Assembly (NCBI RefSeq): GCF_007993755.1
Contig: NZ_CP042467.1
Location: 186,001-250,000, forward strand
Length of the DNA stretch: 64,000 nt
Direction of reading: 5' to 3'
DNA from: Microvenator marinus
Lineage (GTDB): Bacteria > Myxococcota_A > Bradymonadia > Bradymonadales > Bradymonadaceae
The notes beneath the pieces were generated by a model that saw only the letters and a program-made list of their open reading frames with translations, was not told where the DNA came from and ran no database searches. The position numbers were made by a program, and so were the translations under genes. Positions 1 through 64,000 of this stretch are shown here, one piece after another (positions within the stretch are counted from its first letter, which is position 1; the number at the start of each line of letters is the position of its first letter).

Positions 1-1115
1 CGGGTCACATCCAATTTCAGCTCTTCTTTTGAACTGAACTTCCGAGCTTCTCGCTGCGGTCGCACGTCAATCTTCGGGAGCTCGCGAGACCGGGAAACCG
101 GGTCGGACACTTCCTCATCCTCTTCGGGTGGTGCCACGTAGGTTTGTCCCTTGAAGACCAACGGAACCGAATCTTCCTCTTCGCCCAACCCGACAAGCCG
201 CTGAAATTCGCCCGTCATCTCCATATCGGCCTGCCTTGGCAGGAATTTTGCGAAATCTCTGACGGTCTGGAATCGGTCGCTTGGATACCTGGAGGTCGCC
301 TTGCGAATTAGCTTTGCGAACGGCCGCGGCAGATCCGAAATCTTTTTGAAAGGAATCGGTTTTTCATCAATATGAATCTGAGCGACCTGGCTTACATTCA
401 GATTGGAGTCGAGGGGCGAATCTCCCGTCAACATCTGATAGAGAATGAGGCCGAGGCTGTAGATATCGCTCGAAGGCTCGACCTTTTGCCCCAAGACCTG
501 CTCAGGGCTCATGTAGATGGGGGTTCCCACAAACTGAGTTGAACGCCTTCCGCCCTGCGCAAGACTCTCGATCTCATCGTCAGAGTCGCCCATCAATTTG
601 GCGACCCCGAAGTCCAAGACTTTGACCACATCGGCCTGCTCGTTCCGATTCACCAACATGATATTCGAGGGCTTCAAGTCACGGTGGACGATCCCTTGGC
701 GGTGCGCCTCGTCCAAGCTCTTGAGCAATTGTTGTGTGATTCTAATGACACGTTGCGGACTCAAGGCGCCTTCCTGAGTCAACACGTCCTCCAGGGAAAC
801 GCCATCCAGGTACTCCAAGACCATGAAGTAGAGTCCAGAGTTCGTCCGCCCAAAATCGTGGAGTGTGACCGTGTTCGGATGGTGGAGTCGACTAACGATA
901 TTGACTTCGGCCACGAAGCGGTTGGCCACGTCTGGATTGCTATCCACAACCTCGGGGCGCAAAACCTTGAGTGCGACCTCGCGCTCGGTGCCGATCTGTA
1001 CGGCACGAAACACGCTCGCGAAATTCCCCGCGCCTAGTGCCTGAACGACTCGGTACTTGCCTTCAAACACAGTACCGGGCGCGAGCAGGTCCTTGATGTC
1101 TACTTTCCGTGACAT
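1..1115 (-). CDS. Hanks-type Ser/Thr protein kinase, partial (C-terminal end outside window)
   Basis: The minus-strand frame is open from an ATG at 1115 to the window edge, so about 371 residues are visible and the C-terminus is missing. It reads as a complete bacterial eukaryote-like kinase domain: glycine-rich loop GAGNFASV (about residues 28-35), VALKV with the ATP-anchoring Lys50, catalytic loop HRDLKPSN, DFG metal site, and a TPIYMSPEQ activation segment. The domain ends near residue 280 and is followed by an acidic, Pro/Ser-containing linker running off the edge. It should phosphorylate Ser/Thr on unknown targets. Any membrane segment or sensor domain would be in the unseen part. The kinase domain is close in style to that of the kinase at 2842-5076, which suggests paralogy. 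The neighbour upstream on the same strand starts at 1586 with only 24 nt between, so co-transcription is possible. Confidence 0.93.
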   Translation of the reverse strand, partial: MSRKVDIKDLLAPGTVFEGKYRVVQALGAGNFASVFRAVQIGTEREVALKVLRPEVVDSNPDVANRFVAEVNIVSRLHHPNTVTLHDFGRTNSGLYFMVLEYLDGVSLEDVLTQEGALSPQRVIRITQQLLKSLDEAHRQGIVHRDLKPSNIMLVNRNEQADVVKVLDFGVAKLMGDSDDEIESLAQGGRRSTQFVGTPIYMSPEQVLGQKVEPSSDIYSLGLILYQMLTGDSPLDSNLNVSQVAQIHIDEKPIPFKKISDLPRPFAKLIRKATSRYPSDRFQTVRDFAKFLPRQADMEMTGEFQRLVGLGEEEDSVPLVFKGQTYVAPPEEDEEVSDPVSRSRELPKIDVRPQREARKFSSKEELKLDVT

Positions 1116-1139
1116 GTCGCCTCATAAACTGCTGAAGGC

Positions 1140-1586
1140 TTAAGAACTCCACGCCATGGTAGACACGGAATCCTTGCCCGTCCACCCTCTACCGTCAGGC
1201 GCCCAGAGGACCACTGTGTGAGTGCGTCCAGCTTTGAGGCAATCGACCACCACAACTTGTGCGTGCGCGCGCGCCTGGATGTCCCGCGCAATTGCCTCGC
1301 AGTGCTCCGCTAGCCGTGGATCTGGGGTCGCGGCCTCTTCGAGCTCGAGCGTCAAGATTAGGCGAGTACGGCCTGGGGAGTGGAACTCTTCAAGATGTAC
1401 GGGTTGGAGATTGAGGCTCGGGACAACGACGTCTCGATTGAGGGATACGTCTTTGCCAGCGCTGATGGAATAGCCGGGCACGGGCCCCTTGCGGGTGCGA
1501 GGTGTGCCCATGGTTTGCTGCCGCTTCGCAAAGAATGCGGCGCTTGCGCCAAAGGCCCCGAGGCTAATCCAAAAGAGTAGATTCAC
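1140..1586 (-). CDS. Small hypothetical protein with N-terminal membrane anchor
   Basis: A 148-residue protein not recognised as any family. The first ~20 residues (MNLLFWISLGAFGASAAFF) form a hydrophobic helix, either an uncleaved anchor or a weak signal peptide, followed by a basic stretch, so the rest is probably periplasmic or cytoplasmic-face anchored. The remainder is a compact mixed segment including a hydrophobic strand AQVVVVDCL near residue 112. Its ATG abuts the stop codon of the parvulin lipoprotein gene (1587), so the two are translationally linked and almost certainly one transcript. Function is unknown; a role in envelope maintenance is only suggested by that linkage. Confidence 0.7.
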   Translation of the reverse strand: MNLLFWISLGAFGASAAFFAKRQQTMGTPRTRKGPVPGYSISAGKDVSLNRDVVVPSLNLQPVHLEEFHSPGRTRLILTLELEEAATPDPRLAEHCEAIARDIQARAHAQVVVVDCLKAGRTHTVVLWAPDGRGWTGKDSVSTMAWSS

Positions 1587-2762
1587 TTATTTCGGCGCAG
1601 GCATTGGCGGGTGGCCTTTTGGCATTGGCATTGGTTGGCCGCCAGCTGGGTTACCCATAGGCATCTGCATCATCGGAGGAGGGGATGCTTGATACTTTGG
1701 GTTGTCCACAATTGCGTCGGCGAACTTCTCAACTTGAACTCCGTCACGAAGTTCCTTGGTGAGCTTCTCCATAGAGACGCGAAGGTCTTGGTTTTCGAGG
1801 TTGCGCACGATGTCCGACTTAACTTCGTCAAACGTCGTGACCACTTCAGCTTCGCGGTCCACGACCTTAATGACATGGAAACCGAACTCGGTACGGACGG
1901 GACCCACGACATCGTTGACTTTGGCCGAGAATGCAGCTTCGGAAAAGCCCGGGACCATTTGCTTTCGGTGGAAGAAGCCGAGGTCTCCGCCGTTCGGGGC
2001 GGTAGGTCCTTCCGAGTGCTCTTTTGCAAGCGCAGCGAAGTCTGCTCCGTCAGCCTTTGCAAGCTTAAGAACGTTCTTTGCCTTGTCTTCCTGACCTTTG
2101 ACCACATCGTCAGCGGCGCCATTTTCAACCTTGAAAAGGATGTGGCTTGCTTTGACGCGCTCTGGCTTGGTGAACTGAGCTTTGTTCTTCTCGTAGAACT
2201 CTTTGGCCGACGCATCGGTCACGGCGATGTTGTACTTCTTGCGAAGAAGCTTCTTCAGCTTAACTGCGCGAGAGAGGTCGTCTCGAAGTTCGTCGAGCGT
2301 AACGCCTGTCTTCTGGAAGAATTGTTGTGCTTCAGCTTCGCCACCAACCGACTTGTAGAAATCGGCGAGTTCGGCATCCACTTCCTCTTTGGAAGCTTCG
2401 ATCTTCTCGGCGTCGATAGCCTTCTCAACGAGGTGTTGGTCGATGAGTCGGTCAACCGTTTGCTCCTTGAACTTCTCGAGCGCATTGGCCGGAAGCTGTG
2501 GGGCAATCTTAGCGAGCCGCTCGACCTCTGTATTGAAGAGGTCAGCCTTGATCTCATGATCACCAACTTTAGCGATGGGCTTAGTTGCCGACATCGGCAG
2601 CACGACTTCTTTAGGAGCTTCCTCGGTCTTCGCCTCAGGCTTAGCTTCTTCTTCGGTTTTCGTGGGTTCTTCAGCGGTTGGCTTTTCGGTCTTGGCGGTG
2701 TCGTCACAAGCGATGAGGCCTGCAGCAAGGCCAAGAGCGATAAGTAGGGATTTCATTCTCAT
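1587..2762 (-). CDS. Parvulin-type peptidyl-prolyl isomerase lipoprotein (SurA/PrsA-like)
   Basis: A 391-residue exported folding catalyst. The N-terminus is a lipoprotein signal with lipobox LIAC (Cys19), followed by a Lys/Glu/Thr/Pro-rich linker (about 20-55). A helical SurA-N/chaperone-like region follows (about 60-195), then a PpiC rotamase domain (about 200-305) with the typical RVKASHILF start, the NGGDLGFF motif and the FGFHVIKV end. The C-terminal ~30 residues (bases 1587-1680) are almost only Met, Pro, Gly and Gln. Known role of the family: proline isomerisation and chaperoning of outer-membrane or secreted proteins. It is probably anchored in the inner or outer membrane by lipid. 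The first ATG (2762) is preceded by AGGAG at 9 nt; a second ATG lies two codons later. A 148-residue membrane protein follows directly. Confidence 0.9.
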   Translation of the reverse strand: MRMKSLLIALGLAAGLIACDDTAKTEKPTAEEPTKTEEEAKPEAKTEEAPKEVVLPMSATKPIAKVGDHEIKADLFNTEVERLAKIAPQLPANALEKFKEQTVDRLIDQHLVEKAIDAEKIEASKEEVDAELADFYKSVGGEAEAQQFFQKTGVTLDELRDDLSRAVKLKKLLRKKYNIAVTDASAKEFYEKNKAQFTKPERVKASHILFKVENGAADDVVKGQEDKAKNVLKLAKADGADFAALAKEHSEGPTAPNGGDLGFFHRKQMVPGFSEAAFSAKVNDVVGPVRTEFGFHVIKVVDREAEVVTTFDEVKSDIVRNLENQDLRVSMEKLTKELRDGVQVEKFADAIVDNPKYQASPPPMMQMPMGNPAGGQPMPMPKGHPPMPAPK

Positions 2763-2797
2763 TTTCGAGGGCTCCTTGAGTTGACCAGTTGCACGCT

Positions 2798-2826
2798 TTC
2801 CTACCTTCCCCCACCCTTAGAGTCAA
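2798..2826 (-). promoter_or_regulatory. Candidate sigma70-type promoter for the parvulin lipoprotein operon
   Basis: On the minus strand a -35-like TTGACT (2821-2826) is followed after 17 nt by TAGGAA (2798-2803). The -35 matches consensus at 5 of 6 positions and the -10 at only 3 of 6. It lies in the 79-nt gap between the kinase stop (2842) and the parvulin start (2762), which fits independent expression. Weak call. Confidence 0.35.
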
Positions 2827-2841
2827 GCGGACCGTAAAGCG

Positions 2842-5076
2842 CTACCAGGTAACGTAGCCCGGGTCCTTTTCGGGTTTGGGCCCGGCCTCTTTGGCAGGCT
2901 TTCCAGATGTGTCAGCGGTGTCCGCTGGTTCATCGTTGGCCGTGGACTCACCATTTTTTGGGCGCGTAGGCTGGGGCAGGCGCGTAGGAGTAGGGGTCTG
3001 TTGGACGTTGCCGCGCCGGTGGTCATAGAGGCCGATTGCAGACATAGAGCCAGCAACCAAATCGGCAGCGCCGTACGAAATCTCGCGGTTGATTCCAGCG
3101 AGTTTGGTGTCGTTTGACGAGAGGAACCAGTTGGGGTCTTTCCGAAGCTCTCCAACGATGCCGGTGGCAAAGATGGCGGAGAGTACAAGTAAGAGGCCTA
3201 CGCTGAAGACGGCCGATGTTCCGAGGACGCGCATGGCACGGACGGTGATTGGCGTGATGATCTTGAATCTCTCGCCGCTGCCAGGGTCAGTCATCAGGGC
3301 TAGAAACGGCGGGGCGGCCGCCATAATCGCCGCAGCCACCAGTCGCAAGCCGTCCTGAGTGTGAGGAGCGAGCGCCGCGCCAGCCACAATGAACGAGATG
3401 TAGGCGACAACGAGCATGGCAAGCGTGAGTACCGAGATCTTCACCAGGTCAAACGTGAACCCAACCATGGATTGCTCGCCGGCTTTAGACGCGACCGGCT
3501 TTGGTTTTGGAGGATCGACGGGCTTCTCGGGCTCCGGAGGCGCCTCTTGAAACGGTCTCTCGTCCACGGGTGGCGGAGGCAGATCCGAAAATGAGGAGCC
3601 GGCAATGGACTTTCGGAGTTGAGAGCGATCGAGTTTGCTATGCTCAACGGTCGCCTGAAAGTCTTCGAAGTCCGCATTCCGCTCGACCTTGAGCTCCATA
3701 TCGTTGGAGGAGGATTCGCGTCCGAGTTCGTATTGACCCGAGCCCGGTTGAGGCAGGTTTTGCGCAAACTGATGGTTGTGCTGAATCAGCTGCGATTGGT
3801 GCGGATTCGGCATTTGCTGGTTTGGCATTTGCGGGTATTGGCCCGACGCATGTGGGTTTTGCGGGGGCATGTTCGGATAAGGATGTTGAGGCCCTTGCGG
3901 GTACTGAGGCTGCTGACCTTGGGGGTAGGGCGGCTGGCCCGGATAATACCCCGACGGCGGCATCGTTTGCCGAACGGGCTGTGGGTATTGGCCCGAACCC
4001 ATATTTTGCGGCATCTGGTTCGGGTCGTAGTACCCACTTTCAAGCCAGTTTCCACTCGGCGTTTGCGCACTCCAATTGGCCGGTGCTTGTTGCCATCCGG
4101 TGCTTTGCGGCGCGGCCTGCATCATCTGGCTCTGAAAGCTCTGCATGAACTCACCGGATGCGCCCGTGAGCGTGTTTCGTCCAGACCGAGTGGAGAAGAG
4201 GTACTGTTCCAAGGCTTCGGCCATCTGTTCGGCCGATTGCCAGCGGTCGCTGAGCGACTTTGCGACGGCGATTCGCGTGATGTCCTGAAGGAGCGGATCG
4301 ACGTGCTGTAGGCCGGGCAGGCGCAGCGGTTCTGGGCTGATTTGTTGAGTGATCAACGCCATCGTGGAGTCGCCCTGGACGGCCTGCTCACCGGTCAGCA
4401 TTTCGTAGAGGATGAGGCCTAACGAATAGATATCGCTCGCGCCGCTTAGTCCTTCACCACGAACTTGTTCCGGGCTCATGTAGCGCGGGGTTCCGATCAG
4501 TTCGCGCTCACCTTCAGGTAGTCCAACGCTTGTGAGGTCGGTGGTTTTTGGGTCCAGAAGGCGAGCCACACCGAAGTCGAGGACCTTGACGAAATCTTTG
4601 TCACCTTCAATGGAGGTGAGCATGATATTTTGCGGCTTTAGGTCGCGGTGGACGATGCCGTGGCGATGCGCTTCGGCCAGAGATTTTGCGATCTGACGGG
4701 CGAGTTCGGCGGCTTTTTGGCCATTAAAAGCGCCATCGCGTTTGAACGCGTCCTTGAGGGTTTCACCTTCGACATACTCAAGGGTCATGTAGAGGCCGCC
4801 GTCAGCGGTCTCGCCGAATTCGTGAATGGTCACGGTGTTCGGGTGTTTGAGTTTGGAGATGATTTTGACTTCGCGAAGGAAGCGCTCCTTGGCGCTCGGC
4901 GCGGTCAAGCCGATACCCGGTCTCAATACCTTGAGAGCCACGTAGCGGTCCATGGGCTCTTGGTAAGCCAGATACACCATACCGAAGCCACCGCGACCTA
5001 GTTCGCGCAGGATCTTATACTTGCCCTCGAAGATCTGGCCGATCTGAAGGGCGTCTGGTGGTTGTTGGCTCGTCAC
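2842..5076 (-). CDS. Transmembrane Hanks-type Ser/Thr protein kinase with Pro/Gln/Tyr-rich linker
   Basis: A 744-residue kinase. The catalytic domain spans about 20-290: GRGGFGMV (28-34), Lys49 in VALKV, HRDLKPQN with Asp145, DFG with Asp167, and GTPRYMSPEQ. From about 300 to 450 comes a low-complexity linker dominated by Gln, Pro, Gly, Tyr, Met and Asn, with repeated YPQ/GQYPQ motifs, then a charged segment and a Pro-rich stretch (499-530). Three hydrophobic helices follow (about 541-570, 577-596, 613-641), so the C-terminus is membrane-embedded and the kinase is cytoplasmic. The last ~90 residues include a second Pro/Thr/Lys/Glu-rich tail. No PASTA or other known sensor domain is visible. 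It is divergent from the helicase gene at 5170. Family-level assignment is secure; substrates are unknown. Confidence 0.95.
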   Translation of the reverse strand: MTSQQPPDALQIGQIFEGKYKILRELGRGGFGMVYLAYQEPMDRYVALKVLRPGIGLTAPSAKERFLREVKIISKLKHPNTVTIHEFGETADGGLYMTLEYVEGETLKDAFKRDGAFNGQKAAELARQIAKSLAEAHRHGIVHRDLKPQNIMLTSIEGDKDFVKVLDFGVARLLDPKTTDLTSVGLPEGERELIGTPRYMSPEQVRGEGLSGASDIYSLGLILYEMLTGEQAVQGDSTMALITQQISPEPLRLPGLQHVDPLLQDITRIAVAKSLSDRWQSAEQMAEALEQYLFSTRSGRNTLTGASGEFMQSFQSQMMQAAPQSTGWQQAPANWSAQTPSGNWLESGYYDPNQMPQNMGSGQYPQPVRQTMPPSGYYPGQPPYPQGQQPQYPQGPQHPYPNMPPQNPHASGQYPQMPNQQMPNPHQSQLIQHNHQFAQNLPQPGSGQYELGRESSSNDMELKVERNADFEDFQATVEHSKLDRSQLRKSIAGSSFSDLPPPPVDERPFQEAPPEPEKPVDPPKPKPVASKAGEQSMVGFTFDLVKISVLTLAMLVVAYISFIVAGAALAPHTQDGLRLVAAAIMAAAPPFLALMTDPGSGERFKIITPITVRAMRVLGTSAVFSVGLLLVLSAIFATGIVGELRKDPNWFLSSNDTKLAGINREISYGAADLVAGSMSAIGLYDHRRGNVQQTPTPTRLPQPTRPKNGESTANDEPADTADTSGKPAKEAGPKPEKDPGYVTW

Positions 5077-5169
5077 CCGTTTCGCCTTGTGTTTTGCTCC
5101 CTCGAAAGGCGTCGTGACACCTTATCGTTGAGCCGCTAGTGTCTCTCACTCTAACCCAGAGATGTGGCG

Positions 5170-6600
5170 ATGGCAAAGAAGGCTTCATACCATGAACAAT
5201 TTGGTCCGGCGGTTGAGGAACCGTGGGTAGAGTTGTGTTTTGATTCGGGAACCTTGATCATCAAGGGCCTCAAAGACTCCGACTTTGCGCGTCTTGATAC
5301 CAAGGCGTTTCGCTTGAGCTTCGACCCTCGAGTGGGTGTTCATAGGTGCCCCGCATTTGTCTACCGTTCCTTGCTAGGCGAGCTTTTAGGAAAGGGCTTG
5401 AGCGTTGTGGATAGTGCCCGGGGGTATGCGGAGTTTGATCGAGAAGACTTAGTTGAGAGATCGCCTAGAGTTCATCAGGCCGAGGCCATGCAGGCGTGGC
5501 TATCGGCCGGCAAGCGAGGCGTGGTGGTAATGCCGACCGGTGCTGGCAAGAGTCATTTGGCCGTGATGGCGATTCAGGACGTGGCGAGGTCGGCGTTGGT
5601 GGTAGCCCCGACGCTGGATCTTGTAGAGCAATGGCAGCGCCTCTTGAAATCGCATTTCGGTGAGCCAGTTGGCGCGATCGGCGGGGGCACACACGACCCG
5701 CAAGCCTTGACTGTGACGACCTATGACTCGGCCGCCATTCATATGGAACGGATTGGGTCGAAGTGGGGGCTCGTTATCTTTGATGAGGTCCATCACTTGC
5801 CTTCGGATATGTACCGATGGGCAGCTGAGGCTGCGATTGCGCCATTTCGCCTGGGCTTGACGGCGACTTTGGAGAGGGTGGATGGCAAACACGCTGTGAT
5901 TCACGAGATTATTGGGCCCACGGTTTATGAGAAGAACACTCGAGAACTGGCCGGAGACGTGCTGGCGGACTACGAAACCCGAGTGGTCGAGGTGGCCTTT
6001 TCTGAGACCGACGCCGAGCTCTATGCCGCGTCGCGAGCGGAGTATCGGGAATTCGTGGAGAAAGAAGGCATCCGCATGGGCGGGCGCCACGGCTGGCAGA
6101 ACTTTCTAAGGGCTACAAGCCGAAGTAGGGAAGGGCGCCGGGCCTTTAAGGCTTTCCAAAGGCAGAAGCGCCGCGCGCTTGGGCACGAAAATAAGCTCGA
6201 AAAAGTCAGGGAGATTCTGTGCGAGCATCCTGACGAAAGCGTGCTGATTTTTGCGAATGATAATGCCACGGTGTACGCCTTGGCCGAGCTCCTACTCGCG
6301 CCAGCGCTCACGCATCACACCCCTTTGGCAGAGCGCGCCGAGATTTTGGAGCGGTTCAGGGCGGGCAGGTACCGTGCCGTCGTCACGAGTCGAGTCTTGA
6401 ACGAAGGTGTCGACGTTCCCGCGGCGAGCATCGCGATTATTCTTTCGGGCACCGGGTCGGTGCGAGAACATGTTCAGAGGCTGGGCCGTATCCTCAGGAA
6501 GGAAGAGGGCAAACGCGCCATTCTCTACGAGTTAGTGACGCCTGATTCAGCCGAGACTTTTGTGAGCCAGCGACGAAGGGAGCACGATGCTTACCGCTGA
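5170..6600 (+). CDS. XPB/Rad25-like superfamily 2 DNA helicase
   Basis: An SF2 ATP-dependent DNA helicase or translocase of about 476 residues. Visible motifs: an N-terminal ~90-residue region typical of short XPB proteins, motif I MPTGAGKS, motif II DEVHH, motif III GLTATLERVDG, and motif VI QRLGRILRKEEGK. XPB-family proteins open DNA in nucleotide excision repair and transcription in eukaryotes and archaea; bacterial copies are known. I prefer the ATG at 5170 (MAKKASY); a GTG two codons earlier (5164) is the alternative. Its 3' end overlaps the next gene by 14 nt, and that gene is the Bax1-like nuclease partner, which strongly supports the XPB rather than RecG or UvrB assignment. It lacks the long C-terminal extension of eukaryotic XPB. 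Confidence 0.88.
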   Translation: MAKKASYHEQFGPAVEEPWVELCFDSGTLIIKGLKDSDFARLDTKAFRLSFDPRVGVHRCPAFVYRSLLGELLGKGLSVVDSARGYAEFDREDLVERSPRVHQAEAMQAWLSAGKRGVVVMPTGAGKSHLAVMAIQDVARSALVVAPTLDLVEQWQRLLKSHFGEPVGAIGGGTHDPQALTVTTYDSAAIHMERIGSKWGLVIFDEVHHLPSDMYRWAAEAAIAPFRLGLTATLERVDGKHAVIHEIIGPTVYEKNTRELAGDVLADYETRVVEVAFSETDAELYAASRAEYREFVEKEGIRMGGRHGWQNFLRATSRSREGRRAFKAFQRQKRRALGHENKLEKVREILCEHPDESVLIFANDNATVYALAELLLAPALTHHTPLAERAEILERFRAGRYRAVVTSRVLNEGVDVPAASIAIILSGTGSVREHVQRLGRILRKEEGKRAILYELVTPDSAETFVSQRRREHDAYR

Positions 6601-7789
6601 TCTATTGGTTGCACGAATTCGCAAGGACAGACTCTATCCGGGGTGGTTTAAACCGGATGGCGAGGCCTTTGAGCGGGTCGAGGAGCTGGTCGAGCTCTTT
6701 CGAGACAATGTCAACGGCACTCGTTCAGACCTTGATGAGGGGCTTGAAACATTGGTGGGCGCGGGCACGGACTTTCTAATTTGGCGTGGACTTGCGAAGC
6801 TCCTCTTCGACCGCACCTCCTTCGAAATTGCTGGCGATGTCTCGCCGGTTGAAGTCCGGCAGCGCGTCCACGAGTCAGCCGCAAGGGTGTGGCCTTTGGA
6901 TGAGGCTGCTCGGGAGCAGATTCTGAGCGAGGTAGGGGACGAGTTTGATTTGAGTGCGGCGCAGGTTCTGACCACGCTTCACGCGGATTTACCAGAGCGG
7001 CAGCGGGTCTCGGCTTTTGAGGATATCAGCCCCGAAGAGCTTGTGGACGCTTATAACTTGGCGCTAGCACAGGCGGTTCTTTATAAAGCGTCGCACCTTC
7101 AAGTGAGATTTGTAGAGGATGATCCAAAACGTGTGGAAGGTTTTTTTCGCGCTTTGAGATTTCATGGGCTCATGCATCAGATTCACAAGGAAAATGGCGC
7201 TTGGGTGGTGGATATTGATGGACCGGCAACGGTTGTGAGTGGGGCGCGAAAGTACGGCCTCGCGATGGCGGTCTTCTTGCCCACTGTCATCGCGCTTGGA
7301 CAAGATAAGTCCGGGGCGCTGTGGAGTTTGAGCGCGCAGGTTGAATGGAAACGAAACAAAATGGTGCTCTTCGAGCTCGATTCTGCCTCCGGGCTCAAGT
7401 CTGAGAGGCGAATTCGAGGTGTTTGGGTCTCCGACGAAGAAAAGATGTTCGAATCGCGATTCGACCAAAAAGTGGAGAATTGGAGCCTGACAAAAGAGGC
7501 TCGTGTGTTCACCTTTTCGGATTCAAGCGTAATGACCACCGATTATGTCTTGAAGCGAGCAGACGGCGCCAAAGTCTGGGTAGAGATCGTTGGGCATTGG
7601 AGACAAAGCTATCTCGAAAGCCGGCTCAAACTACTCGACGAACTCAAGGAGCCGATTGTGCTCGTGGTGGCCGAGAGGCTTCGGGTCGACAAGGAAAAGG
7701 GCCAACCCGAGCACGTGCAGATGGTCTTCTACAAAGGTGTGATTCGGGTAGAAGAGGTTGTGAAAGCGGCCGAATCGGCGCTGGCTTAG
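6587..7789 (+). CDS. Bax1-like (DUF790) nuclease, partner of XPB helicase
   Basis: A 400-residue protein matching in layout the archaeal Bax1 (binds archaeal XPB) family, DUF790. Recognisable blocks are the N-terminal LLVARIRKDRLYPGW, the central YNLALAQAVLY, IDGPATVVSGARKYGL followed by a hydrophobic LPTVIAL, and a C-terminal PD-(D/E)xK-like core, TTDYVLKR then VWVEIVGHW. In archaea Bax1 is a structure-specific endonuclease that works with XPB to cut near DNA bubbles. The Asp of TTDYVL and the Glu of VEIVGHW are the likely metal ligands; the usual preceding Pro is Thr here. The 14-nt overlap with the helicase gene implies translational coupling and complex formation. Its stop overlaps the stop of the convergent SDR gene. 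I infer a bacterial helicase-nuclease repair module. Confidence 0.8.
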   Translation: MLTADLLVARIRKDRLYPGWFKPDGEAFERVEELVELFRDNVNGTRSDLDEGLETLVGAGTDFLIWRGLAKLLFDRTSFEIAGDVSPVEVRQRVHESAARVWPLDEAAREQILSEVGDEFDLSAAQVLTTLHADLPERQRVSAFEDISPEELVDAYNLALAQAVLYKASHLQVRFVEDDPKRVEGFFRALRFHGLMHQIHKENGAWVVDIDGPATVVSGARKYGLAMAVFLPTVIALGQDKSGALWSLSAQVEWKRNKMVLFELDSASGLKSERRIRGVWVSDEEKMFESRFDQKVENWSLTKEARVFTFSDSSVMTTDYVLKRADGAKVWVEIVGHWRQSYLESRLKLLDELKEPIVLVVAERLRVDKEKGQPEHVQMVFYKGVIRVEEVVKAAESALA

Positions 7790-8454
7790 GTCCCTGCGGT
7801 CACGGGGATTAACGATTTTCGAACAGCTTTAAAGGCGGGGGTTGTCAGGGCAAAGATAACTTCGGCCAAGTCTTGCGTTTTGACCCAGGTATCGTGGTCG
7901 GCGTCGGGCATGTCTTTACGATTCGGTGCGGTGTCGATGATCGAAGGAAGGACCGCATGGACATTGATGCCTGAGTCCTTGACCTCAGCGGCGATACCAT
8001 CGACGAGCGCATTGATGGCGGCCTTTGAGGCGCCGTAGACGCCGACCCCGGCACCGGGCCCAAGCGATGTTACGGAGCTTATGAAGACTAGATGCCCTCT
8101 GCCCGAAGCCTTGAGCCTTTTCAGACTCTCACGGGCTACTAGCACGCTCGATTTGAAGTTCGCGTTAAGCAAGAAGTCGATGTCATCGTTGGAGATTTGG
8201 TCTGTGTTGGAGAACCGAAAGCCTCCTGCGCAATGGACGACGGCGTCGACTTCTCCGAGTTTGTCGACCTCAGTGAATAAGTTCTCCACGGCATCGAAGT
8301 CTGAAAGGTCCGCGCTCAAGTGATGCACCGAATCGGCCTTGGCTGCATTCGGTTCACGATCTACGGCGATGACGCGCCACGAAGCTTCGAGGAAGCGCTC
8401 GACCACAGCACTGCCGAGGCTACCTGAGGCACCGGTAATGATAACGTTTTTCAT
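7786..8454 (-). CDS. Short-chain dehydrogenase/reductase (SDR)
   Basis: A 222-residue classical SDR. The Rossmann glycine motif TGASGSLG is at 7-14, VHCAGG at about 93 replaces NNAG, the catalytic Ser is in FISSVTS, and YGASK supplies the Tyr-x3-Lys pair. It is an NAD(P)-dependent oxidoreductase of unknown substrate. The short length and the segment following the active site (DTAPNRKDMPDADHDTW) recall quinoid dihydropteridine reductases; this is an impression, not an established assignment. It lies 9 nt downstream of hemL on the same strand and is probably co-transcribed with it. The convergent Bax1-like gene overlaps its stop codon by 4 nt. Confidence 0.88.
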   Translation of the reverse strand: MKNVIITGASGSLGSAVVERFLEASWRVIAVDREPNAAKADSVHHLSADLSDFDAVENLFTEVDKLGEVDAVVHCAGGFRFSNTDQISNDDIDFLLNANFKSSVLVARESLKRLKASGRGHLVFISSVTSLGPGAGVGVYGASKAAINALVDGIAAEVKDSGINVHAVLPSIIDTAPNRKDMPDADHDTWVKTQDLAEVIFALTTPAFKAVRKSLIPVTAGT

Positions 8455-8463
8455 AGGGGCTCT

Positions 8464-9747
8464 TTAAGCGTTAAAGGTTCGTTTCAGCGCTTCCTCGATG
8501 GAGGAAACGGTCTCGTCGATCAGCGCGTCAGTGTGCGCGATGGAGAGGAATCCCGCCTCGTATTGACTTGGCGCGAGGTACACGCCGAGGTCGAGGCAGT
8601 GATGGAAGAATGTGTTGAACTTTGGGATATCGCAGCGGGTGACGTCGGCGTGAGTTTTGACGTCTTGGGGCGTGAAGAAAAGTCCGAACATCGAGCCCAC
8701 TCGGTGCTGAGAGAGGGGGTAGTCGTTCTTCTCAATGATTGCGGCCACGCCGTCTTCGAGGCGTTGGCCTGTGCGCTCTAGGGCCTGGTAGACCTCGGGC
8801 GTCAGGAGCTCAAGCGTCTTGAGGCCGGCGCTCACGGCCACTGGATTTCCAGAGAGGGTTCCCGCCTGGTAGATGGGGCCATCTGGCGCCACCTGGCGCA
8901 TATACTCTTCTTTCCCGCCATAAGCGGCGAGCGGGAATCCACCGCCGAGGACCTTGCCGAAGCAGTAGAGGTCCGGGATGACGCCGTAGATTTCCGCCGC
9001 GCCACCTCGTGCGACTCTGAAGCCTGTCATGACTTCGTCCAAAATCAAGGCCGCGCCATGTTTGGTGCAGGTTTCCCGGAGTTGGGTCAAGAAGCCATCG
9101 CGAGGCGGAATGCAGCCCGTGTTGCCGCAAATCGGCTCGATGATTACGGCTGCAATCTCGTTCGGGTTTGCTTCAAAGAGTGCCTCGACGGTCTCGATTT
9201 GATTGAACTGAGCGATGAGCGTGTCTTTGGCGCATCCTGCCGTGACGCCCGGACTATTCGGGTTGCCGAATGTCAGCGCACCCGACCCAGCACGGATGAG
9301 GAATGAGTCGGCGTGTCCGTGATAACATCCGTCAAATTTGATGATCTTGTCTCGTCCGGTTACGCCACGCGCCACGCGGACCGCGGACATGCAGGCTTCT
9401 GTGCCGCTGTTGACGAGGCGCAGCATTTCGAGTCCCGGGACACGATCGATGGTGAGCTCCGCGAGCTCGATTTCGCGTTCTGTCGGCGCTCCGAACGAGG
9501 TGCCATCCCGCATGGTCTTGATGCACGCCTCGATCACTTCGGGGTGAGCGTGGCCGAGAATCGCCGGTCCCCATGTGAGTACGAAGTCAATATAGGTCTT
9601 TTCTTCAACGTCGGTGATGTGCGCGCCATTCGCACGCAAAATGAAGGGCGGAGTGCCTCCGACCGACCTAAACGCTCGAACGGGGCTGTTGACGCCACCA
9701 GGCATCACTTTTCGGGCTCTCTCTAAAAGTTCCAGACTCGATTTCAT
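8464..9747 (-). CDS. hemL: Glutamate-1-semialdehyde 2,1-aminomutase
   Basis: A 427-residue PLP enzyme that converts glutamate-1-semialdehyde to 5-aminolevulinate, the second step of the C5 haem pathway, in the cytosol. The sequence is textbook HemL: N-terminal ARKVMPGGVNSPVRAF, LVNSGTEACMSAVRVARG, YHGHAD, LILDEVMTGFR with the PLP-contacting Asp238, and the Schiff-base Lys265 in CFGKVLGGGFP. Length is normal for the family. It is transcribed away from the nitrilase-hemX-hemA operon; the substrate-forming enzyme HemA is encoded 1.7 kb away on the other strand. An SDR gene follows closely on the same strand. Confidence 0.97.
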   Translation of the reverse strand: MKSSLELLERARKVMPGGVNSPVRAFRSVGGTPPFILRANGAHITDVEEKTYIDFVLTWGPAILGHAHPEVIEACIKTMRDGTSFGAPTEREIELAELTIDRVPGLEMLRLVNSGTEACMSAVRVARGVTGRDKIIKFDGCYHGHADSFLIRAGSGALTFGNPNSPGVTAGCAKDTLIAQFNQIETVEALFEANPNEIAAVIIEPICGNTGCIPPRDGFLTQLRETCTKHGAALILDEVMTGFRVARGGAAEIYGVIPDLYCFGKVLGGGFPLAAYGGKEEYMRQVAPDGPIYQAGTLSGNPVAVSAGLKTLELLTPEVYQALERTGQRLEDGVAAIIEKNDYPLSQHRVGSMFGLFFTPQDVKTHADVTRCDIPKFNTFFHHCLDLGVYLAPSQYEAGFLSIAHTDALIDETVSSIEEALKRTFNA

Positions 9748-9810
9748 AAGGCTACTCCGCGAATGTCATTGTGAGTCTTAGGAGATTTGGTATGACTCGA
9801 CAAGACTGGT

Positions 9811-9828
9811 ACGCCCGAGAGTGGGCGT
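9811..9828. promoter_or_regulatory. Inverted repeat between divergent hemL and nitrilase/haem operon
   Basis: A perfect 6-bp inverted repeat (ACGCCC at 9811-9816, GGGCGT at 9823-9828, 6-nt spacer) lies 16 nt before the preferred nitrilase start and 63 nt before hemL. It sits in the only intergenic space from which both haem transcripts can begin. It could be an operator or a small 5'-UTR hairpin. Promoter-like hexamers around it are poor, so regulation is only a suggestion. Confidence 0.3.
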
Positions 9829-9844
9829 CCACGAAGAGGTAAGA

Positions 9845-10663
9845 ATGAAAGTACGTGTTGGACTTGTACAGTTGCGGAGCGATCGCGATGTGGAGAGAAA
9901 CCTCGCCACATGCAGGAAGTTGGCCGCGGATGCGGCATCGGACGGTGCCGGTTGGATTCTCTTTCCCGAGAACGCACCGTTTTTAGGCGCCGACAAAGAT
10001 AAGGTGCCCATCGCTGAGTCGCTGGACGGCCCATTGGTGGGCGAGTTTGCCTCAATCGCGAAGAAACACGGGGTTTGGGTGAGTGTGGCAGGCCTTCCGG
10101 AGAAATGCGACGCGGACCCAAACAAGACGTACAACACTCAGGTTTTGATCGACCCGCAAGGTGTCACTCAGGCCGTATACCGTAAGATTCACCTCTTCGA
10201 TGCGCAGGTCGATGACCACATCAAGTACAAGGAATCGGACTCAGTGGCTCCGGGCGATGAGCTCGTGACGCACGTCATGGATATCAACGGCGTCAAGCTC
10301 AAGGTCGGGCTTAGCATCTGTTACGATTTGCGATTTCCTGAGCTCTATCGCCGTCTTCGCGCCGAGGGGGTGGACGTGGTGACGGTGCCTTCTGCGTTTA
10401 CGTTGCAGACTGGGCGCGACCACTGGCATCCGCTCTTGCGCGCCCGTGCCATCGAAAATCAGGTCTACGTCTTGGCGCCGGACCAATACGGGCTGCATTT
10501 CGGGACGCGTTCTTCCTACGGTCATACGTGCGTGTACGATCCGTGGGGCCATATGCAGGCGTGTGCCCCGGACCGCGAATGTGTGGTGACGGCAGACGTG
10601 GATCTGGGGTATCTGGCGAGCGTGAGGCAGCGGATGCCTGTTGAATCCCATCGGAGACTCTAG
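9845..10663 (+). CDS. Nitrilase-superfamily carbon-nitrogen hydrolase (Nit2/omega-amidase-like)
   Basis: A 272-residue C-N hydrolase. The catalytic triad is visible: Glu42 in FPENAPF, Lys114 in YRKIHLFD, and Cys159 in LSICYDLRFPELYR. The RKIHLFD and CYDLRFPE signatures and the length fit the Nit1/Nit2 branch, which hydrolyses omega-amides or deaminated glutathione, better than true nitrilases. The ATG at 9845 is chosen because GAAGAGGT sits just upstream; a GTG 24 nt earlier (9821) would add 8 residues inside the inverted repeat. It is first in a run leading with a 23-nt gap into hemX-hemA. A link to haem synthesis is positional only; metabolite repair is the more likely job. Confidence 0.9.
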   Translation: MKVRVGLVQLRSDRDVERNLATCRKLAADAASDGAGWILFPENAPFLGADKDKVPIAESLDGPLVGEFASIAKKHGVWVSVAGLPEKCDADPNKTYNTQVLIDPQGVTQAVYRKIHLFDAQVDDHIKYKESDSVAPGDELVTHVMDINGVKLKVGLSICYDLRFPELYRRLRAEGVDVVTVPSAFTLQTGRDHWHPLLRARAIENQVYVLAPDQYGLHFGTRSSYGHTCVYDPWGHMQACAPDRECVVTADVDLGYLASVRQRMPVESHRRL

Positions 10664-10686
10664 GAGTCCAATGGCGGAGAGAGTTT

Positions 10687-11490
10687 ATGCAAGGAATCCT
10701 TGAAATCGTCGATTTGGTGCTCCCGCTGGCTTACGCAAGCCTCGTGGCGGTGTACCTCAAGACGTTTTTGAACGAGGAGGCCGAGCCGCGCTTTGCAAGA
10801 GCACTTCTCTGGGGCGTCCTGCTGGTTCACGGGATCTACTTCGTGGCTCGTGGCGCGCATTTTTCCTACTTTCCACTGGGTTCAAAGGCCGAGTTCTTTT
10901 CCTGGCTCGCCTATTCAATCTCAGCCGTCTATGCGGCGTTGGAGCGGCAGCTCAAACAAGTTCGGACCGGTGTATTCTTTGTGAGCATCGCGCTCGCGTT
11001 TCAGACCGCCGCGTCGGTCTTTATGGAGTACGACCCCAAACACCCGCTCTTGCTCGAAAACCCGATGTACGGCGTACACGTGATCTTCGTGATCTTCGGG
11101 GTAACAGCACTGGCCGTTGGTACGCTCTACGCCACGATGTACCTGCTCCTGAACCGCCAGCTCAAAGCCCGGGAATTGGGACTCTTCTTCAAACGTTTGC
11201 CGCCGTTGAACACGCTAGACCGCCTCTCTCGCGTGGGGAGTTTGGCGGGTACGGTGGTTCTCGGCTTTGGGCTCGTTGTGGGATATCTGGTGGCGTTGAG
11301 CCTGCCGGAAGACTTCAATTTTTGGGACCCAAAGCTCTTGATCACTGATGCTGTTTGGCTCGGTTATGTGGTCGGTGTGCTCCTTGTTCGTTATCGCGGT
11401 TTGCCCTCCATTCGTGTGGCCCAACTTACGATCGCGTGGTTCGCTGTATTCCTCGTTTCGGTCGGCATCGGCCATTCATTTTTAGCATGA
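10687..11490 (+). CDS. hemX: HemX/CcsA-like integral membrane protein
   Basis: A 267-residue polytopic membrane protein with about eight hydrophobic helices, of the cytochrome c assembly (CcsA/CcmC/HemX) family. It keeps the conserved layout: a central HVIFVIFG...GTLYATMYLLL helix region and, near the C-terminus, an FNFWDPKLL segment corresponding to the tryptophan-aspartate-rich haem-contacting loop. Histidines such as those in LLVHGIYF and GVHVIF could contact haem. HemX next to hemA is a known arrangement; in Bacillus HemX lowers HemA level. Here the stop overlaps the hemA start (ATGA), so the two are translationally coupled. It could instead act in cytochrome c maturation, but no ccsB/resB partner is present in the window. 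Confidence 0.82.
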   Translation: MQGILEIVDLVLPLAYASLVAVYLKTFLNEEAEPRFARALLWGVLLVHGIYFVARGAHFSYFPLGSKAEFFSWLAYSISAVYAALERQLKQVRTGVFFVSIALAFQTAASVFMEYDPKHPLLLENPMYGVHVIFVIFGVTALAVGTLYATMYLLLNRQLKARELGLFFKRLPPLNTLDRLSRVGSLAGTVVLGFGLVVGYLVALSLPEDFNFWDPKLLITDAVWLGYVVGVLLVRYRGLPSIRVAQLTIAWFAVFLVSVGIGHSFLA

Positions 11491-12758
11491 CGAAGACGCC
11501 TGAAATTAGTCTCTTTTCGTTTAGTCATCGCAACACCTCGTTGGAGCTGCGCGATGCACTGGCGTTTTCGCGGGAAGAGACAGAGAGTTTCATCCCCAAG
11601 GTCCGGGACGAATTGCGCTCCGAAGTCGCAGTGCTTTCGACCTGCAATCGAACGGAGTTCTATCTCTTTGGCGCCCCAGAAGACTTGGACTGGCAGGGGT
11701 TCTCGGACTTTGTGACGCAGACCAAAGCAGTCCTTGGTGGTGAGGCCGTGTGCCCGATTCATTATCGCGGGCAAGAGGCTGCGAGGCACTTGTTCAGGGT
11801 GGCAGCTTCTATCGAGTCGCTCGCGCTCGGAGAGGACCAAATACTCTCTCAGGTCAAGGACACCCATCGGCAATTGCTTGAGATCGCCGGAAAGTCTCCC
11901 ATTTTGGACCGGCTCTATCAGTACGCGATTCGCGCCGGAAAAAGGGTCAGGACCGAGACTTCCCTTTGTGATGGTGCGGTATCCATAAGTTCGGCAGCGG
12001 TAGAATTGACCAAACGCATTTTTGGTGACTTCAAAGAGGCCGAGGTTTTGTTGGTCGGAGCCGGTGAGACGGCAGAAGGGGCCGCAGAGCATTTCAAGGC
12101 AGCTGGTGCCTCGCGATTTGCGGTTGCGAACCGTGGTGAACCGCGTGGGCAGGCTCTGGCTAAGAGATTTGGAGGCGCCTATAAGCCGTTGAGTGACCTC
12201 GAGAGCGCGCTGAAGACGGCGGATATCGCGCTCTTTGCGACGGGTTCAACTAGTGTGCTCCTAGACCCGGCGATGATTAAGCGCGTCATGAAAGCTCGCT
12301 CGTACAAGTCTTTGACGCTTTTGGACATTAGCAATCCTCGGAACGTGGATTCAAAAGTCTCCGATGAATCCGGCGTGTTCCTCTTCAATATCGATGACTT
12401 GGAGCAGGTTGTTCGAGAAAACTTGCGAGAAAGACAGAAAGAGATACCGCGCGCCGAAGCCATCATTGAGGAAGTACTGCGCGAGTGGGAAGCGTGGATG
12501 CACACCATGCAGGTCATGCCTACGATTGGCGAGATGGCTCGTTTCTTTGAGTCTCTGAGGGTCCAAGAGTTGGAAAAACATCAGGGCCGTACGAGCGACG
12601 AAAATTACGCCGCAATGGATGCGTTTTCAAAAGCACTCGTGAAGAAGCTCATGCACAACCCGATTTCGTACCTGCGTGGCGGAGTCGAAAAGCAGACGCT
12701 TCGGCCAGAGGATATTGCGGTCTTGCGAGACGCGTTTGGTCTAGGGAAGGATGAATGA
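11487..12758 (+). CDS. hemA: Glutamyl-tRNA reductase
   Basis: A 423-residue enzyme that reduces glutamyl-tRNA(Glu) to glutamate-1-semialdehyde with NADPH, the committed step of C5 tetrapyrrole synthesis. The N-terminal catalytic domain has the active-site Cys53 in LSTCNRTEFY and the conserved SFSHRNTSLE start; SIESLALGEDQIL and a Rossmann domain (VLLVGAGETAEGAAEHF) follow; the C-terminal helical dimerisation region contains MHNPISYLR. The start at 11487 is set by the ATGA overlap with hemX and by homology; an upstream reading lies inside hemX. The 3' end overlaps hemC by 4 nt. Product is passed to HemL (encoded at 8464-9747). Confidence 0.97.
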   Translation: MTKTPEISLFSFSHRNTSLELRDALAFSREETESFIPKVRDELRSEVAVLSTCNRTEFYLFGAPEDLDWQGFSDFVTQTKAVLGGEAVCPIHYRGQEAARHLFRVAASIESLALGEDQILSQVKDTHRQLLEIAGKSPILDRLYQYAIRAGKRVRTETSLCDGAVSISSAAVELTKRIFGDFKEAEVLLVGAGETAEGAAEHFKAAGASRFAVANRGEPRGQALAKRFGGAYKPLSDLESALKTADIALFATGSTSVLLDPAMIKRVMKARSYKSLTLLDISNPRNVDSKVSDESGVFLFNIDDLEQVVRENLRERQKEIPRAEAIIEEVLREWEAWMHTMQVMPTIGEMARFFESLRVQELEKHQGRTSDENYAAMDAFSKALVKKLMHNPISYLRGGVEKQTLRPEDIAVLRDAFGLGKDE

Positions 12759-13663
12759 TGAAAGTACGACTTGGTTCTAGAAAGTCGCCGCTGGCGCTCT
12801 GGCAGACTCGGTGGGTTGCTGGCCTGCTCGAAGAGGCACATCCGGGTCTTGAGATCGAAGTGGTCACGATGGATACGATCGGCGATAAGATTCGCGATGT
12901 GCCACTGCCCAAAATTGGGGCGAAGGGGCTCTTTACACAAGAGCTTGAACAAGCGCTGGTGGCTGACGAAGTCGATATGGCGATTCATAGCCTAAAAGAC
13001 CTTCCGACGAGTCTTCCGGAGGGGCTGAAATTTCAGGGTGCACCACGGCGCGCGAGCCCAGCTGATGCCTTTATCTCCACGAAGTGGAAGTCCATAGAAG
13101 AAGTCCCCGAAGGCGCGGTCATTGGCACGGGCAGCATGCGTAGACAGGCGCAGATTGCGTACGCGAAGCCAGGCGTGCGATTTGAGGATTTGCGCGGGAA
13201 TATCGATACGCGACTTCGAAAACTTCATGAGAACGGGTGGGACGGAATCATTATGGCTGCTGCCGCGCTGCACCGCTTGGAGGCACAAGAACACGTGGCT
13301 GAAGAAATGGATGTGGCGCGTTTCGTGCCGGCAGTTTCTCAGGGAGCGGTTGGTATCGAAGTTCGAGAAGGGCGTCCGGAAGTCGATGCTTTGATCGAGG
13401 CTATTGTGTGCCCTGAGACCATGGAGGCCGTACTGGCCGAACGCCACTTCTTGAGGGCATTGGAGGGAGGTTGCTCGGTACCTCTAGGTGCACACGCTCA
13501 TAAGGCAGGCGGCGCGTGGCATTACCATGCGTGGGTGGGGCTTCCGGACGGCTCTGAAGTCATTGAAGGGCATTATTCGGGGCCGAACGCCGCCGAATTG
13601 GCGCATGAGGCTGTGGCGGATTTTGAGGGGCGCGGGGCACACGAGCTTTTGGAGCGGGTGTGA
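12755..13663 (+). CDS. hemC: Hydroxymethylbilane synthase (porphobilinogen deaminase)
   Basis: A 302-residue enzyme that polymerises four porphobilinogens to hydroxymethylbilane. It shows the N-terminal RLGSRKSPLALWQT, IGDKI, HSLKDLPT, IGTGSMRRQAQ, and Cys240 in LEGGCSVPLG, which carries the dipyrromethane cofactor. Two ATG codons are adjacent (12755 and 12758); both overlap the hemA stop. The porphobilinogen supplier hemB is not encoded in this window, so it must be elsewhere. The end overlaps hemD by 4 nt. Confidence 0.97.
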   Translation: MMKVRLGSRKSPLALWQTRWVAGLLEEAHPGLEIEVVTMDTIGDKIRDVPLPKIGAKGLFTQELEQALVADEVDMAIHSLKDLPTSLPEGLKFQGAPRRASPADAFISTKWKSIEEVPEGAVIGTGSMRRQAQIAYAKPGVRFEDLRGNIDTRLRKLHENGWDGIIMAAAALHRLEAQEHVAEEMDVARFVPAVSQGAVGIEVREGRPEVDALIEAIVCPETMEAVLAERHFLRALEGGCSVPLGAHAHKAGGAWHYHAWVGLPDGSEVIEGHYSGPNAAELAHEAVADFEGRGAHELLERV

Positions 13664-14301
13664 TTCGAATCGTCTACGCGGGTAGTAGTCCTCCGGATTC
13701 GCCGGACGGGGTGCAGTGTTTGCACCTGCCTGCGTTGCGGACGAAGGCGTTGAGATTTGAGATTCCAGCAGATGGTAATGTGGCTGTCTTCTTTAGCCGT
13801 AACGCCGTGAAGGCGGCCGTCGCAAACCGTGATTTTGGGACACGCGAATGGAAGGAAGTTTGGGCCGTGGGCGATAGGACGGCAGAAGAACTAAGGCGGT
13901 GCGGCGTCGAGAGCGTGAGGGTTGCTGATGGTAATTTTGCGTCCTTTTTGGAATTGCAGAATCTAGGAGACGGCGAGGGCGTGGTCGTTTTTGGCCTCAA
14001 AGATTCGCCGCGCAGTGTGAAATCGGCGCTCCCTAAGAGCCAAGAGATAGACGTCTACGAGAGCCAGGCCATCAGCGATGATAGCTACAGACAAAAGGCC
14101 GAAGACTTTGACCCTGATTGGGTGATCGTCGGTAGCCCTAGAGCCTGGGAGTCCGTACGAACTTGGAAACCTGCGAGATGTCGAGTGGCTGTTCTAGGTG
14201 ATAGCACGGCGTCAGAATTGGATGAGGTCGATCATATTGCGGCAGTGCCGTCGGTGTATGAGCTAATGGTGGAACTTCGAGATAGAAAGGATGAGATATG
14301 A
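13660..14301 (+). CDS. hemD: Uroporphyrinogen-III synthase
   Basis: A 213-residue protein assigned to HemD mostly by position between hemC and hemE; the family is highly variable. Features that fit: an N-terminal strand FFSRNAVKAAV (the usual F-S-x-N-A-V motif), WAVGDRTAEELRRCGV (corresponding to AVGxxTAxAL), and a second half with WVIVGSPRAWESV and VAVLGDSTASEL, which mirrors the first. It closes hydroxymethylbilane with D-ring inversion. It is shorter than the E. coli protein (246). The start is GTG at 13660 within the overlapping GTGTGA at the end of hemC; its own stop overlaps the hemE ATG. Confidence 0.85.
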   Translation: MIRIVYAGSSPPDSPDGVQCLHLPALRTKALRFEIPADGNVAVFFSRNAVKAAVANRDFGTREWKEVWAVGDRTAEELRRCGVESVRVADGNFASFLELQNLGDGEGVVVFGLKDSPRSVKSALPKSQEIDVYESQAISDDSYRQKAEDFDPDWVIVGSPRAWESVRTWKPARCRVAVLGDSTASELDEVDHIAAVPSVYELMVELRDRKDEI

Positions 14302-15323
14302 AGAGTCGTGAGAGGTTTTTGAAGGCTTGTGATTGTGAGCCCTTGGACCGTCCCCCTGTTTGGGTGATGCGCCAGGCCGGGCGCCACTTACCCGAGTACC
14401 TCGCCCTGAAAGAAAAATACACGTTTCACCAAATGGTCCAGACGCCCGAATTGGCGTTTGAAGTCACCATGCAGCCCATCCGGCGATACCGCATGGATGC
14501 GGCCATCGTGTTCAGCGATATTTTGGTGATTCCCGAGGCCATGGGCCAGCCTTACGAGTTCCGAGATAAAGGCGGGATTCAGATGGGATACCGTTTGGAT
14601 ACGGCTGAGGACATTGCGAAACTGAGTTCAGATGGGATTGAGGAGAAGCTCGACTACGTGGCTCAGACTTTGAAGTTGATGAGGGCGGAGCTCGGCGATG
14701 ACCACGCGCTGATAGGATTTGGTGGGTCACCGTGGACCCTCGCGACCTATATGGTCGAGGGTGGCTCATCCAAGGACTACCATCGTGCAAAGCGTCTCTT
14801 CTTCAATGATAGAGAGCTCTTCGACACGTTAATGGAAAAGATTAGCGACGCGTTGATTCGGTATTTCCGGATTCAGATCGCTCAAGGCGTGGATGCTGTT
14901 CAGGTCTTTGATTCTTGGGGTGGCGTGCTTGGTCCCGAGATCTTCTGGGAGGCCTCTGGCAAGTGGATCGCAAAGATTGTGAACGCGCTGAAGGACGAGG
15001 TCCGCGTGATCGTTTTCTCAAAGGGTTCACATGCCAATGTTGAAGCCTTGGTCCGCACGGGTGCACATCTGCAGGGGTGTGACTGGACGAAGAATTTGGC
15101 GGATTTCCGGCGAGAACTCCCGGCGAATATGGGTGTCCAGGGGAATCTCGACCCAGTGATTTTGGAGACGAAGCCCGAAATTGTACGTGCGGAAGCACTG
15201 CGAATTTTGGAACAAATGCGTGGGCTGAATGGCCATGTGTTCAACCTCGGGCACGGTATCGCTCCCGCGGCAAAGATCGAGAATATGGAGACGTTGATCC
15301 AAACGGTTCAGGAATTCAGGTGA
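14298..15323 (+). CDS. hemE: Uroporphyrinogen decarboxylase
   Basis: A 341-residue enzyme that removes four acetate carboxyls from uroporphyrinogen III to give coproporphyrinogen III. The diagnostic MRQAGRHLPEYL is at about 24-35, with Arg and substrate-binding residues; FSDILVIPEAMG and the core GFGGSPWTLATYMVEG follow, and the C-terminal NLGHGI motif is near 315. Length is normal. Coupled to hemD by a 4-nt overlap and followed after 4 nt by the protoporphyrinogen oxidase gene. The next enzyme, coproporphyrinogen oxidase (HemF or HemN), is not in this cluster. Confidence 0.97.
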   Translation: MKSRERFLKACDCEPLDRPPVWVMRQAGRHLPEYLALKEKYTFHQMVQTPELAFEVTMQPIRRYRMDAAIVFSDILVIPEAMGQPYEFRDKGGIQMGYRLDTAEDIAKLSSDGIEEKLDYVAQTLKLMRAELGDDHALIGFGGSPWTLATYMVEGGSSKDYHRAKRLFFNDRELFDTLMEKISDALIRYFRIQIAQGVDAVQVFDSWGGVLGPEIFWEASGKWIAKIVNALKDEVRVIVFSKGSHANVEALVRTGAHLQGCDWTKNLADFRRELPANMGVQGNLDPVILETKPEIVRAEALRILEQMRGLNGHVFNLGHGIAPAAKIENMETLIQTVQEFR

Positions 15324-15327
15324 AGAG

Positions 15328-16680
15328 ATGACTCAGGCAATCGTACTCGGAGCGGGGATATCGGGACTGAGCGTGGCTTTGGAGCTTCAGGCTCAGGGCG
15401 TTGACGTCAAGGTCCTGGAAGCGTCTCAGCGGCCCGGAGGGGCGATAGGGAGCATTCGTCATGAAGGCTTTTTAGCCGAGCTTGGTCCTCATACTGTGGC
15501 CGGCTCCAACGCCGCTGTGGAGACGTTTCTGCATCGTACCGGCCTTTCCGAGCGACGCTTGGTGGCGAACGCTGAGTCAAAACGGCGGTTTGCGGTCCGA
15601 GATGGCCGAGTCTTCGCGTTGCCTGGGAACCCGATGGACTTGCTCAAGACTGAGTATTTGAGCGGTGCTGCAAAGCTTGCGCTCCTGCGTGAGCCCCTGG
15701 CAGGGCCCGCTCGAGACGATGTCGACGAATCGGTGACGATGTTCGTAAAGAGGCGACTGGGTGAGGAGATCCTCGAGTACGGGATCGACCTGATGATCAA
15801 TGGAATCTGGGCAGGAGACCCGAATCGATTGTCCATGAGACATGCGTTTCGAAAGGTCTGGGGCCTTGAAAGTGATTATGGGTCGCTGATCAAGGGCGGA
15901 ATCAAGAAGGCGAAAGCCGCCAAAGAGGATCCAGGGCCAAAGTTCTCAAAGGAGCTATTCTCGTTTCCTGAAGGAAACCAAGAGCTGGCGTTGAAAGCCG
16001 CAGCGATGCTGGACGTGGAATACGATGCGAATGTGGTGGCACTCGAGTCTGGAAAGAAGTGGAGTGTGAAGTTCACGCAGGGCGGGAAGAAGCGGTCCTT
16101 GAAAGCGGATCTTGTGGTTTCAGCTCTTCCGGGCTGGGTACTGGCGGATCTGCCGATCGATAAGATGAGCACGGGGTTTTTGCACGCGTTGAACTACCCA
16201 TCGCTCGCCGTAGAGACGTTTGCTTTCAAGCGTGAAGACGTGGACCATCCGATCGATGGCTTTGGGATGTTGGTTCCTAAAGTTGAGAATCGCCGAATTC
16301 TAGGGGCGCTTTTTACTTCATCGCTTTTCTCAGGGCGCGCGCCCGATGGCTACGTCACCATGGCGGTTTTCAGTGGGGGTCTAAGAGACCCTCAGATGTC
16401 TCAAATGCCTCGCGACGCTCGCCGAAAGATTGTTTTGGCTGAACTCGCGGACGTGCTCGGTGTTCACGGCTCTCCCGTGTGGGAGTACGAGTCGTATTGG
16501 GAAGAAGCCATTCCTCAGTACGAAGTTGGGCATGGACGCATCGTGGTTGAGATCGAGGCGTTAGAGCGTAGGCATCCTGGGTTCTTTGTGAGCGGCAATT
16601 TCCGGGATGCTGTCAGTGTCCCAGATTTGATCGCGAGTGGGACCGAACTCGGTCAAAGAGCCGCACAATATTTAGATTAG
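15328..16680 (+). CDS. hemG: Protoporphyrinogen oxidase, HemY type
   Basis: A 450-residue FAD-dependent oxidase converting protoporphyrinogen IX to protoporphyrin IX with oxygen. The N-terminal dinucleotide motif VLGAGISGLSVAL is followed by the typical LEASQRPGGAIGS, an amine-oxidase-like fold with LMINGIWAGDPNRLSMR, and the C-terminal GNFRDAVSVPDLIASG that closes the FAD site. This is the oxygen-using HemY (PPOX, historically also hemG/hemY) rather than the flavodoxin-like HemG or HemJ. That suggests an aerobic organism. It belongs to the hem operon by tight spacing. Confidence 0.94.
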   Translation: MTQAIVLGAGISGLSVALELQAQGVDVKVLEASQRPGGAIGSIRHEGFLAELGPHTVAGSNAAVETFLHRTGLSERRLVANAESKRRFAVRDGRVFALPGNPMDLLKTEYLSGAAKLALLREPLAGPARDDVDESVTMFVKRRLGEEILEYGIDLMINGIWAGDPNRLSMRHAFRKVWGLESDYGSLIKGGIKKAKAAKEDPGPKFSKELFSFPEGNQELALKAAAMLDVEYDANVVALESGKKWSVKFTQGGKKRSLKADLVVSALPGWVLADLPIDKMSTGFLHALNYPSLAVETFAFKREDVDHPIDGFGMLVPKVENRRILGALFTSSLFSGRAPDGYVTMAVFSGGLRDPQMSQMPRDARRKIVLAELADVLGVHGSPVWEYESYWEEAIPQYEVGHGRIVVEIEALERRHPGFFVSGNFRDAVSVPDLIASGTELGQRAAQYLD

Positions 16681-16716
16681 AAGCATCCTTGAGATGGGAT
16701 TAGCTGGAGTGAAGCG

Positions 16717-17751
16717 ATGAAGGCAGATGGTGTACTACTTGTAAATTTGGGTTCTCCGGATTCGACCGATGTGCCCGACGTGCGCCGTTATTTGCGCGAA
16801 TTTCTTTCGGACGATCGTGTTCTGGACGCGCCAAAACTGATTCAGCAAGCAGTCTTGAACCTCACGATCCTTCCGTTTCGGCCGAAGAAGACGGCGGAGG
16901 CCTACTCTACAATCTGGACTGACGAAGGCTCGCCGCTGATTATCTCGACCGAAGAGATCGCCCAAAAGCTGCGGGAAAGGCTAGATATCCCTGTTGAGAT
17001 CGGGATGCGATATGGAAACCCGTCGTCTGAACAGGGTGTGATGAAGCTTTTGGCAAAGGGCGTGAGGAGGATTTTCTTGATCCCCTTGTACCCTCATTAC
17101 GCCATGTCGTCCTATGAGACAGCTGTGGTTAAGGTGCAGGAAGTCGTCGCCAAAGTGGCGCCTGACGTGGACCTAGTGGTCCAGCCGCCGTTCTTCAATG
17201 ACCCGCGCTACGTGGACGCGTTGGTCAAGCACACACAACCGTTCTTGGAGGAGGACTACGACCTCCTACTCTTTAGCTACCACGGCATTCCGGAGCGTCA
17301 TTTGCGAAAGAGCGACCCATCGCACGCATATTGTCTGGCGGATCCTAGGTGCTGCGAGAAGACGCATCCGGCCCACGCCACGTGTTATCGCGCTCAAGTC
17401 TTTGCGACGTCAAGGCTTTTTGCCGAGCGCGCTGGGATTCCTCGTGAGAAATGGCACCTGACGTTTCAGTCCCGGCTCGGGCGCGATCCGTGGCTCAAGC
17501 CTTATACCGATATGGAACTCGAAGCGTTTCCGAGCCGCGGGTTCAAACGCATTGTCGTGATGTGTCCGGCGTTTATCTCGGATTGTTTGGAGACGCTCGA
17601 GGAGATCGCGGAAGAAGGCAAAGAGTGCTTCATTGAGGCTGGCGGTCTGGATTTTCGATACGCGCCGTGCCTAAACGACTCCGACGCTTTTATCGATGTG
17701 CTTGAGGGCTTTGTGGGTGATTTCCGCGAAGGAGTTCTAGAGTCCGCCTGA
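16717..17751 (+). CDS. hemH: Ferrochelatase with internal four-cysteine segment
   Basis: A 344-residue ferrochelatase inserting ferrous iron into protoporphyrin IX, the last step of the operon. Conserved features: LLVNLGSPDS at the start, SYHGIPERH with the catalytic His189, FQSRLGRDPWLKPYT, and a C-terminal FISDCLETLEEI with the acidic metal-path residues. Cys206, Cys212, Cys213 and Cys223 cluster in a short internal segment (bases 17332-17385). From family knowledge, the Myxococcus xanthus-type ferrochelatases bind a [2Fe-2S] cluster through four internal cysteines of this pattern, so the same is inferred. The gene follows the hemG stop by 36 nt and ends the operon. Confidence 0.96.
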   Translation: MKADGVLLVNLGSPDSTDVPDVRRYLREFLSDDRVLDAPKLIQQAVLNLTILPFRPKKTAEAYSTIWTDEGSPLIISTEEIAQKLRERLDIPVEIGMRYGNPSSEQGVMKLLAKGVRRIFLIPLYPHYAMSSYETAVVKVQEVVAKVAPDVDLVVQPPFFNDPRYVDALVKHTQPFLEEDYDLLLFSYHGIPERHLRKSDPSHAYCLADPRCCEKTHPAHATCYRAQVFATSRLFAERAGIPREKWHLTFQSRLGRDPWLKPYTDMELEAFPSRGFKRIVVMCPAFISDCLETLEEIAEEGKECFIEAGGLDFRYAPCLNDSDAFIDVLEGFVGDFREGVLESA

Positions 17752-17770
17752 ACTAGGATTTTAATGGGGC

Positions 17771-17799
17771 TTGACAAGTTCCGAGGGAATGCCTACTTT
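17771..17799 (+). promoter_or_regulatory. Promoter of the rimP-nusA-infB operon
   Basis: A perfect -35 TTGACA (17771-17776), a 17-nt spacer and a -10-like TACTTT (17794-17799; 4 of 6). Initiation near 17806 would give a leader of about 130 nt before rimP. It is the best-looking sigma70-type promoter in the window, and its position between hemH and rimP marks the start of a new transcription unit. Confidence 0.65.
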
Positions 17800-17888
17800 C
17801 CCCGCGCTTGACCGACCTAAAGGTTGTGTCGAGTACGAGCGGAGCGTCCACCCGACACCGCGCGTTAAAGTTTCGCGACCTTTTTGCG

Positions 17889-17915
17889 AAGTGGGTTTTT
17901 TAACCCGCTTTTTTT
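17889..17915 (+). terminator. Intrinsic terminator/attenuator in the rimP leader
   Basis: A 9-bp stem (17889-17897 with 17902-17910, one G-U pair) with a 4-nt loop and a run of T (17909-17915). It lies about 85 nt downstream of the promoter start point and 24 nt before the rimP ATG, so it terminates transcripts from the operon's own promoter before the first gene, unless antitermination occurs. It could also stop hem operon readthrough. Leader attenuation controlling rimP-nusA is known in other bacteria; that it occurs here is inferred. Confidence 0.7.
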
Positions 17916-17938
17916 ATTGCCTAAATTGAACACGTTTC

Positions 17939-18481
17939 ATGGCTAAACGAAGAAAAAAACCACAAGATCGTCCTCGCGAGGAACGCCGTCCTGTCGTGCC
18001 GCTTGAGCAAAGCGTGATCGAGGAATTGGATGGGTGGTGTGAAGAAGCAGCCGCCGCTCAAGAATTGGTCTGGTTTGATACCGAGGTCAATTCGGGCTGG
18101 GTAATTCGCGTGTACGTAGATCGTCCGGGTGCTACAGGAGAGCCGGGCACAGGTGTGACGATCGATGAGTGCGTCAAGGTGAGCCGGTACCTCGAAGGTA
18201 TTTTGGACGCCGACCCACGCGTTCCCGACCACTACCGGTTGGAAGTCTCGTCTCCTGGCGTTGAGAGAGCAATCGGCTCGCTCCGGCAGGCGGGCCTGGT
18301 AATCGGGCGAACGATTAAAGTTGTTACGCGGGAGCCAATCGAAGGGCAAAACGTCTTCGAAGGCACGCTAGAAGCCGTTGAAGGCGAAAAACTAAAGATT
18401 CAAGGCGAAGATACTCACGAGATTTCGTGGTCCGACGTCGCAAAAGCTAGACTGACATTTGATTTTGCAGGAGCCAAGTAA
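17939..18481 (+). CDS. rimP: Ribosome maturation factor RimP
   Basis: A 180-residue protein needed for 30S subunit maturation. After a basic start (MAKRRKKPQDR) the two-domain RimP layout is visible: the N-terminal alpha/beta domain with LVWFDTEVNSGWVIRVYVDRPG and GVTIDECVKVSRYLEGILD, the conserved YRLEVSSPGVERAI, and the C-terminal SH3-like barrel with VFEGTLEAVEGEKLKI. It is the first gene of the translation/transcription operon; its TAA shares one base with the nusA ATG. Confidence 0.95.
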   Translation: MAKRRKKPQDRPREERRPVVPLEQSVIEELDGWCEEAAAAQELVWFDTEVNSGWVIRVYVDRPGATGEPGTGVTIDECVKVSRYLEGILDADPRVPDHYRLEVSSPGVERAIGSLRQAGLVIGRTIKVVTREPIEGQNVFEGTLEAVEGEKLKIQGEDTHEISWSDVAKARLTFDFAGAK

Positions 18482-20178
18482 TGGAAAGCCTCATACAAGA
18501 AGTAGATCGTATTGCGAAAGATAAAGGTATCGATCGCAATATCCTCGTTGACACGCTGGAAGCGGCGATTTTGACAGCTGCGCGCCGCACGTTTGGCCAG
18601 CAACGAGAGATCGAGGCGAAGTTCAACGAGGACACCGGTACGGTGGAACTCTTCCAAATCATCTCTGTGGTGAACGACGTCGAGAACGAGTTTCGCGAAG
18701 TCGAACTCGACGACATTCGCGCCGCTGGCTTCAAGGCTGAAGTGGGTGACGAACTTCTCTTCCCTATCTATTATTTGCCACAAGACCGCGAGCGCGCGAA
18801 GAAGGCGGATGAGAAGTACGGAAAGTTGCTTGGGATCAACACCTACAATGCGACCTTTGGTCGCATCGCCGCTCAAACCGCAAAGCAAGTCATTATTCAA
18901 AGAATGCGTGAAGCCGAGCGTGACATCATCTTCAACGAGTTCAAATCTCGTGTTGGAGAGATGGTCACGGGCATGGTTCGACGTTTCGAAAAGGGCGACA
19001 TCATTATAGACCTCGGTCGAACCGATGCTATCCTTCCTCGTCGCGAGCAGATGCCGAAAGAGACCTACCGCCCTGGCGACCGCGTTCAAGCGATGATCAA
19101 AGAAATCCGTCGCTCAAGCCGTGACCCACAGGTGGTCCTCACGCGCGCCGATCCTCAGCTTCTCTTCCGTCTCTTTGAAGCGGAAGTTCCAGAAATTTAT
19201 GAGCAAATCGTGCGCATCGTGGCCGTGGCTCGTGAGCCGGGTGTGCGAAGCAAAGTAGCTGTTTACAGCCGTGACTCGGACGTCGATCCCGTGGGTGCCT
19301 GTGTGGGTATGCGCGGATCGCGCGTGCAAGCTGTGGTGCAAGAGCTCCGTGGGGAGAAGATCGACATTGTACCTTACGTCGAGGATACAGCCCGCTTTGT
19401 GTGTAACGCGATTAGCCCTGCTGAAGTTTCAAAGGTGCTCATCGACGAGACGAATATGACGATGGAGCTCATCGTTCCTGATGACCAGCTGAGCCTTGCG
19501 ATCGGCCGTGGTGGTCAAAACGTGCGTCTTGCCGCACAGCTGACGGGTTGGAATCTCGATATCATCAGTGAGACACGTCTGCGAAACATGATGGCGGACG
19601 CGCGCAACAACTTGCTCGAGTTTGATGGTGTCACCGAAGACATGATCGATACGCTCTTCTCGCTTGGCTACAACAAGCTTGAGCACATCGCGATGGCTGA
19701 GATTGCTGAGCTCGCTCAGATTCCCGGCTACACGGCAGATGCTGCTGAGAAGATCATCAAAGCTTCGGAAGAGATTCTTGCTCGTCCGACTCGCAAAGAT
19801 GGCACCGAACTCACTCCGGAAGAGCGTGAGCGTAAGGTGCTTGAGCAAGTACGTGGTGTCGGTGAGAAGGTTGCGGAAGCCCTCTATAACAAGGGTTACA
19901 AGACCATCGAGCACATCGCGTTTGCTGAAGATACAGTGAAAATGGCTGAAGAAGCTGAGCTTCCAACGAAGAAAGGAAAGCAGATTCAAAAGGCTGCCGT
20001 CGAGCACCTTCTGAAGGCTCTGCGTGTCGATGCTGAAGGGCTTGAAGCCTACAAAGTGAAGTTCTTTGAGAAGTTGGAGAAAGCGGCGATTGCTGCCGCC
20101 GAAGCTGCTGCCGCAGCAGCTGCTGAAGCCGATAATGAAGACGCTGGCGACGAGAGCGCTAGTGGTGAAGAGGAGTGA
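18481..20178 (+). CDS. nusA: Transcription termination/antitermination protein NusA
   Basis: A 565-residue RNA polymerase-associated factor that modulates pausing, termination and antitermination. Domains in order: N-terminal polymerase-binding domain (about 1-125), S1 (about 135-200, MVTGMVRRFEKGDIIIDLG), KH1 (ACVGMRGSRVQAVVQEL) and KH2 (LAIGRGGQNVRLAAQLTGW) to about 350, then two C-terminal helix-hairpin-helix-like repeats (LFSLGYNKLEHIAMA near 395, LYNKGYKTIEHIAFA near 467), and an Ala/Glu/Asp-rich tail. The C-terminal repeats make it longer than Gram-positive NusA. A leader terminator upstream (17889-17915) offers a plausible site for autoregulation. Confidence 0.97.
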   Translation: MESLIQEVDRIAKDKGIDRNILVDTLEAAILTAARRTFGQQREIEAKFNEDTGTVELFQIISVVNDVENEFREVELDDIRAAGFKAEVGDELLFPIYYLPQDRERAKKADEKYGKLLGINTYNATFGRIAAQTAKQVIIQRMREAERDIIFNEFKSRVGEMVTGMVRRFEKGDIIIDLGRTDAILPRREQMPKETYRPGDRVQAMIKEIRRSSRDPQVVLTRADPQLLFRLFEAEVPEIYEQIVRIVAVAREPGVRSKVAVYSRDSDVDPVGACVGMRGSRVQAVVQELRGEKIDIVPYVEDTARFVCNAISPAEVSKVLIDETNMTMELIVPDDQLSLAIGRGGQNVRLAAQLTGWNLDIISETRLRNMMADARNNLLEFDGVTEDMIDTLFSLGYNKLEHIAMAEIAELAQIPGYTADAAEKIIKASEEILARPTRKDGTELTPEERERKVLEQVRGVGEKVAEALYNKGYKTIEHIAFAEDTVKMAEEAELPTKKGKQIQKAAVEHLLKALRVDAEGLEAYKVKFFEKLEKAAIAAAEAAAAAAAEADNEDAGDESASGEEE

Positions 20179-20184
20179 GACTAC

Positions 20185-20772
20185 GTGAAGACAGACCCAG
20201 AACAACCCATGCGCAAATGCGTAGGTGGTGGGGGCGAATGGCCCAGAGAGGCGCTAGAGCGCTTTATATGGGACGAGCGCGTCGGATTGATTTTCGATGC
20301 GCGACGTAAGGCCCCGGGTCGAGGTGCGTGGCTAAAGCCCGACTCCAAGACGCTTAAGAAGGCTTGCGAGTCGGGATTCTCTCGAGCATTTAAAACAAAA
20401 GTGCAAGCGTCGCCTGGCGAGATTGCCTCCGTGATGCGAGAGGGGATCGAGACGCGATTGCGAGAACATCTCTTGGCTGCGATCCGATCGAAGCAGGCAT
20501 GGACAGGAGGTCCAGCTGTGGAGGAAGGGATGAAGCGCGACGATGTGCAATTGTTGTTGGTGGCAAAGAACGCTGGGGAGTCGACGCATAAGAAGTTTGT
20601 GTCGAATGCTGAGCGCAAAGAAATCCCATATGTGATCGCCATGGAGGCGGAATCATTGGGGCGACTCATGGGCCGTGACCGAGTCGCAGTCCTGGGTTTA
20701 ACCGGGGATTTGGCCCGGAAGATAGAAGTGGATGTGGCGCATCTAGAAACGCTGAATGCGTTTGAGGGTTGA
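20185..20772 (+). CDS. YlxR (DUF448) domain fused to an L7Ae-like RNA-binding domain
   Basis: A 195-residue protein. The first half is YlxR: RKCVGGGGEWPREALERF, GLIFDARRKAPGRGAW and GFSRAFK give the standard C-motif, PGRGAW signature and basic end. The usual second Cys of the CVGC motif is Gly here. The second half (about 105-190) reads like an L7Ae/L30e K-turn-binding domain: LLLVAKNAGESTHKKFV, a central variable loop, and LGRLMGRDRVAVLGL. In Gram-positives these are two neighbouring genes, ylxR and ylxQ, in the same place of the nusA-infB operon; here they are joined. The GTG start at 20185 is 6 nt after nusA; an in-frame ATG eight codons in (MRKC) is the alternative. Probable role is RNA or nucleoid binding; not established. 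Confidence 0.85.
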   Translation: MKTDPEQPMRKCVGGGGEWPREALERFIWDERVGLIFDARRKAPGRGAWLKPDSKTLKKACESGFSRAFKTKVQASPGEIASVMREGIETRLREHLLAAIRSKQAWTGGPAVEEGMKRDDVQLLLVAKNAGESTHKKFVSNAERKEIPYVIAMEAESLGRLMGRDRVAVLGLTGDLARKIEVDVAHLETLNAFEG

Positions 20773-20871
20773 AGCCCAAAGAGATGCGCTGTATGGAGTC
20801 TCCGCCGTGAGATTCCAGGTGAGGAATCAAGTTAAGCTGTGACCACAAGGTGGTCGCAGAATGGAGTACAG

Positions 20872-23580
20872 ATGTCGAAACAGCGCCGCGTATATGAGTT
20901 AGCCCGAGACCTCGGGTTGAACAAACAGGAGTTGGTGACGCGGATCAATGAGATGGGTCTCGGAATCCCGAACGTCAACCAGATGAGTTGGTTGAGCGAA
21001 AGTGACGTCGCTAAGATTAAGAAGGCCGTTGCTGGTGGAGCCGAAGAAGAGCCGGAAGTTGCGGCGCCCTCGAAGAAGAAGTCCTCCAAGAAGAAGGCGG
21101 AGCCGGTAGAAGTTGCCGCTGCGCCTGACGCTGAAGATGAGCCTTCGCCCGTTGTTCCAGTTCGCAGACGCAAAAAGGTCGAGGAGACCGAGGCGGACGA
21201 TATTTTCGCTCCGATGGCTCGTCGTGTCGTGACCGAGGAGCCGAAGGCTGAAGAACCGAAGGTCGAAGAGCCGAAGGTTGAAGAACCCGTGGTTGCTGAA
21301 GCGCCAGAAACGGCAGTCGAAGAAGCTCCTGAACCGAAGGCCGAAGAGCCAACGGTCGAAGAGCCTGTGGTTGCTGAAACCCCTGAAGAACCAAAGGTCG
21401 AAGAAGCTCCGAAGGTCGAGGACGCCGCTCCGGCTGCCCCTTCAGAGCCCAAGGTTGAGAAGACTCCTGAGGTGGCCGCGCCACGCGCACGCAGGGCGGA
21501 AAAGCCCGAAGGCGAAGGCGCAAAGATCATTCAGAAGGGTCCCGAGAAGCCACGTCAGGGTGCGCAAATTTTGGGGACGATTTCTCAGACCGTGCTGATC
21601 GAGCGACTTCAAGCGGAAGGGAAGGATTTCTCACCAGGGCCAAAACGTGCCACAGGTAAGCAAGACAATACCGGCAGGTCCAAGCGTGTGGTCGAGGGAC
21701 GAGACCTCTACGACGCAAAGTCACGGCGCCAGACCAAAGGTCGCCAAAAGGGCGGGAAAGACAATAAGAAGTCTTCAACGCCACAACCGGTTGCTGCACC
21801 GCAGGCTGAGCACAAAAAGGTCATCCGTATTGAGGATGCCATCACAGTGGGCGACCTCGCGCACCAAATGGGCGTCAAGGCTGGTCAGGTTGCCATGAAG
21901 CTGCTCGAGGGCGGCATGATGGCCAACGTGAACACCGTGCTCGACTTTGATACGTCGGCGTTGATGGCCGAGGAGTTTGGCTACACCGTTGAGAACGTTG
22001 CGTTCGATATCACGCAGTTCTACGACACCACGCCGGACCCTGAAGAAACCCTTCAATCACGTCCTCCTGTTGTCACCGTCATGGGTCACGTTGACCACGG
22101 TAAGACCTCGTTGCTCGATGCTATCCGTAGTTCGACAGTGGCGTCCGGCGAGGCAGGTGGTATTACCCAGCATATCGGTGCTTATCAGGTACAGGCTGGG
22201 AAGAACCTCATTACGTTCCTCGATACACCGGGCCACGAGGCCTTCACTGCGCTCCGCGCTCGTGGAGCTCAGGCAACCGATATCGTGATTCTCGTGGTTG
22301 CGGCGGATGACGGTGTGATGCCTCAGACCGTTGAAGCCATCAATCACGCGAAGGACGCTGGGGTTCCAGTGGTCGTCGCGATCAATAAGATCGACAAAGA
22401 AGGCGCGAACCCAGACCGCATTCGTCAAGCTCTCTCAGAGTATGACTTGCTGCCTGAGGAGTGGGGCGGAAAGACGCTTTACGTCGAGGTCAGTGCGAAG
22501 CAAATGTTGAATATCGACGGTCTCGTCGACACCATCATGCTCCAAACCGAGCTTGAGGAGTTGCGTGCAAATCCAGACCGAGATGCGCAAGGTGTGGTTA
22601 TCGAAGCCGAACTGGACGTGGGACGTGGTCCTGTCGCGACCTTGCTCGTGCAGCGCGGAACCCTTAAGCCTGGTGATATCGTGGTCAGCGGCCAGTACTA
22701 CGGCCGTGTTAGAACCATGAACGATGAACGTCGTCGCTCCGTGAAGACCGCCATTCCGAGTCAGCCTGTGGAAATCACGGGTATCGGTGGTGTGCCTGAA
22801 GCAGGCGAGCCGTTCTTCGTCGTGACTGACGAGAAGGATGCTCGTCGAATCACACAATTCGTCATCGAAAGGCGTAAGAAGGAAGAAATGGCATCGAGGG
22901 CGAAGGAGTCCTCGGCAACCAGCCTTGACGATCTTTCTGCGATGATTCGCGAAGGCGAACTCAAAGAGCTCAAAGTCATCATCAAAGGTGATGTGCAGGG
23001 CTCCGTTGAGGCCCTCAAAGAGTCGTTCTCGAAGATCGGCAACGAAGAGGTTGCGGTCAAAGTTATTCACAACGCGGTTGGTGGAATCACCGAGAACGAT
23101 GTGAACCTTGCGGCATCCTCGTCCGAATCGAGCCTCGTGATTGGCTTCAATGTACGCGCCGATCCACGCGCTCAAGAGATGGCAGAGAAGTACGGCGTGA
23201 GAATTCTCACGTTCAGTATCATCTACGACGCCATCGACCGTATCCGCGGGATTCTCGAAGGTATGCTCGCTCCAATCGTGGAAGAGCATGTCATCGGCAA
23301 GGTGGACGTTCGTGAGGTCTTCTCTTCACCGAAAGCCGGTACTATCGCGGGCTCTTACGTCCTCGACGGTATTGTTCGCAGGAATGCCAAGGCTCGTTTG
23401 AAGCGTGGTGAGAAGGTTGTTGTCGATACAACGATCAGCTCTCTTCGCCGCTTCAAGGACGACGTCAAGGAAGTCCGTGCTGGCTTTGAATGCGGTCTTT
23501 CTCTCCATAACTTCAACGATATTCGTGTAGGTGACATCGTTGAAGCCTATGAATTGAAGGAAGTTGCTGCGAAGCTCTGA
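20872..23580 (+). CDS. infB: Translation initiation factor IF-2
   Basis: A 902-residue GTPase that brings initiator tRNA to the 30S subunit. Domains: an N-terminal IF2N module ([18 protein letters not shown]), a long acidic Pro/Glu/Val/Ala linker with EEPKVEEP-type repeats, a basic segment, a second IF2N-like module (about 320-380), the G domain with [15 protein letters not shown] (near 403), DTPGHEAF and NKID, then domains II-IV to the C-terminus. The start ATG at 20872 has GGAG 6 nt upstream and begins [10 protein letters not shown] as in other IF2N domains; an earlier in-frame GTG (20839) adds 11 residues with no family match. Confidence 0.97.
21235..21420 (+). repeat. Degenerate tandem repeat in the infB linker
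   Basis: Within infB, codons for E-E-P-K-V/A repeat roughly every 15 nt with variation (GAAGAGCCGAAGGTT-like units), encoding an acidic flexible linker between the IF2N modules. Such low-complexity linkers vary in length among strains. It is coding sequence and not a mobile or CRISPR repeat. Confidence 0.7.
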
Positions 23581-23586
23581 GGTCTT

Positions 23587-23958
23587 GTGAAGAGTAAACG
23601 CTCCTATAGCCGCGCGACGCGCGTAGCCCAGAATATCCTGGAAGTCGCAGCGAGTCTCCTGATGTCGGAAGTCAAGGATCCTCGAATTGAGCATGTACAG
23701 CTCAATGAGGTAAAACTGACTCCCGACCTCAGGATTGCTAAGGTCTATTACATCTTGATCGACTCCGATAAGTTCGATGAAGAGGCCCAAACAGGACTTG
23801 AGAGCTGCGCTGGCTTTGTTCGCCGTCAGTTAGGTGACCGTCTTGATTTGAGACATATCCCTGAGATTCACTTCATTTGGGATGAATCGGTTCATGAGGG
23901 ACGCCGGATCGAAAAACTCTTGAGTGAAATCAAGTATTCGGATGAGGAAGAGAAATGA
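23587..23958 (+). CDS. rbfA: Ribosome-binding factor A
   Basis: A 123-residue KH-like protein that binds 16S rRNA during 30S maturation and cold adaptation. Recognisable: YSRATRVAQNILEVAASLLMSEVKDPRI at the N-terminus, the strand LRIAKVYYILI, and near the C-terminus LRHIPEIHFIWDESVHEGRRIEKLL. The GTG start at 23587 lies 6 nt after infB and fits the usual MKSKRSYSRA-type beginning. Ends with a 4-nt overlap with the DHH phosphoesterase gene, as in many infB-rbfA-nrnA-truB operons. Confidence 0.95.
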   Translation: MKSKRSYSRATRVAQNILEVAASLLMSEVKDPRIEHVQLNEVKLTPDLRIAKVYYILIDSDKFDEEAQTGLESCAGFVRRQLGDRLDLRHIPEIHFIWDESVHEGRRIEKLLSEIKYSDEEEK

Positions 23959-24905
23959 GGGAAATCCTGGAGCTCATCGCCGAGAACGAGCGCTTCCTGG
24001 TTGTGTCCCACATTTTCCCCGACGGTGACGCCATTGGGTCCACGCTTGCCTTGGGAAAGATTCTGAAGAGGCTCGGTAAAGACGTCGTCTTCTACAATCG
24101 CGATGCGATCCCGTATAATTTTGAGTTCATGCTGGGCGCGGATAGTTGGACACGAGAGCTAGAAGGCGAGACCGAGTTTGACGTTGTCTTCATGCTGGAT
24201 TGTGGCGAGAAAGACCGAATTGGAGAGGTTCCAGACTTCGTTTGGAATGCCAAAGTTGGGGTCATCGACCATCATAAGACCTTCGATCCGGATTTTGCGG
24301 ACGTCTATTATCGAGATGTGAACGCGGCCGCGACGGGTGAGTTGATTTTTAGAATCGGTGAGGATTTGGGCGTGCTCGACTTGGAGATCGCTCGTTGCCT
24401 TTACTGCACTCTCTCTACGGATACCGGGAGCTTCAGGTACTCCAACACGACTCAAACAACCTTCAATATTGCCGGAAGTTTGGTGGCGCTTGGTGTTGAT
24501 CCCTGGGAGATGACCAGCGAAATTTATGAGAACCAGCCTAGAAAACGCCTTGAGCTTTTGGCCAAGGTTCTCTCGACGCTTGAGTTTTCAACGTGTGGTC
24601 GCCTGGCTTTTCTTCAAATCGAAGAGCTTCCGGCACCCGGGGAAGAATCGTTGACCGACGGATTTATCAATTACGCACGTAGCGTGCGCGGGGTTGAAGT
24701 TGCGACCCAGATGACTTGGGACCCTGAGGCAAGCCATTGGCGGATATCTTTCCGGTCTCGTGGCAAAGTGGATGTGAGTGAACTCGCCGCGGGATTCGGC
24801 GGTGGAGGGCACCACAACGCGGCAGGTTGCCGTATCGCCGGAAGCGCTGAGGATGTGCGTGCGGAGCTGACATCGGCATTAGAATCGATGTTAGACGTTC
24901 AATGA
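23955..24905 (+). CDS. nrnA: DHH/DHHA1 phosphoesterase, NrnA-like nanoRNase/pAp phosphatase
   Basis: A 316-residue member of the DHH family that degrades 2-5 nt RNAs and/or dephosphorylates 3'-phosphoadenosine 5'-phosphate. Metal-binding motifs are present: SHIFPDGDAIGS (motif I), FMLDCGEKDR (motif II), VIDHHKTFD (motif III, the DHH), and the C-terminal DHHA1 signature FGGGGHHNAAG near 280. Domain order and length match NrnA. It is linked by 4-nt overlaps to rbfA and truB. A specific choice between oligoribonuclease and pAp phosphatase activity cannot be made from sequence alone; many members do both. Confidence 0.92.
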   Translation: MREILELIAENERFLVVSHIFPDGDAIGSTLALGKILKRLGKDVVFYNRDAIPYNFEFMLGADSWTRELEGETEFDVVFMLDCGEKDRIGEVPDFVWNAKVGVIDHHKTFDPDFADVYYRDVNAAATGELIFRIGEDLGVLDLEIARCLYCTLSTDTGSFRYSNTTQTTFNIAGSLVALGVDPWEMTSEIYENQPRKRLELLAKVLSTLEFSTCGRLAFLQIEELPAPGEESLTDGFINYARSVRGVEVATQMTWDPEASHWRISFRSRGKVDVSELAAGFGGGGHHNAAGCRIAGSAEDVRAELTSALESMLDVQ

Positions 24906-25762
24906 ACGGGCTTTTACTCATCAATAAACCAGAGGGGTTGACGAGCTTCGACGTAGTTCGACGTGTCAAACGAGCAGCATCTACGAAGAAAGTTGGGCAC
25001 GCTGGCACTTTGGACCCGGACGCAACCGGGCTTTTGGTGGTCGCGGTAGGGCAGGGCACACGGCTTTTGAGATACTTGGAGGGTTCTACTAAGGTCTATG
25101 AGTTTGACGTGTTGTTTGGTGCTCAGACCACCACCGACGACCATACGGGCGAGGTTGTAGCGACGAGTGACGTGAGACCCACGTCTGCGGCGGTTGAGCA
25201 AGCGCTGGAGAAGTTTGTGGGGACCATCGTGCAGGTTCCTCCGAAGTACTCGGCAGTACATGTAGACGGGCAGCGTGCTTACGATCTCGCGAGGAAGGAC
25301 GTGGACTTTGAGCTCAAGGGGCGAGAAGTAGAGATTTCTTCGTTTGAGTTTTTGGGGCTTTCTGGCGAACGAGCGAGTTTTCGGGTGCATTGTGGCTCAG
25401 GTACTTACGTACGCTCGCTAGCCCGAGACCTCGCTCTTGAGCTCGGAACCTTGGGGCATACGGCACGCATTCATCGCACCCACGTCCAAGGTTACGAGTT
25501 GTCTGAAGCCTCTAGTCTTGGGGAGATTGAGACGGACGCGGGCAGCTGCATCCTGCCGATGGTCGAGATCCTGAGGGATTTCGAGACGAGGCAATTGGAC
25601 GATGCTGAGGTGGTGGAGATTGGGCATGGTCGAAGCATTGAGTCGAATGGGTGTAGAGATGGAGAGCGGGTGGCCCTGGTGCGTGCCGACGGGGGCTTGA
25701 TGGGCGTCGGGAGAGTGGAAGACGGGCGGGTGTTTCCTGAGCGGGTTGTTGCTGGTACGTAG
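24902..25762 (+). CDS. truB: tRNA pseudouridine-55 synthase
   Basis: A 286-residue enzyme that isomerises U55 in the T-loop of tRNAs. Conserved LLINKPEGLTSFDVV begins the protein, the catalytic Asp38 is in HAGTLDPDATGLL, YSAVHVDGQRAYDLAR and GTYVRSLARDL follow, and a C-terminal PUA-like region includes EIGHGRSIE. The start overlaps nrnA by 4 nt. It is the last gene of the rimP operon here: rpsO and pnp, which often follow truB, are absent, and a lipoprotein gene comes next after 98 nt. A 6-bp inverted repeat (TAGATT...AATCTA) just after the stop could form a weak hairpin. Confidence 0.96.
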   Translation: MNGLLLINKPEGLTSFDVVRRVKRAASTKKVGHAGTLDPDATGLLVVAVGQGTRLLRYLEGSTKVYEFDVLFGAQTTTDDHTGEVVATSDVRPTSAAVEQALEKFVGTIVQVPPKYSAVHVDGQRAYDLARKDVDFELKGREVEISSFEFLGLSGERASFRVHCGSGTYVRSLARDLALELGTLGHTARIHRTHVQGYELSEASSLGEIETDAGSCILPMVEILRDFETRQLDDAEVVEIGHGRSIESNGCRDGERVALVRADGGLMGVGRVEDGRVFPERVVAGT

Positions 25763-25860
25763 ATTCTCGGGATTTCTTAAATCTAATTTTAGGGCGGGCC
25801 GTTTCAGAAGTGTTGTGCAATAGATTTGGTTTCACGAAACTAACGTTCGCAGGAGTTCCC

Positions 25861-26595
25861 TTGAGATTATCTAGTATTCTAGTGCTTGTCGTTTTGATGG
25901 TTGGATGTGCTTCGAGCGGGCAATCCGAAATGAGTGGTGCGCCACCTGCCGCTGGGGTGAACCTCTATGGTGGTGGGCACACCGAAACCATGGAAGTGGA
26001 CACTATCGCGTCATCTGATCGCGGATCCACACGGAGTACGTCCCCAAAGAGTCAGGGGCAGCCCTACGAACAGAAGTTGGTCAAGAACGGGACGGTCACT
26101 GTCGAGTTGGATGAAGATAACTTTGGGCGAGAGATTGCCCGGATGAAGGTAGCTGCTGAGTCACTTGGTGGCTACGTGGCGAGCGAATCGAGTCAGAGTG
26201 TGACTTTGCGGGTGCCGGCCGGACGTTTAGAAGAGCTCTTGGCTGCTGCGAACCAAGCCGGCGAGGTGACTGAGCAGAACATCCGGGTTCAGGATGTGAC
26301 CGCGAACTACGTGGACCTCAAGATCCGCATCGATAACCTACAACGCCTCAGGAAGCGCCTCCAGGAGCTCGTAGAAGCGGGTTCGACGGTCCAAGAGATA
26401 TTGGAGGTGGAGAAGGAACTCGCCCGCGTGACGCGCGAATTAGAGCAGCTTGAAGGCCAGATGCGTGTCCTCGAGAATCAAGTCTCGTACGCGACCCTTA
26501 CCGTCTATTTCCAGAACGATATCTCGCCAGGACCGATCGGTTGGGTGTTCTACGGCGCCTATAGCGCCGTGAAATGGCTTTTTGTGTGGGACTAA
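25861..26595 (+). CDS. DUF4349-type coiled-coil lipoprotein
   Basis: A 244-residue exported lipoprotein. The TTG at 25861 is preceded by GGAG at 5 nt and gives a compact lipoprotein signal with lipobox LMVGC; a longer reading from 25810 (GTG) would put a non-signal sequence in front. After a Ser/Gly/Thr-rich linker (about 17-75) comes the DUF4349 layout: KLVKNGTVTVEL, a strand VTLRVPAGRLEELL, VQDVTANYVDLKIRI, a coiled coil (about 160-215, LQRLRKRLQELVEAG through LEQLEGQMRVLENQ), and a C-terminal hydrophobic segment. The function of DUF4349 is unknown; envelope location is clear. Its stop overlaps that of convergent trxB by 4 nt. Confidence 0.85.
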   Translation: MRLSSILVLVVLMVGCASSGQSEMSGAPPAAGVNLYGGGHTETMEVDTIASSDRGSTRSTSPKSQGQPYEQKLVKNGTVTVELDEDNFGREIARMKVAAESLGGYVASESSQSVTLRVPAGRLEELLAAANQAGEVTEQNIRVQDVTANYVDLKIRIDNLQRLRKRLQELVEAGSTVQEILEVEKELARVTRELEQLEGQMRVLENQVSYATLTVYFQNDISPGPIGWVFYGAYSAVKWLFVWD

Positions 26596-27545
26596 GCGTC
26601 GTGGAGTTCTTCGAGGTAGCGCTCGGCGTCGATGGCGCCCATGCAGCCTGAGCCAGCTGCCGTGATGGCTTGACGATAGACGTGATCTTGGACGTCACCC
26701 ACCGCGAACACGCCCGGGATCTCAGTCTTGGACGAGTCAGGGAGTGTGATGAGGTAGCCGTTCTCGTCCATCGGAAGCTTTCCGTTGAAGATATGCGTGT
26801 TCGGGATGTGACCAATCGCAACGAATACTCCGGAGACCGGCAGCTCGCTTGTCTCATTGGTCTTGCTGTTTCGTAGCTTCAGTTTCTCTACGCCGGCCAT
26901 CTTTTCGCCGACCACTTCTTCGACTTCCGTGTCCCAGAGCACGTGGATCTTCTCGTTTTTGAGCGCTCGGTCCTGCATGATTTTGGACGCACGGAACTCA
27001 TCACGGCGATGAATGATCGTGACTTTAGTGGCGAACTTTGTGAGGAAGATCGCCTCTTCAAGTGCCGAGTCACCTCCACCAATCACCGCGATTTCCTTTC
27101 CTCTGAAGAAGAAGCCATCGCAGGTGGCGCATGTGCTGACGCCATAGCCCATGAGTGCCGACTCGGATTCCAGACCCAGGAGTCTTGCGCGGGCCCCAGC
27201 GGCGATGATGAGGGTATGTGTCTTGAACTTGGTTCCGTCGTCGAGCGTGACCGCAAAGGGTCTCACGGAGAAGTCGATGTCTGAGATCAGCACTTGATGA
27301 ATCTCGGTGCCGAACCGCTCCGCTTGTTGGCGTGTTCGTTCGATGAACTCTGGTCCCATGATTCCGTCTGGAAACCCTGGATAGTTCTCAACATCGGTCG
27401 TGATGGTGAGCTGTCCGCCAGGTTGCGGGCCTTCGAAAACGACGGGCTCAAGGTTTGCGCGCGCCGTGTAGATGGCGGCCGTGAGGCCGGCAGGCCCGCT
27501 TCCCATGATGGTGACTTCGTAAACTTCTTTCTTTAGTTCTGGCAT
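26592..27545 (-). CDS. trxB: Thioredoxin reductase
   Basis: A 317-residue FAD/NADPH flavoenzyme that reduces thioredoxin in the cytosol. FAD motif MGSGPAGLTAAIYTARA is at 14-30, QPGGQLTITTDVENYPGFP follows, the redox-active CATC is at 139-142, the NADPH motif VIGGGDSALEEA near 156, and the C-terminal FAVGDVQDHVYRQAITAAGSG. The ATG at 27545 is chosen because AAAGGA precedes it and the family starts here; an upstream start would add nine residues. The preceding gene (27569-28147) lies 23 nt upstream on the same strand. Confidence 0.96.
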   Translation of the reverse strand: MPELKKEVYEVTIMGSGPAGLTAAIYTARANLEPVVFEGPQPGGQLTITTDVENYPGFPDGIMGPEFIERTRQQAERFGTEIHQVLISDIDFSVRPFAVTLDDGTKFKTHTLIIAAGARARLLGLESESALMGYGVSTCATCDGFFFRGKEIAVIGGGDSALEEAIFLTKFATKVTIIHRRDEFRASKIMQDRALKNEKIHVLWDTEVEEVVGEKMAGVEKLKLRNSKTNETSELPVSGVFVAIGHIPNTHIFNGKLPMDENGYLITLPDSSKTEIPGVFAVGDVQDHVYRQAITAAGSGCMGAIDAERYLEELHDA

Positions 27546-27568
27546 TTGAAATCCTTTTGCTGTGAGTA

Positions 27569-28147
27569 TCAATCAGCAGTCGGTTCTTGGATGTCGGGTT
27601 GAATTTGGGGTTTCGAATCTGTGAATTTCCATGAGGCGAGTATCTTGTCCGTTTCGGCCAAGAGCAAGGTATGGTGCGTTTCAGGGCCCCATCCTACGAT
27701 CTGAAATCCCCACGTATCTCGGGTCAAATAGGTCGCCACATAGCGCACTTTGGAGCCCTCACTAAGGCCGCTGGCAAAGACCGAATGACCGGTGGACTCA
27801 GCGATTTTTAGGGGGGCCTGTTTGTCGATCTTGAAGTCTTGGATCTGCTCTTCGAGCACGCTGAGACTTGCGCGCTTAAGGGCGAGGGCATCCGGCGGTG
27901 GGGTTCCCGGGATATCCGGAAGTGTTTGAGGGATCACGATAAAGAAGAGCACGTTTTGATAGTTGGCCGCGATATCCGCGTGGGAATTGAGCGCCGATGC
28001 ATCGACCAGCTCCCACGGGCCTTCTAGCGCGAGTTCGTAGGGCGCCTTTTCGCTTTTGAAAACGATTGGGGCGTCGGACTCTTTCCCCTGATTTTCGTTT
28101 GATTTGCAGGCCGCCAAGAGGGCGAACAAGATCAAAAAAAGTCGCAT
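27569..28147 (-). CDS. Hypothetical lipoprotein
   Basis: A 192-residue protein from ATG 28147: MRLFLILFALLAACK is a clear lipoprotein signal with lipobox LAAC. The mature part is a single compact domain with alternating strands (YELALEGPWELVDA, VLFFIVIPQ, VRYVATYLTRDTWGFQIVGWG, ILASWKFTD), reminiscent of small PsbP-like or DUF1795-type domains, but no family is assigned. Notably, the start codon, its GGCGG ribosome site and the first codons sit within the intrinsic terminator of glnA (28134-28190), so expression depends on readthrough or an unseen promoter. trxB follows by 23 nt. Confidence 0.72.
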   Translation of the reverse strand: MRLFLILFALLAACKSNENQGKESDAPIVFKSEKAPYELALEGPWELVDASALNSHADIAANYQNVLFFIVIPQTLPDIPGTPPPDALALKRASLSVLEEQIQDFKIDKQAPLKIAESTGHSVFASGLSEGSKVRYVATYLTRDTWGFQIVGWGPETHHTLLLAETDKILASWKFTDSKPQIQPDIQEPTAD

Positions 28148-28190
28148 GGAATATACCGCCGAAGTGTTCGGCAGGACTATTCCACGCGAC
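28134..28190 (-). terminator. Intrinsic terminator of glnA, overlapping the next gene's start codon
   Basis: On the minus strand, 29 nt after the glnA stop, an extended hairpin is formed by 28186-28190 with 28141-28145 (5 bp), a G-U pair, 28178-28184 with 28147-28153 (7 bp), a small internal loop with two more C-G pairs, and an inner 6-bp stem (GCCGAA/TTCGGC) with a 3-nt loop. It is followed at once by seven T residues (28134-28140). This is a strong Rho-independent terminator by appearance. The downstream lipoprotein start codon (28145-28147) lies in its 3' arm. Confidence 0.82.
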
Positions 28191-28219
28191 TGATTCAGAC
28201 GCAACTCTCGATCTGAGTT

Positions 28220-29644
28220 CTAGCCGTTGAAGTAGAGCTTGTACTCAAGAGGAGTAGGGTGGATGCGAGTCGGAACGATTTCGTTGTCAAACTTATAGTC
28301 GATCCAACCTTCGATGACGTCTTCGGTGAACACATCGCCTTTGAGCAAGAATTCGTGGTCATCAGCGAGTGCCTGAAGCGCTTCTTCAAGGCTCGCCGGG
28401 ACACTAGGAATCTGTGCGAGCTCCTCTGGGGGCAAGTTGTAGATGTCCTTGTCCATAGGCGCACCTGGGTCGAGTCCACGTTCGACACCGTCTAATCCAG
28501 CCATCAAGATGGCCGCGAACGCGAGATATCCATTGCAGCTCGGGTCTGGCGTACGGAACTCAATGCGGCGGGCGTTGGCGTTACCGACGGCAATCGGGAT
28601 ACGCACGGCTGCAGAACGGTTACGGCTGGAATAGGCGAGCTTGACAGGGGCTTCGAAGCCAGGGACGAGGCGCTTGTACGAGTTCGTGGTTGGGTTCGAA
28701 ATGGCCACGATGGCAGGGGCGTGCTCGACGATACCCGCGATGAAGCTAAGCGCAGTTTGGCTCATGCCGGCATACTTGTCGCCCGCGAAGAGATTCTGGC
28801 CGTCCTTCCAAAGTGAACAGTGAACGTGCATTCCGCTGCCGTTGTCGCCGGGCATAGGCTTTGGCATGAAGGTGGCTGCCTTGTTGTTTCGGTGTGCCAC
28901 GTTTCGTACGATGTACTTAAACCACTGAAGTTTATCGGCCATCGTGACCAGGGTGTCGAAACGAATTCCAATTTCGCATTGTCCGCCACTTGCGACCTCG
29001 TGGTGGTGTACGTCGACTTCAATGCCGCACTCTTCAAGGGTGACGGCCATTTCGGCGCGCAGATCATTGTGCCGGTCAAGCGGTGGCACGGGGAAGTACC
29101 CGCCCTTGAGCTGCGGTTTGTAGCCGAGGTTAGGTCGCTCATCACGGCCGCTGTTCCATGCGCCTTCCACGGAATCTACTGCGTAGAACGAGGCATGTGG
29201 TTTGACGTCGAATCGAATGTCATCAAACACGAAGAACTCAGCCTCTGGCCCGAAATACGCGGTGTCCGCAATTCCCGTGGACTTGAGATAGGCTTCGGCC
29301 TTGCGGGCCACATTCCTTGGGTCTCTGGAGTAAGGTTGCTTGGTGATCGGGTCGGAGATATCGCAAATGAACGATACGGTCGGAAGTGTGGGGAACGGGT
29401 CAAATCGAACCGTTGTTGGGTCTGGTGTGAGGGACATGTCCGAGGCTTGGATTGGCTGCCAGCCGCGCAAAGAACTACCGTCAAAGCCCAGTCCTTCCTC
29501 GAAGAGGCCTTCGTCAAGGCGGTGTGCGGGGATGGAGGTGTGTTGCCAGGTGCCGAGGAAGTCCATGAACTTCAGGTCGACCATTCGAGCGTTATGCTCT
29601 TTTGCGAATTTGATGGCGTCTTTGATTGCTGCTTTGCGTGACAT
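28220..29644 (-). CDS. glnA: Type I glutamine synthetase
   Basis: A 474-residue enzyme making glutamine from glutamate, ammonia and ATP; central to nitrogen assimilation and dodecameric in the family. Motifs: [10 protein letters not shown] and [10 protein letters not shown] at the N-terminus, [11 protein letters not shown], the [16 protein letters not shown] signature, [17 protein letters not shown] (ATP/glutamate site), and [11 protein letters not shown] with Tyr402 at the position adenylylated by GlnE in enteric-type enzymes. Adenylylation control is therefore possible, though glnE is not in the window. It lies 41 nt downstream of the PII gene in the same direction and ends at a strong terminator. 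Confidence 0.97.
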
Positions 29645-29685
29645 GTTTTTCCTTTTTGGGTTGTCAGGTTATCTGCAGGGTTGGG

Positions 29686-30036
<351 letters not shown>

Positions 30037-30055
30037 TCATTTCGAACACAAAGGG

Positions 30056-30084
30056 TGTATAACGCATCGTGTCATGCTTCGCAA
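30056..30084 (-). promoter_or_regulatory. Candidate glnB-glnA promoter
   Basis: On the minus strand TTGCGA (30079-30084), 17 nt, TATACA (30056-30061); each hexamer matches sigma70 consensus at 4 of 6 positions. A start near 30049 would leave a ~20-nt leader before the TTG codon. No sigma54-type GG-N10-GC element was found in this gap. Everything else in 30085-30226 looks featureless. Confidence 0.4.
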
Positions 30085-30226
30085 ACGCATTTCGATAACT
30101 CCCTATGAATAAAGGGATGACGCAGTGTGCGTTGGCTCTGTCGGCTTGGGGCGAACGTCGCGTGTACAGGAGATCCCCAAGCGATAAGAATGATACGGAT
30201 TCTGGTAGGACTTGCGGGACGCATCT

Positions 30227-30247
30227 AACGCGGACCGGGCCCGCGTT
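30227..30247 (-). terminator. GC-rich hairpin after rsmE
   Basis: A perfect 7-bp stem (30227-30233 with 30241-30247, loop 7 nt) begins 6 nt downstream of the rsmE stop in the direction of its transcription. There is no following T-run, so it is at best a weak or Rho-assisted terminator. Confidence 0.35.
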
Positions 30248-30253
30248 TACTCA

Positions 30254-30958
30254 CTACCAACCAGTTTTCAATTGTGCCCAGGTAATGAAGGCGATTGCCG
30301 CAGTTTCGGCCCGTAGAACTTGAGGGCCAAGGTAGATTCCGGTGGCGTTTGCGTTGAGCAGATGGAGCTCGGCGGCAGAAAATCCACCTTCGGGCCCCAC
30401 GAAGAGCTCGATCGGTGCGTCGGAATCTCCGAGTTCGAAGTCCGAAGCAGACTCGCCTTCAAAATCCCCAAAGTACTTTCTGCCCTCAGACAAGAGAGCG
30501 TCTTTCAGTTGAATCGGCGCTTCTACACTCGGGGTGAGCGCCGCGTGGGACTGCCTTGCCGCGGCAGTCGCGATCTTTTGCCAACGTTCGAGCTTTACAG
30601 CGAGTTTGCCTGGGGGGACTTGGACGACCGTGCGCTCGGTCAGGATGGGGTAGATGGCCGTAACCCCAAGTTCGGTGGCCTTTTCGATGGTCCATTCCCA
30701 GCGATCTCCTTTGGGAATGGCTTGATAGAGGCGAATCTCGGGGCCGCTGTCCACACGAGCCTCGAGTTCAGAGACCTGCATCGTGTTGGAGCCTAAGTTT
30801 AGCTTTGCCTTTCCAACCTTGCCTTGCCCGTCAAAAACTTCAACGACCGTGCCGTCAGCAACGCGCAAGACTTGTTCGAGGTAGTGCCGCTCCTCGGTGC
30901 TCAGGCCAACCTCTCCAAGCTTCAAGTCGTCCACCCAAACCCGTCGGGTCCTACTCAA
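30254..30958 (-). CDS. rsmE: 16S rRNA (uracil-1498-N3) methyltransferase
   Basis: A 234-residue SPOUT-fold methyltransferase that modifies U1498 of 16S rRNA using S-adenosylmethionine. The N-terminal PUA-like region includes HYLEQVLRVADGTVVEVFDG; the SPOUT core has KGDRWEWTIEKATELGV, and the C-terminal knot VGPEGGFSAAELHLL and LGPQVLRAETAAI. Length is typical. The start overlaps the prmA stop by 4 nt, a common pairing of prmA and rsmE. Confidence 0.95.
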   Translation of the reverse strand: MSRTRRVWVDDLKLGEVGLSTEERHYLEQVLRVADGTVVEVFDGQGKVGKAKLNLGSNTMQVSELEARVDSGPEIRLYQAIPKGDRWEWTIEKATELGVTAIYPILTERTVVQVPPGKLAVKLERWQKIATAAARQSHAALTPSVEAPIQLKDALLSEGRKYFGDFEGESASDFELGDSDAPIELFVGPEGGFSAAELHLLNANATGIYLGPQVLRAETAAIAFITWAQLKTGW

Positions 30959-31857
30959 AGCTTCTTCCAGGTAGTGGCTATCCAGTCCCCCGAGACCTTG
31001 GTCTCGATATGGGCGAGTGGCGCGTGGTTGAAGGTGGCTTCGTGGGCATCGCGTTGTTGGGTGGTGATGCCGCTCATGATGAGTGTGCCACCGACTTTGA
31101 CACGGGCAATGAGTTCGTCTTTGAGTTCGACCAAAACAGGAGCCAAGATATTGGCGATGACCAATTCAAATTCGCCCAATTCATTGAGCGTCTTGGTGCT
31201 GAGTTCGATATCTGGGGTGTGATTTAGAACTAGATTGTCCTGAGCGACTTCAACTGCCACCGGGTCGTTGTCGATGCCGATGACGCGGCTTGCTCCAAGC
31301 TTCTTCGCCATGATCGCGAGGATTGCGGAGCCACAACCAACGTCGAGCACGTCGGGAGCCTCAGTCCACTTCAGTAACGTCTCATCAATGGCCTGCGCAC
31401 AGAGTTTCGTGGTGTCATGCGTGCCGGTTCCAAAGGCCATCCCGGGCTCAATGAGGATATGGACCGTGTTCGGATTCGGCGACTCTTCCCAAGGAGGCCC
31501 AACGGACAAGCGCGGAGAAATCTGCACGGCCTTGAACCAGTCCTTCCAGCGCGTCTCCCATGAACGGTCATCGTAGCGATCAAACGAAATCACCTCGAGG
31601 TTCTCGGACGGAGATTGGAAAGTTTGCGGTGATTCTTCGTTGAACTCGAAGAAGGCGATGAGCCTCGAACGACCGTCGGGTACTGGGGCCATCATGTTGA
31701 CGGGCACGGCACCGGGGCTATCGGTGTCTTCCATATAGGTCGTTCGGTCTTGGATCTCGACGCCTTGTGCGCCAGCTTCCCAGAGGAGTTCGGTACCCAT
31801 TTCCGCAAAATCTTCATCACAAAGACATTCTAGTCGCCACCAGGTTGATTCGCTCAC
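30955..31857 (-). CDS. prmA: Ribosomal protein L11 methyltransferase
   Basis: A 300-residue SAM-dependent methyltransferase that trimethylates ribosomal protein L11. It has an N-terminal substrate-recruiting domain (about 1-95, WWRLECLCDEDFAEMGTELLWEAGAQGV), a linker with FKAVQISPRLSVGPPW, and the catalytic Rossmann domain: EPGMAFGTGTHDTT, DVGCGSAILAIMAKKLG, VIGIDND, and the IANILAPVL motif. It overlaps rsmE downstream by 4 nt and the lipoprotein gene upstream by 1 nt, so the three are one operon. Confidence 0.95.
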   Translation of the reverse strand: MSESTWWRLECLCDEDFAEMGTELLWEAGAQGVEIQDRTTYMEDTDSPGAVPVNMMAPVPDGRSRLIAFFEFNEESPQTFQSPSENLEVISFDRYDDRSWETRWKDWFKAVQISPRLSVGPPWEESPNPNTVHILIEPGMAFGTGTHDTTKLCAQAIDETLLKWTEAPDVLDVGCGSAILAIMAKKLGASRVIGIDNDPVAVEVAQDNLVLNHTPDIELSTKTLNELGEFELVIANILAPVLVELKDELIARVKVGGTLIMSGITTQQRDAHEATFNHAPLAHIETKVSGDWIATTWKKL

Positions 31858-32876
31858 TATTCCTCCGCGAGGTCGATACTATTCCAGCTCATTCTGAGTG
31901 CCTTTCCTTTCCATTCTTCGGGAGTCGGTTCAAGTGAGAAAGCGAATTCTCGCTCCTCGCCGGCGGGAATAGCGGCGTCTTTGGGCACGGGGAGGAGTCG
32001 ATCTTCCAGAACTAAATCGCCGGCCATGAATTCGACTCTTAGCTGACCACCGATGACCTCGTGCTCCGTTGGATTCTTGACGAGCACAAGGACATCGCGC
32101 ACCCACTCTCCGTCCTCGCTCTTGCGTCGGACTCGAAATCCAGGCTCCGGCATTTGCTCAAGTGTTTGGGCGAGGAGCTCCGAGCGCCACGCCTGATGAA
32201 GTTCATCAAGTTGGGCCTTGAGTTGAGTGTCATCGGGGCGAATCTCATTGCGCAGGTCGGCCACCGTAATTTTGAGGTCTTTTCCTTCGAGGGCGCGCGC
32301 TTGATGGATTCGCTTTTGAATCTCGGCGACCCGCTCTTTCTCCTGGAGCCAAACACCGATTTGGTCGACCCGTTCTTCGAGTGTGCCTGGCCGAGAGAAC
32401 TGGAAAGGCGTTTGAGTGATTTCGTCGAGGATTTCACGCGCGGAGTCGAGCTTTCCTTCTTCGACGAAGGCTTCGAGCCGGTCGAGTTGGCTCGCGATCT
32501 TGGCGCGTTCTGACAGGCCGAGATAGATTCGCCACGAGCGCCCCTCTTTTCTGAGGACGTAGACGTACTCGACACGCGCATCCCTTGAGAGGTTTTCGAC
32601 TTTGACCCAAACCTTTGCGTCATTCGCCTCGAGTTCCTTTCGCAAGATCTCCACGGTGCCGCCTTGAAGGATGGGATTTGGTGGAAACACCTTAGCGAAG
32701 TCTTCTGGAGGGATGCTGGCTTTGTCGTTGGTTGTGACGAAGGTGTAGGCCTTAAAAGGCGCGTCTACGATCTCGTGAGACTCTACGAATGAAAGCGTCA
32801 CTTGCTCCACGGCCCAATCGTCAGGCTTACAGCCGAGCAAGGTGAGACAAACCAAAAATGTGATCATTGCGCGCAT
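31857..32876 (-). CDS. Hypothetical lipoprotein with helical middle region
   Basis: A 339-residue protein not recognised as a named family. MRAMITFLVCLTLLGCK is a lipoprotein signal (lipobox TLLGC). Residues about 20-135 look like an NTF2-like or DUF4878-like alpha/beta fold (repeated strands such as DAKVWVKVENL, VEYVYVLRKEG, WRIYLGL). About 140-245 is charged and helical (coiled-coil-like, with LDRLEAFVEEGKLDSAREILDEI). The final ~90 residues read as a beta domain (WVRDVLVLVKNPTEHEV...). It is the promoter-proximal gene of the lipoprotein-prmA-rsmE operon; a functional link with the methyltransferases is not implied by sequence. Confidence 0.75.
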   Translation of the reverse strand: MRAMITFLVCLTLLGCKPDDWAVEQVTLSFVESHEIVDAPFKAYTFVTTNDKASIPPEDFAKVFPPNPILQGGTVEILRKELEANDAKVWVKVENLSRDARVEYVYVLRKEGRSWRIYLGLSERAKIASQLDRLEAFVEEGKLDSAREILDEITQTPFQFSRPGTLEERVDQIGVWLQEKERVAEIQKRIHQARALEGKDLKITVADLRNEIRPDDTQLKAQLDELHQAWRSELLAQTLEQMPEPGFRVRRKSEDGEWVRDVLVLVKNPTEHEVIGGQLRVEFMAGDLVLEDRLLPVPKDAAIPAGEEREFAFSLEPTPEEWKGKALRMSWNSIDLAEE

Positions 32877-32995
32877 GAAAGACCGGGTCCCAGAAGTGTC
32901 CTCACTTTACTCCGGCGTGTTCTGCGGTCAACCTACACGTTGATGCCCGTTGCTCATTGCAGTAAAAGTTTTGGAAAACGTTACACGGAGTAAAA

Positions 32996-33772
32996 ATGAC
33001 TGACGTGGTCTCGGAGATTAGAGAAGGAGTGGGGTTTTTGACCATCGATCGGCCGGAGCGTCGAAACGCGCTATCGGCTACCGTTGTGCAGTCCCTGATC
33101 GAGGGTTTGCGGGCTTTTGATTCGAATCCTGATGTCAAAGTTGTGATTTTGCAAAGTTCTGGCGAGAAAGCCTTCTGCGCCGGTGGTGACCTGAGCGATA
33201 TGCAGGCCGCTGACGGGATGCTTGGTCTCCACTGGGCACGGGGCGGTTTTGCCGAGCTCCTGGTGCAGATGCAAAAGCTCTCTAAGCCCATCATCGCGAG
33301 GGTTCAGGGGCAGGCACTTGGTGGAGGATTCGGATTGGCGTTGAATTGTGACCTGGTGGTGGCTGGTCGTTCGGCCAGCTTCGGAACCCCGGAGATCAAA
33401 GTCGGACTTTTTCCGATGATGATTATGGCGGTGATGGTTCGCAACCTTGGGCGAAAGGCTGCGATGGAGCTGATGCTTACCGGAGAGAGAATCAGTGCAG
33501 ATGAGGCGAAAGCGATAGGCGCCGTAAACCGTGTGGTGGAAGATTCCGACCTAGACGAGGCCGTGTTTGAGCTCGCAAAGAAGGTGGGCGGGTTTTCTCC
33601 AGCCGTTTTGAGGCTAGGCCGAGAGGCATTCTACAACACGCAAGATATGGGCTTTGAGGAAGCCTTGAAGGCGCTCCACTCGGAGCTCAGCATCAACGTG
33701 ATGTGTGAAGACGCGAGTGAAGGCGTGATGGCGTTTATTGAGGGGCGAAAGCCGGAGTGGAAGGGACGCTAG
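32996..33772 (+). CDS. Enoyl-CoA hydratase/isomerase family protein
   Basis: A 258-residue crotonase-fold protein. The acyl-CoA site and oxyanion hole are formed by AFCAGGDLSDM and GQALGGGFGLALNCDLV; ASFGTPEIKVGLFPM follows, with Glu in the position of one catalytic acid (E144-like in rat hydratase) while the second is not obvious, so activity could be hydratase, isomerase or another crotonase reaction. Good ribosome site GGAG at 5-6 nt before ATG. It is a single gene, convergent with dapB, their stops overlapping by 4 nt. Likely role in fatty-acid or branched-chain degradation; the exact substrate is open. Confidence 0.88.
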   Translation: MTDVVSEIREGVGFLTIDRPERRNALSATVVQSLIEGLRAFDSNPDVKVVILQSSGEKAFCAGGDLSDMQAADGMLGLHWARGGFAELLVQMQKLSKPIIARVQGQALGGGFGLALNCDLVVAGRSASFGTPEIKVGLFPMMIMAVMVRNLGRKAAMELMLTGERISADEAKAIGAVNRVVEDSDLDEAVFELAKKVGGFSPAVLRLGREAFYNTQDMGFEEALKALHSELSINVMCEDASEGVMAFIEGRKPEWKGR

Positions 33773-34476
33773 CTGAAAAGCACGTCACGCATGGAGTAGT
33801 TGCCGGTTGGCTTGTCGACGAGCCATCTTGCGGCCCTTAGCGCGCCGCGAGCAAAAATCGTCCTATCTTGCGCTCTATGCGTCAGCTCCAACCGCTCGCC
33901 TTCCCCAGCAAAGAAGACCGTGTGTTCGCCGACAATCGAGCCGCCTCGAACCACTTGAAATCCGATTTCGTCTTCAGAGCGAGGACCCACCTGTCCGTGT
34001 CGCCCCCATTCTGCAACCGACTGAAGGTCGAGTTCGCGCGCCCTTGCGGCCGCCTCGGCCAGAAAAATAGCGGTTCCGCCGGGTGCATCGACTTTGTGCC
34101 TATGGTGGGCTTCGAAGACTTCTATATCAAAGCCTCGCGTGGCTTTGGCGGCGAGCTCAACGAGGTGTTCTAGCACGTTAACGCCCACGGAGAAGTTGGC
34201 GGCGTGTAGAAATGGCCGGTTCTTGACCAGGCTAGCGAGCTTCGTGTGCTCGTCTTGACTTAGACCAGTGGTGCCGGAGACCAATGGGAGGGGGGAGTCC
34301 GATATTCGCTGGGCGACCTCAAGCAGTCCGCTCGGAGACGAGAAGTCGATGAGGGCGTCGAGCGCCCCAATCTGCGTGTCGGGCAGGAGTTCTACGAGCT
34401 CGACCGAAGCTTCGGCAGCCACACTTTGCAGGGCCTTACCCATCCGCCCTCGGTATCCGAGAACTCCGATCTTCAT
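33769..34476 (-). CDS. dapB: 4-hydroxy-tetrahydrodipicolinate reductase
   Basis: A 235-residue NAD(P)H-dependent reductase of the diaminopimelate/lysine pathway. The N-terminal nucleotide motif IGVLGYRGRMGKAL, LVSGTTGLSQDE, FSVGVNVLEHLV, and the catalytic EAHHRHKVDAPGGTA (His124-His125, Lys128) are all present. It is shorter than the E. coli enzyme (273), as in several other phyla. The ATG at 34476 is fixed by the ATGA overlap with dapA and by the motif; upstream residues in the same frame do not match the family. Confidence 0.95.
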   Translation of the reverse strand: MKIGVLGYRGRMGKALQSVAAEASVELVELLPDTQIGALDALIDFSSPSGLLEVAQRISDSPLPLVSGTTGLSQDEHTKLASLVKNRPFLHAANFSVGVNVLEHLVELAAKATRGFDIEVFEAHHRHKVDAPGGTAIFLAEAAARARELDLQSVAEWGRHGQVGPRSEDEIGFQVVRGGSIVGEHTVFFAGEGERLELTHRAQDRTIFARGALRAARWLVDKPTGNYSMRDVLFS

Positions 34477-35354
34477 GAGAGGAGCCCGAGTTCCTTGAGG
34501 CCCTGAGCCACACGTTCTTTGAGCGCCTCGTCGGGCGAGTAGAGGGGAAGACGTGCTTCGTCGGAACACCAGCCTAGTAGGGCGGCACCTGCTTTTGTGG
34601 GCACAGGGTTCGAGTCCGAGAAGAGTATCTTGGCAAAGGGCACGACCTTCTGGTGCAACTCCCGTGCGGTCTTGAGGTCAGAATTTAAGCCGGCTTGTAC
34701 GAGATCGTGCATCAGCGTCGGCGCGAGATTTGAAACCACGGAGATGCATCCTTTTCCGCCGAGACAAACCAATGGCAGCGTCGTGAAATCATCGCCAGAG
34801 AGCACGTCAAAATCGCCTGGCACGGTCGACAGGATATCGGTGCCGAGCACCATATCCGCGGAGGCCTCTTTGATTGCGACGATATTGGGGTGCTTCGCGA
34901 GTGTTGCGACGGTCGGTGCGCTCAGGGAAATCACAGTGCGGCCGGGCACATTGTAGAGCACGAGGGGCAATGGCGATGCGTTTGCGATGGCCTCAAAGTG
35001 TAGGACCAGGCCGCGTTGCCCGGGCTTATTATAATAGGGCGCGACAACCAAGGCTGCATCCACTCCTTTGATTTCGGAGACGGCCTTTGTGAACGCGATA
35101 GACTTGGCTGTGTCATTCGAGCCTGTACCGGCAATGATCGGAACTCTGCCACGGGCTTGGTCGACCACGGTCTTGATGACCGCAAGACGTTCCTGCTCGG
35201 TCAGCGTGGCGGATTCACCGGTGGTTCCGCAGGGGACCAACCCATCAATCTTTCCATCGATCTGCCGCTCCACGAGCTCGCTCAGAGCCTTATGGTCTAC
35301 TTCAGAATTTTTGAACGGGGTGATGAGTGCGGTATAGGCGCCGGAAAAAGCCAT
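34473..35354 (-). CDS. dapA: 4-hydroxy-tetrahydrodipicolinate synthase
   Basis: A 293-residue class I aldolase condensing pyruvate and aspartate semialdehyde. The Schiff-base Lys162 is in IVAIKEASAD, with Tyr134 (LVLYNVPGRT) and Thr45 (PCGTTGE) completing the proton relay. Length is normal. ATG at 35354 has GGGAG at 7 nt; longer readings upstream do not fit. Coupled to dapB downstream; the helicase gene ends 63 nt upstream on the same strand. The product feeds peptidoglycan (meso-DAP) and lysine. Confidence 0.96.
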   Translation of the reverse strand: MAFSGAYTALITPFKNSEVDHKALSELVERQIDGKIDGLVPCGTTGESATLTEQERLAVIKTVVDQARGRVPIIAGTGSNDTAKSIAFTKAVSEIKGVDAALVVAPYYNKPGQRGLVLHFEAIANASPLPLVLYNVPGRTVISLSAPTVATLAKHPNIVAIKEASADMVLGTDILSTVPGDFDVLSGDDFTTLPLVCLGGKGCISVVSNLAPTLMHDLVQAGLNSDLKTARELHQKVVPFAKILFSDSNPVPTKAGAALLGWCSDEARLPLYSPDEALKERVAQGLKELGLLS

Positions 35355-35417
35355 GGTTTTCTCCCAAAAAAGGTCGGCGTGACGCTGCCGAGAGCTAAGC
35401 AAATTGTCAAGGCCGCG

Positions 35418-37427
35418 CTAAACTTCTTCCAGAATCCACGTCTCGAAAGGATGTTGAGATTCGTCTGGGGAATCGGCCAGCTCTTCGAGGAAAATGGACT
35501 CACGAAGGACCACGGCGCGGTTGTCACGGGTGCGATGTGTGAACACGTGCGAGAGGTAGAGTTCCTCTTTGGCTCGCGTTGCTGCCACGTAGAATAGACG
35601 GCGTTCTTCTTCTTCACCTTCGAGCGTATCCACGGAATTGGTGCTCGGGAAATGGCCGTCTGAGAGCCAGAGGACGAAACACGCGTGCCACTCAAGGCCT
35701 TTGGCCTGGTGGATGGAAGTCAGAGTGACCTTTTCATCAGGCACTTCTCCGCCGACCAGAATGTCTTGCCCTGACATTGACGAAAGCAGCGTGATTTCGC
35801 CAAGGAATCTATCGATATCTTCAAATTGAGCCGCAAAGTTTACGAGCTGTTCGAGGTCCTGCGCGCGACTCTTGTAGTCGTCGCCAAAGCTCTTTTGCAA
35901 ATAGTCGTCATACGGGCCTTTGATGACCTTCTCTACCAACGAGTCGGGAGTGGCCGTGAGCCTGGATCCGATGAGCTCTTTAAAGAGCGCGGCAGCGTGG
36001 GCCCACGAGCGCCGAACCCGTGTGGGTAGCGCGTGCAGGAGCTCGTCAGATGCAATCGCCCTGAGCGGATCTGGCTTGTTGAGGGCAAGTTTCCAAATCT
36101 GGTCTGCGCGTTTGTTCCCGACCCCCTGAAAGTGCTTGGCTAGTCGGATGAAGCTGAGTTCGTCCTTGGGGTTGTGGAGGAGTCGTAGATAGGCGAGCAC
36201 GTCTTTGATATGGGCTTGTTCGAAGAAACGAATGCCGGAACGCACCACGTAGGGAATTCCTCGGCGGGTCAGCTCAACCTGGAGCTCCATGGCGTGATGA
36301 TGTGCGCGATAGAGAACGGCAATCTCGTCGAGCGAAATACCCTCGTCGGCCAGCTCAAGAATGCGTTGAGCTACGAAGTCAGCTTGTTGGTAGACGTCTC
36401 GCACCCTTAGTTTCGCAGGTTTCTCGCCGGAAGGGCGGTGTGCTCGCAGCGTTTTCGGGTATTGGTTTTGGTTGAATGCGATGGAGCGGTTCGCGAGCTC
36501 CAAAATCTGTGGCGTGGAGCGGTAGTTCAGCTCAAGTCTGAAGTGCCGGCATTCGGGGTAGCGCAATCCGAACTCGAGGATATTTCGGTACTCAGCCCCG
36601 CGAAATCCATAGATCGCCTGGGAATCATCGCCGACGACCATGAGATTGCGGTGTTTGGCGGACATGAGGTCGATGATTTCACCCTGAATCAGGTTCGTGT
36701 CCTGATATTCGTCCACAAGGATGTGCTCAAACTCTGACTGCAGTGCTTCTCGTACATCCACAAAATCAGTGAGCAGTCGTTTCCAGTGCAGAAGGAGGTC
36801 GTCGTAGTCTACGAGCCCCATCTCCAACTTCCGCGTCTGGAAGAGTGCAAAAATGGAGCGAAAGGTGTCTGCCATGCCCTTAAAATGCTCAAATTTATGG
36901 CTGATGAGGTCGGGGACTGGTGTTTGAGTGTTGATACAGAGGCTTAGGATTTTGACCAGCACGGATCCGCGAGGAATGCGCTTCACGTAAATGTCGTCCA
37001 CCGCCTCGGCCACGCAGAGGTCCATGAGGCTCGCCGCGTCTTCGGAATCGATGATGTTGAAGTTAGATGGAAGCCCAATTTTGGCGGCATAGCGGCGCAG
37101 AATCCTGTTTCCGATGCTGTGATAGGTCCCGCTCCAAATCCGTTTGGCGTCGTGTGACACGAGGCCAGCGACGCGGTCGGTCATGTTTCGCGCGGCCTTG
37201 TTTGTGAACGTGAGCAAGAGAATCTTTGATGGGTCCACGCCTTTATGAATCAGCCACGCGACTCGATAGGTCAGGGTATGTGTCTTTCCCGACCCGGCTC
37301 CAGCGATGACCAGATTCGGTCCGGAAGAAGCCGTGACCACAGCCAATTGTTCTTCATTGAGTTGATCACTCAGCGCCCAATCTTTGGTCGGCTGCGGTTT
37401 CTGAGATTTTAGAGTGTATTTTTTCAA
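35418..37427 (-). CDS. UvrD/Rep/PcrA-like superfamily 1 DNA helicase
   Basis: A 669-residue SF1A 3'-5' helicase. Motifs: Q-motif LNEEQLAVV, I AGAGSGKTHTLTYRV, II LVDEYQDTN, III VGDDSQAIYGFRGA, IV LELNYRS, V/VI LTSIHQAKGLEWHACFVLW and RRLFYVAATRA. It is a little shorter than E. coli UvrD (720) and lacks the long C-terminal linker, more like Rep/PcrA. The likely start is TTG at 37427 (MKKYTLKSQ), with a poor ribosome site, so the exact start is uncertain. Divergent from the tandem paralog genes; an AT-rich 187-nt region separates them. Confidence 0.92.
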   Translation of the reverse strand: MKKYTLKSQKPQPTKDWALSDQLNEEQLAVVTASSGPNLVIAGAGSGKTHTLTYRVAWLIHKGVDPSKILLLTFTNKAARNMTDRVAGLVSHDAKRIWSGTYHSIGNRILRRYAAKIGLPSNFNIIDSEDAASLMDLCVAEAVDDIYVKRIPRGSVLVKILSLCINTQTPVPDLISHKFEHFKGMADTFRSIFALFQTRKLEMGLVDYDDLLLHWKRLLTDFVDVREALQSEFEHILVDEYQDTNLIQGEIIDLMSAKHRNLMVVGDDSQAIYGFRGAEYRNILEFGLRYPECRHFRLELNYRSTPQILELANRSIAFNQNQYPKTLRAHRPSGEKPAKLRVRDVYQQADFVAQRILELADEGISLDEIAVLYRAHHHAMELQVELTRRGIPYVVRSGIRFFEQAHIKDVLAYLRLLHNPKDELSFIRLAKHFQGVGNKRADQIWKLALNKPDPLRAIASDELLHALPTRVRRSWAHAAALFKELIGSRLTATPDSLVEKVIKGPYDDYLQKSFGDDYKSRAQDLEQLVNFAAQFEDIDRFLGEITLLSSMSGQDILVGGEVPDEKVTLTSIHQAKGLEWHACFVLWLSDGHFPSTNSVDTLEGEEEERRLFYVAATRAKEELYLSHVFTHRTRDNRAVVLRESIFLEELADSPDESQHPFETWILEEV

Positions 37428-37614
37428 GGCTGTAAGTTGTTGATGTTGCGAGTTTATTTTTGGGGTGTTCGAACTTTTTTTAATTATTTACGCAACACTT
37501 GGGAAAATCGTCCGAAAATATAAGTGTGGGGCAAATTAGTTCGCACACATCGATAGAGAAATTCAAGGTCAGTAGATAGATGCAATCGTCAAACGCACAT
37601 TTAGGAGGTCGAAC
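37428..37614. promoter_or_regulatory. AT-rich divergent regulatory region with inverted repeats
   Basis: It holds a -10-like TATAAG (37519-37524, plus strand) without a convincing -35, an 8-bp palindrome GTTCGAAC (37467-37474), a 7-bp inverted repeat TGTTGCG/CGCAACA (37444-37450 and 37491-37497), and a strong ribosome site AGGAGG 6 nt before the ATG at 37615. The good SD with a poor -35 suggests activator-dependent transcription of the tandem paralogs. Which element serves the helicase gene is unclear. Confidence 0.4.
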
Positions 37615-38439
37615 ATGGACGCAGCAAGAATTTCAACGACGCCACCCACTGGGGACATCAGTCCAATAGACGGAACTCTGAGACCGGAACCAGGAGAGCC
37701 TGCAAAGGTCCACATCAATCATAAGGGCGAGGTAGAGACGAATTTTGGATCTCCGTATGGAAAGTTGGCGGACGGGGCCCAAAAAACACTTGACCAAACA
37801 GTGAAAAACCTTGCGACCGAATACGAGGAACTCGGAAAGCAGCTGGCTGAGGCTGAAGCAAAAGGTATGACGGGTACGGTGAATGCCATCAGAAAGGAGA
37901 TGGGGAGGATCGAAAGTACGTTGGATACCATAAAGGAAACGGTTGAAAGGTATCCTAAGGATTCCATGAGATGGAACATGGGAGGGAACCATCAAATCGG
38001 ACATGGCGTTATGGCGTCCCATTTCGCTAAGCTTTCGAGTGCCTTGATCGAAGATATCGGGAAGGCGAACTTTTCGGAGAGAATCGGGATGACTCCGAGC
38101 ACCGAGGCTCCGGACGCGGTCGCCGGAAACAGCGCTGTTTCCGAGTTGGAAGGTGGCAAAGGGAGTTCAGGCGTCAAAGGTGCCGATGGACAGGAACTGA
38201 GTCCGGAGCAAGCCAACCTTATTCAAATGGACCCTGCAACCTTGCACAACACTTTTGCGAGCGATCCAGAAGGCACTTGGAAGTCGATTGCAAGCTTGCC
38301 ACCTCAAGATCGCAACATGGTGATGCAGGCACTTCAGATGGCGATTCAACAAGATAATCAACTCCAATCAATGCTGAGCAATTTCATGAAATCAATTCAT
38401 GACACCGCAAAGGCGCAGATTTCAAATCTTAGGGTTTGA
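37615..38439 (+). CDS. Tandem paralog 1: unknown protein with needle-subunit-like C-terminus
   Basis: A 274-residue, mostly hydrophilic protein with no signal peptide or membrane helix, not recognised as a named family. N-terminal ~50 residues carry GDISPIDGTLRPEPG and VHINHKGEVETNFG; about 60-120 is a predicted coiled coil (LAEAEAKGMTGT, IRKEMGRIE, LDTIKETVERYP); a Gly/Ser-rich linker (about 165-195) leads into a strictly conserved C-terminal ~70 residues beginning MDPATLHNTFASDPEGTW. The last 25 residues (SNFMKS..DTAKA.ISNL) follow the S-N-x2-K-x3-D-x3-A-x-I pattern of type III secretion needle proteins (MxiH/PscF). It is followed by a paralog and a TPR protein. Function unknown; exported structural subunit is my inference. 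Confidence 0.75.
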   Translation: MDAARISTTPPTGDISPIDGTLRPEPGEPAKVHINHKGEVETNFGSPYGKLADGAQKTLDQTVKNLATEYEELGKQLAEAEAKGMTGTVNAIRKEMGRIESTLDTIKETVERYPKDSMRWNMGGNHQIGHGVMASHFAKLSSALIEDIGKANFSERIGMTPSTEAPDAVAGNSAVSELEGGKGSSGVKGADGQELSPEQANLIQMDPATLHNTFASDPEGTWKSIASLPPQDRNMVMQALQMAIQQDNQLQSMLSNFMKSIHDTAKAQISNLRV

Positions 38440-38498
38440 AGGGTTGAAGCGAAGGATTGACAATATTCAACAAATTCGAACTAGAGGAAGGAGGAAAT

Positions 38499-39329
38499 AT
38501 GACTAGCATAGGAAGTATTACAACTACCCCAGCTACCGGGGATATCAGCTCAATCGAGGGAACTCTACGGCCGGATCCAGGGGCTCCAGCAATGGTCCAC
38601 ATCAATCATCGTGGAGAAGTTGAAACGAACTTCGGGAAGCCATACGGAGAGTTGAAAACTACGTCACAGGAAAAAATGGATGCAGTGGTGAAGGGGCTTG
38701 CCAATACCTACGCGAGTCTGACTGAGCAGTTGGCGGAAGCTGAGGCGAAAGGAATGACCGGCACCGCAAACGCGATTAGAAAAGAAATGGGAAAGATTGA
38801 GAACATGTTGAACACCATCAAGGAAACTGTGGAAAGTTATCCAGAGCATGCGAAGACGTGGACCATGGGGTCGAATAATGACTCCTTCGGCCACAACAAA
38901 ATGGCGGTTCATTTTTCGAAACTTTCAAACGAATTGATTCAAGATATCGGGAAGTCCAATTTCTCAGAAAGGATCGGAATGACCCCGAGCACGGACGCTC
39001 CCGATGCTGTCGGCGGAAAGGGCGCGGTATCGGACATGGAAGGGTCGAAGGGAGGCTCCGGAATCAAAGGGGCTGACGGGCAAGAGTTGAGTGCTGAGCA
39101 TGCGAACCTTGTGCAAATGGACCCAGCAACTTTGCACAATACTTTTGCCAGCGATCCAGAGGGTACTTGGAAGTCCATCGCAAGTCTGCCGCCTCAGGAC
39201 CGCAACATGGTGATGCAGGCCCTTCAGATGGCGATTCAGCAGGATAACCAGCTTCAGTCGATGCTGAGCAACTTCATGAAGTCGATGCACGACACGGCCA
39301 AAGCGACGATTTCGAATTTGAGGGTCTGA
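38499..39329 (+). CDS. Tandem paralog 2: unknown protein with needle-subunit-like C-terminus
   Basis: A 276-residue paralog of the preceding protein, similar over its whole length and identical for about 60 residues near the C-terminus (from MDPATLHN to SNFMKS), although the DNA there has many synonymous changes. It shares the LRPDPG, VHINHRGEVETNFG, coiled-coil and Gly-rich linker regions. The ATG at 38499 is set by GGAGG 4 nt upstream and by alignment with paralog 1; an upstream in-frame start at 38457 has no counterpart. The TPR gene starts 2 nt after its stop, implying coupled translation. No signal peptide. Interpretation as for paralog 1. Confidence 0.75.
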   Translation: MTSIGSITTTPATGDISSIEGTLRPDPGAPAMVHINHRGEVETNFGKPYGELKTTSQEKMDAVVKGLANTYASLTEQLAEAEAKGMTGTANAIRKEMGKIENMLNTIKETVESYPEHAKTWTMGSNNDSFGHNKMAVHFSKLSNELIQDIGKSNFSERIGMTPSTDAPDAVGGKGAVSDMEGSKGGSGIKGADGQELSAEHANLVQMDPATLHNTFASDPEGTWKSIASLPPQDRNMVMQALQMAIQQDNQLQSMLSNFMKSMHDTAKATISNLRV

Positions 39330-39331
39330 CG

Positions 39332-39682
39332 GTGGAGCACCTGGAACGCCTAGGTCACCGTTATTTCACGCGTTGGCAGCTTGATCGAGCAATCCATGTA
39401 CTCTCCTTCGTAGCTCGGCAAGCTGCCACGCGTGATTTTGCGCCTTTCATGTTGGGAGAAACCTATCGGCGGCGTGGAGATTGGGAGGAGGCGACGCGGT
39501 GGTACCTGGAAAGCTACCAGCGCGGGAGGACGGACCTCTTGACCATGTTTCGTTGTGCAGAAGGAATGTACCGCCAAGGCCAGAAAAGTGATGCGCGCGC
39601 ATGGTTCGAGTACTTGGTAGCGCATGATGTTCCGGGACCACGTCTGGAGCAGGCTCGCGCGCTCTTGGAGCGCTGCCGATAG
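39332..39682 (+). CDS. Small TPR protein, resembling type III secretion chaperones
   Basis: A 116-residue protein of about three tetratricopeptide repeats: a first hairpin ERLGHRYFTRWQLDRAIHVL, a second FMLGETYRRRGDWEEATRWYLESY, a third MFRCAEGMYRQGQKSDARAWFEYL. The arrangement (single TPR unit, G-[DE]-W-x-x-A, followed by A-E-x-x-x-x-x-G-x-x-x-x-A) is close to the SycD/LcrH class II chaperones and its size matches YscG, the needle-subunit chaperone. Starts with GTG, 2 nt after paralog 2; probably co-expressed with it and possibly its partner. Alternative: a generic TPR adaptor unrelated to secretion. Confidence 0.8.
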   Translation: MEHLERLGHRYFTRWQLDRAIHVLSFVARQAATRDFAPFMLGETYRRRGDWEEATRWYLESYQRGRTDLLTMFRCAEGMYRQGQKSDARAWFEYLVAHDVPGPRLEQARALLERCR

Positions 39683-39706
39683 GCCGAGGCCTTGCCAGAC
39701 CGGAGT

Positions 39707-39737
39707 GGCCCGTGCGGTTGACTCTGGTGGGCCTTTT
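39707..39737 (+). terminator. Possible hairpin between the TPR gene and the Ig-like lipoprotein gene
   Basis: GGCCC (39707-39711) pairs with GGGCC (39729-39733) around a 17-nt loop and is followed by TTTT. The stem is short and the loop large, so termination would be weak. A promoter-like TTGACT (39718-39723) with 17 nt to TACACC overlaps it. The rest of the gap to 39815 shows nothing clear. Confidence 0.3.
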
Positions 39738-39815
39738 CACTACACCTAAACGCTACGAAATTGCATCGGATAGAGGGCGCTTGTCGTCTTCGTTGAACAT
39801 ACATCGGGCCAATTC

Positions 39816-41858
39816 ATGCGTAATTTGTTTTTCTTTCTTAGCCTCCTCTTTCTGGCGGCCACCCTCTCATGCAGTGATGAACAGGTTGGGAGTGCCCAGG
39901 CCGGACGCATCGAAGTGCTGCCGAATCCGATTGGTTTTGCTCAGGTAAATATCGGGGAAAGTGATGAAGTCGCGGTGGTTGTGGCCAATCAGGCGAATGA
40001 GTCACTCACCGTGTTTGAGATGCGCTTGGAGGCACGGGAAGGCGGCACGATCGAAGGCCTAGAATTGGTTAACCCGCCCTCGACGCCATTTGAAGTCGAC
40101 GGAAACGGCGGCGCCGTGAACTTAGCCATTAAGTACACCCCCACGGAAAGTTCCACGCCGGTTCAAGGTAGGCTGGTCTTTGTGAGCAGCGATGACCGCT
40201 ACACGCGTGAGGCCCCACTTGAAGTAGATGTCAACACGCTTGGGAATGAGCCTCGATTGCAGGCATCTCCGGGAGTTGTTCGGTTTACTCGACAAGCTCC
40301 CGGCGCTCGGGAGACCCAGAGTGTGGCTTTGCGCAATATCGGTTCGGCACCGCTCACCATTTGGAGTGAGCCCGCATACGGGGGAGGCCAGGACTTCAAG
40401 CTTAGTGTTCCCGAGAAAACCTATCCTTTGGTTTTGCCGATCTTCGATGCGGACGCGGCGATTGAGAATCCCGATGAGTACGAACTGAAACTCGATGTGG
40501 AGTACGCCCCGATTGGCAATGGTCAGGACTCTGGAGAGATTCTGGTCGTGAGCAACGATGATTCGGCCGAAGGCGGAGCAAATGGTCGATTCACGACTGT
40601 GATTGACGTCGCTGCAAATGCTGATGCGGCGTGTATTTTGGTGAGTGAGACGACGAAGAACTTTGGGCAGGTTCCTATCGGTGGGGCAGGGGCTGAGCTT
40701 GTGGTGATGACGAATTGTGGGACTCAGAACCTTGAGGTTTCCAGTATTCGACTGACCGAAAATTCAGCGGACGACGAGTTTGAGCTCGAGCTCGGCGGAC
40801 TTGATGCCAACGAAGACGGTGACCTCGACCGAATCATCACGCTTAGACCCGGTGAGGAACAGTCGTTTTTGGTTCGCTACACGCCCGAGCAACAAGGTAG
40901 TGATACCGGTACGATCGTGATTGGAAGCAATGACCCGCTTCAGGGCGAGCTCGAGATTGGGCTGATTGCACGCGGGTCTGATGGGATTTGTCCTACAGCG
41001 CGTGCGGGTGCCTTTGTGAAAGGCGGGAGCCAAGTTCTACGCCAATCCTTCACGGCAGCGCCACTTCAGTACATCGTCCTGGATGCCACCGAGAGTACCG
41101 ACGAGGATGGCCGAGTTGTGGAATACGAGTGGGAGTTTGTGCGAACTCCTCCCGGAGTCAACCCGGAGCTTACGCCTACCGAGGCCGACATCAACGATGA
41201 GGACCAAAGCCGTCGGGAGTTCAGGCTCTTGACCGCAGGAACCTACGAGGTCGAACTTCGAGTCAAAGATAACGACGGCTTCCTCTCTTGTGGAGACCCG
41301 GCAAAGGTGACGATTGTTGCCGTTCCGAGCGAAAAGGTGCTCGTGGAGCTTACGTGGACTAACCCCGAAGACCCTGATGAGACCGATAATGTGGGGTCAG
41401 ACGTGGATATCCATGTTCTCAAAATGGGACCGGGCAAATGGTTTGAAGCGCCGTATGATGTCTATTTCCGAAACCCTGACGGGTTGTGGGGGCAAGAGAA
41501 CCCTAGCTTGGATATCGACGATCGCGACGGTCTCGGCCCAGAGAACGTTCAAATGGACGACCCGGCAAACTGCGAATGGTACGCCATTGGAGTTCATTAC
41601 TACCGCCAGTTCTTCGGCACCGCGTACGTGACGGTGCGCGTCTACATCAATACAAACCTCGTGTTTGAGAAGGTGAACAAGCCGATGACCCGCGGCGGAC
41701 AATTCTGGGATGTGGCGCGAATTCATTGGGATAGCGGCCAGGTCTACGAGGTAGACAACGTGCTCGAAGCAGCTCCCAATGGGAGTGCGCCACCGGTGAG
41801 TGCGGGCATGGAAAATAGCGGCCTTTGCACCACGCAAAATCTCTACCCGATTCAATGA
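39816..41858 (+). CDS. Secreted lipoprotein with Ig-like (choice-of-anchor D), PKD and YfaP-like domains
   Basis: A 680-residue exported protein. Signal with lipobox LSC (Cys about 19). The body has three repeats of the ASPM-SPD2-Hydin/choice-of-anchor D beta-sandwich, each with a strand like VNIGESDEVAVVVAN, RETQSVALRNIGSAPLTI, or AELVVMTNCGTQNLEV, and closing GTIVIGSNDP. A PKD-like domain (about 390-505, LDATESTDEDGRVVEYEWEF and GTYEVELRVKDNDG) follows. The C-terminal ~170 residues (VELTWTNP, DVDIHVLK, GPENVQMD, VHYY) resemble the YfaP/DUF2135-type domain. Acidic, surface-exposed; probably adhesive or structural. Such lipoproteins are numerous in Myxococcota and Bradymonadales. A terminator follows the stop. 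Confidence 0.88.
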   Translation: MRNLFFFLSLLFLAATLSCSDEQVGSAQAGRIEVLPNPIGFAQVNIGESDEVAVVVANQANESLTVFEMRLEAREGGTIEGLELVNPPSTPFEVDGNGGAVNLAIKYTPTESSTPVQGRLVFVSSDDRYTREAPLEVDVNTLGNEPRLQASPGVVRFTRQAPGARETQSVALRNIGSAPLTIWSEPAYGGGQDFKLSVPEKTYPLVLPIFDADAAIENPDEYELKLDVEYAPIGNGQDSGEILVVSNDDSAEGGANGRFTTVIDVAANADAACILVSETTKNFGQVPIGGAGAELVVMTNCGTQNLEVSSIRLTENSADDEFELELGGLDANEDGDLDRIITLRPGEEQSFLVRYTPEQQGSDTGTIVIGSNDPLQGELEIGLIARGSDGICPTARAGAFVKGGSQVLRQSFTAAPLQYIVLDATESTDEDGRVVEYEWEFVRTPPGVNPELTPTEADINDEDQSRREFRLLTAGTYEVELRVKDNDGFLSCGDPAKVTIVAVPSEKVLVELTWTNPEDPDETDNVGSDVDIHVLKMGPGKWFEAPYDVYFRNPDGLWGQENPSLDIDDRDGLGPENVQMDDPANCEWYAIGVHYYRQFFGTAYVTVRVYINTNLVFEKVNKPMTRGGQFWDVARIHWDSGQVYEVDNVLEAAPNGSAPPVSAGMENSGLCTTQNLYPIQ

Positions 41859-41859
41859 A

Positions 41860-41880
41860 CACCGTTTCGGTGCCTTTTTT
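41860..41880 (+). terminator. Intrinsic terminator after the Ig-like lipoprotein gene
   Basis: A 5-bp stem CACCG/CGGTG (41860-41864 with 41868-41872, 3-nt loop), two C, then six T residues and more T to 41885. It starts 2 nt after the stop codon and separates the lipoprotein gene from the pseudokinase-phosphatase gene. A promoter-like TTTAGA (41883-41888), 16 nt, TATGAT (41905-41910) lies just beyond. Confidence 0.65.
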
Positions 41881-41957
41881 GTTTTAGAACTCCTCGAGTC
41901 AGACTATGATGGGGCCACGCGAACGCACTAATAGTTTGGCTGGTCGCTGGAAGACTG

Positions 41958-43976
41958 ATGGCCGATGAAACCCTCGAATGCCCTGAATGCGGCGAAATAA
42001 GCCACGATAAAGAGTGGTGTGACCATTGTGGAGCCCATTTGAAACCGGCAGAAAACCTCGAACCTGATTGGCTGTCCCCGGGTGAAACGCTCGAATGCGA
42101 GACTGATTCTGGCAAGCGAGTGGTTACGGTTAACGATGTGGTAGAAGATTTTGCCACACGGAAAGTCTTCACCGGCCGTCTTGAAGACGGGCAGCTGGTC
42201 TTTATCGAGCAGGCCGCGAGCGACCCGGATGATTTGGGAGATTTGCCAGAGGAGGTCAAGCACCTCTTCAGACGACCGTTCTACCGTGGAGTGCGTGGTG
42301 AATTGGTCACCGAGGTCTATCGGGATGTTGGCGGCCTGACCATTGAAGATCTCGTAGAGATGAGCAACCGACAGCTCTCGTATCCGCAGATTAAAGACCT
42401 TTTCGAGGTCGTGGCCGAGACGCTAATCTCTTGTCACGACGCGGGTTATATGGTGCTGGCCGTCGCTCCGTGGACGGTACGTGTGGATGGGATGATGGTG
42501 CCCCAACTCTCCGGCAAGGATGATGTTGAGACACCGTTTCCGGAATTCGCCGACGCAGCGCCCGACGAAGAGCTTGAAGACCTCTCAGATTCCGACGAGG
42601 AAGATTTTGGGGCGTTGGTGGACGTCATCGAAGATGTGGACAGCAACGACGATTTGAGTGCGTGGGAGATCCTCGATGAGCCGTCGAATGTGGTCGATGC
42701 ACTGAGTGATACGGGCATCGTCACGATGAAGAATTTGGAGACGCAGACGCCTCCAGAAATGACGTGTTTGTTCGAGGGGCTCGACCGCGCCTACACAATC
42801 GGCCGAAATCCAGATGAAGTGCCCGTGATCATGGGATTTTCAGCGCCGGAGCTACTTGGAAGAGTTCGCGCGGATATTACTGAAGCTACCGACGTCTTTG
42901 GCCTCGGAATGTTGCTCTATTACATGGTGGCTGGGCGCCTTCCGCCCGCATCAGTCTACACGCGATATGCACCGGCTATCCCCGCTCGAAATTTCCGGCC
43001 AGGTTTTCCTCCTGGGCTGCAGGCTGTGATTTCGCGCGCCACGCGGCCAAATCCAGACGACCGTTTTCCAAACGTTGCGGCTTTCAGAGATGCGTTTCTC
43101 TCGGCCTGCGCAACCATGGAGCGGCGGGTTCCCAATCCAAGTGAGCCTCCAAGGTTTCGCATCGCTGTGGACACCCACGTTGGGATCAACAAGGGGCGCA
43201 GAAACCCCACGAATCAAGACGCGGTATTCGGGAAGTCGTCGGATGATGGGCGGTTTTCACTGATCGTCATCGCCGACGGAGTTTCCACGGCTTCGTACGG
43301 TTCAGGTGACCTTGCGAGCCATTTCCTCAAGGCGCGTGCCAAAGAGACCTGGGAAGAGATTCTTCCGATGTACCTGATGGACGAAGAGATCGATGAGATT
43401 CAGATCATCAACACGCTTCTTCAGCGGGCCAATCAAGATATTGTGGACCACGTCAACGAGCACCACACGCCGTTCTCTGGAAACCCACATGAAGTCATGG
43501 GGTCCACCGCTCTGGTAGCAGTGCTTCATAAGGGCGTGGTTACCCTTGCAGCCCTTGGTGATTCGAGAGCTTATCTCTTCACGAACCTCGGCTTGGAGCA
43601 GGTCACGACAGACCACAATCTCTCCACACTAAGCATTCTTGACGGTGTTCCTGCGGATAGCGCGCTGGCCATGCCTCATTGCGACGCGTTGGCTCGCTGC
43701 CTTGGCACGTTCTCCATCAATGGTGGCGTGCTGACATCTGTGAATCCGCAAGCCGACCTCTTTAAGTTTTCGTTGACCCGGGGCGATTTGCTTTTGCTCA
43801 CGACGGACGGCTTGGTGGATTTTGGTGGGCCGAATCAAATTGCCGCTGAAGAAAATATCTACACCGTTTTGGCGTCTGAGCCGGACCCTGCGCTGGCCTG
43901 TTTGGAGTTGATTCTACTCGCCAACCGCGGAGGCGGTGGTGACAATATTGGGCTTGGAATCGCTCAGTTCTTCTAG
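41958..43976 (+). CDS. Zinc ribbon - pseudokinase - PP2C protein phosphatase fusion
   Basis: A 672-residue cytoplasmic protein with three parts. Residues 8-24 are a CPECG...CDHCG zinc ribbon. Residues about 55-385 follow a Ser/Thr-kinase fold without its chemistry: the lobe after FEVVAETLISCHDAGY has VAPWTVRV instead of an HRDxKxxN loop, no DFG, yet the APE-like SAPELLG (295-301) and the C-lobe TDVFGLGMLLYYMVAG are retained. An acidic insert (about 195-245) sits between. Residues about 400-670 are a complete PP2C phosphatase: NQD (419-421), IADG (438-441), STALVAVL, LGDSRAYL (533-540), TTDG (615-618) and GGDN (660-663). The phosphatase should be active with Mn/Mg; the kinase part is presumably a regulatory or scaffold domain. 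It may oppose the Hanks kinases at 1-5076. Transcribed separately after a terminator. Confidence 0.87.
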   Translation: MADETLECPECGEISHDKEWCDHCGAHLKPAENLEPDWLSPGETLECETDSGKRVVTVNDVVEDFATRKVFTGRLEDGQLVFIEQAASDPDDLGDLPEEVKHLFRRPFYRGVRGELVTEVYRDVGGLTIEDLVEMSNRQLSYPQIKDLFEVVAETLISCHDAGYMVLAVAPWTVRVDGMMVPQLSGKDDVETPFPEFADAAPDEELEDLSDSDEEDFGALVDVIEDVDSNDDLSAWEILDEPSNVVDALSDTGIVTMKNLETQTPPEMTCLFEGLDRAYTIGRNPDEVPVIMGFSAPELLGRVRADITEATDVFGLGMLLYYMVAGRLPPASVYTRYAPAIPARNFRPGFPPGLQAVISRATRPNPDDRFPNVAAFRDAFLSACATMERRVPNPSEPPRFRIAVDTHVGINKGRRNPTNQDAVFGKSSDDGRFSLIVIADGVSTASYGSGDLASHFLKARAKETWEEILPMYLMDEEIDEIQIINTLLQRANQDIVDHVNEHHTPFSGNPHEVMGSTALVAVLHKGVVTLAALGDSRAYLFTNLGLEQVTTDHNLSTLSILDGVPADSALAMPHCDALARCLGTFSINGGVLTSVNPQADLFKFSLTRGDLLLLTTDGLVDFGGPNQIAAEENIYTVLASEPDPALACLELILLANRGGGGDNIGLGIAQFF

Positions 43977-43983
43977 AAGATTC

Positions 43984-45066
43984 TTAGCGATTTTCCCGCT
44001 GGGCATGCGCCCATTCAATAGTTTCTTGGGGAACCCAATCCGACGGGTGGCCAACGGGTTCGGCCGGGCCAGAAGTCGCGAGCGACGGATGGTAGGATTG
44101 AAGCCAGCGCACGGTATCCCTTAGGGTGAGCATCGGCTCTCTGGGCTCCCAGCCGAGTTCTCGTTGGGCCTTCGACGAGTCGATATACCAAAAGAGAGAT
44201 GCCATCTCGACGCTGACCGGATCGAGGTCGGAGCGAACACCAAACATTTTGAGCGCTGTACTAAGCAATCTTGTGCCCTGTAGCGTAGCTTCTTTGGGCA
44301 GAGAAACTTTTGGCGCCTTGACCCCGCTTAGGGCTTCGAGTTGGTCGAAGAAGTCACCTAGCGTCCAGTTTGCGGCACCCAAGAGGTACGTGCCTTTCGC
44401 CTCAGGGGTCTCCATGGCGAGGATGAAGGCAGTGGCAGCATCGCGGACATCAACAAACGAGAGGCCGCCTGAGAGCTTCACTGGGACTTTCTTTTGTAAG
44501 AATAGGCTCACGTCGCCCGTTGAGCTCTCTCGCGTGTCTCCGGGGCCTAGAAGGAGCGTGGGGCGCATTTGAACGATGGGCATGCCATGATCTTCGATAA
44601 ATCTGTTGCACACCTTCTCCTGAGCGATTTTGGAGAGGTAGTAGGGCCATTTTCGAGCGTATTGCTCCACGTAAGGCGAGCTATCGGTTGCAATAAACTC
44701 AGGATCATCACTTACGCCGACACAACCGCTGGTCGAGGCGACAACAATACGTTCGACCTTTTGGTCGCGAAGAGCGTCCAAGAGGCGGCGTGTTCCGTCG
44801 ACATGGACGGCGTACATTTTATGAGCCTTGGAGGCGTCGCGTTCCACGAGTCCGGCACAATGATAGACCTTGCTCACTCCATCAACCACACGGCGAACAT
44901 CTTCCGGACTATCGAGTGAGCCCTCGACGATCTCGACTCCGAGGTCCGAAAGTTCGAGGTCAAAATGGCGCGTCAACACCCGGACATTGGACTCACCGCG
45001 CTCGACCAATTGCTGGACCAAAGCGCGCCCAAGAAATCCGGTTCCGCCGGTAACGAGTGTTGTCAT
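43984..45066 (-). CDS. NAD(P)-dependent epimerase/dehydratase (extended SDR)
   Basis: A 360-residue extended SDR. The N-terminal TGGTGFLGRALVQQL is the Rossmann motif; YHCAGLVERDA, an active-site Ser in VASTSGCVG, and YYLSKIAQEKV (Tyr-x3-Lys) follow. The style (STSGCVG, SFVDVRDAATAF) resembles dihydroflavonol-4-reductase/3-beta-hydroxysteroid dehydrogenase-like and HpnA-like enzymes, so a steroid-like, hopanoid or lipid-linked alcohol or ketone is plausible. It is the last gene of the lipid operon, 50 nt after the 1608-residue fusion. Its end lies 7 nt from the convergent PP2C-fusion gene. Confidence 0.85.
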   Translation of the reverse strand: MTTLVTGGTGFLGRALVQQLVERGESNVRVLTRHFDLELSDLGVEIVEGSLDSPEDVRRVVDGVSKVYHCAGLVERDASKAHKMYAVHVDGTRRLLDALRDQKVERIVVASTSGCVGVSDDPEFIATDSSPYVEQYARKWPYYLSKIAQEKVCNRFIEDHGMPIVQMRPTLLLGPGDTRESSTGDVSLFLQKKVPVKLSGGLSFVDVRDAATAFILAMETPEAKGTYLLGAANWTLGDFFDQLEALSGVKAPKVSLPKEATLQGTRLLSTALKMFGVRSDLDPVSVEMASLFWYIDSSKAQRELGWEPREPMLTLRDTVRWLQSYHPSLATSGPAEPVGHPSDWVPQETIEWAHAQRENR

Positions 45067-45116
45067 GTGTACTCCTTTCTACTGCTTAAATCGTACTTGA
45101 AGACAAGAGGCGAGGT

Positions 45117-48100
45117 TCATCCCTGAAGCTTGAACACGGCGCCAAATCTGGCCAAGAGGTCCGGCGAGTTTGTCTTAATGGTCCCGTTCATGAACTCGTC
45201 AAAGGACGGCACGTACTTTTCTTGAACGATCTTTCGGAAGATTTCCGGGGATGTCTTTACCACACAATCAGCCGCACCGTTCTTGGGTTTACCCTGGTAG
45301 ATGCTGCAGTCGTTTGCGTTGACGACGATGGACCATTTTTGGTCGTCCGATGCTCCGAGGGTGAAATAGTAGGTTACGGGTTGATCGAGCTGATCGCGTT
45401 CGAACTTCTGGTTGAGTTCGGAGAAGAGCGGCTGAAGAATATCTTCCCCGCCTGTCTTCTTCACGCCGAGGTCACGCAAATCAACCATGGATTGGTAGGC
45501 GCTTTCGGCGATGAAATCCCAGAGATCGTTGCCGGTCGCTCCGTTTGACGCTTGGACCAATTTGGACGCCTCAAGTGGCTTGCCGATTCTCACCTTGAGC
45601 TTGCGAGAAGTAAGCGAAGGAAGAGACTTCCCTTTCGGAAGGGCGCGATGGGTGCCCTCGATCCATACTGGAAGGATGTCCACTTTCTGTGTGGCCACAA
45701 GAAAGCCTAGTCCGCGCCGAAACTTCCTCAACTTCCCGTCGCTAGCCCGTGTCCCTTCTGGGAACATGAGTAGGGTTTCACCTTTATCGAGCGCGTCGAG
45801 CGCGCCTTTGAGCGCGACATCCGGCGTACCGGCGCGCTCAACAGGGATGAGGTTCGTGAAGTTCTGGAAATAAGTCTTTCGGATCTTATTGGAGAAGAAA
45901 TAGTCGGCTGCTGCGAGCGCGCGGATTTCCTTTCCAAAATCACCGAGCGCAAACTTCACAAGGCCCATATCCAGGTGGCTCGAGTGATTTGCGATGACGA
46001 TGACGTTCGGGGAGTGCCACGGGATGTTGGCTTTCCCAGAGACTTGAACGTCGAAGTAGCCTTTGTACGAGCGCATCTGCGCCTCATGAAGGGCCTTCTT
46101 TCCGAGCTCCGATACAGGCGCTGGAACAGGAAGGCTCTCCACGCGCTCAGCCGTTGATTTCGGCTGCACAACGAGTGCTGTTTGGGTGCTCTGAGATGAG
46201 TTCTCTAGTGCTTCTCGCAGCGCCCCGAGTGTCTCGTGGCGAGAGAGTGCTTCAGCGGTAATGTAGATACTGCGCGCCTCGAGGATGCTCACAAGCTCGA
46301 CAAACATCAGACTATCGAATCCGAGGTCGTCCACCAAATGTGTGTTGTGGTGGATGGCGGAGGCCTCTTTCCCGGCCAAAGTCGCGACAGCTTTTTCAAG
46401 CCAGACCCAAGCGTGGTCGGATTCGCCTTTGTCCACACTGGTCTCTTCAGCGACGAGAAGTCGGTCGAGAATCTCGAGAATCTCGCGGCGTTTGACCTTG
46501 CGTGTGGACGTTCTTGGGAAGACTTCGTCCCAGAATCGTAGGACTTGGATACGCGTGTGTGGTGTGCCTCTGAGGCCTTCAACTCGGATCCATTCACGGA
46601 TGGATTTTCTGAGCTCGGCGATCTCCTCGGCACTCGCGCCTTCGGGCACGTCTGGGCGCACCAAGCAGGCGACTCGTTCTGAGCCGCGACCGTCCGGCAG
46701 GCCTACGATAGCAAGTTCCAAAACGCCTGGGGCTTTGCCATAGATGTCTTCGAGTTCGTCCGGGTAAACGTTCTTTCCGCCAGACGTCACAATGACTTCT
46801 TTTCGTCTTCCGACGATGGTGAGTCTTCCTTTGTCGTCAAGTGTGCCGAGATCGCCGGTATGCAGCCAGCCATCTTGCAAGGTCGATTTGGTGTCATCCT
46901 CGCGGTCGAGGTAGCCGAGCATGACGTTCGGTCCCCGCGCGACGACTTCACCCACGCCGTTTTCGTCGGGGTTGTGAATCTTGATCTCTACATGCGGGAT
47001 ACTCTTTCCGACACTCCCTGGCTTGAGCCCGTCTTGGGGTCGGCTGACAGTCAAAACAGGAGCTGCTTCGGTCAATCCGTAGCCTTCGTAGATGTCGAAG
47101 CCGAGCGCATTGAAAGCCTCAAGGACGTCCTCGGGGAGCGAGGCTCCGCCGGAGATCAGATATTTGATATGGTTTCCGAACGCTTTGTGTACGGATGAGA
47201 AGAGCAGGGGGCCAACGTTGACGCCACGCTTTCGCAGGTTTTGGTTCAACGCGATCATGTTGTCGAAAACAACTTTTGCGCTTGGGCCGGCCGCGTCCAC
47301 TCGTTGTTTGATGCTGCGATGGAGGAGTTGCCAGAGGGCCGGCACCCCGATCAGTGCCGTTACCCGAGTGGCGTTCATCGCACTCTTGAGCTCTTCGCCC
47401 GAGAGTTCGTCAAGGTAGGTGACGCTTGCACCCTTTGAGAGGGGCATCAGGAATCCTGCCGAAAACTCAAAGGTGTGATGGAGCGGAAGCACACTGAGGA
47501 ACCCGTCGCGGTCCGTGATTCTAAACGTGCCGTCGAGGCTGCTCAGGAGCGACGTAAAGTTCTGATGCGAGAGCATCACGCCCTTTGGGTCACCGGTGGT
47601 GCCCGAGGTGAAAATCAAACTCGCGAGGTTTGGGTCGTCCGTGGTTCTTGGTGCATCGTCTGGAATTTTGACTTCGGGTCCCGGAAGCTGAAGCGTGAGC
47701 AGCTGATTGTGGGTCAGAATGCGTGTCGGCAGACCAAGTGACGAAATCTCACTCTCGATTTCGGCCGCCATTCGATCGAACACTTCCTGACTTAAGACAA
47801 TGGCATGCGCTCGGCATGACTTCGCGAGATTGATGACCTGATTCGGGGTGGATTCTGCGTCAACCGGGACAGCAATCGCGCCAGCCTTCAGAATACCAAA
47901 GTAAACCATGCCCCACTGAGGCCGATTCTCGCCAAGGAGGAGCACGGAGCTTCCCGTGGAGATGCCCATGGAGTTTAGAAACGACGCGACTCTCTCGGCG
48001 CGTTCCTTGAGTTCTCCATAAGTGTATCGCTCGACAATCTCACCGCCACGATGATGCTGAAGTGCAATATTTTGGGCGTAATTTGTTGTCGAAGAGTCGA

Positions 48101-49943
48101 AGAGCTCGACGAGGTCTTTGTAGGTGTAGGTCTCTCGTGGATCGCCTTTGAGCTTTTCTTCGAGATTTGGGAAGACCCATTTCTCTAGGCCCGGCGTGTG
48201 CACGTTTAGCCAGTAATGACGCCAGTCGAGGCTTTCTACAGGGCATCCGTAGAGATGGCGTTCGCTCGGATGAAGCATCTCGGAGAGCTTGAGTGCATTT
48301 TGAGCCACGAAAACATATTTGTTGTCGTGAATGAAAGGCATGAAGAGTTCGAAAATCTTCTCGCCAGTCGCGGTGAGCTTCTCGACCTTCTTCGCCTCGT
48401 TTCGCACGCTGCTGAGCGCCTTTCCAAAAGCTCCCATCTGCCGAGTCGGGAGTTTGTCGATCGCCGACCCAAAAGATTTTGCGGCCTTGTGCATGCCCGG
48501 AATGGATTGGCGTTTGAAGGTGCCTTCGTCCACCGTGATGGCGTCCATGCTGTTGATGACGAGCTTCTTCCAAGCTGGAACACCTACCTTCTTAGAGTGA
48601 ATCTGGCGCGAGGCAAGTGCGCAGAGTTCCACGATTCGTGGGAGCGTCATCGGATTTCGGTCGCTCGTACCGCAGTGGTAGACGGCCTCGTGTCGGCTCT
48701 CGATGAGCGCTGCAGTCATTCCGATCATCAACCCGGTCACCCAGTCCACCGGAATCACGTCGAGTTTGACATCTGGCTTGGCGGGGATGAATCGGTGTCC
48801 CTTGTAAATCAGGAACATGATGGGAGCGGTGGTGTTCATGCCCTCGTTCCACCCTGGGAACGGGTAGGACATGGAACTCTCGATGATAGCAGGGCGGAAG
48901 ATGGAGTACTCAACGTCGTCCGCGTGCTCCACGAGGAGCCGTTCCCCAAGCGATTTGGTATAGGTGTAGATATTGACCCAGCCCCAATGCTCGGCGCGCT
49001 TTCGGCCTTCGGTTGAGAGATGGCGTTTGATCCAATCGCGGCGCTCATTCTCGATCTCTTTTTCGACGGACTGTTCGTCGATGAGGCGGTTTTCCTTCTT
49101 CAGCCTGTCCTTTGCGGCTTTGACAAAGGTTGTGTGGCGCTCTTGGTCTTTTGAGAGGACCTTTGCGTGCTCGATCATCGCCAGGCAATCCTTGATTTCT
49201 CGGATCGCGTCGAAGTCCACTCCGAGCTCGTTGTGGCGTGGGTAGACGTCTTCCAAGGGAAGGACTTCCGGTGTCGGCTTTTGAGTGGAACCCGCCACGA
49301 ATGCGGTCGAGACGTGGAGGAGCTTTGCGTGCGAGCCACCGAGCTTGATGAAATCCAGAATGTACTGCGAAGACATCGTGTTGATTCGCAAGGCGCTTTC
49401 GAGATTTGGATTGAAGTTCGTCAGACCGGCTGAGTTGACGAAAACGTCCAGAACACTGGAGATGGCGCGTGCCTCGTCCTCGGCGAGCCCCATGTGCAGT
49501 TGGGTGATGTCGCCGCCGAGCGGTGTGACTTTCTCCCTCAAGAACTCATCAAAACCTGCTCCGTAAATCTCCCGGAGCGGGTCGAAAACGGGCGATGAAA
49601 TTACCTCATCGAGAAAGCGGTCATTTGCCGATTTGGTTTTCGACTCACGAATCAAAACGTAGAGTTGTTCGATATCTGGATGATACCTAAGCAACATCGA
49701 AATATAGACCTTGGCTAGGAATCCCGTGGCGCCTGTCACGAGGATACGCTTTCCGTGAAGTGATTTGCTTACGGAGAGTGAGGATCCCTGATCATCGTAT
49801 GCCGACGAGGGAAGTGCAACGTCTGCAAGGTCATCCGTGGCGCGCACGACCTCGTGCGAAGGCTCGTGTGCATGCCCATTGATCTGACCATTGAGATGGC
49901 CGTTCGACTTGCCGTTTTTCTTACCGTTCTTTTCGTTCGACAT
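45117..49943 (-). CDS. Multidomain acyl reductase - acyl ligase - carrier protein - acyltransferase - SCP2-like fusion (ElbD-like)
   Basis: A 1608-residue enzyme. An Asn/Gly/His/Lys-rich N-terminus (1-35) precedes: (1) a fatty acyl-CoA reductase-like NAD(P) domain, TGATGFLAK (70-78), with Tyr326-x3-Lys330, to about 600; (2) an AMP-forming acyl-CoA/ACP ligase (about 615-1160) with IFTSGTTGDPKG (777-788), YGLTEAAP, and GWLHTGDLG; (3) a carrier domain with phosphopantetheine-site Ser1211 in DLGFDSLMF; (4) a PlsC-type acyltransferase with NHSSHLD (1319-1325) and FPEGTR (1394-1399); (5) a C-terminal SCP2-like domain (about 1500-1608). This is close to the layout I recall for myxobacterial ElbD, which makes ether lipids; here the likely chemistry is activation, reduction and transfer of acyl chains. 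The 28-nt gap on its upstream side and the 50 nt to the epimerase gene place it in one operon. Confidence 0.87.
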   Translation of the reverse strand: MSNEKNGKKNGKSNGHLNGQINGHAHEPSHEVVRATDDLADVALPSSAYDDQGSSLSVSKSLHGKRILVTGATGFLAKVYISMLLRYHPDIEQLYVLIRESKTKSANDRFLDEVISSPVFDPLREIYGAGFDEFLREKVTPLGGDITQLHMGLAEDEARAISSVLDVFVNSAGLTNFNPNLESALRINTMSSQYILDFIKLGGSHAKLLHVSTAFVAGSTQKPTPEVLPLEDVYPRHNELGVDFDAIREIKDCLAMIEHAKVLSKDQERHTTFVKAAKDRLKKENRLIDEQSVEKEIENERRDWIKRHLSTEGRKRAEHWGWVNIYTYTKSLGERLLVEHADDVEYSIFRPAIIESSMSYPFPGWNEGMNTTAPIMFLIYKGHRFIPAKPDVKLDVIPVDWVTGLMIGMTAALIESRHEAVYHCGTSDRNPMTLPRIVELCALASRQIHSKKVGVPAWKKLVINSMDAITVDEGTFKRQSIPGMHKAAKSFGSAIDKLPTRQMGAFGKALSSVRNEAKKVEKLTATGEKIFELFMPFIHDNKYVFVAQNALKLSEMLHPSERHLYGCPVESLDWRHYWLNVHTPGLEKWVFPNLEEKLKGDPRETYTYKDLVELFDSSTTNYAQNIALQHHRGGEIVERYTYGELKERAERVASFLNSMGISTGSSVLLLGENRPQWGMVYFGILKAGAIAVPVDAESTPNQVINLAKSCRAHAIVLSQEVFDRMAAEIESEISSLGLPTRILTHNQLLTLQLPGPEVKIPDDAPRTTDDPNLASLIFTSGTTGDPKGVMLSHQNFTSLLSSLDGTFRITDRDGFLSVLPLHHTFEFSAGFLMPLSKGASVTYLDELSGEELKSAMNATRVTALIGVPALWQLLHRSIKQRVDAAGPSAKVVFDNMIALNQNLRKRGVNVGPLLFSSVHKAFGNHIKYLISGGASLPEDVLEAFNALGFDIYEGYGLTEAAPVLTVSRPQDGLKPGSVGKSIPHVEIKIHNPDENGVGEVVARGPNVMLGYLDREDDTKSTLQDGWLHTGDLGTLDDKGRLTIVGRRKEVIVTSGGKNVYPDELEDIYGKAPGVLELAIVGLPDGRGSERVACLVRPDVPEGASAEEIAELRKSIREWIRVEGLRGTPHTRIQVLRFWDEVFPRTSTRKVKRREILEILDRLLVAEETSVDKGESDHAWVWLEKAVATLAGKEASAIHHNTHLVDDLGFDSLMFVELVSILEARSIYITAEALSRHETLGALREALENSSQSTQTALVVQPKSTAERVESLPVPAPVSELGKKALHEAQMRSYKGYFDVQVSGKANIPWHSPNVIVIANHSSHLDMGLVKFALGDFGKEIRALAAADYFFSNKIRKTYFQNFTNLIPVERAGTPDVALKGALDALDKGETLLMFPEGTRASDGKLRKFRRGLGFLVATQKVDILPVWIEGTHRALPKGKSLPSLTSRKLKVRIGKPLEASKLVQASNGATGNDLWDFIAESAYQSMVDLRDLGVKKTGGEDILQPLFSELNQKFERDQLDQPVTYYFTLGASDDQKWSIVVNANDCSIYQGKPKNGAADCVVKTSPEIFRKIVQEKYVPSFDEFMNGTIKTNSPDLLARFGAVFKLQG

Positions 49944-49971
49944 TCCAAAACCTTTCCGTGAGTTCTCGACC

Positions 49972-51564
49972 TTAGATCATGTCCGCGATCAAGAATGGAG
50001 GGTGATGCATCATTGTGATTTCCGGCGAAGGTCCGTGGAAATCTTTTGCCATTTCAAGGGCGTCTTCCATGGTGTCAGCGGCGAGCCAACCCATGCGTTC
50101 AGGGACGTAGGAGTTTTCGGCTCCAACCACGATGACGCGCCCGATATGTGCGCGTCCGTTTTCGCCCCAGTACCACATGTAGAAAGGGTGGACGCCGTGA
50201 TAGGCGTTTCCGCGCCGGTACATCTCGATGTAGTTCGGGTTATGGGCGAATTTCTCTTCCCATTTATGAGCCAGGACTTTCGAATCCCGCGTCTCTGAGA
50301 GGCAGAGATTGAAGAACTCGATATAGCTCGGGTGATGGTCTGGATCGAAGTCATCATAGCACGGGTGCGTGATGATGAGCGTTCCGCCCTTCTTGATGAC
50401 CGGCTTACCGCGGTACATATTGAAGAAGTATCCGAGCGCCATCACGTGAACCAAAATAGGGTTCAGGATAGAGTTGACGTTGTACGGACTCTCGAAGGGG
50501 ATTCCGTAGATCATGACGTCGGCTTGGCCTTCCATCTCCACAGCATGCTGTTGCCAACACTTTTCAAGGGTCTTGGCGTGCACAGCTTCGGTTTCACCTG
50601 CGTGTACACCCACCAGCCCGTAATCCGCGGGGATTTTGTGGAAGAGGGCGCGCTTTGCTGGACGAGGGACCCTCTCAAGCGCCTTTTGCATCGCCTTGAA
50701 CTTGAGGTGGTCTGCGGGCGACCAGATATCCTCAGGCCTCGCCAAGAACATCAGGTTGTCGTCGTACATCTTGTTGTTCAAAGTGGTCTCAATGTGGAAG
50801 ACATTGAGGTTCTCCCTGATCACTTTTCCGATGCGTTCGTTTGACGAGTAGAGCGCTGACTTCTCTGGATCCATGTAGGAATCGCTTGCCAGAATCGTCT
50901 TGGGATTGTGGTGGTGTCGAATTCCAGTGTAGCCGGCGAGCCCGGTGGCGATTGACTTATAGCCGCCGTTCATCGGGACGTAGTTGATGTTCACGTAGAT
51001 GAGGAGGTCACTCTCCGCGGCCCTACGCACCATTTGGACTTCTTCGCCATGACGCGTGGTCCCGAGAATCACCATGTTTTCTTTATCCTCGCCGTCCATA
51101 TTGTAGAGGCGGTGAGGATAGTATTTGTTAAAGATCTCGGAGCCGACCATGCGCTTGATTTCCGACGCAGTCATGGGTCGGTGTAGCGCGAGAGCAATGA
51201 CCATCTCGTAGTCTTCGACCCCGTGGTCTTCCAGAATCTGGAGCACGACTTCCAACATTTGCTGACGCAAATCTGGAGTGCGCATCGGAGGCAGAGGTAC
51301 CGAGATATCATCGATGGCGATGGTAACCTTCATACCTGGCTTGAGCTGGGCATAGAGAGGTTTTGCATCGCCTTCGGGATTGTTCAAGGCGTATCGAATG
51401 GCAGCTTTGCGGTTCTCGATGGGCTTCATCGGAGGCTTTGCGTAAACTACACGAGTTCCAGCCGGAAGCTTCACATTGATGAAGTCCTCGCCGTAATGCA
51501 TGTAGCGGGGCACGGAGTCTTCGTCCAAAATGCGCACGCAACTATATGTCTTATCTTCGGCCAT
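49972..51564 (-). CDS. LarA-like (DUF2088) nickel-pincer-type racemase/epimerase homolog
   Basis: A 530-residue protein resembling LarA, the lactate racemase with a nickel pincer cofactor. Matching blocks: VTIAIDDISVPLPP (for the acidic strand), ALALHRPMTASE (LarA G-T-H-R-P site), and NGGYKSIATGLAGYTGIRHHH, where Lys corresponds to the residue that binds the cofactor covalently and the His run to metal ligands. It is about 100 residues longer than LarA (~424), with a long C-terminal part (TLIITHPCYDDFDPDH). The reaction is an epimerisation or racemisation of an alpha- or 2-hydroxy acid or sugar; substrate unknown. In the operon between the HAD phosphatase and the lipid fusion, 28 nt from each. 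Cofactor genes larB/C/E are not in the window. Confidence 0.75.
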   Translation of the reverse strand: MAEDKTYSCVRILDEDSVPRYMHYGEDFINVKLPAGTRVVYAKPPMKPIENRKAAIRYALNNPEGDAKPLYAQLKPGMKVTIAIDDISVPLPPMRTPDLRQQMLEVVLQILEDHGVEDYEMVIALALHRPMTASEIKRMVGSEIFNKYYPHRLYNMDGEDKENMVILGTTRHGEEVQMVRRAAESDLLIYVNINYVPMNGGYKSIATGLAGYTGIRHHHNPKTILASDSYMDPEKSALYSSNERIGKVIRENLNVFHIETTLNNKMYDDNLMFLARPEDIWSPADHLKFKAMQKALERVPRPAKRALFHKIPADYGLVGVHAGETEAVHAKTLEKCWQQHAVEMEGQADVMIYGIPFESPYNVNSILNPILVHVMALGYFFNMYRGKPVIKKGGTLIITHPCYDDFDPDHHPSYIEFFNLCLSETRDSKVLAHKWEEKFAHNPNYIEMYRRGNAYHGVHPFYMWYWGENGRAHIGRVIVVGAENSYVPERMGWLAADTMEDALEMAKDFHGPSPEITMMHHPPFLIADMI

Positions 51565-51592
51565 GGCCGTCCTTATTCAAATGGGGAGGGTG

Positions 51593-52273
51593 TTATTCCA
51601 ACGTTAACACGGGCCATTGGTAGGCTCGCGCTGTGGTCTTTAGTCGGAAATCCGGATTTACAGCACATGGTTTTCCGACAACGGAAAGCAAGGGGAGGTC
51701 GCTGCCAGAGTCCGCATAAGCGAAAGATTCGTCGAGATTGAGGTTGTGCTTCTCGGCGTATTGGCGAACCCAGAGGGCTTTGTTCGCGCCAGCAAGCATG
51801 GGTTTGAGCAAGTTACCGGTGGCGACGTGGTCCTTGAACTCCAATCGGTTGGCCACAAAATCGTCCACACCTAGATAGCGCGCCAGCGGTTCGGTCACGA
51901 AGTCGAGCGCGCCGGTCACCAGGACTTGCTGATGGCCCTGTGCCTTCGAGTTTTGGATGAGGTCGCGCGCGCCTTTGAAAATATTGGGGCGGATCACATT
52001 TTCGAAGAGTTCTTCACCCAAAACGATGAGTCGGTCTTCGGTCAACCCCGCATAGTTCTTGTAGAATGCGTCATTGAACCATTTGCGGTCGTATTTATCT
52101 GCGACCCAGTAGAGCGGGAGGCTGGCTACCAGAGAGGCAGTTCTCTGAATTCTAGAAGTGATACTCGGGTCGTTGATTGCGTAGTATGCGTATGCGTGGA
52201 CCACGTTGGTCTTGATCAAGGTGCCATCTACGTCATAGAAGGCCGCCGTTCGCCGCGCGGATTGTTGAGTCAT
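51593..52273 (-). CDS. HAD-superfamily IB hydrolase (phosphoserine-phosphatase-like)
   Basis: A 226-residue cytoplasmic phosphatase from ATG 52273, where GGGAG precedes; in the same frame an earlier start (52372) would add a hydrophobic leader with no match. Catalytic motif I is FYDVDGTLIKTN (Asp-x-Asp-Gly-Thr), motif II VLVTGAL, and the closing YADSGSDLPLLSVVG is the acidic metal motif. HAD-IB proteins of this style (with the AYYA-rich helical cap) often neighbour lipid acyltransferase genes and dephosphorylate lipid or phosphorylated intermediates. It is the first gene of the four-gene operon, so phospholipid or glycerophosphate dephosphorylation is the inferred role. Confidence 0.85.
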   Translation of the reverse strand: MTQQSARRTAAFYDVDGTLIKTNVVHAYAYYAINDPSITSRIQRTASLVASLPLYWVADKYDRKWFNDAFYKNYAGLTEDRLIVLGEELFENVIRPNIFKGARDLIQNSKAQGHQQVLVTGALDFVTEPLARYLGVDDFVANRLEFKDHVATGNLLKPMLAGANKALWVRQYAEKHNLNLDESFAYADSGSDLPLLSVVGKPCAVNPDFRLKTTARAYQWPVLTLE

Positions 52274-52343
52274 ACCTGTACTCCCTTTTGGGCCCGCTCC
52301 TTCAAACAACCAAAAAATCGTGAAAGGTGTGAGCAGGCCGAAA

Positions 52344-52372
52344 TCAATAAGGACCGCATAAATACTTGTCAA
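52344..52372 (-). promoter_or_regulatory. Candidate promoter of the HAD-LarA-fusion-epimerase operon
   Basis: On the minus strand a perfect TTGACA (52367-52372) is 17 nt from TATTGA (52344-52349; only 3 of 6 in the -10). A start near 52337 leaves a ~64-nt leader. It is placed between the HAD start (52273) and the palindrome at 52386-52401, which lies about 57 nt upstream of the start point. Confidence 0.45.
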
Positions 52373-52385
52373 GTTGGCATTTCTA

Positions 52386-52401
52386 ATGACTCATGAGTCA
52401 T
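52386..52401. promoter_or_regulatory. 16-bp perfect palindrome in divergent intergenic region
   Basis: ATGACTCATGAGTCAT at 52386-52401 reads the same on both strands. It sits in a 228-nt region between the divergent lipid operon and the membrane protein-hemW operon, at an activator-like distance from the minus-strand promoter. A dimeric regulator site is the natural reading. A TATAGT (52452-52457) further right could be the -10 of the plus-strand transcript. Nothing else stands out in the region. Confidence 0.5.
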
Positions 52402-52501
52402 GCCCAATATCGGGAGAACAAGCGAGACTAGGCACATGGATGCCTGCGTTGTATAGTGCCGATTGGTCGAGGATATCTGGTCTCCACGTGGGAAGTTAAG
52501 C

Positions 52502-52990
52502 GTGCAATCTGGACAAAATGTAATTGAGACGATTGGAGGGTTCTTCAGCGGAGGGTCTCGCTACCAAACCGAGAAGATCGCCGTGGTCGTCGTCTATGTC
52601 TTGATTGTCGTCGCCACAGTTATTTGGGTCGGCATGAGTCCGGACTCTGAAAACGAGTTGGGCGCCGGATATGGTTTTGAGATTCTGGAGCCGCTCAATC
52701 AGCAGATCTTCTTCCTCGAGAATAAGAGCGACGAAGATTGGAACAATGTGCGAGTCGTTCTGAATCGCAACTACCTCTACAAGGTAGAAACCATCGAAGC
52801 AGGAGCTCGAAGGGTCTTAAGGCCTGACGATTTCACCTATTATTACTGGGTTCCAAGGCCCTGGGGCCGCGATTCATGGGAAACTTTGGAAACCGATGCC
52901 AAGCCGGACTCGACGGGTCCCATGGATTTAAAGCCCAAGCTTCTAGAAGTTCGCGCGAATGAAGGGCGGATAAATATCGAAATTCCATGA
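52502..52990 (+). CDS. Small single-pass membrane protein of unknown function
   Basis: A 162-residue protein not assigned to a family. After a ~25-residue cytoplasmic part, one membrane helix (about 25-45, IAVVVVYVLIVVATVIWVG) is followed by an external segment rich in aromatic residues (YYYWVPRPWGRDSWE near 114), with strands such as IFFLENKSDEDWNNVRVVLN. It looks like a DUF-type exported domain with a beta fold. The GTG at 52502 with GGAAG upstream is preferred over an in-frame TTG at 52463. It overlaps hemW by 4 nt, so they are coupled. Confidence 0.68.
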   Translation: MQSGQNVIETIGGFFSGGSRYQTEKIAVVVVYVLIVVATVIWVGMSPDSENELGAGYGFEILEPLNQQIFFLENKSDEDWNNVRVVLNRNYLYKVETIEAGARRVLRPDDFTYYYWVPRPWGRDSWETLETDAKPDSTGPMDLKPKLLEVRANEGRINIEIP

Positions 52991-54150
52991 GTGTGATCTT
53001 TGCCCCCGAGGGCCGCCCCGCCTCGATTTACGTCCATATTCCTTTTTGTGAGCGACTCTGTCCTTATTGCGATTTTGCGGTTGCGATTCGTAAAGAGATT
53101 CCAGAAGAGGACTACGTTCAGGCGCTTATCAAGGAGTGGGAAGCGAGGAAGTACAGGCTTAGCGGCAGAGAGCTGGTCAGTGTCTATTTTGGTGGAGGAA
53201 CACCTTCGATTCTTAGCGGGGCCGCCATCCCAAGGGTCTTGGACTCATTTTCTAGTGTGATGAATGGTGTGCGCGAGGTTTGTGTCGAGGCAAACCCAAC
53301 GAGCGTGACCGATGAAAAGATAAGAGCCTGGGCAGCGGCTGGCGTCACGAGGGTATCCCTTGGGGTTCAGACCTTTAGTGAGAGGTACCTGCGCGCGTTG
53401 GGGCGGAACCACGACTCCGACGGTGCGCTGCGCGCCGTGGAACTGCTTCTTGGATCTCCGCTGGATATCAGCCTCGATTTCATCGTTGGCGGCCCCGGAA
53501 ATGATCGGGGCGAAGTTGAGGATGACCTGCGGCTGCTGGAGAAGTTTGGCGTGGACCATGTCTCGGCCTACCAGATGACCATCGAAGAGAACACGGCCTT
53601 TGGGAAGCAAAACAAGCGTGGCGAGCTCAGGGTTCCAAAGGACGATACTGTGGCAGAGCTCTTGGACCAAATGCGAGACGGCCTTGAGGCGATGGGCTTT
53701 GAACAATACGAAGTCTCCAATTTTGGGCGTGCAGGGGTGCGCAGCGTACACAATCAAAACTATTGGCGCGGCGGCGAGTATCTTGGTTTGGGCGTAGGTG
53801 CGCACTCTCTTTCCATCTCGGTTATTGCCGAGCGGCGCGCTAACTCGCGCAATCTCAAGGCATACTTAGCGGACCCAACCGAGGCCCACGAGCTCGAGAC
53901 GCTCTACGATTTGGATCATTGCCGCGAAAGGCTCTTTCTCGGGATGCGTTCGATCAGCGGATTTGAGCTCGGAGCCTTGAGAAGGCAGTTTCCTCACCTG
54001 GATAACGACTACTTTGAACGGGTCGCTACTTCTCTTGCTCCCTTCGTGAATAGGGGGTGGCTTACGCAGGACGATGAGCTATATCAGCCCACGAAAGTAG
54101 GGCTCTATTTTTCCGATTCTATGGCTGAAGCAATTTTCGAGGTCGAATGA
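52987..54150 (+). CDS. hemW: Radical SAM haem chaperone HemW
   Basis: A 387-residue radical S-adenosylmethionine protein. The [4Fe-4S] motif Cys21-x3-Cys25-x2-Cys28 (FCERLCPYCDF) is near the N-terminus; YFGGGTPS, the SLGVQTF and VGGPG motifs follow; NQNYWRGGEYLGLGVGAHS is the HemW-specific aromatic region. It lacks the N-terminal extension of true coproporphyrinogen III dehydrogenase HemN, so HemW (haem insertion factor for respiratory proteins) is preferred. It therefore does not fill the missing coproporphyrinogen oxidase step of the cluster at 9845-17751. It overlaps both neighbours by 4 nt. Confidence 0.9.
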   Translation: MSVIFAPEGRPASIYVHIPFCERLCPYCDFAVAIRKEIPEEDYVQALIKEWEARKYRLSGRELVSVYFGGGTPSILSGAAIPRVLDSFSSVMNGVREVCVEANPTSVTDEKIRAWAAAGVTRVSLGVQTFSERYLRALGRNHDSDGALRAVELLLGSPLDISLDFIVGGPGNDRGEVEDDLRLLEKFGVDHVSAYQMTIEENTAFGKQNKRGELRVPKDDTVAELLDQMRDGLEAMGFEQYEVSNFGRAGVRSVHNQNYWRGGEYLGLGVGAHSLSISVIAERRANSRNLKAYLADPTEAHELETLYDLDHCRERLFLGMRSISGFELGALRRQFPHLDNDYFERVATSLAPFVNRGWLTQDDELYQPTKVGLYFSDSMAEAIFEVE

Positions 54151-54512
54151 ACGAGCACGTCCACAAGGTGCAGATTTACTACGAGGATACCGACCTTTCA
54201 GGGGTCGTGTATCACGCAAACTATCTTCGATATTTCGAGCGAGCCCGTGAGCACGTCATCGGCGCGGAGCGCCTGGTGAAGCTTCTGGAGGAGGGCGTGG
54301 CTTTTGTCGTCTATAAAGCGAGCCTCACCTACAAGGAGGGCGCGCGCCTCGGCGATATCATCGAGGTTCGCTCAACGTGGGTGAGGGAGAGCGACTACCG
54401 TGTCGTGTTCAAACAAAACGTTTGGAAGGAAGGGAAGTTGCTTGTCGAGGGCGAAGTCCAAATGGTCACGGTCGACCCAAACAACAAGCTCACGCCCCTT
54501 CCTCATTGGTAG
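54147..54512 (+). CDS. YbgC-like acyl-CoA thioesterase (hotdog fold)
   Basis: A 121-residue 4-hydroxybenzoyl-CoA/YbgC-type thioesterase. The signature YYEDTDLSGVVYHANYLRYFERARE contains the catalytic Asp (in DLSGVVYH) and the helix following it; ASLTYKEGARLGDIIEVRSTW and MVTVDP close the fold. Hydrolyses acyl-CoA or acyl-ACP. YbgC is often next to tolQRA; here it follows hemW with a 4-nt overlap and is convergent, 3 nt from the ferritin-like gene. Substrate not determinable. Confidence 0.9.
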   Translation: MNEHVHKVQIYYEDTDLSGVVYHANYLRYFERAREHVIGAERLVKLLEEGVAFVVYKASLTYKEGARLGDIIEVRSTWVRESDYRVVFKQNVWKEGKLLVEGEVQMVTVDPNNKLTPLPHW

Positions 54513-54515
54513 AAT

Positions 54516-54929
54516 TCAGAGCAGGCGGGTGATTTCTTCGACACTTCGTTGTTCAGCAAAGAAAACCTGCTGAAGCGAATCGTAGAGCTCATCATCGTTG
54601 TCCGGAAGAATCTGAAGGATGGCCCCGTAGGTCTCGGCGGCTTTCTTCTCGGTATTTAGGCACTCTTCGAGGATCTCACGGTAATCCGTGGTGTGCTTGA
54701 TTGGCGCTTGGTCACGCTCAGTCACAGCGACACCCCCAAGTTTGACGATGGCTCCCCGAACTACGCTGGCATGGGTGAAAGACTCTTGCGCCTCGGCCGC
54801 GAAGAAGGGCTGGAGGTGCAAACGATGGATGCCTGCTACGTATGCCGAATAGTGGGCGTACATAATCTCTGCGCGCAATTCGAAGGCAAGGGCTTGGTTC
54901 AGGCTTTTGATAAGGGCTTCGTTTGACAT
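54516..54929 (-). CDS. Ferritin-like diiron domain protein (bacterioferritin-related)
   Basis: A 137-residue four-helix protein of the ferritin/bacterioferritin-like superfamily. Metal-ligand positions are visible: Glu in LAFELRAEIMYAHY, Glu-x2-...His in AAEAQESFTHA, Glu in CLNTEKKAAETYGAILQ, and Glu in FFAEQRSVEEI. Iron storage or peroxide protection (Dps-like) are candidate roles; it lacks the haem-binding Met of true bacterioferritin as far as I can see and is shorter (158 typical). Last gene of the TPR operon, 5 nt after the phosphatase gene. Confidence 0.82.
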   Translation of the reverse strand: MSNEALIKSLNQALAFELRAEIMYAHYSAYVAGIHRLHLQPFFAAEAQESFTHASVVRGAIVKLGGVAVTERDQAPIKHTTDYREILEECLNTEKKAAETYGAILQILPDNDDELYDSLQQVFFAEQRSVEEITRLL

Positions 54930-54934
54930 GTCGT

Positions 54935-55420
54935 CTACTCCAATTGGAACTCAGAAATGAGATGTTCGAGCAATTGCTCACAACTTCGATGCACCATGTC
55001 AAAAACATCTTCAAAATGCGAGTCCCCATATCCCCAAGGGTCCGGAACATCTTGGCCTCGACCTTTGGAATCGAAGTCTCTCATCAGATGAATTGTGGCC
55101 TGTGGCGCGATCTTTAGGGCGTCGCGGCGATTGTTGGCATCCATCGCCACTAGAACATCGAATTCTTCCAAATGTCTGGCACTGAGCCTCTGAGCCTTTT
55201 GGCTGGAGATATCGGCGCCAAGGAGCTTCTTGACCGCTCTTTGTGAGCCGGGGTCAGGAGCTTCACCGGTGTGGTATCCACTGGTTCCGGAAGAATCGAT
55301 GTCGAATTTGTCGGCGAGTCCACGCTCCTGAACAAGATGCTCGAATACCCCATGGGCAATGGGGGAGCGGCAAATATTACCCAGGCAGAAAAACATCACC
55401 TTAATGGGTGTTTGATTCAT
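54935..55420 (-). CDS. Low-molecular-weight protein tyrosine phosphatase
   Basis: A 161-residue LMW-PTP. Catalytic P-loop CLGNICRSP (Cys-x5-Arg-Ser) at about 12-20, SSGTSGYHTG, and the general acid Asp in DVPDPWGYG. Such enzymes dephosphorylate protein tyrosines or, in some cases, arsenate or arginine. Length is normal. Start overlaps the stop of the 97-residue protein by 1 nt; followed by a ferritin-like protein. Confidence 0.93.
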   Translation of the reverse strand: MNQTPIKVMFFCLGNICRSPIAHGVFEHLVQERGLADKFDIDSSGTSGYHTGEAPDPGSQRAVKKLLGADISSQKAQRLSARHLEEFDVLVAMDANNRRDALKIAPQATIHLMRDFDSKGRGQDVPDPWGYGDSHFEDVFDMVHRSCEQLLEHLISEFQLE

Positions 55421-55713
55421 CAGAAATTAATGCGTCGGCAAGAGGAGTCGGGTTGAATGGCAACGCCATCCTTGTTGGTGCGCCAGAGATAGGCGAACTG
55501 ATTGAGCATAAAGCACACGCCCTCGGCGGGGTCTGGAACCGTAGTGGTATCCAATACGACTTCCATGGCGTGAGTATCGTTCGGCTGGAACCTGTAGAGT
55601 TGCTGCTTAGGGCCAAGGGCCTGGTCCGAAATATTGGCTTCGCCAGGTTTCGGTAGATCTTCAGGCCAATTTTCTTCAGCGAACCCGGCATTAATCAAGT
55701 CTTCAAGTGTCAT
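55420..55713 (-). CDS. Small hypothetical protein
   Basis: A 97-residue soluble protein, not recognised. It begins MTLEDLINAGFAEENWP and ends with a CMLNQFAYLWRTN-like strand and RRINF; no signal, no membrane segment. GAGAAG lies upstream of ATG 55713. It is 14 nt after the giant TPR gene stop and overlaps the phosphatase gene by 1 nt, so it is in one operon. It could be an accessory of the phosphatase, but there is no sequence evidence for that. Confidence 0.6.
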   Translation of the reverse strand: MTLEDLINAGFAEENWPEDLPKPGEANISDQALGPKQQLYRFQPNDTHAMEVVLDTTTVPDPAEGVCFMLNQFAYLWRTNKDGVAIQPDSSCRRINF

Positions 55714-55727
55714 ATACTTCTCACTGG

Positions 55728-58700
55728 TTAGAGTTGCGCGAGCGCATCACGAGTAGGTTGATGGTTAGGATCAATTCCAAGCGCTCGGGTAAACATATCC
55801 TTCGCGCGTCGAGCATCACCTTGATGCCACCGCACCATGCCAAGATAGTAGTAAACATCGACTTTATCGTCATCCCTTTCGATGTTCATTTGATGCAAAA
55901 GCAACGTTTGGAAGAGTTTTAGTGCCTGGTCCCAATCTTCTTTCTGGAAGGTGATCTTGCCAAGCGAGAGCAAGTTTGGAATGTACGAAGCATCCACTTT
56001 ATGCGCCTCTTCGTAGGCTTGTAGGGCTTCTTCAACATTGCCTTTTTGTTCGGCAAGTTTACCCCGAAGGTGCATAAACTTCACCACGTCTTTCATCTTT
56101 CGATCGGCCTTGAGCTTCTCAATGACCTCAAGGAGCATGGGTTCCGCCCGATCAAACGCCTCTCCGCTGATATAGGCATCGAGCAGAGGTTCGATCACCT
56201 TCAGGTCCGCTGCGTCGAGCTGGTACGCCTTTTCCAAGGCAGCAATTCGCTTAGACGGATCCTTGAGTTTGTCGCGGGAGATGGCGGCCATTTCAAGGTA
56301 GGTGGCCTTTTTGGCTTCCGCATCAGCTTGGCCCGCCTCGAAGTCTAGAAAGCCGTAGAGCTGGTCCCACGCCCCGAGTTCTTCATAAATTGCCTTCAAT
56401 TCCTTGAGTGCGTCTTGGTGCGAAGGATCGAGCTGAATGACCTCGATAAGGTCCGCACTCGCACTGGCGGGATCGTTCAACGTGTGGCGGTGGAGCAGGG
56501 CGCGCCTTAAGTAGACCGTTAGCCTCTGGGCGTTATCGGTCGCTACGTTGAGCTGTTGCTGCAGAATCGTGAGCAAACTCTGGTGGTCGCCGGCGGACTC
56601 GTAGATATCCCCGAGTGTGCTTAAGGCTTCCTGATGGCCTGGGGCAATCATCAACACAGCGTTCAGGTTTTCAACGGCCTTGATCGGGTCCCCGAGTCGA
56701 TTGGCAAAGATATCAGCCATCGTGACTCGAAGTTGCGCAACGCGTTCCGGATCGTGCGATGAAGACGCGATAACACGGTCGTAGAGGCCGAGCAGGTCGT
56801 CCCATCGCTGCTCGCCAGTGTAGAGGCGGTCAAGGGCAGCAACGACTTCTGGGTGATTAGGGTCGATCTCCTGTGCCGCTTCAAAGTCGGTGATCGCTTG
56901 TGCGACGTCCGAGAACTTCTCGTAGCTAAGAGATGCGGAGCGAACCAGAAGGCTCAATCGCTCATTCGGGTCAGAGGTCAGTGTCAACTTGCGTTGGAAA
57001 ACCTCCTGAAGTTCAACCCATTGTTCGGTCTCCGTGTAGAGCTCATCCAGGGCTTGAAGCACCGTTGCACTTTCGGGTTGGTATTCCAGAGCCTTTCGGT
57101 ACGCGTCGATCGCTCCGAAGTTATCCTTGAGAAGAACTCGTTGGTATTGACCGATTCTGACGAAGAGTTGGAACCTCTCGTTTTCATCGAGCACAAAGTC
57201 GACAAGACGCTCGAGAAGTTCAACAAGCGAGACGTATTCCTCCACAATTTCATAGAGGTCCACAAGAGCGCGCATGATGGTCTGGTCGGACTCGTCGATC
57301 ATTAACGCTTCACGATAGGCCTCGATTGCCCCTTCAAAGTCTTCCACGAAACTGAGGACCTTTCCGAGTTCAATCAAGGTGGTCTTTCGCTCAGTCGGGT
57401 CAAAGAGCGCCTCTGTCTTCTTCCGAAGTACGCGCGCGAGTTCGAGGTGGTTATTCTCGAGACGAGCGAGTTCTTCGAGCCAGTTTAGAGCCTCTTGATT
57501 CTCGAGATCGATCTCAAGTACCCGATGGAAGAGGCGTCTCGCCTCGTCTGGCTCGTTGAGTTTCTGGGCCCAACGTTTTGCAGCCACAAGCGAGAGTTCA
57601 AGCTCTCGGACAGGGTCGCTCAACTCAGCGATGATATCTTCGTAGAGTGCCACAAGCTCTTCATCGAGCCCGTTTTCATCGGCGAGCTTTTCGAGCCGTT
57701 CTTGAACTTCAGAGCTATTGGGTTCCTCTCTAAGAGATCGTCCCAGATAGGCATAGGCCACAGCAGGTCTTGCAAACACGCGTTCTTCGAGATCTGCAAT
57801 ACGCTCGAGGGTCAGCGCACGCTCAACATTTGTGTCCAAATGTTCCACACGAAGGTTCAGGATTCGAACGAGGCCTTCGGAGTCATCTGCAGATTCGTAG
57901 AGAGGAAGTAGGATCTCGCAAACTTCCTTTTGGACCTCTTCAACCTCGACAATTCGCTCCAAAGCAGCAATCGCGCCAGCATGTTCTGGCTCTTCAGAGA
58001 CCACGGTTCGGTAGTGTTCCAGCGAAGTAATCGGATCCTCAAAGACGACTTCATGGAGGTAAGCCAATCGGTAGCGAACGTCATTGACGCGTGCGGGATT
58101 CGCAATGGTCAGCTCGCGTTCAAGGACGTCTCGCAGGTGGTTCCACTGATGCGTCATCTGATAGAGCCGGTCGAGGTAGTCAAGCGCTCCACCGTCATAC
58201 TCGTCAAACTCCAACGCCTGCTCAAAATGAGAGATAGCGTCCTTAGCCTCGTCGAGTTCGAAGTAGAGGATGCCTAGCCTTCGATGAAGTGCCGCTGCAC
58301 TCGCAGGGTCGGCGTCCATGGCATCCAGGCAGTCTTCGTAAACCGCAACGAGTTCGTCCTTGTTTCCAAGTTCCTCTGACAATCTCTCAATGTTTGAGCG
58401 CACATCTGGGGATGTCGGAGCGTCCCTGAGCGCACGCCCATAAGTCATAAACGCAAGGTTCGCGCTGCCCGAGTCTTCGTGCAGCCTTGCGAGCTTCAGA
58501 TAGACACGCTCACGCTCCTCTGGGTCGGCCGAGTGCTCAAGTGCCACTTCATAGAGCTTGTCGAGCTCCTTTGCGTCTTCTGAGGCCTCATAGGCCTTCT
58601 CAAGCGTCTCAAACGCATCCGGATAGGTTTCCGGACGCTCAAGGAGGGTTGTCATGGCATCCCGAGCCATCACATTCTCAGGGTCCTCCTGAAGCACGGC

Positions 58701-61700
58701 ATTGAAGCTTCCGAGTGCGTCGTAGGGGGCGTTCAGGGCTTCAAGCAAGACGTATCCCGCTTTCAACTCGAACACGGCGCGCTCCTGCCCACTGGTGCGA
58801 TCTCGCTGCTTTTCCAGTACGTCCAGAAGTTCTGGCCAGCGTTCCGTAAGCTCATAGAGTCGGGTCAGAGCGTTGAGTGCTTTGGGGTCCGACGGCTCCA
58901 TCACAAGGATTTGGCCCCATGACTCGATAGCTCTATCCCTATCTTGCAGGACTTCGTCCTGTAGGTTCGCGAGCTTTCTCAACACTGAGAGGCGCGGGGT
59001 GCCGTCGTCCACAAGATTGACCTTCAACGAAAGAATTCGTTCAAGTTCGTCGTTGAGGTTTTCCTGTTCGTAAAGCGATTCAAGAGTTTGCACGTACTCA
59101 AGTCGAGTGGGGTTGAGCTCGTGGAGCTTTTCCCAAGTTTGAATGCCGGAGTTAACATCACCGAGCACATCAACTTGAATGGACGCGATTCTTTTGAAGA
59201 TGCGCTCTTGGTCACCTGGCTCGAAGACGTTTTCAGCCCGTTTCGAAAGGATTTCAACCAGGGGTTGCCACATCTCAAGTTCGCCCAAGAGTTTCTCAAG
59301 CTGCAACGCGGCTTCTTCGTGATTGGGCTCGAGCCGCAACACCTCTTGCCAAACCGCCACAGCGCTCTCGTGATCTTTGAGATTGTTCGCGAGGATATTC
59401 GCGGACGAGACCATCAAAGCCAGCTGCGCGTCGATATCGTCCGTCAGCTCGAGTCCGGAAAGGAAGAGAGATGGAAGTCTCTCCCACGCGTTCAACTCAT
59501 CAGCAAGCTCTTGAACTCGATCAAAGAGGCCTTGGTCCCGAGGGTCAATCTGATAGGCGCGTGCCAAGAACGCCATGGCTTGCGAGCGTTCTTCGGCCTT
59601 TCGTGAACCGTCAAGGAGTTGTGCGAGTTGTCGGAAGATCTCGACTTTGCCTGGGATATCTTGAGTCAGCTCCACCTTTTGTTCCAAAGAACGAAGAACC
59701 TTCTCTCGGTCTCGACTTCGGTCATAGGAGTTCAAGAGGGTGTCCAAGATTTGCAAGCGTTGTTCTTCCCACTCGCCGTCTCGAATATCGAGGTCCCTGC
59801 TCAGGCCTTCCAAGGCACGACGCGCTTCGTCGTGCGATGGGTCGGTTTCCAGAATTTCTCGGTAGAGCACGAGTGATTCGTCTAGTTGGTCGAGCTCCGT
59901 CTCAAGGAGCTGGGCCAAACGGTAACGGTACTCGAGTTCTTCGTGTGTGTTCTGAGCTTGAGCTGCCTGATTCCGGTAGAGGTCGGCCAGGTCAAACCAC
60001 CTTGCATTGTGATGGAGCAGACGCTCGAGCGCACGCTGAGCGCGTTTGTCGCCCGGGTCTAGACCAACGATCTCAGTATGAACATCGATTGAGGCCTCAG
60101 GGTCTTCAATCACGTCCTCATAAAGGCTCGCCAGGTGCTCTAGAACTTCCTTTCGGTCGATCGGGTCAACGATCAAATCCGCTTTTCTACGGTACAACTC
60201 GCCAAGATCTACCCATGACTCGAGTCTCGCGTAAATCCGTTCCAGCGCATCGAGAGCTTGTGCATTCTCGGGGTCGAGGAGTAGGGCGCCCTCCAGTGAT
60301 TCACGAGCACTTTCAAGATTCTCAAGCCGACTCTCTTGGATGGTAGCGCACTCAAGGTTCAGCGCGACACGGGTCTGATCATCGACCTCAAAATTGTCCC
60401 GAAGCGTGGTCTCGTAGAGTTCCACCAGCTTCTCCCAACCCTGCGTTCGAAGGGCGGTTCGCTCAAGCGCCTCTCTAGCGTCGGGTTGGTTAGGTGAAAG
60501 CACAAAAACCTGTGCGTAGAGCGATTCCGCTCGCTCTAGGTTCTGACCCACCAATTCGGCCTCTCGCGCGGCATCCAAAAGTAGAGCCACTTTGCGTTCC
60601 GGATCCGTGGTGTCAGCAGCCTGAGCTTCGAGCGCATCGGCGAGTCTATCGCTTGCCTGAATGGCCCGGTAGTAGGGCTCTAGGAGTTGAGCAATCTCGG
60701 CGCGAAGTCCGACCTCTTCAGAAGTCTTGAAAATCACTTCAAGCGCATGAATCGTAGACTCTCTTGAAGGGTCCACGCTCAGGTTTTCCCTGAGGTAATC
60801 CACTGCAACCGACTCATTCAGCAAGAATTCTCGATTGAGAGTAGCGAGCTCCTCTCTCAAGCTAAGTGCTGTATCCGGGCCTGCCACTGCTAGTTGCTGG
60901 ATGAGATGACTGTTCAAGCTATCCCAGTCCTCTTGAGCACCGTAGAGGCGTCGAAGCTCCTTGTCGGCGTCATTATCCTCAGGATTGAACTCAAGGACGC
61001 GGCGCCATGTCTGGGTCGCGCGAGCCTCGTCCTGAAGGAATTCTTCTTCGATGGTTGCGATTCGGCGCAGATGCTCGAGCGCGGTGTGATCTCCCGTGTT
61101 GATCTCGGCGTTGAACCGCGACTCCAACACGTCCACCAAATCGTGCCAGCGCTCCTCCGAGGTCAGTTGATGCGTCAAAAGCTCAAATGCGTCCGTGTGG
61201 AACTCATCGGCAAGCAATACCTCGCGGAGATGACGCTCAGCGTCATCGTGGCTTTCGAGTTGCTCCATATAAAGGAGCGCAAGCCTCAAATGCAGGTCTA
61301 TCGCCGTCTCTTCAGCATGGGCCTCTAAAAGGGCGTCTTTGTAGGTCTGCGCCAACGCATCAAACGCATTGGTTTGGGCCGCGAGTGAAACGAGTTCATC
61401 ACGAACTTCGTGGTTTTCAACGTCGAGCAACCAGGACTTCGCCAAGGTATCCTGAGCCGATTCGAGGTCGTTCAGGTGTTCTTTCTGAATTCGAGCGATT
61501 TCTCGAGCGCGAGCGATAAGGTCGGGACCCGTCTCTCGACTGAGGAGTCGTTCATGAATCGAGACCAGCTTCTCCCACTCTTGACGATTTGAGTATGCGG
61601 CGATCAGGTCAGGGGCCACATCCTCAAGTAGGGCCTCGTCTTCCGCCATCTCGGCCAATGCCTGGAGGGCGTCGTCAGAGCCTGGATTCCGGACGAAGAT

Positions 61701-64000
61701 TTCCCGGTAGAGGTCGAGGGCTTCCTCCGTTGCGTAGAGTTCCTTCGCAAGAACCTCAGCAAGTTTGAGGTCATTTGCGTCCAGCTCCTCCAAGATTAGA
61801 AGCGGGCGTCTTTCTCGAAGGATCTCAGACAGCTCGGCCCACATGGACTCGAGCTCATATAGGCGTGCCAACTCGTCGAGGACACCGGTTGCATCAGGCT
61901 CTTGAACACGAACCTGATTCCAGACGTCGATGGCTCCTTGGATGTCACCGCTTCGGTCTTCACGAAGCCTAGCCAGCTTTTCAAGCGAAGAGCGACGAAG
62001 CTCCGGTTCGTGAACGTTTTCTGTAATTCGCTCTAGGATATCGGCCACGTCTTCCCATCGCTCTTCTTTTGCATAGAGGCGTTCCAAGGCGCCGAGCGAG
62101 ACAGGATCATTGGGCTCAAGTGTGAGAACTTCGACAAATGCCTCAATTGCGGTGTCTGGCTCATCGACGATGTCGGAGTTCAGCGTCCCGATTTGGCGCC
62201 AGTAATCAGCCCGCGTGTGGTCTTCGCCAAAAACGGCCTGAAGCTTGAGGACACGCGTAAGGTTCGTCCAATCCTCGGTGGATTGATAAAGAACTTCGAG
62301 AGCTCCAAGCGTTTCGAGGTCAGATTCGTTCTTTTCGAGTGCTGTCTCAAACGCATCGATGGCGTCCAGCGGACGATCCAAGGAATCGTGAAGGAGCGTT
62401 CCAACTCGGCGCAAGATACTGCCCGCAACGATGGGGTCTGCGTTCTCAGCCGCTTCTTTGAGCGCGTCTACACAACGTTCTACCTGATCGATTCTCAGCG
62501 CGAGATCTTCAAGCTTTTCGCGCCTACCTTCGTCATCCGGGAGAATCTTGACCGCTTCAGCACATGCGTCAAAGGCTTCCTCGTTTCGTCCTTGCTCGGC
62601 AAGGAGCTCGGTGATCTCGTCGAGGAGAGCCACGCGTTCGAACACATCGGATTCGTCGTCCTTCCTAACACTGAGGACCGCCACAAGTTCAGCGCTCAAC
62701 GCGTTGTCCCGATAATAGGGCTCGGTCAAGCGCCCAAGTGTAACACGAAGGGAAGTAGAGCCGCTTTCCGCCAAGGTTTGATCCCATTCTTCAGCGACGG
62801 CCACGAGCTCGTGGTCTGAAGGGTCGTCGATGAAAATCTGGCTAAGTGTGTCCACGCCCGAGAACTGGTCGGCCATTTCGTTAAAACGCAGTCTTGCAAG
62901 CTCGACTCTTAGCGCCTTCCGATACTCAGGATCTGAGGCCATATCGGCCTGCGAAGCGAGGTGTTCTCCAAGTTCGTTGAAGGACTCTCTATCTCGGAGG
63001 AGACGCCGAAGTTCGTCGGACGCCTTGCGATGCTCCGGCTCAATGAGGAGCAACTTACGATAGATATCCACGCCAAGGCCCGAGTCAGCGAGCACGTCAT
63101 CACTGATGCTGGCGGCCTCGAGCAGCAGTTTTACCTGCTCGTCAGGGGTTTCCACCAAATCGGCTCGAGCCTGAAGAATCTTGACTAGCTCTTCATGCTT
63201 TCCGAGCTGCCGATAGAGGCGCTCAAGAGCTTCGACGTGCGCGCTATCAAGCGGGTCGTACTCGTACAAAGTTTCCCAGGCGCCGAGAGCCTTTTCCTTA
63301 AGGTTGAGTTGATACTCACGAATCGCCGCAAGGTGGCGCAACAAGTCAAAGCGAGTGGCACTCGCCGAGGCATCTGTGGGCGCAAAGCGCGAGAAAATTT
63401 CTTCGATTTCCACCCATCGATTGAGCTTTGCACCAAGCTGTTCAAGTCGTAGCCAGATCTCGGAGCGCTCAGCGTCGAGCTCAAACTGTCTGCAGGCCCG
63501 TTCAAAGGCTAGCGGAATGTTCTCGGTTCGTTGATAAAGTGGAATGAGCTCGTCGAGGATTTCTGCCTCTTCAAAACGATCTGAAGCCACGGCGCGTCGG
63601 GCTTCTAGCGCTCGAATGAGTTCTTCGGGCCGATCGTAATCTCGGAAGATAGGCTCAATCAATAGTGCGGCTTCGCGTGCCTGCTCGGGTTCAGAGAGCA
63701 GGGTTTCCACAGAAGTCAAAGCGCGTTCGTTTCGGGGATCTTCGGTTAAGACTTCAGCGTAGTTTCGAAGTGCCTCGTCAAAACGCCCTAGTTTCTCGCG
63801 GTTTAGGTCTGCGAGTTCAAGTATCGCATTAAGTCGATTTTCGGGGTCGTTTATCGCACAAACGTTGACTTCGCGGAGCAAGCACTCGTTGACGTCGTCC
63901 CAGCGCTCGTCTTCTCGATAGAGTTCCTTCATACCGCGAAGAGCACGCAGGTGCTCGGGGTCGATATCAAGAATCTCCTGATAGGTCTTACGGGCTGAAT
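55728..64000 (-). CDS. Giant tetratricopeptide-repeat protein, partial (5' end outside window)
   Basis: The frame is open from the stop at 55728 to the right edge: at least 2756 residues are visible. The ATG at 63932 is internal, since the 22 codons before it continue the repeat (ARKTYQEILDIDPEHLRALRG). The whole visible protein is a tandem of about 71-72-residue double TPR-like units, roughly three dozen, each with a variable LYxxxxRWxxLxxVLE, ...ER...LLxRLAxLxE...DPxxAIxxYxxVLExDP... and A-L-E-xL. The C-terminal ~300 residues are more classical TPRs (NVEEALQAYEEAHKVD). Strongly acidic; no cysteine-rich or enzymatic domain is seen. The role is a scaffold for protein-protein interactions; its N-terminus, signal and size cannot be given. 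It heads an operon with the small protein, the LMW-PTP and the ferritin-like gene. Confidence 0.92.
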   Translation of the reverse strand, partial: SARKTYQEILDIDPEHLRALRGMKELYREDERWDDVNECLLREVNVCAINDPENRLNAILELADLNREKLGRFDEALRNYAEVLTEDPRNERALTSVETLLSEPEQAREAALLIEPIFRDYDRPEELIRALEARRAVASDRFEEAEILDELIPLYQRTENIPLAFERACRQFELDAERSEIWLRLEQLGAKLNRWVEIEEIFSRFAPTDASASATRFDLLRHLAAIREYQLNLKEKALGAWETLYEYDPLDSAHVEALERLYRQLGKHEELVKILQARADLVETPDEQVKLLLEAASISDDVLADSGLGVDIYRKLLLIEPEHRKASDELRRLLRDRESFNELGEHLASQADMASDPEYRKALRVELARLRFNEMADQFSGVDTLSQIFIDDPSDHELVAVAEEWDQTLAESGSTSLRVTLGRLTEPYYRDNALSAELVAVLSVRKDDESDVFERVALLDEITELLAEQGRNEEAFDACAEAVKILPDDEGRREKLEDLALRIDQVERCVDALKEAAENADPIVAGSILRRVGTLLHDSLDRPLDAIDAFETALEKNESDLETLGALEVLYQSTEDWTNLTRVLKLQAVFGEDHTRADYWRQIGTLNSDIVDEPDTAIEAFVEVLTLEPNDPVSLGALERLYAKEERWEDVADILERITENVHEPELRRSSLEKLARLREDRSGDIQGAIDVWNQVRVQEPDATGVLDELARLYELESMWAELSEILRERRPLLILEELDANDLKLAEVLAKELYATEEALDLYREIFVRNPGSDDALQALAEMAEDEALLEDVAPDLIAAYSNRQEWEKLVSIHERLLSRETGPDLIARAREIARIQKEHLNDLESAQDTLAKSWLLDVENHEVRDELVSLAAQTNAFDALAQTYKDALLEAHAEETAIDLHLRLALLYMEQLESHDDAERHLREVLLADEFHTDAFELLTHQLTSEERWHDLVDVLESRFNAEINTGDHTALEHLRRIATIEEEFLQDEARATQTWRRVLEFNPEDNDADKELRRLYGAQEDWDSLNSHLIQQLAVAGPDTALSLREELATLNREFLLNESVAVDYLRENLSVDPSRESTIHALEVIFKTSEEVGLRAEIAQLLEPYYRAIQASDRLADALEAQAADTTDPERKVALLLDAAREAELVGQNLERAESLYAQVFVLSPNQPDAREALERTALRTQGWEKLVELYETTLRDNFEVDDQTRVALNLECATIQESRLENLESARESLEGALLLDPENAQALDALERIYARLESWVDLGELYRRKADLIVDPIDRKEVLEHLASLYEDVIEDPEASIDVHTEIVGLDPGDKRAQRALERLLHHNARWFDLADLYRNQAAQAQNTHEELEYRYRLAQLLETELDQLDESLVLYREILETDPSHDEARRALEGLSRDLDIRDGEWEEQRLQILDTLLNSYDRSRDREKVLRSLEQKVELTQDIPGKVEIFRQLAQLLDGSRKAEERSQAMAFLARAYQIDPRDQGLFDRVQELADELNAWERLPSLFLSGLELTDDIDAQLALMVSSANILANNLKDHESAVAVWQEVLRLEPNHEEAALQLEKLLGELEMWQPLVEILSKRAENVFEPGDQERIFKRIASIQVDVLGDVNSGIQTWEKLHELNPTRLEYVQTLESLYEQENLNDELERILSLKVNLVDDGTPRLSVLRKLANLQDEVLQDRDRAIESWGQILVMEPSDPKALNALTRLYELTERWPELLDVLEKQRDRTSGQERAVFELKAGYVLLEALNAPYDALGSFNAVLQEDPENVMARDAMTTLLERPETYPDAFETLEKAYEASEDAKELDKLYEVALEHSADPEERERVYLKLARLHEDSGSANLAFMTYGRALRDAPTSPDVRSNIERLSEELGNKDELVAVYEDCLDAMDADPASAAALHRRLGILYFELDEAKDAISHFEQALEFDEYDGGALDYLDRLYQMTHQWNHLRDVLERELTIANPARVNDVRYRLAYLHEVVFEDPITSLEHYRTVVSEEPEHAGAIAALERIVEVEEVQKEVCEILLPLYESADDSEGLVRILNLRVEHLDTNVERALTLERIADLEERVFARPAVAYAYLGRSLREEPNSSEVQERLEKLADENGLDEELVALYEDIIAELSDPVRELELSLVAAKRWAQKLNEPDEARRLFHRVLEIDLENQEALNWLEELARLENNHLELARVLRKKTEALFDPTERKTTLIELGKVLSFVEDFEGAIEAYREALMIDESDQTIMRALVDLYEIVEEYVSLVELLERLVDFVLDENERFQLFVRIGQYQRVLLKDNFGAIDAYRKALEYQPESATVLQALDELYTETEQWVELQEVFQRKLTLTSDPNERLSLLVRSASLSYEKFSDVAQAITDFEAAQEIDPNHPEVVAALDRLYTGEQRWDDLLGLYDRVIASSSHDPERVAQLRVTMADIFANRLGDPIKAVENLNAVLMIAPGHQEALSTLGDIYESAGDHQSLLTILQQQLNVATDNAQRLTVYLRRALLHRHTLNDPASASADLIEVIQLDPSHQDALKELKAIYEELGAWDQLYGFLDFEAGQADAEAKKATYLEMAAISRDKLKDPSKRIAALEKAYQLDAADLKVIEPLLDAYISGEAFDRAEPMLLEVIEKLKADRKMKDVVKFMHLRGKLAEQKGNVEEALQAYEEAHKVDASYIPNLLSLGKITFQKEDWDQALKLFQTLLLHQMNIERDDDKVDVYYYLGMVRWHQGDARRAKDMFTRALGIDPNHQPTRDALAQL

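Follow-up and report, generated by a model that had tools for sequence, protein, structure and literature searches.

What do two adjacent genes, whose products end like the subunits of a type III secretion system (T3SS) needle, contribute to a bacterium from an order whose T3SS is held to have no needle? The window analyzed here is a 64,000-nucleotide stretch of the genome of Microvenator marinus (NZ_CP042467.1, positions 186,001-250,000), a member of the Bradymonadales. For the Myxococcales, Abby and Rocha described a system without secretin, SctF, tip or translocon and proposed the loss of an ancestral SctF (PMC3459982); the Myxococcus system has been stated to be without a needle subunit in papers from 2012 to 2025, and is recruited by the Tad-like Kil system (PMC12075869). 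The Bradymonadales system was likewise termed needle-less in 2024 (PMC11509652), and the inner-membrane genes of the Bradymonas T3SS are up-regulated during predation (PMC7460792). In the needle-less papers, effectors were inferred to exit by another route, e.g., the Tad pilus.

The initial annotation read the genes, here ORF A, ORF B and a TPR gene (Table 1), as a possible orphan T3SS-like cassette. Its description of A and B as adjacent, hydrophilic and unsecreted paralogs agrees with their coordinates, their hydropathy and the absence of a signal peptide or a transmembrane segment in either protein (maximal 19-residue hydropathy 0.73 and 0.48). The two are about 75% identical (75-76%), and searches of Pfam and NCBIfam returned no enzymatic or toxin domain in them. 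The gap between the stop codon of ORF B and the start of the 116-residue TPR ORF is exactly 2 nt, as had been noted. The annotated pattern Ser-Asn-x2-Lys-x3-Asp-x3-Ala-x-Ile is present in both tails and extends to S-N-x2-K-x3-D-x3-A-x-I-x-N (SNFMKSxHDTAKAxISNLRV). Silent sites between A and B are saturated (dS about 3 or more), and the duplication is therefore old. Despite this saturation, dN is 0.025 over the last 69 codons, compared to 0.25 over the N-terminal 160 codons, so that the tail must be strongly constrained and the motif is no chance pattern; in the family of long proteins to which A and B belong, the tail is the sole strongly conserved region.

Table 1. Features of the cassette, with positions counted from the first nucleotide of the window.
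Feature	Position	Strand	Basis
AGGAGG ribosome-binding site of ORF A	37603..37608	+	Read from sequence
ORF A, long needle-like subunit, 274 aa	37615..38439	+	ORF calling; relatives are ORF B and long proteins in most family genomes
Fast-evolving N-terminal helical hairpin, residues 53-120 of A	37771..37974	+	AlphaFold2; dN 0.25
C-terminal needle-like segment of A (residues 205-274)	38227..38436	+	Profile A3, hhalign, shuffles, dN
GGAGG ribosome-binding site of ORF B	38490..38494	+	Read from sequence
ORF B, long needle-like subunit, 276 aa from ATG	38499..39329	+	ORF calling; GGAGG ribosome site
C-terminal needle-like segment of B (residues 207-276)	39117..39326	+	Profile A3, hhalign, dN
TPR protein, 116 aa, GTG start, probable chaperone of A/B	39332..39682	+	TPR_2 E = 3e-8

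Downstream of the cassette lies a gene for a 680-aa lipoprotein-like protein (signal MRNLFFFLSLLFLAATLSC; 39816-41858, +), which is conserved beside the cassette in about 13 related loci and may be part of the same system or reflect plain synteny. It is followed by a gene for a 672-aa protein (41958-43976, +), by eye with a zinc-ribbon-like start, a kinase-like middle and a phosphatase-like end; several relatives likewise carry it close to the cassette.

The standard needle model, PF09392, does not recognize these proteins at its curated cut-off of 29.4 bits. ORF B alone aligned with residues 239-273 on positions 36-70 of the model (E = 0.41), scoring 11.3 bits, and 13.9 bits in the genome search. 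In a phylum-wide search no Myxococcota genome gave a match above the cut-off; of the nine sub-threshold matches, three fell on needle-like loci and a fourth hit an SctI-like gene adjacent to sctJ. Because no member exceeds the curated cut-off, annotation misses the needle-like family. In a PDB search, the nine best sequences for profile A3, built from 25 tails, were those of PrgI and MxiH (best E 0.014), with alignments that ran to their exact C-termini. Among Pfam families, PF09392 was the one matched by the largest number of long members (5 of 16, best E 6e-5). Aligned to the PrgI segment by hhalign, A3 gave a probability of 87% and a score of 30.2, in register to the end of PrgI, while none of 300 shuffled PrgI sequences did as well (best 16.0) and reversed PrgI scored 10.6. 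The claim that the C-termini are needle-like by profile is thus borne out, and from these sequence comparisons we regard the A/B tail, with good confidence, as homologous to T3SS needle subunits.

Several other searches were set aside. Full-length profiles were discarded since coiled-coil N-termini dominated their matches in the PDB, and a broad enriched profile, A4, lost PrgI and MxiH in the PDB, where it matched a single sequence, a chain of 43 residues from a T3SS needle-chaperone entry (E = 0.11). Weak Pfam matches of the N-terminus to ESAT-6/WXG100, syntaxin-like and other coiled-coil families were rejected because they cover the heptad-rich helices alone. Neither A/B nor the long members matched the known tip families (LcrV, IpaD, EspA) in Pfam or NCBIfam. 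AlphaFold2 models of A and of a short paralog described below had low overall confidence (mean pLDDT 60 and 54, respectively); at this low confidence, both showed a long C-terminal helix (residues 230-273 of A, 75-132 of the short protein), and A showed helices at residues 53-82 and 86-120, in a block of pLDDT about 68-83 over residues 61-110. A fold search with the low-confidence long model returned generic helical bundles alone.

We then consider the secretion genes elsewhere in the genome, a single contig (C1) of 5.85 Mb. A cluster of sctJ, a gene in the sctK position, sctL and sctN is located at C1:1786376-1789630, and sctR-S-T-U, followed by a SycD-like TPR gene, at C1:2250507-2254166, with sctV standing alone at C1:1072813-1074900 and the flagellar cluster separate at 3.78 Mb. 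SctN, SctR and SctV score above the NCBIfam cut-offs for non-flagellar models, and sctJ, sctL, sctS, sctT and sctU are also present; the best model is non-flagellar for SctJ and SctU, SctS also passes the FliQ model, and SctT is slightly higher for FliR. Judged by these models, the genome carries a scattered, near-complete non-flagellar T3SS in which the core export genes are represented. Of the two genes that the initial annotation wanted sought elsewhere in the genome, sctV and sctC, the former was found. A dedicated secretin SctC was not, since the three secretins detected were assigned to PilQ, GspD and a short protein of the Tad/CpaC type. A search of the order for the translocator family PF04888 yielded nothing beyond scattered sub-threshold matches. 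In the SctR of this genome (L074:6508-7686), a FliO-like domain (TIGR03500, E 8e-13) is fused at the N-terminus, ahead of the SctR/FliP domain, an arrangement that from the sequence appears to be a mixed flagellar and non-flagellar trait.

The cassette lies more than 800 kb from the nearest sct gene. With this T3SS in the genome and with relatives of A and B within sct operons (see below), the cassette is not an orphan, and that part of the initial annotation is withdrawn. Its proposal of a secretion-like cassette survives, given the match to needle profiles, the coupled TPR gene and the T3SS genes in the genome.

Relatives of A and B fall into two classes that have the same terminal segment: a long class of 158-331 aa, including the window pair, and a short class of about 130-145 aa (outside the window, ORF starts were set by rule). 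The tails of the two classes align with an hhalign probability of 98.8% and 54% identity over the last 41 residues, and mean column identity is 63% in the short class versus 27% in the long class. An A3 search found the tail in 19 of the 21 sampled genomes of the Bradymonadales-type family. Most family genomes have one syntenic long-class locus, in which DapB/DapA and a UvrD-type helicase (on the opposite strand) are followed by the long gene, a TPR gene and a large lipoprotein; the long gene is single-copy in relatives and a tandem pair in the window genome and in two others (G009 and G005). The short paralog of the window genome encodes 133 aa at C1:5094514, with a 130-aa TPR gene 6 nt downstream. 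Besides the TPR gene, the conserved neighbors of the short locus (L003, L063-L072) are genes for a 124-160-aa protein, a zinc-ribbon protein and a protein of 340-470 aa, together with divergently oriented genes of roughly 150 and 800 aa.

The initial annotation had seen SycD/YscG-like spacing in the TPR protein; the resemblance to SycD is weak in the window copy itself and clearer in its positional counterparts. Most relatives have a TPR gene of about 130-170 aa after the long gene; for those tested beside long forms, the best NCBIfam family is LcrH_SycD (TIGR02552), with E-values of 1e-12 to 2e-7. The window TPR matches TIGR02552 weakly (E = 0.0034, 17.1 bits), and another family scores better. 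The curated cut-off of 104.8 bits is not reached by the window copy or by the counterparts (31-48 bits). The window TPR is most closely related to the second of the TPR genes at locus L053 (E = 1e-10) and to the one at L047.

To ask how widely the tail accompanies T3SS, we searched 284 Myxococcota genomes, a sample that includes drafts, in which genes can be missing, with A3 for the tail and with TIGR02544 at 98 bits or higher for non-flagellar sctJ. The tail was found in 49 genomes and sctJ in 60: 44 genomes had both, 5 had only the tail, 16 had only sctJ and 219 had neither (Fisher p = 2e-32), and outside the family of the window genome the corresponding counts were 27, 3, 15 and 218 (Fisher p = 7e-23), p-values which overstate the case because the genomes share ancestry and are not independent. 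Two of the five genomes with the tail alone hold a partial or weak sctJ-like ORF (87 aa in G005 and 252 aa in G261). Conversely, two apparently Myxococcaceae-like genomes (G159 and G187) have sctJ, and the tail was absent from both even with the enriched profile. Some sctJ matches fall in very long open frames, at G187:C1:5477607 (949 codons), G159:C120:37220 (933 codons) and G218:C16:19312 (1823 codons), and these may be fusions.

Gene order in relatives gives a more specific indication. In two related genomes, G232 and G279, an operon contains, in this order, sctV, a short needle-like gene, a 99-aa gene with a weak SctI match, an ORF of about 170-204 aa, a long needle-like gene, a SycD-like TPR gene (seen in G279; TIGR02552 E 1e-6) and a gene whose product, of 358-378 aa, contains a long hydrophobic segment, after which G279 has an additional 286-aa ORF. 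The 378-aa protein with the hydrophobic segment (L135:4703-5836) and the 286-aa protein (L135:3963-4820) thus occupy the place of translocators, after the long gene and the SycD-like gene, although neither matched a translocator family in the libraries searched. In a third genome (G027), some 1.6 kb separate a needle-like gene from a downstream sctJ-K-L-N cluster that begins with an SctI-like gene (PF17001 E = 3e-4). These operon positions tie both needle-like classes to T3SS.

The order of a tip gene, its SycD chaperone and translocators is that of lcrV-lcrH-yopB-yopD. An order of this kind, with a translocator-like gene, is seen in G232 and G279; in the window genome the TPR gene follows A and B and no translocator was recognized. 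As to the fibre or filament role that the initial annotation had considered, gene order in these two relatives favors a tip or tip-filament assignment for the long class, with the shorter paralog as the needle proper; we therefore consider it likely that A and B are distal tip or tip-filament (SctA-like) subunits with a TPR chaperone and that the short paralog is the needle (SctF-like). That A and B could instead be the main needle subunits, forming long-form needles with the short paralog as a second needle or adaptor, is suggested by the close likeness of the tails of the two classes and by the tandem duplication, which fits an abundant filament subunit. It is nonetheless improbable, because in G232 and G279 it is the short gene, not the long one, that sits between sctV and the SctI-like gene, while the long gene precedes the SycD-like chaperone and the translocator-like protein with its hydrophobic segment, where a tip gene usually stands, and because sequence conservation is much stronger in the short protein.

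A and B might also be effectors that are secreted, or toxins directed at prey, with the needle-like tail reused as a signal for export or docking. Such a role would suit their variable N-termini, the adjoining chaperone-like gene and the tandem copies found in G009, G005 and the window genome. We hold it to be quite unlikely: the long class forms a single syntenic locus in most family genomes, Pfam and NCBIfam gave no enzymatic or toxin domain, and the tail is the conserved part, unlike in effectors. Least probable of all is a convergent helix composition of the C-termini in a cassette unrelated to secretion. The individual E-values are weak, and amphipathic helices match by chance, as with the numerous coiled-coil families that reach comparable scores on the N-terminal part, but the PDB matches are specific to PrgI and MxiH, the register is exact to the C-terminus and the shuffle control is clear; together with the co-occurrence with sctJ, the placement inside sct operons largely refutes this explanation.

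For the A/B system we infer that the subunits polymerise, sit at the tip, bind the chaperone and are used against prey. If the sequence of events resembles that in injectisomes, the export apparatus of the inner membrane would send out the SctI-like rod protein first, then the short protein as the needle, and last the long protein as a tip or tip filament. Before export, each needle-like protein would be held by its own TPR chaperone, which would keep A and B soluble. A and B would have in common with needle subunits a C-terminal helix that packs into the filament, and through this common tail the long protein would attach to the needle in the geometry of a needle subunit, while its variable helical N-terminal domain would face outward, with the hairpin toward the target. 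A tip filament made of one protein is known from Bordetella Bsp22 (PMC12607632). More tentatively, and with more doubt than confidence, a secretin-less T3SS may build the needle and tip and use them on bacterial prey, via the Tad/Kil secretin or as a periplasmic structure until contact.

The T3SS of Bradymonadales-type bacteria thus probably has an external needle after all and the label "needle-less" is probably wrong for Bradymonadales, since the presence of the tail in nearly all sampled genomes contradicts that reading for this family. The needle-like family occurs in about three quarters of the sampled sctJ-carrying Myxococcota, and for those organisms the needle-less model changes. That no match passes the standard model accounts for the gene having been missed, and in the literature collection searched we found no paper naming the long or short needle-like genes. 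For Myxococcaceae, the reported absence of a needle agrees with the two Myxococcaceae-like genomes checked. An early system that had SctF and lacked a secretin was a further proposal of Abby and Rocha (PMC3459982). A needle without a dedicated secretin is the intermediate so predicted, and the finding is in this way relevant to the origin of injectisomes from flagella; if true, a secretin-less needle and tip system would be a living form of that intermediate, kept by many Myxococcota and lost in Myxococcaceae.

Compared to known systems, A and B resemble SctF (PrgI, MxiH, YscF; PF09392) in the conserved C-terminal packing helix with its motif at the very end of the protein, aligned to the end of PrgI, in hosts with a non-flagellar T3SS and in relatives that stand beside sctV or sctJ. 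They differ from it in scoring below the Pfam cut-off and in size: where SctF is a helix-turn-helix of about 80 residues, A and B have 274 and 276, over three times too long for a plain needle as the initial annotation had remarked, and add the N-terminal helical hairpin. With tip proteins and tip filaments (LcrV, IpaD/SipD, EspA, Bsp22) the long class shares a hydrophilic, helical character, a size of about 160-330 aa and, in G232 and G279, a place ahead of genes for a SycD-like chaperone and a hydrophobic, translocator-like protein; it differs in having no sequence match to them and, in Bradymonadales, no recognized translocator gene alongside. The TPR genes resemble the class II chaperones SycD/LcrH in directly following the presumed client and, in the relatives, in covering the full TIGR02552 profile, whereas they stay below its cut-off and the window copy is shorter and matches weakly. 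Finally, the system has in common with the "needleless" T3SS* of Myxococcus xanthus (PMC12075869) and the published reading of Bradymonadales (PMC11509652) the phylum, a genome with a Tad-like secretin and no dedicated one, and a link to predation. Unlike that T3SS*, and unlike the two Myxococcaceae-like genomes with sctJ and no needle-like gene, it encodes two classes of needle-like protein.

Follow-up and report, generated by a model that had tools for sequence, protein, structure and literature searches.

The closest described system is the elb operon of Myxococcus xanthus (VEPE/AEPE/TG-1 cluster, MIBiG BGC0000871). According to the accessible part of a review (PMC9131029), this operon consists of elbA (NAD epimerase), elbB (HAD phosphohydrolase), elbC (unknown function), elbD, and elbE (NAD epimerase/dehydratase). 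The same part of the review reports that elbD mutants lose most of their ether lipid, that complementation restores it, and that an aldehyde is missing from the mutants. It also gives ligase and carrier activities of M. xanthus ElbD as shown, and FAR and acyltransferase activities as undetected in vitro. The elb cluster is described as widespread across Myxococcota in the accessible text of a further paper (PMC12766979), a text in which the word "Bradymonad" does not occur. The M. xanthus descriptions, as far as they are accessible, do not mention an SCP2 domain at the C-terminus of ElbD.

We analyzed a stretch of 64,000 nucleotides of the Microvenator marinus genome (contig NZ_CP042467.1, positions 186,001 to 250,000), which is referred to here as the window. 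Four genes lie on one strand in the window, in the order HAD, LarA-like, ElbD-like, and SDR from upstream to downstream, with gaps of 28, 28, and 50 bases. The genes, and the domains of the third one, are as follows:

51593..52276, minus strand: elbB-like gene, HAD-IB phosphatase (Pfam HAD 1.2e-35; TIGR01490)
49972..51564, minus strand: elbC-like gene, predicted LarA family protein of the single-histidine kind (NCBIfam LarAH_14_15_16)
45117..49943, minus strand: elbD-like gene, multidomain enzyme of 1608 aa (single ORF, ATG start)
48735..49739, minus strand: FAR-type acyl reductase domain of the ElbD-like protein, residues 69-403 (Pfam NAD_binding_4 2.4e-49)
48171-48407, minus strand: C-terminal part of the FAR, Pfam "Sterile", residues 513-591 (7.4e-7)
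46497..48080, minus strand: acyl-AMP ligase domain, residues 622-1149 (Pfam AMP-binding and AMP-binding_C)
46209..46403, minus strand: acyl carrier domain, residues 1181-1245, with Ser1211 (Pfam PP-binding 4.3e-8)
45660..46049, minus strand: PlsC/AGPAT-type acyltransferase domain, residues 1299-1428 (Pfam Acyltransferase 2.9e-20)
45120..45461, minus strand: C-terminal domain with predicted SCP2 fold, residues 1495-1608 (family profile and predicted fold)
43984..45066, minus strand: elbE-like gene, SDR/NAD epimerase family, HpnA/3beta-HSD-like (Pfam Epimerase 5.1e-36)

The HAD protein scored 135 bits against TIGR01490 (cut-off 98.3), and its DxDGT motif is at least 97% conserved in 63 sequences. 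Its ORF was listed from a TTG at 52372; translation more likely begins at an ATG near 52276. The elbE-like protein scored 207 bits against TIGR03466, which is under the cut-off of that model; its Y142, Y143, and K146 are at least 97% conserved in 47 sequences. The next genes upstream of the operon are on the plus strand and encode a 175-aa protein to which Pfam gave no match, and a radical SAM protein that resembles HemW. On the other side, the operon is adjoined by a gene at positions 41958-43976 of the window, whose protein has weak zinc ribbon and kinase-like matches together with a PP2C phosphatase domain; this gene is syntenic in several genomes of the family. A 2734-aa protein with tetratricopeptide repeats nearly throughout is encoded at positions 55728-63932.

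The domain order FAR-ACS-ACP-AGPAT and the gene order elbB-elbC-elbD-elbE are the same here as in the accessible account of the M. xanthus operon, ElbC being matched by position. The likeness to M. xanthus ElbD (ABF88003.1) is one of published domain and gene order. A preliminary description of this DNA had noted a resemblance to myxobacterial ElbD, and the shared domain order agrees with this. It had also stated that the neighboring genes differ from the elb operon and, on these grounds, that the product may be new. Because HAD-LarA-ElbD-SDR is the published elbB-C-D-E order, the claim of differing neighbors was wrong, and the argument for a new product from unlike neighbors falls with it. 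The two operons differ in three respects: no elbA-like epimerase gene lies directly upstream in M. marinus, the ElbD-like protein carries an SCP2 tail, and ElbC is recognized here as LarA-like. We believe that the M. marinus locus is probably the elbB-elbC-elbD-elbE operon of the ether-lipid pathway.

The FAR reductase, ligase, carrier, PlsC acyltransferase, and SCP2-fold tail were all found in the one ORF of 1608 aa, as had been proposed from the sequence. The top solved relative of residues 50-600 was the fatty acyl-CoA reductase 7eoz (2.5e-49), whereas the MxaA reductase gave a far weaker match (5.7e-7). The reductase is therefore of the FAR kind, not the carboxylic-acid-reductase kind. The "Sterile" match of the window protein is under the Pfam cut-off (29.7 vs 35.4 bits). 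In the ligase, Pfam AMP-binding covers residues 622-1012 (2.6e-79) and AMP-binding_C covers residues 1063-1149 (2.1e-5). The ElbD alignment contained 57 sequences, namely the window protein and 56 homologues, and four ElbD ORFs with an open C-terminus were excluded. Among the aligned sequences with letters at the position, the Tyr and the Lys of the FAR motif YxxxK (Y326xxxK330 in the window protein) were each present in 54/54, as was every position of the ligase motif TSGTTG. The ligase lysine (K1149 in the window protein) and the carrier serine (Ser1211) were each present in 56/56 aligned sequences with letters there. The acyltransferase motif HX4D kept its His in 56/56 and its Asp in 56/56, and FPEGTR was also present. 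Where the FAR nucleotide motif has its third glycine (Gly in 47/52), the window protein has Ala77. The window protein keeps the catalytic motifs of all four enzyme and carrier domains intact, and the 56 homologues hardly vary in them; the reductase and acyltransferase active sites, which were checked for loss, keep their motifs. Since the ElbD-like protein is conserved over its full length in relatives, it is no product of chance.

The C-terminal part had been called SCP2-like, and this was supported by matches within the tail family, by a profile, and by the predicted fold. The window tail alone reached 16.6-17.6 bits against Pfam SCP2 (PF02036), below the gathering score of 21.3 bits. SCP2 matches at E<=0.01 were found in 33/48 aligned tails, the best at 3.1e-7. 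This alignment comprised the window tail and 47/51 further tails; L061, L062, and the near copies L039 and L058 were omitted. A profile built from the tails matched the SCP2 domain of human MFE-2 (1ikt) at 4.8e-4. The AlphaFold2 model of the tail (pLDDT 85.5, pTM 0.75) aligned with 1ikt at Z 11.6 (rmsd 2.8 over 106 residues) and with the SCP2-like domain of the alkylsulfatase 2yhe at Z 13.2 (rmsd 3.0 over 109), and Foldseek matched it to SCP2 structures at E 3e-5. The predicted fold is common to the SCP2 domain of MFE-2 and the C-terminal domains of alkylsulfatases (2yhe, 2cfu). Identity to these domains is 10-25%, and the ElbD tail differs from them in being fused to a multidomain ElbD-type enzyme. 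Because 52/57 aligned ElbD-type sequences have the tail, it is no local addition, and the idea of an addition peculiar to the M. marinus genome was ruled out. The homologues without it are L107, L108, L109, L141, and the partial homologue L069. Family f18 is mixed, as L137 has the tail and L141 does not.

The four-gene elb operon is an ordinary, well-conserved trait of Myxococcota. Of the 57 genomes sampled from the class, 37 were counted as ElbD-bearing because their matches, whole or split, reached at least about 740 bits. The LarA-like gene was found in 35/37 ElbD-bearing and 0/20 ElbD-lacking genomes (p 1.9e-13, uncorrected for kinship), and this split holds within family f3 too. The two exceptions that have ElbD and no LarA-like gene are draft genomes in which ElbD lies on short contigs. 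At the 26 LarAH-bearing loci of the class, ElbD was found in 26, an adjoining HAD gene in 24, and all four genes in 21. At the 40 LarAH loci of other classes of the phylum, the corresponding numbers were 37 for HAD, 22 for ElbD close by, and 15 for all four; several LarAH loci without the full set are cut by contig ends. No ElbD lies close to LarAH in 18 of these 40, so the HAD-LarA pair is able to stand apart from ElbD. At least two of the 18 (L122 and L129) have ElbD slightly further off. In two genomes, G029 and G051, the HAD-LarA pair is separate from ElbD-SDR. A like split of the elb genes in some myxobacteria is reported in the accessible part of PMC9131029.

The elbC-like protein scored 857.5 bits against the NCBIfam model LarAH_14_15_16 (NF052592), whose cut-off is 740. 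By sequence, the closest solved proteins were 9q2u/9q3k (9.7e-51), followed by 9q3j (3.6e-42). The AlphaFold2 model (pLDDT 88.7) aligned with 9q3k at Z 38.9 (rmsd 2.3 over 452 residues) and with 9q3j at Z 36.0 (rmsd 2.5 over 429 residues). In the alignment to 9q2u, the NPN lysine (K203), the His ligand (H218/H219), and the first catalytic His (H128) are present. The second catalytic His of LarA (H174) is needed for two-way racemization. None was found at the aligned place in the elbC-like protein, where there is a gap with N192 and N194 nearby. LarA_Sp and LarA_Bw (PDB 9q3k, 9q3j) are single-histidine NPN proteins and have the fold, the catalytic His, the NPN lysine, and the nickel-histidine motif in common with the elbC-like protein, at 21-26% identity. 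LarA_Sp and LarA_Bw have an Asn in place of the second His; this Asn falls in the alignment gap of the elbC-like protein, whose genomic context is lipid metabolism rather than sugar metabolism. In the accessible part of PMC12611868, LarAH groups 14 and 15 are described as lacking the second histidine, and one solved single-histidine relative carries the cofactor on its lysine. Myxococcota belong to the taxa in which LarAH is most prevalent (80-100%), according to the accessible part of another study (PMC11770544). From sequence and model, we infer that ElbC, a protein of "unknown function" in print, is of the LarA-fold, single-histidine, nickel-pincer type. M. xanthus ElbC itself would also be LarA-like, judging from its operon position and the reported LarAH prevalence in Myxococcota. 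A literature search, with subscription papers (including the founding 2014 ElbD paper) outside its scope, found among the papers listed no publication joining ElbC to LarA and none naming an SCP2 domain in ElbD.

Elsewhere in the M. marinus genome, a PF10520 CarF/PEDS1-type protein of 250 aa is encoded (L156:2301-3053, at about 1491300-1492053, minus strand). The CarF/PEDS1 (TMEM189) plasmanylethanolamine desaturase has PF10520 and nine essential His, an Asp, and a Phe in common with this protein. All eleven residues are present in it, namely eight essential His, the PEDS1-specific His, Asp100, and Phe118 (mouse numbering). The full set was found in 25/27 sequences, that is, in M. marinus and 24/26 further loci (ORFs picked by phmmer, 26/26 further loci kept); the two exceptions, L178 and L188, depart from it at the PEDS1-specific His. 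Against the NCBIfam CarF model NF045946, the M. marinus protein scored 218.8 bits, under the 500-bit cut-off. A PDB search with it returned only designed toroid repeats, which are not meaningful. PF10520 was found in 19/57 class genomes, all of which bear ElbD (19/19), and in 17/21 genomes of the M. marinus family. According to a review, CarF among myxobacteria is confined to the suborder Cystobacterineae, to which the host here does not belong.

Two AGPS-like proteins are also encoded in M. marinus. Residues 84-536 of L074 align to residues 179-652 of the solved AGPS at 170-190 bits, and the HHH motif is kept. The second protein, L075, is encoded beside glcE/glcF-like genes and may be a glycolate-oxidase-type subunit. 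At L158:3317-9310 of the same genome, OleD-like reductase, AGPS/GlcD-like, GlcE-like, GlcF-like, and diacylglycerol-kinase-like genes lie in a row. The stricter AGPS type was found in 17/37 ElbD-bearing and 3/20 other genomes. AGPS-like genes are patchy and do not follow ElbD closely. Because the M. marinus genome encodes a CarF/PEDS1-type desaturase and at least one AGPS-like protein, plasmalogens are predicted.

In the proposed pathway, the ligase domain of ElbD would adenylate a fatty acid and load it onto its own carrier domain, and the FAR domain would reduce the activated chain to an aldehyde or alcohol. The PlsC domain may put a second chain on an acceptor of the glycerol-phosphate type. 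Judging from its fold, the SCP2 tail may hold or pass on the greasy alkyl intermediate. ElbB is predicted to take off a phosphate, and ElbE to catalyze a hydroxyl/keto step. ElbC, with its NPN lysine and one catalytic His, may transfer a hydride on a hydroxylated small intermediate. The CarF/PEDS1-type desaturase encoded elsewhere would convert the alkyl ether to the vinyl ether (plasmalogen).

We consider it quite unlikely that the product of the operon is not an ether lipid but a different reduced or acylated one (for instance, a wax-type ester, an ornithine lipid, a sulfur lipid, or a lipid signal), ElbD-like enzymes having spread to several products. Sponge-symbiont ElbD-like clusters fall into two clades with different predicted substrates in the accessible part of PMC9426513, and no role in ether-lipid synthesis is known for the LarA-like partner; both are in line with another product. 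In Pontiella, ElbD homologues are present and no ether lipids were found, according to the accessible part of PMC11868695, and for this reason an ElbD homologue is no proof of ether lipids. Against another product, the domain and gene order is that of the operon tested in M. xanthus, as far as the published account is accessible, every genome with a CarF-type desaturase also bears ElbD (19/19), and the acyltransferase belongs to the PlsC type and not to the wax-ester synthases. Nothing was found in favor of the wax-like product that the preliminary description had considered; a wax ester was rejected, as Pfam found no wax-synthase domain. Within the ether-lipid reading, the operon could supply the fatty alcohol only. 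ElbD would then provide acyl activation and the FAR1 step, an AGPS-like protein would make alkyl-DHAP as in animals, and CarF would finish. M. marinus does encode L074, with its HHH motif, and L075, and we regard this variant as possible, if rather improbable, because 20/37 ElbD-bearing genomes, including the single-contig G007, and 11/19 genomes with both CarF and ElbD gave no match of the stricter AGPS type. Neither AGPS-like type was found in three genomes (drafts), and an AGPS mutant of M. xanthus lost little ether lipid, as the accessible part of PMC9131029 states. An ether lipid from the elb operon is still the reading that we prefer.

Whether ElbC uses the nickel-pincer cofactor was weighed in the same way. 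The alternative, to which we give a rather low probability, is that ElbC has kept the LarA fold and given up the use of this cofactor. The NCBIfam model lumps groups 14, 15, and 16, and LarAH14 of Frankia was inactive on the substrates tried in published work, which would fit a loss of the cofactor. Against such a loss, K203, H128, H218, and H219 of the elbC-like protein are invariant in 67 sequences, 21 of which were used for a separate LarAH alignment, and LarC was found in 78/82 LarAH-bearing genomes, compared with 130/200 other genomes of the phylum. In nine genomes, LarAH is the sole Lar_N protein and LarC is still kept; in two genomes of family f33, larC adjoins the elb cluster (L139:6435-7586 and L140:5273-6457). 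The M. marinus genome encodes LarB, LarC, and LarE. As a proof of NPN use by ElbC, this set is weakened by a second LarA in M. marinus, for which these genes are needed as well, and by the f5 genomes, and LarC alone is a weak proof because f5 keeps it without a proper Lar_N. The second LarA-type protein of M. marinus (L191:2554-3636) has 360 aa, with an N-terminus that is possibly shortened, and is closest to malate-racemase models, under their cut-offs. In f5 genomes (e.g., G028, G037, and G040), LarC is present and the Lar_N match is none or weak; LarC may have another client there.

Overall, the operon is of a known kind, and the new leads are ElbC as a LarA-like protein and the CarF-family desaturases in the M. 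marinus family. If ElbC has the LarA fold, there is a clear route for testing it, by cofactor loading and a substrate search among small hydroxylated glycerol-type compounds. A bolder proposal, which we hold to be unlikely, is that elb-type ether-lipid synthesis needs ElbC as an NPN hydride-transfer enzyme. With its one His, it would take a hydride off one carbon and put it back onto another, giving a hydroxy/keto intermediate from which ElbD and ElbE would assemble the ether with no need for AGPS. If true, this would explain what ElbC is for and how ether lipids arise independently of AGPS, and it would be the first role of the NPN cofactor in lipid synthesis. With the CarF-type desaturase found here, oxygen-dependent plasmalogen synthesis is predicted over a wider range than Cystobacterineae alone.
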